Positions 1-22,948 of a DNA stretch of 22,948 bases are shown here, one piece after another. Made by a program: the position numbers and the translations under genes. The stretch comes from a virus. Within the stretch, counting starts at the first letter, position 1. The number at the start of each line of letters is the position of its first letter. The stretch spans positions 1-22,948 of the IMG/VR virus record IMGVR_UViG_3300013372_002037, one strand, 5' to 3'. The notes below the pieces were generated by a model. That model saw only the letters and a program-made list of their open reading frames with translations. It was not told the origin of the DNA and made no database searches.

Positions 1-116
1 ATACGGCGACGCATTTCACATACAAGCTGAAAGCAGTCTGTCATGCCCGTACCATCGCCTGGTGCATATCCCCAGCCATACTGCAAACCGATTAAATCAT
101 TGGTGGTTATGTTCAT
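1..116 (-). CDS. NlpC/P60-like tail-tip peptidase, N-terminal fragment
   Basis: Reading leftward from the ATG at 116, the frame is open to the window edge and encodes about 38 residues. They include YGWGYAPGDGTG followed by TDCFQLVCEMRRR. A glycine-rich segment then D-C-x-x-L-V is the usual opening of NlpC/P60-type cysteine peptidases, where that Cys is the nucleophile. In lambda-like tails the gpK homologue, two genes after gpM, carries such a domain and acts at the tail tip, probably on peptidoglycan. The start codon overlaps the stop of the preceding gene (ATGA), so the two are translationally coupled. The catalytic His lies outside the window, so the family call rests on the Cys motif and on position only. 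Confidence 0.6.
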   Translation of the reverse strand, partial: MNITTNDLIGLQYGWGYAPGDGTGMTDCFQLVCEMRRR

Positions 117-583
117 TGCAGAATCAGTTGCGCATCTAATGGTAATATACCAGCCAGTTCGCGGGTTAATGTACGGTTTGGGAAGTTAGACGACACGCTA
201 TCAATTGAACTTCTAAATCTTAGCTCTAAAGTAGTTTCGCTAATAGAAGAACCAACACCAATATAATATTCTGTTAATGCTGTTCCGGCATAAGCATTTT
301 CAGCCGTCAGCCATTGCGTGGTAAGTTCCATCACGGATAGGCGGTTGCTATTGCTGCTATAAAGTAACTGCACTGCAAAATCTACATTGGGAAATAATAC
401 TTGCAACACATTGTTATCACCGTTTAAAGATGCTGTTGTTCCTTCAGCGCGGAATGGTGCAAAGCTATATAATTTGCCGCCATAATTTATGGTTTCATTA
501 GCGAAATAATTCTGGTAATAATGTTCTTGACCATTAGCTGCTTGTAATTTAAAAAACTGTGCAATACGGATATCAAGTGCCAT
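113..583 (-). CDS. Minor tail protein, gpL-like position
   Basis: A 156-residue protein with no signal peptide, membrane segment or cysteine motif that I can see. It sits between the probable gpM-like protein and the NlpC-like peptidase, which is the place of lambda gpL. Its C-terminal part (FPNRTLTRELAGILPLDAQ) resembles what I recall of DUF1833/gpL-type tail proteins, but I cannot confirm this. The start ATG at 583 overlaps the upstream stop by one base (TGATG) and its own stop overlaps the next start (ATGA), so it belongs to a tightly coupled tail-tip operon. The role as a tail-tip component is inferred from synteny. Confidence 0.5.
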   Translation of the reverse strand: MALDIRIAQFFKLQAANGQEHYYQNYFANETINYGGKLYSFAPFRAEGTTASLNGDNNVLQVLFPNVDFAVQLLYSSNSNRLSVMELTTQWLTAENAYAGTALTEYYIGVGSSISETTLELRFRSSIDSVSSNFPNRTLTRELAGILPLDAQLILQ

Positions 584-987
584 CAGTCATCACTCCTAGG
601 ATCACGGATTTCGCCAATTAGTGATACGCTAATGCTTGAACGACCTGGCCTTACTGATTGAACTGATGGCGGATCTTTATATTCAAATCGTAAATTATCA
701 ATCGTACCATTGGCAATGCTAACTAAACCTGAATCCATGCCGCCCATCGTTGTTGCGGATAGCTGAAATCTTTTATTAATTGCGGTTTGGTTGCGATAAT
801 GATTAATGATCGCGGTAGCAGTTGAGTCAGCTACATTATCAAAACTCATATCTAGTGTTGATTGGCTTGGTGCATTACCAAATGTGCGTTTGGTTACCAC
901 CCCTGACAATGAACGATAGGAACGTTGCGGATAAATGCCTGGCGTGAAGTTGCGTTGGCTTGGTGTAAAAGAAGGGAAAGCAGCCAT
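583..987 (-). CDS. Minor tail protein, gpM-like / distal tail position
   Basis: A 134-residue protein encoded immediately after the tape measure, with the tape-measure stop and this start overlapping as TAATG. It begins with a Pro/Phe/Tyr-rich stretch (PSFTPSQRNFTPGIYPQRSY). A segment rich in beta-prone residues follows and it ends with a polar tail (RDPRSDD). In lambda-like phages the gene after the tape measure encodes gpM, a tail-tip protein linking the tape measure to the tip complex. Nothing in the sequence proves this beyond gene order, size and the lack of enzymatic motifs. It could equally be a distal tail protein. Confidence 0.5.
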   Translation of the reverse strand: MAAFPSFTPSQRNFTPGIYPQRSYRSLSGVVTKRTFGNAPSQSTLDMSFDNVADSTATAIINHYRNQTAINKRFQLSATTMGGMDSGLVSIANGTIDNLRFEYKDPPSVQSVRPGRSSISVSLIGEIRDPRSDD

Positions 988-3900
988 TAGCCTAAACCTA
1001 CTCTGCTACGGGTGGATGGTGATTGTTGTAGTTTATCTAATGTCATGGTCATACCACGTCTAGCGCCTGCTTTTGTCGCTTCCGCTCTGGTTTGCATCAT
1101 TGCTGCTTCCAGTTGTTCACGGCTAACATAATCGGTATTGCCAAACCTTGTAGTTTCAAAGCTCATGCTAAGCACTGGTGATACAGAATTATTATTACTA
1201 TTATTATTCCCCATAGCACTTCTTAATGATGACTCTTGATTAAATTGTACAGGAATAGACCTCCCATTAGGTAGAGGAACAATGGCTTCGTTATACTTAC
1301 CCTCGCCAACCATACCAAGTGTAGGCCCCGATACCATCCCACCATCAGCAAAACCAAATATTTTACCAAATCCACCAATAGCGCCACCTGCACCCATCAA
1401 GATAGAACCAATACCACCCAAGACATTAGAAGTACCTCCTTTACCGATTTGACTGATACCAGCAGCAATCCCAGCAATACCTGCGGCTGCTGCACCAATC
1501 CCCCCAACAAAACTAGTTAAACCTTCACCAAATGTAGCTCCTTGAGTTTTAACATCCTTGCCAGCAGCAGTAATTGTATTGGGTAAATCAACTATTAAAG
1601 CTTGCTGAAAAGGTTCGGAAGATATTTGTAAATTAGCAGTTGCTTCATCTAAAGAAGAAGGAATTTCAGCTAAACCTGCTCTAATTTGTTCATTAAGACC
1701 ACTAAACATACCTTCAGTGTTAAGACCAGTAAACATATCTTTAGTGTTAAAGTCTGCAAAAGCACTTTCAGAAGATACAAATGGTTCCGTTTTAATTGGT
1801 ACACCTTTACTAAAGTCTTCTAAAGACATTGGATCGACTTCTTTTCCTGAAACTTTACCACCAAGAGCGCTTGTGTTGGCCTTAATAGCTTCTGTATTCG
1901 CATCAGTGGCAGTTGTATTGGCGACTACAGGCACTTCAGCTTCATTCACCTTAGGTATATCAGCCTTACGCGCAAACAATCCTCCTAATGATTTTTTCAT
2001 TACTTCCTCTACAGGAGCCATGGCAAAATCAAGGAAAATTGTTAGTACTTTATCAGTTAAACCTTCTTGGAATTTTTGCAATGCATCCACTGCATCTTCG
2101 CCTGAAATCACAGCTTTCAAGAAGCCCTTGTAATCGCTTAAAGTGCTGCTAACGAAATTACCAATTAGGGCTTTAGTATCTTCTAAATTTCTTGCAACTT
2201 TTGTTAAATCATAAATTTCTTGTTGTTTCTCTGGGCTTGAATCACGATAATCTAATGAAATTTGCGTTTTAAGCTCTTGGTCTGAAGTAAACGCTTGTGC
2301 CATTTTCATTCGATCTTTCAATGAAGTTATTGCTGATTTAAATGAAGTTTCCGTCGTTAATTTTGCGGTTCGAGCTAGTTCATTGTTAAACTCAGCTTGT
2401 AATTTTGGGAGACCAGCAAGAATAGCTTTATATACTGCGATCTGGTCTGTTAAGAATTTTATTTGTTCCTTTTCTTTTTCTGTTGGCGTTTTTATCTTAT
2501 TGTATTCTTTTAAACTTGTTTCATTTTCTGTAATTTTATCAGTGTAAGTCTTCATGGCTAAGGCGCTTTCTTTTATTGCTTTTGCCTTTGCAACTTCCAT
2601 GTCAATCATTTGTTTTGATGCTCCTTTGGACTCAAGGTTATTGCGTAGCTCAAGCAAATCATTTTCTAATTTTTGTTCTTTTACGGGGAAAATAGAATCT
2701 ATGTTTTGTTTTACTGAAGTGATAGTTCGTTGAAGAGCTAAATCATTTTCATTTCTAAGTATTATCGATTTTTCTAATGCACGATTTTGCGCATCTTGTT
2801 GCTCTACTGCGAGGTTACCTTCAGCTTTATCTTCACGACGCCCCATAGCATATTCGCCTGGCCTTGTGTTGGTATCAACAGATCTAGACTTGGGTCTGGG
2901 GCCACCTGAGCCCACATTCAAGTAGGCAAGCGAAGCTCCCGCCTGTCCGCTGCGGTAACCATGTGGAGCGCTTTCTTGATGAAGGTGAGCTGGACCAGCT
3001 CCTGTATCACCTGTCTTCGCAATAATTTGATTTGCCTCAAAGCTCTGCCCAGCAGCTAACAACACTTCACTTAAATGCATCGACATGCCAGTAATACCAT
3101 TGTTAAGCATTACTTCAATCGTTTTGCCTGCTTTGCCCCTTCCAACCTTGTCAATGCTTTTTACTATACCTCCAATGGAATAAGAAAGTGCAGTGCCAAT
3201 AGGCGTTGCAAAATCAAAACCTTCGTGAGTACCATTGCGGTACGCACGAGATTCGCCTGGTAGACCTGTTACCTCGAAACCTTGGAATTTAGATCCCTTG
3301 GCAGGATTCACGGATCCAAGGCCACCACTGACGGGCTTCCCTGCTTTTACAGTTGCTGACCTTAAATCTTGAACAGCTTTAACTGCATCTAATTCTGCTT
3401 TTCTAATGCTATCAATACGACGATCTTCAATTGCTTTTAAATCTTGCTGATGTTTCTTTTGACGAGCTTCAATGGAATCAAGCCCTGATATTTCACGTGC
3501 AAAATAGTCATCTTGTAATGCTCTCTTGTGATCATATTCAGCATCACTCATTCTTAATCGACTATCAAAACTGCTTTGATCAAGAGCAATTTGACGGTTT
3601 GCTGCTTCTTGATCTAACTGACTTTGCCTATTTGCACGTGTATCTTCTAGTTTTTTTTCTTGCTCCCTCTTTCTCTTCTCCTCTTCTGTTTCTCCTTCGT
3701 TGGTTCCTGTACCTAACGTGGGATCATTTAGTCCAAGCCGTTTTGCGTTACGCAATGCCTGTTGCTGCTGTTCTTTTAAAAGAATTGAAGACTTGCGTGT
3801 TTCGGCTGAAATTTGCCCAGCCTGCTCTCGTGCTTGGGACAATTGTGGCATCAAGAATGCTTGAATCTCAAATCCTTTTCCTCCTTTTTTGAGTTGATTG

Positions 3901-6869
3901 CCAGAAATAATTCCAGCAATTTCATTGGAATATTCCGCCGCACCCTTCAATGATGCCATGTCACTAGTGGAAATTATTGGCCTACCTCCACCTCTCATGA
4001 TTGCCTTGTTAGTGTCATGTATACGCTCAAGAGTTTTAAGTCCTTCCGACACAACTCTATTTTTAGCCAATTCTTGATTTAATTGAGCTGTCACTGGAAG
4101 CACTTGGCCCATAGCAGCGGCATGTGCTCCTTCTTTTATTGCATCCCTAGAAGCTTCTCCCGCTTCTTTAGCTCTATCTCTCATAGATAAGAATGCCGTT
4201 GCAAGAGATCCCACTAAAACCACTAAAAGTCCAATGCCGGTGCTGGCTATTAATCCTTTTACTGCGGTGCCAAATCCCATTGTGGCAATTTGAGCACCAG
4301 TAGCTTGTACTCCAACAACCCTAAATGCGCCTGCCAATAAAGTGCTTTTAACCGCTGCTGCCATGCTAATAGTTCCGTTAGCCGCCACCACTGTATTCAC
4401 AGTCGCCAATGTCCCCGTAAATAATAGGGCTGCTAGTCTTATAGCAGTGAAGCCCAAAGCAAAAAGTGTAAGATTTCCAATTATAGATGTAAAATTACCG
4501 CCAAGAATAGTAAGAAACGGGCTTAGCACGTTGCCAATAACGCCAGCCAAGTTCATCACAAAAGTACCAGCTTTTGCTAGCTCAGTGGTAAAATTTCGTA
4601 TATCATTTACTCTTTGAACCATTGCGGGATCTTGCAAGGTTGTATTTAGCTGTTTATAACGCATTTCCAGTGCTAATACATTTTTTTCTGCTGCTTTAAT
4701 CTGCTCTGGTTTAGCACCGCCAACTTTTAAATCCACGACAATTTGCTTTGCGTCTTTTATTTGCGCTTGAACCCTTCCTACCTCTCCCATTGCAATTTGA
4801 GCTGCAATTCCAACATCTCTGAGCATCCTTGATAGTGGACCTAATGTTGCTTGAGCCGCCGAATCAGCCAAAGGCGCAAAACTTTCTAACGTGCGAGTAA
4901 AATCACCGCCAACAGTATTAATCAGACCTTGTAATGATTTACCAGCAATTTGAGCACCAGTGCCAAATCTATTGATCAGCTCATCACTTACCTTGGCAAA
5001 TACTTCTCTAAAGCGATTACCAGTAAATTCCCCATCCTCCATTGCTTTGCTAAAGTCCTTCACGGACATCCCAGCGGCTTTAGCGAAAATTGCCAACGCT
5101 CCAGGCAACACGTCGCCTAATTGTCCTTTGAGTTCTTCTGCCATGATTTGGCCTTTACTGGCCATTTGCCCGAAAGCATAAATAACGCGCTCAGCTTTAT
5201 CTGGCGTTAGTTGTAAAGCCGCAGTAGCAGCACTAATGCCAGTAAAGAGTTTTTCAATGGACCCGGAATCAAATCCTGTTGGAGCCATTGAAGCAAAAAG
5301 CCTAACAAAACCAGTTCTAGTAGTTTCTAAATTAAGGCCAAATGCTCGCTGAACATTATCAACAAAAAGCATTTCTTTTGCAAATGTACCAGTTTCTTGT
5401 GTGGAAACTTTTAATGCATTTGTAAATTGCTGTTGGCTTTTTGCTGCATTAAGAAGCTGGCCAGGTAAGCTTATGATAAAGCTTAATCCTTTATATGCAG
5501 CGCCATAAAGCAATACTTGTTTAGTCGCCTGTCCAAGTTCTCCCGCGATGCCTTTAAGTCCGCCAATTAACGGAAGTTGACTTGCACTGAAGTTTCGGCT
5601 GGATGCAGCAGACACATCTAATGCTGTTTTAAATTTCTCCATTTGGCTGCCAGCGCCAATGAAAGTTGCTGGTCCTTGTTTCCCTATCGGCATCCTCCCG
5701 TCAGAAGGGAATCCACCACCACCTGCGCCACCACCGCCAACAGGCATTCCCCCGACCGCACCACCACCTGCGGCTTGTTGAACTTGTGTGGCTCTTTGAG
5801 AGAAACCACGGAAACCCCCTTGAGTCACAGGTAGCGGTTGAACTTGAGCAGCGTTCCTGGAAAATTGCAGAAAACTATTGGGATCAGCAATAGGAGGCGT
5901 ACCACGAAGACGTGAAACCATTCTTGGTTCATATCCTGAATATCCAAATTGGCCCCTATCCCCACGAGCATAAGGAGCTTCGGATCCTACAGGTAGCGGG
6001 CCAATGGGAGCTGAATACATGCGATTGCCGACAAGTTGTTGACGCAATCTCCCCGTAGTAGGACCAACACCAGCCCCACTTATATCTTTAATTTTGGCAA
6101 ACTCTAATTTCAATAAAGCAACAATTGTTCTAACTTCTGAAATTGATTTACTCTTAAAATCTTTTAATCCATTTAAAAAGCCAAGTTCAAGACCATCAAC
6201 GCTAAATTCACCAATTTGCCTAAATACTTTCGATGGAGATGCAATACCAAGTGCATCTTTGATACCGCGAATGCCTTCTTCACCCACCTTGGCGGCAGCT
6301 TGCCCAATTTTTGATGAAGAATCCTTTAATCCAGCAGCAAAACCATTAATTGCTTCTTGCCCACTATTAGTAAAACCTTGAATAATTGATTTTTTATATT
6401 CATCTGTTGATGCTTTAGCAAGATTTCCCATCTCGCCGACAGACATTCCAGCGCCCACCATGGCTTTGCGAGCACTTTGTAATTGCGACCTGCTCAAGCC
6501 TTCTATTGCTTGAGAGCCCCTTACGCCTCCTGAAACGGCTCGACCTATCTGAGCGGTCCCATCAGAAGGTGGTTTGCCAACTTCTACATATTTAACTTTA
6601 ATTTCAATGGGAGTAGAAGTTGCTCTACGCAATGTTGCTAAACTTTTATTTAACGTACCAATTCTTCTCTTTGCAGCATCAAGCTGACTATCGTTAATTG
6701 TTATAACTGGTTTAATTTTTTCTAGATTTGTTAATTGTTTCTCAAAATCTACTGTGTCTATTGATAACTTGACACCAAAAAGACGAGTACTTGCTTCTGT
6801 AGCTAGCTTGTCTAACTGTGCGCGAAATCCTGCTAGATTTAGCGTTACGTCAAGTCTTAATTCAGCCAT
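987..6869 (-). CDS. Tape measure protein with embedded M23 peptidase domain
   Basis: A 1960-residue protein. I prefer the ATG at 6869 over the in-frame TTG at 6878. In order it shows: a polar, helical N-terminal part; a Gly-rich linker (about 365-395); a classic tape-measure N-terminal-type domain (about 430-660, with YAFGQMASKGQIMAEELKGQ); hydrophobic helices (about 770-900); a long Glu/Lys/Arg coiled coil (about 1050-1170); an M23-like zinc peptidase domain; a second coiled-coil region; a Gly/Ala-rich hydrophobic stretch (about 1790-1845); and the C-terminal ADGGMVSGPTLGMVGEGKYNE motif common in tape measures. M23 metal ligands are present as H-x3-D (His1215, Asp1219) and H-x-H (His1295, His1297). 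It should span the tail tube lumen and fix tail length. The hydrophobic segments fit membrane insertion, and the peptidase fits local peptidoglycan cleavage during DNA delivery. It lies directly after the G/GT chaperone, as expected. Confidence 0.93.
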   Translation of the reverse strand: MAELRLDVTLNLAGFRAQLDKLATEASTRLFGVKLSIDTVDFEKQLTNLEKIKPVITINDSQLDAAKRRIGTLNKSLATLRRATSTPIEIKVKYVEVGKPPSDGTAQIGRAVSGGVRGSQAIEGLSRSQLQSARKAMVGAGMSVGEMGNLAKASTDEYKKSIIQGFTNSGQEAINGFAAGLKDSSSKIGQAAAKVGEEGIRGIKDALGIASPSKVFRQIGEFSVDGLELGFLNGLKDFKSKSISEVRTIVALLKLEFAKIKDISGAGVGPTTGRLRQQLVGNRMYSAPIGPLPVGSEAPYARGDRGQFGYSGYEPRMVSRLRGTPPIADPNSFLQFSRNAAQVQPLPVTQGGFRGFSQRATQVQQAAGGGAVGGMPVGGGGAGGGGFPSDGRMPIGKQGPATFIGAGSQMEKFKTALDVSAASSRNFSASQLPLIGGLKGIAGELGQATKQVLLYGAAYKGLSFIISLPGQLLNAAKSQQQFTNALKVSTQETGTFAKEMLFVDNVQRAFGLNLETTRTGFVRLFASMAPTGFDSGSIEKLFTGISAATAALQLTPDKAERVIYAFGQMASKGQIMAEELKGQLGDVLPGALAIFAKAAGMSVKDFSKAMEDGEFTGNRFREVFAKVSDELINRFGTGAQIAGKSLQGLINTVGGDFTRTLESFAPLADSAAQATLGPLSRMLRDVGIAAQIAMGEVGRVQAQIKDAKQIVVDLKVGGAKPEQIKAAEKNVLALEMRYKQLNTTLQDPAMVQRVNDIRNFTTELAKAGTFVMNLAGVIGNVLSPFLTILGGNFTSIIGNLTLFALGFTAIRLAALLFTGTLATVNTVVAANGTISMAAAVKSTLLAGAFRVVGVQATGAQIATMGFGTAVKGLIASTGIGLLVVLVGSLATAFLSMRDRAKEAGEASRDAIKEGAHAAAMGQVLPVTAQLNQELAKNRVVSEGLKTLERIHDTNKAIMRGGGRPIISTSDMASLKGAAEYSNEIAGIISGNQLKKGGKGFEIQAFLMPQLSQAREQAGQISAETRKSSILLKEQQQQALRNAKRLGLNDPTLGTGTNEGETEEEKRKREQEKKLEDTRANRQSQLDQEAANRQIALDQSSFDSRLRMSDAEYDHKRALQDDYFAREISGLDSIEARQKKHQQDLKAIEDRRIDSIRKAELDAVKAVQDLRSATVKAGKPVSGGLGSVNPAKGSKFQGFEVTGLPGESRAYRNGTHEGFDFATPIGTALSYSIGGIVKSIDKVGRGKAGKTIEVMLNNGITGMSMHLSEVLLAAGQSFEANQIIAKTGDTGAGPAHLHQESAPHGYRSGQAGASLAYLNVGSGGPRPKSRSVDTNTRPGEYAMGRREDKAEGNLAVEQQDAQNRALEKSIILRNENDLALQRTITSVKQNIDSIFPVKEQKLENDLLELRNNLESKGASKQMIDMEVAKAKAIKESALAMKTYTDKITENETSLKEYNKIKTPTEKEKEQIKFLTDQIAVYKAILAGLPKLQAEFNNELARTAKLTTETSFKSAITSLKDRMKMAQAFTSDQELKTQISLDYRDSSPEKQQEIYDLTKVARNLEDTKALIGNFVSSTLSDYKGFLKAVISGEDAVDALQKFQEGLTDKVLTIFLDFAMAPVEEVMKKSLGGLFARKADIPKVNEAEVPVVANTTATDANTEAIKANTSALGGKVSGKEVDPMSLEDFSKGVPIKTEPFVSSESAFADFNTKDMFTGLNTEGMFSGLNEQIRAGLAEIPSSLDEATANLQISSEPFQQALIVDLPNTITAAGKDVKTQGATFGEGLTSFVGGIGAAAAGIAGIAAGISQIGKGGTSNVLGGIGSILMGAGGAIGGFGKIFGFADGGMVSGPTLGMVGEGKYNEAIVPLPNGRSIPVQFNQESSLRSAMGNNNSNNNSVSPVLSMSFETTRFGNTDYVSREQLEAAMMQTRAEATKAGARRGMTMTLDKLQQSPSTRSRVGLG

Positions 6870-6901
6870 ATTCGACAATAGCCCTATTATTCATAATATA
6901 G

Positions 6902-7881
6902 CTACTCGCCACTTGGTTCACGGGTGGAAGCAGTTTTTAGTTCATCAGCTAATAACGCAATAACTCGACCATCTAATCGTCTGGTGCGCATCAAACGCTG
7001 CAGTACGCCCAAGCTTTCATCCGTCATGCCATTTTGCTTCTTCAATCTTCTGGTATCAAACGGTAAGAAATCATCTGCTGATACCTTTGCCTTTTTCCCT
7101 CCTAGCGCTCCTACAACTACAGTCCCTAACTTAGCTGTTGCAATACTACTAATATTATATTTTGTAATATCGTGATTTTCCAGCCATTTCAATGCTGTCA
7201 CAACATCCTTTACACGCTGCTTACCAAAATTATGCGCCTCCCATCGGCAATCATTAAAATCTGATGAATTAAGACGAAAATAAATTTCATCCCATTTTGT
7301 TAAGTTTTTTAAAAATTGCCGGGCTTGTTTCTCTAGTCGCTCGGCAAAGCTTCCTTCGTCCGGCGGGGTGCTTTTTTTGCTTGTCCTGCTTCTTTCGTCT
7401 CAGCCTCTTGCTCACTCGCTATAAATTCCATGCCTTTAGCAATTAAACGCCTTCCCATTGATTTAGTGTCTTCAATGGACCAATCATCAAGGGGCAGCCA
7501 TTCCCCATCGCTCATCAAACCTTCACCCCTGCAACGCATAAATACTGTCACCATACGAGCATTGCCTAGTTCAACGCCACCACTACTATTGATCATCCCT
7601 AGTGTTTCCTCAGTGAAATCATTTAATAGCTCCATTTCACTCATATCAGCACCGCCTTGCAGCAAAGCAAATGCTTCATCTAATGGAATATCTTTTGCAA
7701 TGGCAATCCGTTTTGCTAATTGCACCGCACGAATAGTTGCTTGACTTTGCACCTTGCTAAGTTCTTCTTGCTCAATACCTTCTGCAACTAACCATCCGCC
7801 ATGTCGCCTTAGGCGCAACTTGGGGCTGAGTTCAAAAAATTCAGGCTCTTCGCTTTGAAGTAGGAAGCTATACTTGCTCAT
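6902..7881 (-). CDS. Tail assembly chaperone GT, made by -1 frameshift
   Basis: This is the long product of a two-frame gene. Translation begins at the ATG at 7881 and follows the G frame to the A7 run at 7378-7372. It then moves to the -1 frame and continues to the TAG at 6904-6902, giving about 326 residues (170 + 156). After the slip it reads K-K-S-T-P-P-D-E-G-S-F-A-E-R. The -1 frame is open from 7399 to 6905, much of it upstream of the first usable start in that frame (GTG 7201). The stretch between encodes a plausible protein segment including WDEIYFRLNSSDFNDCRW. In siphophages the G and GT proteins chaperone the tape measure and recruit tail tube subunits. The tape measure begins 32 bases further on. 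The two-frame arrangement, the slippery site and the position agree with the known G/GT design; frameshifting itself is inferred. Confidence 0.85.
7333..7881 (-). CDS. Tail assembly chaperone G (unshifted product)
   Basis: A 182-residue protein read in a single frame to the TAG at 7335-7333. The N-terminal part is a mix of helix and strand (SPKLRLRRHGGWLVAEGIEQ, then a helical region rich in Ala and Ile). The last 30 residues are charged and look disordered (EAETKEAGQAKKAPRRTKEA), and these carry the A-AAA-AAA slip site at 7378-7372. Most ribosomes should stop here and make G, with a minority making GT. The start ATG overlaps the upstream gene by 14 bp. Assignment rests on position just before the tape measure, size, the slippery heptamer and the coding-quality -1 extension. 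Confidence 0.8.
   Translation of the reverse strand: MSKYSFLLQSEEPEFFELSPKLRLRRHGGWLVAEGIEQEELSKVQSQATIRAVQLAKRIAIAKDIPLDEAFALLQGGADMSEMELLNDFTEETLGMINSSGGVELGNARMVTVFMRCRGEGLMSDGEWLPLDDWSIEDTKSMGRRLIAKGMEFIASEQEAETKEAGQAKKAPRRTKEALPSD
7372..7378 (-). other. -1 ribosomal frameshift site (A AAA AAA)
   Basis: On the minus strand, seven As lie between GC and GC. In the G frame the codons are GCA|AAA|AAA|GCA, so both tRNA-Lys can re-pair after a one-base backward slip. The result enters a frame open for a further 156 codons. It lies 13 codons before the G stop codon. I did not find an obvious strong downstream pseudoknot by eye. Confidence 0.82.
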
Positions 7882-8107
7882 GATTTAGAACGGTTAAAGT
7901 GGCATTGAAGACCTTTACTCTTTCGCTTTGGGAGCGAAATTCTTTAGGCACTTCAACAAGAAAAGAATGATCTTCGTTTGAAATTCTAATGGCATCTTCA
8001 GGAAATGCCATAAGGCAAAGAATACCTATTTCAACGCTGGCTCCCACGTAAGAGCAATTAATGGCATGACATCGCCCGTCCTTGCTCCATAAGTAATCAA
8101 TTTGCAT
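7868..8107 (-). CDS. Small tail-region protein of unknown function
   Basis: A 79-residue protein (starts MQIDYLWSKDGRCHAINCSY) between the tail completion-like gene and chaperone G. It overlaps the upstream gene by 11 bp and the downstream gene by 14 bp, so it is certainly part of the operon. Two cysteines (13 and 18) and an SHFL-like ending with alternating hydrophobic residues (VKVFNATLTVL) suggest a small beta-rich fold. I do not recognise a family. Its position is compatible with a neck or tail assembly accessory protein. Confidence 0.6.
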   Translation of the reverse strand: MQIDYLWSKDGRCHAINCSYVGASVEIGILCLMAFPEDAIRISNEDHSFLVEVPKEFRSQSERVKVFNATLTVLNHEQV

Positions 8108-8546
8108 TGAGAGCCGTTAATTCTGCTTGCACTCTAAGTGCAAAAGCTTTAGCTACTGGCTTCCTGAAAGAGAATGCAATGGATAAATCATCAGTGAATT
8201 TCCTGGGATACCCTGCATTTGTTCCTGTGCCTTCATGCACATATTCTGCATATTCTTTGCCACTATTGTTTTTAGCATCCCAATACCAACGTGCTGTTAC
8301 GTTATCTGCGGAGCTTGTTAACTTGTAACTTTCTTTGCCACTATTATAAAGTTCTCCTAAATCATAAATATCGCGAGGCGATCCTACTATGTCACCATTT
8401 TTTCTTCTTGTTTCTGAACTATGATCCCACTTGTCTTCTTTAAATTGATCGTCCCAGAAAGCATCATTAATATCTCGCTCCGTCCAGTCTGTAAAAGCTT
8501 TTACTAAAGCCCGCTCAATCTGATTGCCACCACTAAGACTTGCCAT
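8097..8546 (-). CDS. Tail completion / neck protein, HK97 gp10-like
   Basis: A 149-residue protein. It has an N-terminal amphipathic helix (ERALVKAFTDWTERDINDAF), then SPRDIYDLGELYNSGKESY, and a central WYWDAKN.GKEYAEYVHEGTG segment. The pattern of a short helix followed by 'D-x-G-x-L-x-x-S' and 'YA.YVH.GT' is what I associate with HK97 gp10-like head-tail or tail completion proteins. These proteins bridge the connector to the tail tube. It lies two bases after the upstream gene and overlaps the next. Function is inferred from motif resemblance and gene order. Confidence 0.6.
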   Translation of the reverse strand: MASLSGGNQIERALVKAFTDWTERDINDAFWDDQFKEDKWDHSSETRRKNGDIVGSPRDIYDLGELYNSGKESYKLTSSADNVTARWYWDAKNNSGKEYAEYVHEGTGTNAGYPRKFTDDLSIAFSFRKPVAKAFALRVQAELTALNAN

Positions 8547-8548
8547 GG

Positions 8549-8959
8549 TTAAGGACCAGGAAAAATACGACGAATCGTCATATCAGGAATAATAAAACGG
8601 CAACGTTCATATGCCACATCGTCACCAGGCGTAAATCGTAATCTGGCATCAGGGAATCGCCTCACCATTCGATCCATTGCTTCTGCGATTTGCTTGCCAT
8701 CAGGGTTATATTGCGTCATTACTACTTCCCATTGTTGTAATACACTTATCATTCCTACACCAGCTTCAGGCGATAATTCCGGATATTGCCTAATGGTGAC
8801 TTCCATGCCAGTAACTTTCCATTCTGCTGGCACACCTTTTTGTCCAACTACATAAATTGCTGGTACTTGTGTATTATCAGGAAATATGTAAGAACCAATT
8901 AGATCAGGAGCTGCTGAAAGTAATTTGTAAATTGTTTCCCTAAGTTGATTGATGTTCAA
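8549..8959 (-). CDS. Tail terminator-like protein
   Basis: A 136-residue protein starting at a TTG (8959-8957) within MNINQLRETIYKLLSAAPDLIG. I see no ATG or GTG near the N-terminus in this frame. A GGAGG lies nine bases upstream of the TTG, which supports the start. An N-terminal helix followed by beta-rich sequence with a long central strand (VLQQWEVVMTQYNPDGKQIAEAMDRMVRRFP) fits tail terminator proteins (lambda gpU type), which cap the tail tube. The gene lies between the probable tail tube gene and an HK97 gp10-like gene. Its start is directly after an intrinsic terminator, so its expression should be lower than that of the tail tube gene. The exact role is inferred. Confidence 0.55.
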   Translation of the reverse strand: MNINQLRETIYKLLSAAPDLIGSYIFPDNTQVPAIYVVGQKGVPAEWKVTGMEVTIRQYPELSPEAGVGMISVLQQWEVVMTQYNPDGKQIAEAMDRMVRRFPDARLRFTPGDDVAYERCRFIIPDMTIRRIFPGP

Positions 8960-8988
8960 AATAAAAAGCCTCCCCGTAAGGAGAGGCT
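8958..8988 (-). terminator. Intrinsic terminator after the tail tube gene
   Basis: On the minus strand AGCCTCTCC-TTAC-GGGGAGGCT forms a 9-bp stem with one T-G wobble and a 4-base loop, followed at once by TTTT, A, TTTT. This is a textbook rho-independent terminator for leftward transcripts. It sits 24 bases after the stop of the probable tail tube gene. It should give partial termination, lowering the amount of mRNA for the downstream tail assembly genes relative to the tail tube. Confidence 0.88.
8969..8973 (-). promoter_or_regulatory. RBS buried in the terminator stem
   Basis: GGAGG, within GGGGAGG on the minus strand, lies nine bases before the TTG start at 8959 and forms most of the 3' arm of the terminator stem. 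When the hairpin is folded the ribosome binding site is paired. The same structure can therefore limit both read-through and translation of the next gene. Confidence 0.7.
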
Positions 8989-9012
8989 AGCAGAAAACAA
9001 TGGAAAGAGCGC

Positions 9013-9591
9013 TTAGTTAGGAGCAGTTGGGATGATGCTGCCAGTGTTAGTGGCGTTTTGGTGGATACCAATACGACCACGGCTCACAAGATCAAAGGTC
9101 ACTTCAACTAAGTTATCAGCAGGATAGCTTTCGCTGTAGCTCATAACACGACCAACATAAGCTACGCGGTCGTAGAAGTAAGTGGTGCCACTAACGCCAA
9201 GTTGCTTGTTGATTTCAACGTACACTTCCGCGTCTTTGTCATAGCGATTAGCAGCAATCACTAGGAATGCTTCATCAAAACTATTTGGAACAAATACCGT
9301 GCCATCAACATCCTTCTGGAAGTAGGAAGTGATAGAAGCTGTTGCTGCACTGGTAACAATTACGCTATCAGAGAAGCCACCGCCACCAAGTAAGTTAAAC
9401 TCAGTGTTGGTATCATTGAAAGTAACAGAAGCTGTAGTAGCTGCTTGCAGCGTGAAAAGAGTAGGAGCGCCAGATACAGTGAAAGTAGCGCCACTTTGAG
9501 TGATAACTGGACGACCGCTTGCGGTGATAATAGAACCAATACGTACAATTACGTCTTGGCTCTTAACCAGTTCTGTGGGATGGTAGAGCAT
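9013..9591 (-). CDS. Probable major tail tube protein
   Basis: A 192-residue, beta-rich protein with many Thr/Ser/Val and few charged patches. It has a Gly-rich turn (LLGGGGFSDSV) and a C-terminal part ending YSESYPADNLVEVTFDLVSRGRIG. A GAGG lies seven bases before the ATG. It is followed by a strong intrinsic terminator, as is usual for very highly expressed structural genes. Its position, after the connector proteins and before the tail completion and chaperone genes, fits the tail tube subunit. The sequence has no feature I can tie to a named family, so a head-tail adaptor or decoration role remains possible. Confidence 0.6.
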   Translation of the reverse strand: MLYHPTELVKSQDVIVRIGSIITASGRPVITQSGATFTVSGAPTLFTLQAATTASVTFNDTNTEFNLLGGGGFSDSVIVTSAATASITSYFQKDVDGTVFVPNSFDEAFLVIAANRYDKDAEVYVEINKQLGVSGTTYFYDRVAYVGRVMSYSESYPADNLVEVTFDLVSRGRIGIHQNATNTGSIIPTAPN

Positions 9592-9631
9592 GAGAATGCC
9601 TCAACAATGGGAAAGAGAAAGTGGTTAAGCG

Positions 9632-10021
9632 TCAGACGTTCTGTACGCTTCCTTTACCAACCAGTCTAAAGATTCCTCTGATTGGTGTGCCTAAAAACTG
9701 CCAATAATGTTCAGCAATTTGTTCATTAGGCAATAGCTCAAATCGTCCTTCCCTTCCATTGATTATGGCAGAAGCTGAACTTCCAGGAGTAATACCAGAA
9801 AGAGCCAGAGGCCCAGTCAAACGTCCCTCCATGTACACAGCAGTATTATCAGCACCAAGCAAATAATCATACTGTGGATTACGTTTTTGCTGTAACGTGG
9901 CGTAATAAGTAACACCAGTAGCAGTTGAAACGTAATTACCAGTGCTTGAATCAACGACATAACCAGAAGCTACGGACCACACAAGAGTGGCATTAGCTAA
10001 TGGCAATAGTACGTTGGTCAT
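9632..10021 (-). CDS. Head-tail stopper / neck protein candidate
   Basis: A 129-residue protein. The first half is rich in Thr, Ser and Tyr (SSTGNYVSTATGVTYYATLQ) and the second half contains EGRLTGPLALSGITPG and NEQIAEHYWQFLGTPIRGIF. The start overlaps the stop of the DUF4054-like connector gene by four bases (ATGA). The place directly after a DUF4054 connector and before the tail tube is where head closure (stopper) proteins are usually encoded. This role is inferred from order and size; I do not recognise the family. Confidence 0.5.
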   Translation of the reverse strand: MTNVLLPLANATLVWSVASGYVVDSSTGNYVSTATGVTYYATLQQKRNPQYDYLLGADNTAVYMEGRLTGPLALSGITPGSSASAIINGREGRFELLPNEQIAEHYWQFLGTPIRGIFRLVGKGSVQNV

Positions 10022-10332
10022 GCAACAAAACCAATTGAAAGAGAGCCAGCGACGGTTCCAAGCATTCGTTTAAACTCTTGGCCATATTGCGTGGCCTCCA
10101 GTCCTTTACCGTAAACCTTGCCTTCTGTGGCGCCAATTTGAACGCCCATTTGTGCAAGTTGAATGGCAACGATATGTGCTGTTAAATGTTTTACTGCTCT
10201 GTCTACTTGACTGCCGAATACATCTGCTGATGCATCTGCAGTAGCTTCGAGCAATGCCCCATTTACGATCCCCGATGGATGAGGAGTAAATTCAGGGAAA
10301 CGATCTAAGAATGCTGCATACGTAACAGCCAT
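10018..10332 (-). CDS. DUF4054-like head-tail connector protein
   Basis: A 104-residue helical protein starting AVTYAAFLDRFPEFTPHPSG. A conserved 'F-x-x-R-F-P-E-F' opening, an Ala-rich helix and 'a-v-k-h-L-T-A-H-I-v-A' in the middle are the marks of the DUF4054/gp6-like head-tail adaptor family. These proteins bind below the portal ring. Residues 86-104 (RMLGTVAGSLSIGFVA) are hydrophobic. The gene starts two bases after the upstream stop and overlaps the next start by four bases. Confidence 0.75.
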   Translation of the reverse strand: MAVTYAAFLDRFPEFTPHPSGIVNGALLEATADASADVFGSQVDRAVKHLTAHIVAIQLAQMGVQIGATEGKVYGKGLEATQYGQEFKRMLGTVAGSLSIGFVA

Positions 10333-10334
10333 GG

Positions 10335-10721
10335 CTATGCCTTGCCTGCTTTGATGGATTCCTGACGTTTAGCAATGCCATTACGTACTCTCACTCGCCC
10401 TTCAATCTTTTTCCATGCCGCGAGTTGATCGAGGTCATGGATTATTTCGATGACTCGTGAGGCTTCAATAATAGGAAGATTAGAAAGGGTTTCTACATCC
10501 TGCGGAATTGCTTCCACAGTCACTCGTTCCCTTACTTCTTCAATGGCCCCAATAGTAATCAATTTTTTTACGATTGCATTTTCTTGGGCAATTCTCCATT
10601 GTGATTCTGGTACATCCTGATTTAAGCCAGGAGTAAGTTGAATCATGCCACCATCGGTGATGATACCAAACCCACCTTCGCGGGGTGGATTTTCAAGCTC
10701 AGGGCGATAAGCAATCAACAT
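10335..10721 (-). CDS. Head protein of unknown function after the major capsid gene
   Basis: A 128-residue protein, acidic to neutral in the N-terminal half and basic at the C-terminus (RVRVRNGIAKRQESIKAGKA). It has VEAIPQDVETLSNLPIIEASRVIEIIHDLDQL in the middle, which looks helical. I do not recognise the family. The position between the major capsid gene and the DUF4054-like connector suggests a head-tail joining or capsid accessory protein. No clear Shine-Dalgarno sequence precedes the ATG, and the 54-base gap upstream follows the capsid hairpin. Confidence 0.55.
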   Translation of the reverse strand: MLIAYRPELENPPREGGFGIITDGGMIQLTPGLNQDVPESQWRIAQENAIVKKLITIGAIEEVRERVTVEAIPQDVETLSNLPIIEASRVIEIIHDLDQLAAWKKIEGRVRVRNGIAKRQESIKAGKA

Positions 10722-10775
10722 GTTAAAAGGTTCAGAAGAACTGATGATAGCTTAACGCCCATTGCTAGGTTAGGC

Positions 10776-10791
10776 TCAAGCCGAAGCTTGA
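10776..10791 (-). other. UUCG-loop RNA hairpin over the capsid stop codon
   Basis: On the minus strand TCAAGC-TTCG-GCTTGA is a perfect 6-bp stem closed by C-G around a UUCG tetraloop, an exceptionally stable RNA loop. The last three bases of the 3' arm are the TGA stop of the major capsid gene. There is no U-tract after it, so it is not a classic intrinsic terminator. It may block 3' exonucleases, slow ribosomes at the stop codon or partly insulate the downstream gene. Confidence 0.65.
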
Positions 10792-11690
10792 ACGTAAATT
10801 ACGCTCTTAGGGAAGTACAGTGCTACACCACCCACGCGAGCGTGAGCAGGAACAATGAACTCAAGACCGCGCTGTTGAGGAGGGAACAATTCGAGAGGCT
10901 GAGGAATATGCAGTTGCACTTTCTCAGGATCGCGCTTGTAAACCACCATACGATTAGTATTCAATTCGCTATTACCTTCATCCAGTTGATTGATCGGCTC
11001 AATATTACGGATGTAAGGATTAGTACGAAGGAAATACTCAAGCACAGTAACGTCCGAAGAATCGGAATTACGAGTGGTGCTTACTACGTTGTAGTCTTCG
11101 TAAGCCATCAAGATGGTGTCGGGCTGCTCCTTCATCTTGGAAGCATTGATGATGGCAGAAACGCCATAGTTCAATAGTTCCAGCATGTCTTGAGCAGTGC
11201 CACTAGCAGTAGTGCCAGTGAACCACTTGTTGGCTGCAATTACATCAACAGTTGCATTGTTAAAGAAACCAGCCAAGCCAACAGAAGATTCGCCAAACAT
11301 GGCAACAGCTTCCACTTTCTCTTCATAAGCACGACGCACTGCTTGGGCGCGACGTTGCTCAAGAGCAATATTAGCCATTTGAGCAGCACGTAATTCTTGT
11401 ACGGTATAACCGAAGCTACCACCGAAAGAACGAATGTTGATGCTCTTTTCCACTTGGCTAATGTCTGCACGTGGCAAATCATCAGCAGCATCTGCAATCA
11501 ATTTGAACTCACCAGTGGAGTTCATGATGCGGAAAGTGAAAGTTTGTGCGCCAGGACCAGCTTCGCTAGTTACAGGCAAGATGGTTGGATATTTGATATC
11601 GGCATAAACCGTTTCAAATACTTGAGGGCGGATGAACTCAAGCTGACGCTCAAGAAACAGACCCGCGTCGTCTAGACGAAAATCAGACAT
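10776..11690 (-). CDS. Major capsid protein, DUF2184-like
   Basis: A 304-residue protein that forms the icosahedral shell. The N-terminal FLERQLEFIRPQVFETVYAD, the SFGYTVQELRAAQMANIALEQ segment and FIVPAHARVGGVALYFPKSV near the C-terminus match the DUF2184 class of HK97-fold major capsid proteins as I know them. An ideal Shine-Dalgarno sequence, AGGAGG at 11704-11699, lies eight bases before the ATG. The neighbours agree: decoration and protease/scaffold genes before it and a connector after it. A stable hairpin spans its stop codon. Confidence 0.88.
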   Translation of the reverse strand: MSDFRLDDAGLFLERQLEFIRPQVFETVYADIKYPTILPVTSEAGPGAQTFTFRIMNSTGEFKLIADAADDLPRADISQVEKSINIRSFGGSFGYTVQELRAAQMANIALEQRRAQAVRRAYEEKVEAVAMFGESSVGLAGFFNNATVDVIAANKWFTGTTASGTAQDMLELLNYGVSAIINASKMKEQPDTILMAYEDYNVVSTTRNSDSSDVTVLEYFLRTNPYIRNIEPINQLDEGNSELNTNRMVVYKRDPEKVQLHIPQPLELFPPQQRGLEFIVPAHARVGGVALYFPKSVIYVQASA

Positions 11691-11705
11691 TAGTAGGGCC
11701 TCCTA

Positions 11706-12266
11706 TCAAGAATCAGCGGAAAGAACAAAGCCTGGTCCGTTTAGTTCCAGAATCGCCAAGCCACTACCAGTGGTAGTAGAAAGGAAACGAGCATTGGAAA
11801 GACGGGAAGTCTTACCTGAAGCAAAAGCATGACTGAATTGACCAGCCTTACCAGTGCCACTTGCTGAGAACAACACACGAACAGGGGATGCAGGGGTGAC
11901 GGCGCCAGTCACATAAACAGCAACTGCACCTTCGTTAGCAACGTTAAGCACTTGGTCAATTTTCACGCCAGGACGGCTATCGCCATTCAAAGCGGTTTCA
12001 TCAACGTAAGTGAGAACATTGACACCAACAACGGTATCGCCACTAGCTGAAAGGGTCTTAGCAGAATTAGCTACGGTGCCAGCAGAGTTGAACACTTGTA
12101 CATCACCGAAAGGCAGTACAACTGCAGTTTCGTTGACATAGGTGCCAATGGTATTGTCGCGAATATCAGAGAGTTGACCTTCCACGAGTGATGCGTGAAC
12201 GAGAGCATAGCTCTGTTGCACGCCACCAGCAGAAGCAGTCCCTGACGTGGTAAAAGTTACAGCCAT
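11706..12266 (-). CDS. Capsid decoration (cement) protein
   Basis: A 186-residue protein, rich in Gly, Ala, Ser, Thr and Val, with almost no long helices predicted by eye (starts AVTFTTSGTASAGGVQQSYA, ends GPGFVLSADS). It lies between the protease/scaffold and the major capsid gene, the usual place of head decoration or stabilising proteins. An AAGGAG (12281-12276) inside the end of the protease gene, nine bases before the ATG, gives it a strong ribosome binding site, consistent with high copy number. No enzymatic motif is visible. Confidence 0.7.
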   Translation of the reverse strand: MAVTFTTSGTASAGGVQQSYALVHASLVEGQLSDIRDNTIGTYVNETAVVLPFGDVQVFNSAGTVANSAKTLSASGDTVVGVNVLTYVDETALNGDSRPGVKIDQVLNVANEGAVAVYVTGAVTPASPVRVLFSASGTGKAGQFSHAFASGKTSRLSNARFLSTTTGSGLAILELNGPGFVLSADS

Positions 12267-12269
12267 GGA

Positions 12270-13463
12270 TCAGCGCTCCTTAGAGACGGAGAGAGGGGAT
12301 TTCCAAGCATTCTGCAATTTATCCATGTAGGACGAAGGTGCAGACATTGGAGAAACAAGAGAAGCAACAGCTTTACGCAGTTCTTCTGTAGCAGCAGAAT
12401 CACCACGGGAGGTTGATTCAGCTAAGGTGTCGAACATAGCAGTTACATAATCATCGGAACGGTCCGATAAATCAGCATCACTACGAACGGCTTTGATGGA
12501 AGTTTCCATGATTTCACGAGCAGTTTTGCCAGTAAAATCAAAAGCAGCATCAAGAGAAGGACGAGCTTTATCGATTAGCGCAATACGCTCTTCAACAAGG
12601 CTGTCAACATTCGTTTTTTGCGCTTCGGACAATTCACCTTTAAGGCTGTCTACTTCTTCAGTAAGTGCATCAGCACGTCCTTCAGCAGCATCAACTTTGC
12701 CTTTCATTTCCTTGTACATGGCATCCATTTCTTCCTTCATTTTGGAAGCTTCTGCCATCATGCCATCGTACTTTTTCTTCATGTCCGCGTAGGACATTTT
12801 GGCGTCATCTCGTTCTTTAGTGATCGCTAGCGCTACGCTCTCAGTCACCTCAAACTCAGCGCCATCAAAATTGACTTTTGCAGTCATAGATGGTTCCTCA
12901 ATGGGAGTAAATAAAGAAGGATCGGCAGCATCTAGACGATCTAGATGTAGCTTCACTTGCGGGCCAGCCCTGCCCCGGCGAACAACAGCAATGTGATTTC
13001 CGTTGATATCTTTTTGGATGCCATCGTAATTTTCACCACTATCAGTCACACCAGGAATCGCCTCATAATTGACACGATAACCAGCGCTGACCTCCTTTGC
13101 ATCACCACGCATAATGCGTTCAATAGCATCCTTATCAGTGATTGTCATAACTGCACGAACAAAGCCGTTGTCATAAACCACTTCAGTGCTAGTGAAGCCA
13201 ATTTGATAGTCCTTTGTGTTGGAACTATCTAAAAGAACTGATGGATGTTCAAGAGTAATTGCTTTGCCCGCAAACGAGGCCAAGCTAATAGGAGAGGCCA
13301 CCTCTGCCTCCGGGCGATACTCACGACGAATTGAACCATCAGCATCAGTGTACTGTTGTACACCAGTGCGAGCGATGGTTGCCCAAGCACGAAGATAACC
13401 TTCAGGGGTTAGCTCATACTTGTCAATCGGCGCTACATCGTAACGGAAGCAAGTGTCGCTCAT
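12270..13463 (-). CDS. DUF2213 prohead protease with scaffold domain
   Basis: A 397-residue protein. Residues 1 to about 180 match the DUF2213 type: YELTPEGYLRAWATIARTG, KAITLEHPSV (His candidate) and DAKEVSAGYRVNYE (Ser candidate). A His and Ser in this spacing are the pattern of the U35-like prohead protease fold. Residues about 205-285 form a Met/Lys/Glu-rich coiled coil, typical of a scaffolding part. The C-terminal part has ERIALIDKARPSLD and DADLSDRSDDYVTAMFD, which recur in this family. It should scaffold the prohead and then cleave itself and other head proteins. No Shine-Dalgarno sequence lies before the ATG, but a TGATATAGT extended -10 sits so close that the mRNA may begin at or next to the ATG. 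Confidence 0.85.
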   Translation of the reverse strand: MSDTCFRYDVAPIDKYELTPEGYLRAWATIARTGVQQYTDADGSIRREYRPEAEVASPISLASFAGKAITLEHPSVLLDSSNTKDYQIGFTSTEVVYDNGFVRAVMTITDKDAIERIMRGDAKEVSAGYRVNYEAIPGVTDSGENYDGIQKDINGNHIAVVRRGRAGPQVKLHLDRLDAADPSLFTPIEEPSMTAKVNFDGAEFEVTESVALAITKERDDAKMSYADMKKKYDGMMAEASKMKEEMDAMYKEMKGKVDAAEGRADALTEEVDSLKGELSEAQKTNVDSLVEERIALIDKARPSLDAAFDFTGKTAREIMETSIKAVRSDADLSDRSDDYVTAMFDTLAESTSRGDSAATEELRKAVASLVSPMSAPSSYMDKLQNAWKSPLSVSKER

Positions 13464-13524
13464 ATCAATACTATATCAAAGAATTCACTATAAGATAGAC
13501 TAACTTAGTATATACTGCCTGAAA
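13464..13524. promoter_or_regulatory. Divergent control region: regulator and protease/scaffold genes
   Basis: The 61-base AT-rich gap separates a rightward regulator gene from the leftward protease/scaffold gene. Leftward: TGATATAGT (13478-13470) is an extended -10, which would start RNA near the protease ATG. Rightward: TATACT (13511-13516) lies eight bases before the ATG, and TTCACT-16-TAGTAT (13484-13511) is an alternative. A TAAGATA half-site (13491-13497) also occurs in the terminase-portal gap. Promoter boxes are only visual matches. Confidence 0.5.
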
Positions 13525-13821
13525 ATGCAACACATTCAACATCGCAGGCTTACCACTCGACTAAAAGCACCAAATATTACTATTCAGGAAAGTAGGCAAG
13601 TAATTGGTAATCGCATGAAAGAAGCGCGATTAAATTCTGGCATGTCACAACAAGATATTGCACAGATTTTACATTGCGATCAAACTACTATTTCACGCAT
13701 GGAACGAGGAGCGATATCTCCTGATTGCGCTCAAATTCGTACACTTAGCTCAGTATTTCAACTTTCTATTCTGTACCTGCTTGGCTATCCCACTTTTGTG
13801 GTATCAGCCACTGCTAGTTAG
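13525..13821 (+). CDS. Cro/CI-type HTH transcriptional regulator
   Basis: A 98-residue protein with one XRE-type helix-turn-helix at about residues 39-62: SGMSQQDIAQILHCDQTTISRMERG (given here as the motif MSQQDIAQILH then TTISRMERG). The rest is a basic N-terminal arm and a short hydrophobic C-terminus (LSILYLLGYPTFVVSATAS). It is the only rightward gene within the leftward late block. It is divergent from the protease/scaffold gene and convergent with the acidic protein gene, sharing a 3-base stop overlap. It probably binds the adjacent gap and controls itself and possibly the late genes. A repressor and an activator are both possible. No dimerisation domain of the CI type and no RecA-cleavage site is present. 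An internal ATG (13615) is a possible shorter start. Confidence 0.85.
   Translation: MQHIQHRRLTTRLKAPNITIQESRQVIGNRMKEARLNSGMSQQDIAQILHCDQTTISRMERGAISPDCAQIRTLSSVFQLSILYLLGYPTFVVSATAS
13783..13809. terminator. Hairpin at the convergent gene ends
   Basis: GGCTATCCCAC-TTTT-GTGGTATCAGCC folds with the arms GGCT/AGCC, AT/AT and CCAC/GTGG, one C-T mismatch and one bulged C. It lies inside the last codons of the regulator gene, 9 bases before the leftward gene's end. There is no U-tract on either strand, so it would be a weak terminator or a simple RNA structure. It may limit read-through where two transcripts converge. Confidence 0.35.
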
Positions 13822-14129
13822 TCATCATCTTCATCGTCATCACGCAATTCAGCCAATTGATCCTCAATGCCTGCCATCACATAAGCTTTAGCTATTGCTT
13901 CGGCTTCAAAAACTAAGAATTTGCTTTCTTCAAAATGCTCATCAGGTTTGTCGTAAGAGCTTTTGACGAAAATGTGTGTTTCGTCTAAACGGCCATTTTT
14001 AAAATGCTGCTCTTCAATTAAACGCCAATGAGTGGTACTGCGATGCTCGTTGGCTGAAAGGATAGCCAATGCCTTCATCGTGCCAATGCCTTCATCTTCT
14101 TCTTCAATGACGCGGACGTATTCGCTCAT
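13818..14129 (-). CDS. Small acidic protein of unknown function
   Basis: A 103-residue protein with an acidic N-terminus (EEEDEGIGTM), a central part with the pattern of a mixed alpha-beta fold (WRLIEEQHFKNGRLDETHIF) and a C-terminal run DDDEDDD. The start overlaps the stop of the previous gene by four bases (ATGA). The strong negative charge suggests a partner with a basic surface, perhaps DNA-mimicking or binding a basic protein, but this is only a guess. No family recognised. Confidence 0.6.
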   Translation of the reverse strand: MSEYVRVIEEEDEGIGTMKALAILSANEHRSTTHWRLIEEQHFKNGRLDETHIFVKSSYDKPDEHFEESKFLVFEAEAIAKAYVMAGIEDQLAELRDDDEDDD

Positions 14130-14677
14130 GGTTTTGATTGACGGCTTTCTACCATCTTAATGATGCGATTCGCCCATGACCTACCTGCATCTCCGCCCCA
14201 TAACTGCCAAGCTATGTAACCAGCATCATCTTCACCGCCGCTCTTATTCTTCTCGTGCCTTGAGAAAAACGCAGCCATGCGCTTAACTATTTCATAACTT
14301 ATCGACTGACCATTAGCCAGGCTCGTGGCTCTCGCCACTCCACTACCAATGCCTTGCTCACCGGCTTCCTGCGTGGTTAAACCTCCTTTGCCATACTTCT
14401 TGCGTAGTTCTAGCCCACGACGCGCTGCGGCTTGCATAGACGATGGCGGGGAAAAAGATTCAGCATCTCCTCGATCCTCTTGAAACGTTTCCACATAAGC
14501 CCTTAAATATGCTTCGCTTGCATCTTTTTGCTTTATAGGCACACCTGCCTCACTTAATGCAATTGCTAATGCTTGACGACCATTCTTCACTAATTCACCG
14601 CTGCTGCTTTTAAGCGTACCGGCTCCAAATTCTTTCATTACAGAAGCAATTTTGGCTTGCTTTTCTTTTTTAGTCAT
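14126..14677 (-). CDS. Two-domain phage protein of unknown function (WGGDAGRSWA type)
   Basis: A 183-residue protein. Residues 1 to about 45 (KIASVMKEFGAGTLKSSSGE, then NGRQALAIALSEAG) look like the short DUF6496-type module common in phages. The second half has ARRGLELRKKYGKGG, GVARATSLANGQSIS, VKRMAAFFSRHEKNK and GYIAWQLWGGDAGRSWA. That second module is often seen near the head protease or as a part of head proteins, though its biochemical role is unknown to me. It lies between the methyltransferase of the glycan cassette and the small acidic protein, and overlaps the latter by four bases. A link to head assembly is inferred from location. Confidence 0.6.
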   Translation of the reverse strand: MTKKEKQAKIASVMKEFGAGTLKSSSGELVKNGRQALAIALSEAGVPIKQKDASEAYLRAYVETFQEDRGDAESFSPPSSMQAAARRGLELRKKYGKGGLTTQEAGEQGIGSGVARATSLANGQSISYEIVKRMAAFFSRHEKNKSGGEDDAGYIAWQLWGGDAGRSWANRIIKMVESRQSKP

Positions 14678-14694
14678 TACTGTTTTTTCTTAGT

Positions 14695-15225
14695 CTAAGC
14701 TTTCACTCCATAAAAATACAAATCACAAGATTGAGTGTTCACGCTGAATTGATGCTCAATAAAAATAGAAGAAAAATCTATGAAGCCAAAATCTTCTTCC
14801 GTCAAATTTAAGTAGTAGCTCCAGCCTTTTGCAATAGTCAAAGGACTGTCTTGTGGTGTTGAGCGTTCAGTGCCGTGTTCAGGGCGTCCAGTGGTAGCAC
14901 AGGTAAATATCACGAGCCCTCCGCTTGCGCAAAGGCGAACCATGTTTAGGAAAGTTTCTTTCCAGAAAGGATTGTGCTCAAAGCACTCACAGGATATACA
15001 GCAATCAAACAACTTGTCGCTGTCATATTCGTGCCCGCTAATAACAACATCCACTCCTGGACCACTGCCCACATCTACGCCCACATATTCACTGGAAGTG
15101 AAGGCATTTCGCACTGTACCATTGATATTCAAGCTTCCTATTTCTAAAGTTCTTTCTCCGCTAAAAGCAAGAGGAAATTTAGCCTTGAGAGAATTAATGT
15201 AGTCCGATTGTTCTTTATGAGCCAT
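14695..15225 (-). CDS. SAM-dependent methyltransferase (class I, type 11-like)
   Basis: A 176-residue Rossmann-fold methyltransferase. It has the motif I region TLEIGSLNINGTVRN, motif II YVGVDVGSGPGVDVV, an acidic motif LFDCCISCECFEHNP and a later strand GGLVIFTCATTGRP. Methyltransf_11-like proteins of this form often sit in polysaccharide gene clusters, where they methylate sugars. Here it is the last gene of a cassette with three glycosyltransferases, so capping or modifying a glycan is the best guess. Methylation of a protein or a nucleotide is an alternative; there is no DNA-methylase NPPY motif. The stop TAA of the upstream gene and this ATG are two bases apart. Confidence 0.75.
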   Translation of the reverse strand: MAHKEQSDYINSLKAKFPLAFSGERTLEIGSLNINGTVRNAFTSSEYVGVDVGSGPGVDVVISGHEYDSDKLFDCCISCECFEHNPFWKETFLNMVRLCASGGLVIFTCATTGRPEHGTERSTPQDSPLTIAKGWSYYLNLTEEDFGFIDFSSIFIEHQFSVNTQSCDLYFYGVKA

Positions 15226-15227
15226 GA

Positions 15228-15947
15228 TTAATTAATGAATCCAATGGGAGCGGTGGCAATGTTCATGCCAGGGAAAAGTCTATCCCGATACAATACCATG
15301 CCTGTAATCAGCCGTTCTGCAATAAAGGCAATGGCCCTTTTGTCATAGCCTTCAATTTTTAATAAAGATTCTTTGTTTTCCTCCCAAATTGGCGTCAATG
15401 CATCTAAAATAGTAGTCATAAACTCTTGGTATTGACTGCGTGGTCCACGCGCCATGTTGCAACCAATAAATAAATTCTGCTGCCAAATTTTATCCATCTC
15501 TTCGCGAGAGAATAGCCATTGCCCCGTATCAGCCAGTGCCTTGGTAATTGACGGCGCATCAAATGCCGAATGCCCACTATAAAATTGCTGCTCAAGACTA
15601 CAACTAAATGTTGCAAATTCTGGAACGTACAACGTGTTTTCGTCATACCACTCGTTGCTTGGCTCAACCCAATTGCGCCGATACTGTGCATTGCCAATGT
15701 TCGCCTGCTGAGCATTATTGACTATCCATTGAATGCACGACAGTTCACCAATGCAGGGGTTTAATGGGGAAAGAAATGATTGTTCTTCGTCATCAAAAAC
15801 ATAACCTTGCTGACGCAAGTCTTCGCGTTCTCCTTCAAGTATTTTATATGCTCCGCCCATAATGGGAATCAATGGAGCACGAGACGAATAGCGCACCGTC
15901 TTACCGGGAATACATACTGCGTAGATGGCGCAATCAGACGGTTGCAT
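15228..15947 (-). CDS. DUF4422-family glycosyltransferase
   Basis: About 239 residues from the ATG at 15947, which overlaps the previous stop by 14 bases; the longer reading from 16001 would overlap by 68 and has no advantage. The features ELSCIQWIVNNAQQANIGNA, AQYRRNWVEP and KRAIAFIAERLITGMVLYRD match the DUF4422 pattern (N-x-x-E-L near the start, H/Q-Y-R-R, and F-x-A-E-R-L near the C-terminus). DUF4422 proteins are predicted glycosyltransferases of capsular and exopolysaccharide clusters. The donor and acceptor are unknown. It lies between a GT32-like gene and a methyltransferase gene, in the same transcript. Confidence 0.7.
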   Translation of the reverse strand: MQPSDCAIYAVCIPGKTVRYSSRAPLIPIMGGAYKILEGEREDLRQQGYVFDDEEQSFLSPLNPCIGELSCIQWIVNNAQQANIGNAQYRRNWVEPSNEWYDENTLYVPEFATFSCSLEQQFYSGHSAFDAPSITKALADTGQWLFSREEMDKIWQQNLFIGCNMARGPRSQYQEFMTTILDALTPIWEENKESLLKIEGYDKRAIAFIAERLITGMVLYRDRLFPGMNIATAPIGFIN

Positions 15948-16647
15948 ATACGTCTCTCGCCGCCCATAGTTTATTGTAGTTATTAACGCCCTTAGCCCCA
16001 ATTCCAGTTAAGTCGCCACCGCCAGAAGGCTTGCTCCATGCCATGATCGTGCCATCAGGAAGAACAAAGGCTCTATTTTTTTGCTCGTGCGTAGGTGTGA
16101 GTTCTAAGTAATCACCATAAACAAAATTAGTTTCGCCACCATTAGCAGCTAAGGCGGCGCCCAGCAACGATGGTCCAGTAGGGCACAATGGCGTGATGCC
16201 ATAATATTTATTTTTGCAATTATTAACAATCATTTCAATGGCAAATTGCAAGGCCGTGTTATCAGGCTTGGAGTAAAGAACAGTAGTAGCACAAGCCCAT
16301 GAAGTAAAGCTAAATCGTTGAATATCTCTAAATGCTAAGAAATCAATGCGTTCACCTACTTCCACTGGATTAACCATTCTTACGCCAATATCTAAGTACC
16401 ACCCTCCAAGTTTATTAAGCAAGCAAAATCTTCCCAAATCCGCTTTATATGAATATGGCTTCAAGCAATCATAAGCTGACACCACGCTTTCTCCATAATT
16501 TTCATTAATAAAATTGCGTAATGTTTCTTTGTTATACAATTGATAATCAGCACCAGGAAATGCACCTTGCACCGTGCCAGTGGCATGTTTCAGGAATGGT
16601 GATAACTCTGCGTCGCTATCGGAAAGAAAGATTTGAGAAACGTTCAT
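15934..16647 (-). CDS. GT32-type glycosyltransferase (sugar-binding DXD region)
   Basis: A 237-residue protein. The key block SYKADLGRFCLLNKLGGWYL, followed by DIGV, is the sugar-nucleotide binding region of the GT32/OCH1-like family. Further along, CPTGPSLLGAAL matches the family's 'TGP' segment. In the usual DXD motif both aspartates hold the metal and nucleotide; here the second is Gly (D-I-G). Close relatives that I recall often have D-I-K-Y at this point, so the change may be a subfamily trait and not inactivation. It lies between the GT4 and the DUF4422 genes, with start and stop joined by ATTAATTAATCATG, the same junction as the next gene pair. Confidence 0.75.
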   Translation of the reverse strand: MNVSQIFLSDSDAELSPFLKHATGTVQGAFPGADYQLYNKETLRNFINENYGESVVSAYDCLKPYSYKADLGRFCLLNKLGGWYLDIGVRMVNPVEVGERIDFLAFRDIQRFSFTSWACATTVLYSKPDNTALQFAIEMIVNNCKNKYYGITPLCPTGPSLLGAALAANGGETNFVYGDYLELTPTHEQKNRAFVLPDGTIMAWSKPSGGGDLTGIGAKGVNNYNKLWAARDVYATV

Positions 16648-16649
16648 GA

Positions 16650-17882
16650 TTAATTAATCCGAGCAGGAGTGCCAAAACCTTTAAAGGTCGATGGTGGTTG
16701 ACTATTCAAGGTGCGGTTCACAATAGAAAGTAATTGCTTCCCAATGTTATCCCATTCAAATGCTGGCTCACAAGCTCGTTCATAACACCAATCAGCATCT
16801 TTTTTTAACGCATCACGATTATCGTAATAATAGGAAAGCAGCTCCGCGCCATGACTTGCTGATGGGATGCCTCTATCTAAACCATAGTGCCTGTCTACTT
16901 CCCAGCTTTCAATATCCATACGTGGCACATTGTAAAAAATCTCTTTCAGGCTTGTATGATCAGGAACCACTTGCGCTTTCCCCGTAGCTGCGTGTTCAAA
17001 GTTCACAAGCCCCCAGCCTTCGCCCATGCAAGTATTAATACCAACATCGCAAGCGTTATATACTTTGTTTAATTTTTCAATGGGAAGGCAATTGTTTGTA
17101 TCGTAACTGGGGCCAACAAGGATAAGCTTTTGCTTAGGATCGTAACCTTCATCGCGAGCTATTCGTTTGAATAATGGTATCAAATCCCAGCCCAAGTCTT
17201 TATTCCCCATATTCAACCACAATCGAGCATCTGGCTTATCTTTAGCAAATTCAATAAAGCTTTTGATTGTAATATCAATACGTTTGCGTGGTTGATTCCT
17301 ATTACCATTGAATACAATAAATATATCTTCTGGCACACCAAGCTCGCGTCTGCATTCATTCTGATCAATGGGGAAAAATAAAGATCTGTCTACGCCATGA
17401 GGGATAATATCTATAGTTGACTCATAACCAGCCTTGCGAACTTCTTCTGCACCAAATTCTGTGTACACACCAAAGCCATCCCAGTCCACAGCCATTTTCA
17501 TGGTTTCAGGGAAAATGCCATAAGAATCAATGGGGCTATACGAATAAAATTTAAAGTCCAAGTTTTCTTTTAATGGTTTCACCGCTTCCCATAAATTTAA
17601 ATTTACCCAAAAATCATTTGTCGCCCAAATTAAATCAGGCTTCACTTGATCAACAATAGAAGCAATACGATGAGCACCGAATGGATCGCTGCCATGGATA
17701 CCAGCAGGATATACTTTGTAATTTCGTGCTTCAGGGGAGTAATCGCCCCAGTAATTAACGGCTAAAACATGCACATCATGCTCTTTTGCTAGTATTGGCA
17801 GTAGATGTGCCGCCACTCGACCGAAACCTGTCTGGACGAAAGCATCGCCACAGTAAAGAATTTTTGCCACAAGAAAAATCAA
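16650..17882 (-). CDS. GT4-family glycosyltransferase
   Basis: A protein of 410 residues from the TTG at 17882, or 406 from the GTG at 17870 (MAKILYCGDAF), which I find slightly more natural. The N-terminal half is a Rossmann-like domain with a Gly-rich acceptor loop (GDAFVQTGFGRVAAHLLP). The C-terminal half has NRNQPRKRIDITIKSFIEFA and TCMGEGWGLVNFEHAATGKA, the E-x7-E motif that binds the sugar nucleotide in GT-B retaining enzymes. It has no membrane segment, so it should act in the cytosol. It is the first gene of the cassette, 24-36 bases after the MuF-like head gene. Donor sugar and acceptor cannot be told. Confidence 0.88.
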   Translation of the reverse strand: MIFLVAKILYCGDAFVQTGFGRVAAHLLPILAKEHDVHVLAVNYWGDYSPEARNYKVYPAGIHGSDPFGAHRIASIVDQVKPDLIWATNDFWVNLNLWEAVKPLKENLDFKFYSYSPIDSYGIFPETMKMAVDWDGFGVYTEFGAEEVRKAGYESTIDIIPHGVDRSLFFPIDQNECRRELGVPEDIFIVFNGNRNQPRKRIDITIKSFIEFAKDKPDARLWLNMGNKDLGWDLIPLFKRIARDEGYDPKQKLILVGPSYDTNNCLPIEKLNKVYNACDVGINTCMGEGWGLVNFEHAATGKAQVVPDHTSLKEIFYNVPRMDIESWEVDRHYGLDRGIPSASHGAELLSYYYDNRDALKKDADWCYERACEPAFEWDNIGKQLLSIVNRTLNSQPPSTFKGFGTPARIN

Positions 17883-17906
17883 TCTTGCCTAATAATAATG
17901 GCGAAA

Positions 17907-18584
17907 TCAAACAGGGACCACTTGCGCTTGGCCGCGATAATAAACAACGCTGCATTTACATCTGGCACCACATTCGCAACGAACACCAGGCATAGGCAAG
18001 CTACCAATAGAAACCATCCCACGAGCTGCATAACCAATGCAATCCCCACAATGCACTGCTTGATCATCTAACACTCGCCGCATCATAGAGAAGCCTCGTT
18101 GCTGCTCCTTCATCTCAGTGCCTTGCCAATACGAACCACGAGCGCTTTGTGCATACAAGCCAATACGTGCCATTGCCATTGGTGCTGAAATGCGACCATC
18201 AATTAAATCACGAGCAAAGCCTTGCAGATAGGTGTATTCAGAACGTAGGCGTTGACCAATACGGCCATATTCACTACGTCCCATTTCAGCTTTACCGCCA
18301 TAGCCGATAGTGGCAACTTGTATATGAGCGATTTTAATTGCTTCACGGACACTGCCTTGCCATTGCTCCAAGGTTATAGAACCATTAACGAGCTTTTCTG
18401 TGAAGCTTTTTAGCTGTTGCTCAAGCTTGCTGATGCGACCATCAACAATAGCACCAACTGCTTTTTTGCTTAAGAATTGCCCCTTTTCGTTTCTGTAACG
18501 TCCAACTTTACGATCATAAGACCACTCAGCGTCCATCCTGGTGGACATTATGGCATTACTGAAAGCAGCTAAATCATTCAACAT
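17907..18584 (-). CDS. MuF-like minor head protein
   Basis: 225 residues from the ATG at 18584, which overlaps the upstream stop by 11 bases; a longer reading to 18686 would overlap by 113 and has a low-complexity basic start. The N-terminal helical part contains GQFLSKKAVGAIVDGRISKLE. The C-terminal part has HCGDCIGYAARG, then SLPMPGVRCECGARCKCSV. The C-x2-C and 'P-x-P-G-x-x-C-x-C-x-x-x-C-x-C' arrangement is typical of the C-terminal region of SPP1 gp7/MuF-like proteins, where Cys ligands may bind a metal. Such proteins sit in the capsid interior with the portal and may enter the cell with DNA. The gene follows the portal region, as expected. Confidence 0.75.
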   Translation of the reverse strand: MLNDLAAFSNAIMSTRMDAEWSYDRKVGRYRNEKGQFLSKKAVGAIVDGRISKLEQQLKSFTEKLVNGSITLEQWQGSVREAIKIAHIQVATIGYGGKAEMGRSEYGRIGQRLRSEYTYLQGFARDLIDGRISAPMAMARIGLYAQSARGSYWQGTEMKEQQRGFSMMRRVLDDQAVHCGDCIGYAARGMVSIGSLPMPGVRCECGARCKCSVVYYRGQAQVVPV

Positions 18585-19227
18585 TATCAGCTTCCAACAA
18601 TTCTTTAAATTTAGCTGGTGCTTCTTCTTTCCATTGTTGCATTGCCTTTTCAATGTCTTCGTCTGAAATGAAAGCCGCTTCGTCAATACCAGCCAACATC
18701 ACCCCTTCAGCTTTTACTGGAGTGATTGCATCTTCTTTAGTTGCTAGAAATTCTTCATGCTTTTCAAGGAATATTGAATGCGTAGAACACGGCATAAATA
18801 TCGGACCATCTTCGCCTTCTTCTTGATGGAAGCCATTACAACCAATTTTCTTTGCTGTTGCTAAAGCTTCTTCCTTAGTGGCATATGAATGTGCGGCTGG
18901 ATCTTTGGCATCCACTTTGCTGCTAACCATTTTTGCCGGTCCTTTGCGATCAGGATCGGGGTCAGCTTTACGCTTACGGGCCACAATTGTTTGACGCTCT
19001 TCCTTTGATAAAGATTGTGCTTTTGCTTTAGGGAGGCATTTGGGCTTGCCTTCCTTTTCTTCGCGTCCACCACATGGTCCCATTATTTCACCATTGGCAC
19101 CAATCCTTACCCATCCTTCTTTAAACCATTGCCCAAGATCATCTTCATTGATTTCACCATCGTCACCTTTAAATGCACCACTAATAGAACCATGCTTCTC
19201 CTTGTACATGCGTTTGTACTGTTGCAC
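18574..19227 (-). CDS. DUF5872-like protein, N-terminus incomplete
   Basis: 217 residues from the GTG at 19227, starting QQYKRMYKEKHGSISGAFKG. It contains WFKEGWVRIGANG, MGPCGGREEKEGKPKC, LPKAKAQSLSKEE and RKRKADPDPDRKGPAK. These are the ordered motifs I know from DUF5872-like proteins of phages and large DNA viruses (W-F-x-E-x-W-V, P-C-G, a cysteine-containing block, K-R-K-x-D-P). The middle (residues about 108-150) looks like a second unit with Cys and His residues (KIGCNGFHQEEGEDG). The family opening, KVWPSAYASGYVVQQYKR, is encoded in frame just upstream, but no ATG, GTG or TTG starts it. The function is unknown; position between portal and MuF-like genes suggests a virion-associated or head-assembly protein. 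Confidence 0.65.
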   Translation of the reverse strand: MQQYKRMYKEKHGSISGAFKGDDGEINEDDLGQWFKEGWVRIGANGEIMGPCGGREEKEGKPKCLPKAKAQSLSKEERQTIVARKRKADPDPDRKGPAKMVSSKVDAKDPAAHSYATKEEALATAKKIGCNGFHQEEGEDGPIFMPCSTHSIFLEKHEEFLATKEDAITPVKAEGVMLAGIDEAAFISDEDIEKAMQQWKEEAPAKFKELLEADNVE

Positions 19228-19283
19228 TACATAACCACTGGCATAAGCTGATGGCCATACTTTAAATTTCGCTTTTGCTGCTG

Positions 19284-20828
19284 CTACGGCACGGCTATAA
19301 GAGCTGCATCAGTAAATTTAACATCACCACGCACTTCTTCTAAATCACCAGGAAGAAATAAGCCAGCAGCATCTTCCACTTCACGACTGCCATCCATCGG
19401 CAAGGTGCCATTCTCTTCATCTAATGGATCACGACCACCAACTGGAACTGCAGGCTTGCCACTTTCCTGCTGACTTGCACCACTTCCCGGCTGGGCCGGA
19501 AGCTCACGAGGAAGCGATGGGTCGAGAGTGAGTTCCATCGACCATTCAGAGCCGCCATAACGAGCATCTGCCACTTCTTTCGGATGAAGCACCCCTAGCT
19601 GTATATAGCGACCATCAACAGCAGCTACACGCGCTCTAACATCAGCTTTTTCGCGTTCATTTAATTCAAATAGATCATTAAATTTAATCCGCCATGATTC
19701 AGGCAATCTGCCATTTGTTGGACCTTCTTTACTCAGCATTAAAATTTTCATTAGATGCTGTAATGATCTCTTGTAATGCGTGGATTGGTAATCACCAAGA
19801 TGTTTTGCAAAGTCACGCTCCTCACTGCGGCCAGTGGAACCAAGACCACCAGGGCTTTCGCCAAATAAAATTGTATGTGGTATTTGTGATGCTCCAATAA
19901 TATCAATGCGAAGCTTTTCTAATATTTCACCAACACCACCAAAATTCCTGCTAATAAATTCAAGTTCTTCTTTTTCTGCATCAATCGCATAACCACGATA
20001 GATGCTTTTGCTCATATCATTTAGCACTAAACGATCTCTTACATCGTTTTCTTTACCAGCAGCCAGCATAGAAGAAAGGCCGCGCAGTTTATGTACAAAA
20101 ATATCAAACTCCGTTAATAATGTTGCCGCTGAGCTAATACCAGTGGAGTAAAACCGAAAGCTATCATATACACTTTGCAGTGTACTCATCCCCCACCCAT
20201 AGTTTCTTTGTCTAATGCGATATGGTAACCATTCACCATCAAAACGTAACACTCTATCTTTATGAATTTTGATTAATTGTGGTTGCCTAATAAGATCACC
20301 AGAAATAATTTGATAATAAGTTGCTTTTGAATAATCATATAGACTATCTTCATTGATTACTGGTGCAATCTGCCAGCGATCTAATACTTCCATGCCTTCT
20401 ACAGCACGAATATTGCGATAATCAACTGGCTGATCCGCTGACCTACCATCGTCGATATAAAGCAAAATCACTGAGCCGCCAAATAACCTTGCATTCTTGG
20501 AGGCCAAGCCCAGATTTTCAAGGATATACAGGTCTTCTATTATTTGTTCGATGCCAGCCACTTCTTTTGCTGCTGCACCTTCACCACCAAACAAAACCTT
20601 GAACCCTTTCCTGGTGGATTGTTCTGCCACAATATCGACGATACGTTTAGGAATCCATTCGCTATAAAGATTCTCTAATTCTTCTTGGGTAAGGAAGACG
20701 ATGGGGGTGGAATTGGTGTACTGGCTTTTATCTCTCCCCGTGCCCATGCCCGTTAAAGCATTCACCAAACCATCAGCCCTAAAGAAATTGTCACCATTGT
20801 GTCCTAAATCAACAGTTTCGTTTGACAT
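19284..20828 (-). CDS. Portal protein, DUF1073 type
   Basis: A 514-residue portal. It has EWIPKRIVDIVAEQSTRKGF near the N-terminus, GGSVILLYIDDGRSADQP, VLRFDGEWLPYRIRQRNYGW and then GASQIPHTILFGESPGGLGS, the typical middle of DUF1073 portals. The C-terminal third is polar and Gly/Pro-rich. It forms the dodecameric ring at the portal vertex that TerL docks to. It lies at the head of the leftward structural operon, divergent from TerL, which is unusual. Automated databases now often call this family anti-CBASS Acb1-like; here the size and the context show a portal. The ATG at 20828 has no clear Shine-Dalgarno sequence. Confidence 0.9.
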   Translation of the reverse strand: MSNETVDLGHNGDNFFRADGLVNALTGMGTGRDKSQYTNSTPIVFLTQEELENLYSEWIPKRIVDIVAEQSTRKGFKVLFGGEGAAAKEVAGIEQIIEDLYILENLGLASKNARLFGGSVILLYIDDGRSADQPVDYRNIRAVEGMEVLDRWQIAPVINEDSLYDYSKATYYQIISGDLIRQPQLIKIHKDRVLRFDGEWLPYRIRQRNYGWGMSTLQSVYDSFRFYSTGISSAATLLTEFDIFVHKLRGLSSMLAAGKENDVRDRLVLNDMSKSIYRGYAIDAEKEELEFISRNFGGVGEILEKLRIDIIGASQIPHTILFGESPGGLGSTGRSEERDFAKHLGDYQSTHYKRSLQHLMKILMLSKEGPTNGRLPESWRIKFNDLFELNEREKADVRARVAAVDGRYIQLGVLHPKEVADARYGGSEWSMELTLDPSLPRELPAQPGSGASQQESGKPAVPVGGRDPLDEENGTLPMDGSREVEDAAGLFLPGDLEEVRGDVKFTDAALIAVP

Positions 20829-20893
20829 TTACGGCTTTAGTATGTTCCCTTTATCTTAACAGTGGCTAAGATAATATTGATTTGTTTTTCTTT
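20829..20893. promoter_or_regulatory. Divergent control region between portal and nuclease-like/TerL genes
   Basis: A 65-base AT-rich gap with the leftward portal gene on one side and the rightward nuclease-like gene on the other. GATAAT (20870-20875) is a -10 candidate for the rightward operon, and CATACT on the minus strand (about 20844-20839) is a weak one for the portal operon. I found no convincing -35 boxes. It contains the inverted repeat listed separately, which overlaps the rightward -10. Confidence 0.5.
20851..20874. repeat. 8+8 bp inverted repeat, likely operator
   Basis: TTATCTTA at 20851-20858 and TAAGATAA at 20867-20874 are perfect reverse complements separated by the 8-base ACAGTGGC. 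The 16-base centre-to-centre distance is compatible with a dimer binding one DNA face. It covers the rightward -10 candidate. A TAAGATA half-site recurs upstream of the HTH regulator gene. Confidence 0.55.
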
Positions 20894-21388
20894 ATGCCCA
20901 CTCCCATTCAGTTTGTATTTTCAGAAGACGAGAAAACACTTGCAATGGCAGAGGGCACAAGGCGACAAGGCACCAATGAAACCCAAGGGCTTCGTGGGCG
21001 TAATGGTGGAGCATGGAAAGGCAGCAAAGCGCTAGACATTCACTTATTAGGTGCTGCAGGTGAAATGGCAGTAGCTTCTCATCTTGGCATTAAGCAGCAT
21101 TTATACAAAGAAACCAAAGCAAAACGTGGCAGCGATGATCTCCCTGGCATCGATGTGAAAACACGTTCTAAACATAAGTATGATTTAATTGTCCAGAAAA
21201 ACGAGGATCCTCGGAAAAAATTTGTTTTAGTCACCATTGAAGATAAAACCACTTTTATTCATGGGTGGTGCTATGGCAAAGACGCAATGAAAGATGAATA
21301 TTGGGCTGATCCTGCTCGCGGTCGTCCTGCTTATTTTGTGCCTAAAGAGCAATTGTCTCCTCTTGATACTCTTACATGGCAAGATTAA
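20894..21388 (+). CDS. PD-(D/E)XK-like nuclease-fold protein
   Basis: 164 residues from the ATG at 20894; a longer version from a TTG at 20882 adds only MFFF. The central part has LGAAGEMAVASHLG (G-x-x-G-E, Glu57), KRGSDDLPGIDVKTRSKHKY (Asp81/82 and Asp87-Val-Lys89) and then KYDLIVQKNED. A helix with Glu, followed by D-x(n)-(D/E)-x-K and an alternating strand, is the layout of PD-(D/E)XK nucleases, with Asp in place of the usual Glu at the second site. The gene overlaps TerL by 13 bases, so it is co-translated. It may be a packaging-related or DNA end-processing nuclease. A non-catalytic relative cannot be ruled out, and I do not recognise a specific family. Confidence 0.55.
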   Translation: MPTPIQFVFSEDEKTLAMAEGTRRQGTNETQGLRGRNGGAWKGSKALDIHLLGAAGEMAVASHLGIKQHLYKETKAKRGSDDLPGIDVKTRSKHKYDLIVQKNEDPRKKFVLVTIEDKTTFIHGWCYGKDAMKDEYWADPARGRPAYFVPKEQLSPLDTLTWQD

Positions 21389-22755
21389 CCTGCGCTGAAT
21401 TTTCTAAGCACGTACTGAAAACAGAGCTGTGGCCAAAACAGCAACAAATATTAAATGAATATTTTGGTGGTGGTAAAACTCATGCAGTATGGGCGCTTGG
21501 CCGAAGAGCAGGAAAAACACTTATGGCTTCTATTGCAGCAGCATATGCTTGCTTTGTATTAGAAAGTTATTACAAAAATAAAGTGCGAAAAAACGAAAAG
21601 TGGTATATTGTTACTATTGCAAACGACCAACAACAATCAAAGATTTCTTTAAATAATATCCGTCAATTAATATTAGATAGCCCTCTTGGTGGTGAAATCA
21701 CTAGGGAAACTGCAACGGAAATTGAAATTAGCAATGGTTGTGTATTCCAAGCAATTCCTGCTTCTGCTCGTGCTTCTCGTGGTAAAGCGGTAGTAATGTG
21801 TATATTTGATGAGCTTGCTTTTCAGCTTGAAGGAGATGCCAATAGAGGCGCAAAAGCTATCTACCAAGCCCTTTCGCCTTCCATTGCTCAATTTGGTAGT
21901 CATGGTCGCATCTTAGAATTATCATCCCCTTGGCTCACTGATGGATTATTTTACGAGCATTTCAAAGAAGCAGAGAGTGGTGATTTTCCATTTATGCAAG
22001 CAAAAAACATTCCAACATGGGAAATAAATCCTAATCTTCCATGGGGGTGTCCTTTCCTTGAAGCAGAACAGAAGCGAGATGAAGATAAGTTCTGGACAGA
22101 ATATGGTGCAAGATTTAGAGGCAATAAGTCTTCACTATTAGCAACTGAAGTTATAGATGCTGCAATTAATAAAGATAGAAATATTTTATTACCATCGAGA
22201 GAATTTATGGGAAAATATGTATTAGCACTTGACCCTGCTCGTGGTGGTGTTGGGCGAGATGAATATATTGCTTGTATTGTACATTTCGATCACGCTACTT
22301 TAATTGTAGATAAATTCCATGCATTTGCTGCGGATTTCGAGATCAATGGTAAAAAAGAAGTTTCTATTCAAGCTGTAGAAGATTGGATACGTGAACACCA
22401 TAAAACTTACCAATTTGATAGTATCGTGCTTGACCAGTTCAATAGTTCAGCTACCATTCAAAGTTTATCTACTGATTTCCCGATTCGAGAACTTACCTGG
22501 TCTGTAAGTACCAAGATGAAAGCTTTCAGTAAGATGAAAGAATTATTCAATGCTGGCCTTGTTGATATATATCCGCACACGCAAGCTATTAGACAACTTA
22601 AAAATTTAAATGTTCTTTATCGGCAAAGTGGTCAATGGTCAGTAACTGGTGGTAAAGAAATTGGTGTGGATGACTATTGCTTTGCTTTAGCTGCTGCAAT
22701 CCTTGAAGCTTCCAAAGATGATGACTTAAATTGGCTGGAAAGTTTAATTCGCTGA
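21376..22755 (+). CDS. terL: Terminase large subunit
   Basis: A 459-residue packaging motor. The ATPase half has Walker A GRRAGKT (42-48), with WPKQQQILNEYF upstream as the adenine region, and Walker B VVMCIFDE (Asp145, Glu146). The nuclease half has the RNase H-like acidic residues Asp286 (VLALDPARGG), Asp353 (IVLDQFNSS) and Asp432-Asp433 (GVDDYCFAL). All motifs are complete. It cleaves concatemeric DNA and drives it into the head through the portal. The start overlaps the nuclease-like gene by 13 bases. The small terminase subunit is not recognisable in this window. Confidence 0.95.
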   Translation: MARLTCAEFSKHVLKTELWPKQQQILNEYFGGGKTHAVWALGRRAGKTLMASIAAAYACFVLESYYKNKVRKNEKWYIVTIANDQQQSKISLNNIRQLILDSPLGGEITRETATEIEISNGCVFQAIPASARASRGKAVVMCIFDELAFQLEGDANRGAKAIYQALSPSIAQFGSHGRILELSSPWLTDGLFYEHFKEAESGDFPFMQAKNIPTWEINPNLPWGCPFLEAEQKRDEDKFWTEYGARFRGNKSSLLATEVIDAAINKDRNILLPSREFMGKYVLALDPARGGVGRDEYIACIVHFDHATLIVDKFHAFAADFEINGKKEVSIQAVEDWIREHHKTYQFDSIVLDQFNSSATIQSLSTDFPIRELTWSVSTKMKAFSKMKELFNAGLVDIYPHTQAIRQLKNLNVLYRQSGQWSVTGGKEIGVDDYCFALAAAILEASKDDDLNWLESLIR

Positions 22756-22803
22756 TTGCCATTAGAATTTTCAAGAATTTACTTTTATCCCATTTCATGA
22801 AAA

Positions 22804-22948
22804 ATGACAAATTTTGAACTTTCCTTTAAAGAAGCATCATATCTGGTTGCAATTCTTGAAGCCAATAGACAAACTGCTCTCCAACTTCTTGCTGCTGATC
22901 ATTTCTATCAGCCTTCTTTATTGCCTCGTCTCAAAAAATTTCAACAAA
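22804..22948 (+). CDS. Unknown protein, N-terminal fragment
   Basis: From the ATG at 22804 the frame stays open to the window edge for 48 residues (starts TNFELSFKEASYLVAILEAN). It looks helical, with Leu and Ala spacing (TALQLLAADHFYQPSLLPRL). It follows TerL by 48 bases on the same strand. I see no motif and no Shine-Dalgarno sequence. The existence of the gene rests on the open frame and composition only. Confidence 0.4.
   Translation, partial: MTNFELSFKEASYLVAILEANRQTALQLLAADHFYQPSLLPRLKKFQQ

Follow-up and report, generated by a model that had tools for sequence, protein, structure and literature searches.

An exchangeable glycan-gene cassette among the head genes of S-CBS4-type cyanophages, with the virion as its probable target

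The window analysed here (the whole 22,948-nucleotide stretch, IMG/VR record IMGVR_UViG_3300013372_002037) belongs to the lineage of Synechococcus phage S-CBS4, a group of viruses that infect aquatic cyanobacteria. Four ORFs at positions 14695–17882, all leftward and almost without gaps, encode a GT4-like glycosyltransferase, a GT32-like glycosyltransferase, a DUF4422 protein and a class I methyltransferase (Table 1). A preliminary description had placed four consecutive leftward genes here within a head operon, and both points were borne out. All ORFs were found at that place and on that strand, and the block sits between a post-portal protein and the genes preceding the head protease, itself confirmed by PHROG 530 and PF09979. 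The flanks are head genes, and in relatives the cassette does not lie far from them, its position being constant within the lineage. The ‘MuF-like’ label given to the post-portal protein was not confirmed, since it has no MuF Pfam match and its sole match is PHROG 24776, of unknown function.

Table 1 Features of the cassette and its surroundings (window coordinates).
Feature	Position	Strand	Evidence
GT4-like (GT-B fold) glycosyltransferase, cassette anchor gene	16650..17870	-	PHROG 2170, AF2 fold, B736L match, E-x7-E
GT32-like glycosyltransferase (Gly_transf_sug)	15934..16647	-	PF04488, alignment of 22 relatives, 9n3s weak profile match
DUF4422 protein, predicted GT111 fold	15228..15947	-	PF14393, AF2 model, WbbM 6u4b match
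Class I SAM-dependent methyltransferase	14695..15225	-	PHROG 32762, motifs in 18 relatives
Left boundary gene, conserved head-region protein	17907..18686	-	PHROG 24776
Right boundary gene, DUF6496/PHROG 2859	14126..14677	-	Profile matches, identity breakpoint
Head maturation protease (DUF2213)	12270..13463	-	PF09979 E 3e-41, PHROG 530 E 1.5e-99
Major capsid protein, candidate acceptor	10776..11690	-	85% identity to S-CBS4 major capsid protein
Portal protein	19284..20828	-	Synteny and homology with S-CBS4 portal

All four genes are under purifying selection relative to their homologues (omega 0.04–0.19), which, together with a gene order that recurs in dozens of contigs, argues that their association is more than chance. 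They are presumably co-transcribed; scanning the region for promoters and terminators gave counts equal to those of shuffled controls. No membrane segment is predicted in any of the four window products (best 19-residue hydropathy 1.58), as expected if the enzymes act in the cytosol.

The enzyme classes named in the preliminary description agree with Pfam and PHROG profiles and with predicted folds, and the motifs it quoted (E-x7-E, YRRNW with FIAERL, and LEIGS) are present and conserved in alignments of relatives. The first enzyme matches PHROG 2170 ‘glycosyltransferase’ (E 6e-55). The Pfam GT4/GT1 models return E-values of 6e-5 to 1e-4, with scores under the curated cut-offs (23.5 vs 28.5 and 22.6 vs 26.4 bits for Glyco_transf_4 and Glycos_transf_1). 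We therefore label it ‘GT4-like’, as the Pfam cut-offs are not reached while the fold and the PHROG match back a broad GT4-type assignment. Its AF2 model (pLDDT 87.3) adopts a predicted GT-B fold, and E-x7-E is invariant in the GT4 of 30 relatives. By both profile (E 5e-33) and fold (Z 38.6 vs 33.0 for the next structure), the closest solved relative is chlorovirus B736L (3oy2). Judging by the family consensus MAKILYCGD, the most likely start codon is the GTG at 17870 rather than the TTG at 17882. Related GT4s elsewhere in phages do not always lie among head genes (S-EIVl, TJE1).

The second enzyme matches PF04488 above the cut-off (26.3 vs 23 bits). In place of the canonical DXD it has YLDIG, and all 22 aligned relatives show D-x-G/A at the corresponding position, hence the name ‘GT32-like’. 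A weak profile match was obtained to 9n3s, a yeast-type initiation mannosyltransferase structure (E 0.0026). The methyltransferase matches PHROG 32762 (E 2e-67), and LE-x-GS-x-x-NG and neighbouring motifs are conserved in 18 relatives; from its sequence it is probably a sugar O-methyltransferase.

The DUF4422 protein matches PF14393 (36.2 bits, cut-off 25), and the family alignment places its start most likely at the ATG at 15947 rather than the TTG at 16001. Its predicted fold (pLDDT 94.6) matches residues 7–266 of WbbM (6u4b), the GT111 galactofuranosyltransferase domain, with Z 21.9 and an rmsd of 2.9 over 222 residues, the next chain scoring Z 9.9. The model thus suggests a probable galactofuranosyl- or related glycosyltransferase. 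The DUF4422 domain and GT111 fold are common to the window enzyme and the galactofuranosyltransferases WbbM and PamA, although those come from bacterial O-antigen and galactan loci and share only ~15% identity with the phage protein. A UDP-Galf mutase was found neither in the window nor in 12 longer relative records, and on the latter ground supply of UDP-Galf by the phage was rejected. Of 151 related picocyanobacterial genomes, just 8 have a UDP-galactopyranose mutase above the cut-off, and among the relatives it adjoins DUF4422 in three only (L045, L216 and L218). Because the mutase is absent or rare, the donor used by the window-type enzyme may be other than UDP-Galf.

A survey of relatives shows that the place of the cassette is fixed and its content variable. 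Gene calls in these metagenomic contigs followed a simple longest-ORF procedure, with single-linkage clusters. Glycan genes beginning with or including GT4 occupy the same spot in 47 of 47 relatives with a complete interval, in 15 different gene sets. No empty site occurs among these 47, so that ‘inserted’, as the genes had been described, is not quite right, and no cassette family was found outside the locus in 692 kb of relatives’ loci. The proposed conservation of the order of the four genes holds in part: GT4 is present in all 47 and GT32 in most, whereas it is the distal DUF4422 and methyltransferase genes that vary, often giving way to other enzymes. A strict four-gene cassette is therefore rejected. 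Variable partners include a C-methyltransferase with O-methyltransferases, an NAD-epimerase with a DegT/RfbH-like aminotransferase, GT2, GT25 and GT-D enzymes, and a UDP-galactopyranose mutase (TIGR00031, over cut-off). Such sets are biochemically coherent as glycan-building pathways. Relatives that seemed to carry GT4 only do not represent a minimal one-sugar system, as their GT4 is fused to a GT25 domain. S-CBS4 itself carries gp14–gp16 at the same locus (GT4 63%, methyltransferase 57%), where a GT2-type ‘galactosyl transferase’ replaces the GT32 and DUF4422 genes of the window and an HNH endonuclease adjoins. Searching 50,697 phage records by tblastn with GT32 and DUF4422 gave no match, so the window’s version of the cassette is not seen in annotated isolates.

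Whole and partial cassettes have been replaced between near-identical backbones. Head genes 95–100% identical often flank different gene sets, and the breakpoints fall on the cassette edges or close to them. Four contigs (L034, L035, L188 and L189) share 95–97% DNA identity with the window over most of the flanks (93% in one stretch), up to 17951 and again from 14677. Between these points their set is only 68% alike, lacks the methyltransferase and contains four extra genes. The recurrence of this arrangement in four separate contigs argues against an assembly chimera. Across cassette swaps the left boundary protein keeps 93–96% identity, and the start codon of the right boundary gene is the point at which backbone identity returns. 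Relative L186 matches the window in portal (98%), protease (95%) and capsid protein (96%), yet its GT4 is only 61% identical and it lacks GT32, DUF4422 and the window-type methyltransferase. An exchange confined to the distal part separates L201 from L195 (portal 100%, GT4 96%, GT32 97%; DUF4422 39%, with different partners). Overall, architecture differs in 10 of 16 non-independent pairs whose proteases are at least 95% identical.

Could these be moron-like passengers acquired from hosts, with no phage role? The variable content and the nearby homing endonucleases mark a recombinogenic region, as such a reading would expect. We consider it improbable, however, given that the cassette is never absent in the 47 complete relatives, that purifying selection is strong, and that DUF4422 subtypes co-segregate with their partner enzymes (13 label changes on the tree vs 35.4 in shuffles). 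Close GT32 relatives, moreover, occur mainly in phages, at the same locus. Distant ones in picocyanobacterial chromosomes are sparse and 33–66% identical across most of the gene, and one bacterial chromosomal relative (L260) is a degenerate GT32 adjoining a GT4 fragment; an origin as host-derived fragments was rejected on these grounds. By sequence, the chromosomal copies look less like a source than like genes passed on from phages or drawn from a long-shared pool.

The explanation that we favour, with fair confidence, is a modular glycan-building cassette whose product would be a short, variable glycan, in many cases methyl-capped, carried by a virion protein; on our analysis, the variable sugar coat most likely lies on the virus particle itself. 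Late in infection, the soluble cytosolic enzymes would act in turn on an assembling virion protein. The GT4 would add a sugar at or near the start of the chain, which the GT32-like enzyme would then extend. Next, the GT111-fold DUF4422 enzyme would add another sugar, perhaps a furanose, before O-methylation of the product by the methyltransferase. The earlier idea of a multi-sugar, methylated product is supported, the sugars and the methyl cap themselves being inferred. Recombination at the cassette edges or in the distal part would then give nearly the same capsids different glycans. None of the virion proteins compared tracks the cassette, and since the most conserved of them stay the same across cassettes, covariation cannot single out an acceptor.

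Few phages with glycosylated virions are known, and most of them are actinobacteriophages. The report on mycobacteriophage Corndog (Cluster O) describes an O-methyltransferase and three glycosyltransferase genes between the portal and capsid maturation protease genes, with enzymes made in infected cells but absent from virions, and proposes methyl or glycan modification of the capsid (PMC4351075). The window likewise has glycosyltransferases and a methyltransferase between portal and head protease, although host and phage are unrelated and the likeness rests on gene position and enzyme classes. Glycosylated virions of actinobacteriophages are reported, as cited in PMC11256854 and PMC13313380. 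In chloroviruses, soluble glycosyltransferases encoded by the virus build the capsid glycans, virus methyltransferases cap them, and antigenic variants map to the genes involved (PMC9614988); the terminal sugar is methylated, and glycan variation without capsid protein change gives antigenic classes (PMC9614988, PMC5408694). PBCV-1 and NY-2A (A064R, A061L, A546L/B736L) thus resemble the window in their soluble glycosyltransferases and methyltransferases, and B736L is the nearest solved structure to the phage GT4. Chloroviruses, however, infect eukaryotic algae and their genes are dispersed, whereas the S-CBS4 lineage has one exchangeable cassette with an inferred acceptor. Virus-encoded glycosylation of virions is already proposed or known elsewhere; what is shown here is the swapping of a cassette between near-identical backbones, which the accessible Corndog text does not report (PMC4351075).

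The main rival, to our mind unlikely, is that the cassette remodels the surface polysaccharide of the infected host, whether LPS core or O-chain, which would exclude competing phages or stop progeny from binding debris; the cassette’s variability would then track host glycans and competitors. The known phage glycosyltransferases do include several whose targets are host surface glycans or DNA. The epimerase, the RfbH-like aminotransferase, the UDP-galactopyranose mutase, the GT25 ‘LPS biosynthesis’ enzymes and the WbbM-like DUF4422/GT111 proteins are of O-antigen type, and the distant GT32 relatives in picocyanobacterial chromosomes point the same way. Pelagimyophages offer a parallel: their host-recognition clusters are hypervariable islands in the structural region (mean 44.6 kb) that carry LPS-type glycosyltransferases and have been read as modifying host LPS, with co-infection avoidance proposed (PMC7029224). 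Those clusters, however, are larger and enclose tail fibres, whereas the cassette showed no identifiable tail-fibre gene. Furthermore, neither the window cassette nor the named cassette families include a flippase, polymerase, ligase, undecaprenyl-phosphate primer or membrane glycosyltransferase, all four window enzymes look soluble, and head-operon genes are usually expressed late, leaving little time for exclusion. Nor does the locus resemble serotype-converting gtr systems (a membrane glycosyltransferase and flippase next to attP/integrase), its products having no membrane segment and its neighbours being head genes.

Glycosylation of phage DNA bases is highly improbable, well known though DNA-glucosylating phage enzymes are. 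No base-hydroxylating or hypermodification enzyme was noted in the window or beside the S-CBS4 cassette, and the exchangeable partner genes encode sugar methylases, nucleotide-sugar enzymes and protein- or LPS-type glycosyltransferases. DNA hypermodification was rejected on this basis, in line with the preliminary description. To our knowledge, DUF4422/GT111 and GT32 are not DNA-glycosylating families.

If the virion is indeed the target, the locus might, more tentatively, act as a phage ‘serotype locus’: a single recombination-exchangeable head-operon cassette that gives near-identical capsids different surface glycans under diversifying selection. It could then be the functional counterpart of bacterial O-antigen or capsule loci, a comparison we offer with some reserve. 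Selection might conceivably come from grazers, from host factors recognising virions or from intracellular capsid-sensing host immunity. Bacteria have no antibodies, so the reason for glycan diversity on phage virions is itself a question. It is a testable one in this lineage: nature supplies near-isogenic backbones that differ in their cassettes, and a cultured host is available for S-CBS4. The lineage, widespread in the environment, is seemingly never without a glycan cassette and trades it as a unit; S-CBS4-type sequences were among the dominant ones in Lake Baikal viromes, at >1% of reads (PMC8066274).

The four cassette genes lie among late head genes of the 22.9-kb virus record, on the strand of the neighbouring structural genes (table). 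Intergenic gaps are 2-3 bases, the GT32 and DUF4422 genes overlap by 14 bases, and the cassette is separated from the upstream boundary gene by 36 bases and from the downstream gene by 17, a spacing as expected if the cassette genes share a transcript. A promoter and terminator scan of the region gave counts equal to those in shuffles.

Gene order around the cassette in the window
Feature	Position	Strand
Portal	19284-20828	minus
Two head-region genes	between portal and GT4	minus
GT4	16650-17870	minus
GT32-like	15934-16647	minus
DUF4422	15228-15947	minus
Methyltransferase	14695-15225	minus
DUF6496 gene	14126-14677	minus
Xre/HTH regulator	13525-13821	plus
Small gene	between DUF6496 gene and head protease	minus
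Head protease	12270-13463	minus
186-aa gene	between head protease and major capsid protein	minus
Major capsid protein	10776-11690	minus
Neck and tail genes, including tape measure	beyond major capsid protein	minus

The closest annotated phage by DNA is Synechococcus phage S-CBS4, which infects Synechococcus CB0101. It shares the window's gene order and has an 85% identical capsid protein; its cassette comprises GT4, a GT2-type transferase and a methyltransferase. The Xre/HTH regulator gene, which runs opposite to the head genes between gp16 and the protease, has the same place and orientation in S-CBS4 and in the majority of relatives; head operons do not usually have a conserved regulator in their midst. 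The tape measure candidate (987-6878, 1963 aa) contains an M23 peptidase-like stretch (HLHQES).

IMG/VR scans for relatives yielded 20 loci for GT4 and 5 for DUF4422, with 80 of 109 candidates kept for GT32, 80 of 469 for the methyltransferase and 80 of 95 for the upstream boundary gene. Dereplication left 97 family contigs, of which 47 hold the complete interval from the boundary gene to gp16/HTH/protease. Glycan genes, including GT4, fill this interval in 47/47, in 15 architectures (GT32 in 40, DUF4422 in 35, the window's methyltransferase family in 22). The same enzyme families were not found outside the interval in 692 kb of those loci, which are parts of genomes only. Cassettes of relatives also include a C-methyltransferase (PF08484), TylF/RMNT-type O-methyltransferases, an FkbM methyltransferase, UDP-galactopyranose mutase, an epimerase with an RfbH-like aminotransferase, GT2 and CAP59-type transferases, GT-D and a GT4-GT25 fusion. 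A further member is an upstream block that encodes a xylose-isomerase-like TIM protein together with an FAD oxidoreductase; in one such block (L189:2912-5137) the oxidoreductase and its neighbour lie opposite to the head genes.

Against relative contigs L034, L035, L188 and L189, most flanking stretches of the window show 95-97% DNA identity (93% in a short piece in L035), which breaks off within the upstream boundary gene (17951) and restarts exactly at 14677, the downstream gene start. Between these points the sets are 68% identical, the methyltransferase is missing from L034, L035 and L189, and the swapped block holds four extra genes. A capsid dS of 0.05 against saturation in the cassette genes agrees with exchange. 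Relative L186 matches the window at portal (98%), upstream gene (96%), capsid (96%) and protease (95%), while its GT4 is only 61% identical and the other cassette genes are replaced. Among the 16 pairs whose proteases are at least 95% identical, 10 differ in architecture; in more distant bins the fraction is 0.78-0.94. Exchange can also hit the distal part only: L201 and L195 share GT4 (96%) and GT32 (97%), but their DUF4422 proteins are 39% identical and have different partners. When partner enzymes are mapped on the DUF4422 tree, their labels change 13 times, compared with 35.4 times in shuffles; the mutase group forms one fully supported clade, and so does the epimerase/aminotransferase group. 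DUF4422 subtype and partners thus move as a set, which is what one would predict of enzymes that together determine a glycan's outer part. Since near-copies add to this clustering, it is support rather than proof. HNH/NUMOD-type homing endonuclease genes adjoin or lie within the region in several relatives (L002:12690-13205; L051:4235-4750; L206:4244-4936; L114:7761-8294) and may help to mobilise the cassette. One contig (L073:1-10070) carries two apparent tandem cassettes (GT4 GT4 GT32 OMT c126 gp17, then DUF4422 CMT MT OMT), either a recombination intermediate or a chimeric assembly.

All four cassette genes are constrained (omega 0.04-0.19 against relatives with unsaturated dS). Modelled with AlphaFold2 (pLDDT 94.6), the DUF4422 protein matches WbbM residues 7-266 (Z 21.9, rmsd 2.9 over 222 residues, Foldseek E 3.4e-10; next chain Z 9.9), whose N-terminal domain is the UDP-galactofuranose transferase defining GT111 (PMC12269835). 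A candidate galactofuranosyltransferase role fits the presence of UDP-galactopyranose mutase (TIGR00031, over cut-off) beside DUF4422 in relatives L045, L216 and L218; the mutase evidence does not fix the window enzyme's donor, because it shares only 41-44% identity with the DUF4422s of these three, and a search of 12 other long relative records found no mutase. For GT4 (model pLDDT 87.3), chlorovirus B736L is nearest by profile (E 5e-33 versus 1e-4 for the next) and fold (Z 38.6 against 33.0). The GT32-like protein passes the PF04488 cut-off, yet D-x-G/A replaces DXD.

Most likely, the four enzymes, which are soluble and whose genes stand in the late head region, glycosylate a protein that assembles in the cytosol. 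This reading draws on their solubility (no hydrophobic stretch of transmembrane strength was found in the four products), location, constant presence and variability, together with the lack of export or polymerisation functions. GT4 would act first, then GT32, DUF4422 and methylation, as gene order and the gradient of conservation suggest. Remodelling of host LPS, the main rival, we judge unlikely: the content is O-antigen-like, and pelagimyophage authors argue for such modification by their islands (PMC7029224), but the cassette has no membrane or export component and sits in the head operon. Virion glycosylation has three closest precedents. In Corndog, portal and protease flank three GT genes and an O-methyltransferase, for which capsid modification is proposed (PMC4351075), and PMC11256854 and PMC13313380 cite reports of glycosylated actinobacteriophage virions. 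Chloroviruses make and cap their capsid glycan with soluble GTs and methyltransferases of their own, and changes in these enzymes create antigenic classes with an identical capsid gene (PMC9614988, PMC5408694); natural relatives of the window likewise combine the same capsid with different glycan genes.

Virion glycosylation cassettes in head operons have been proposed earlier. No description of a never-empty, exchangeable cyanophage cassette was found in the literature searched, which covered only a minority of subscription papers and did not extend to the S-CBS4 genome paper. Three things are new relative to that literature: a cyanophage lineage that always has glycan genes at this locus, the exchange of the locus, whole or only distally, among backbones that are nearly identical, and a GT111-fold member in such a cassette.

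The methyltransferase family has a wide distribution, with 469 candidate stretches; outside this lineage, phages often carry it beside other glycosyltransferases, sometimes in 2 or 3 copies (L150, L153, L160, L167, L168; L146, L149, L176). A second phage group has a GT4 42-43% identical, adjoining a terminase-like gene and several more GT-like genes (L025:1453-8173; L020:234-3805). GT32 relatives 58-66% identical occur in chromosomal contigs of Nitrotoga, Nitrosomonadales and proteobacterial MAGs (L256-L258, L260), unexpected for a cyanophage gene; one is a degenerate copy beside a GT4 fragment.
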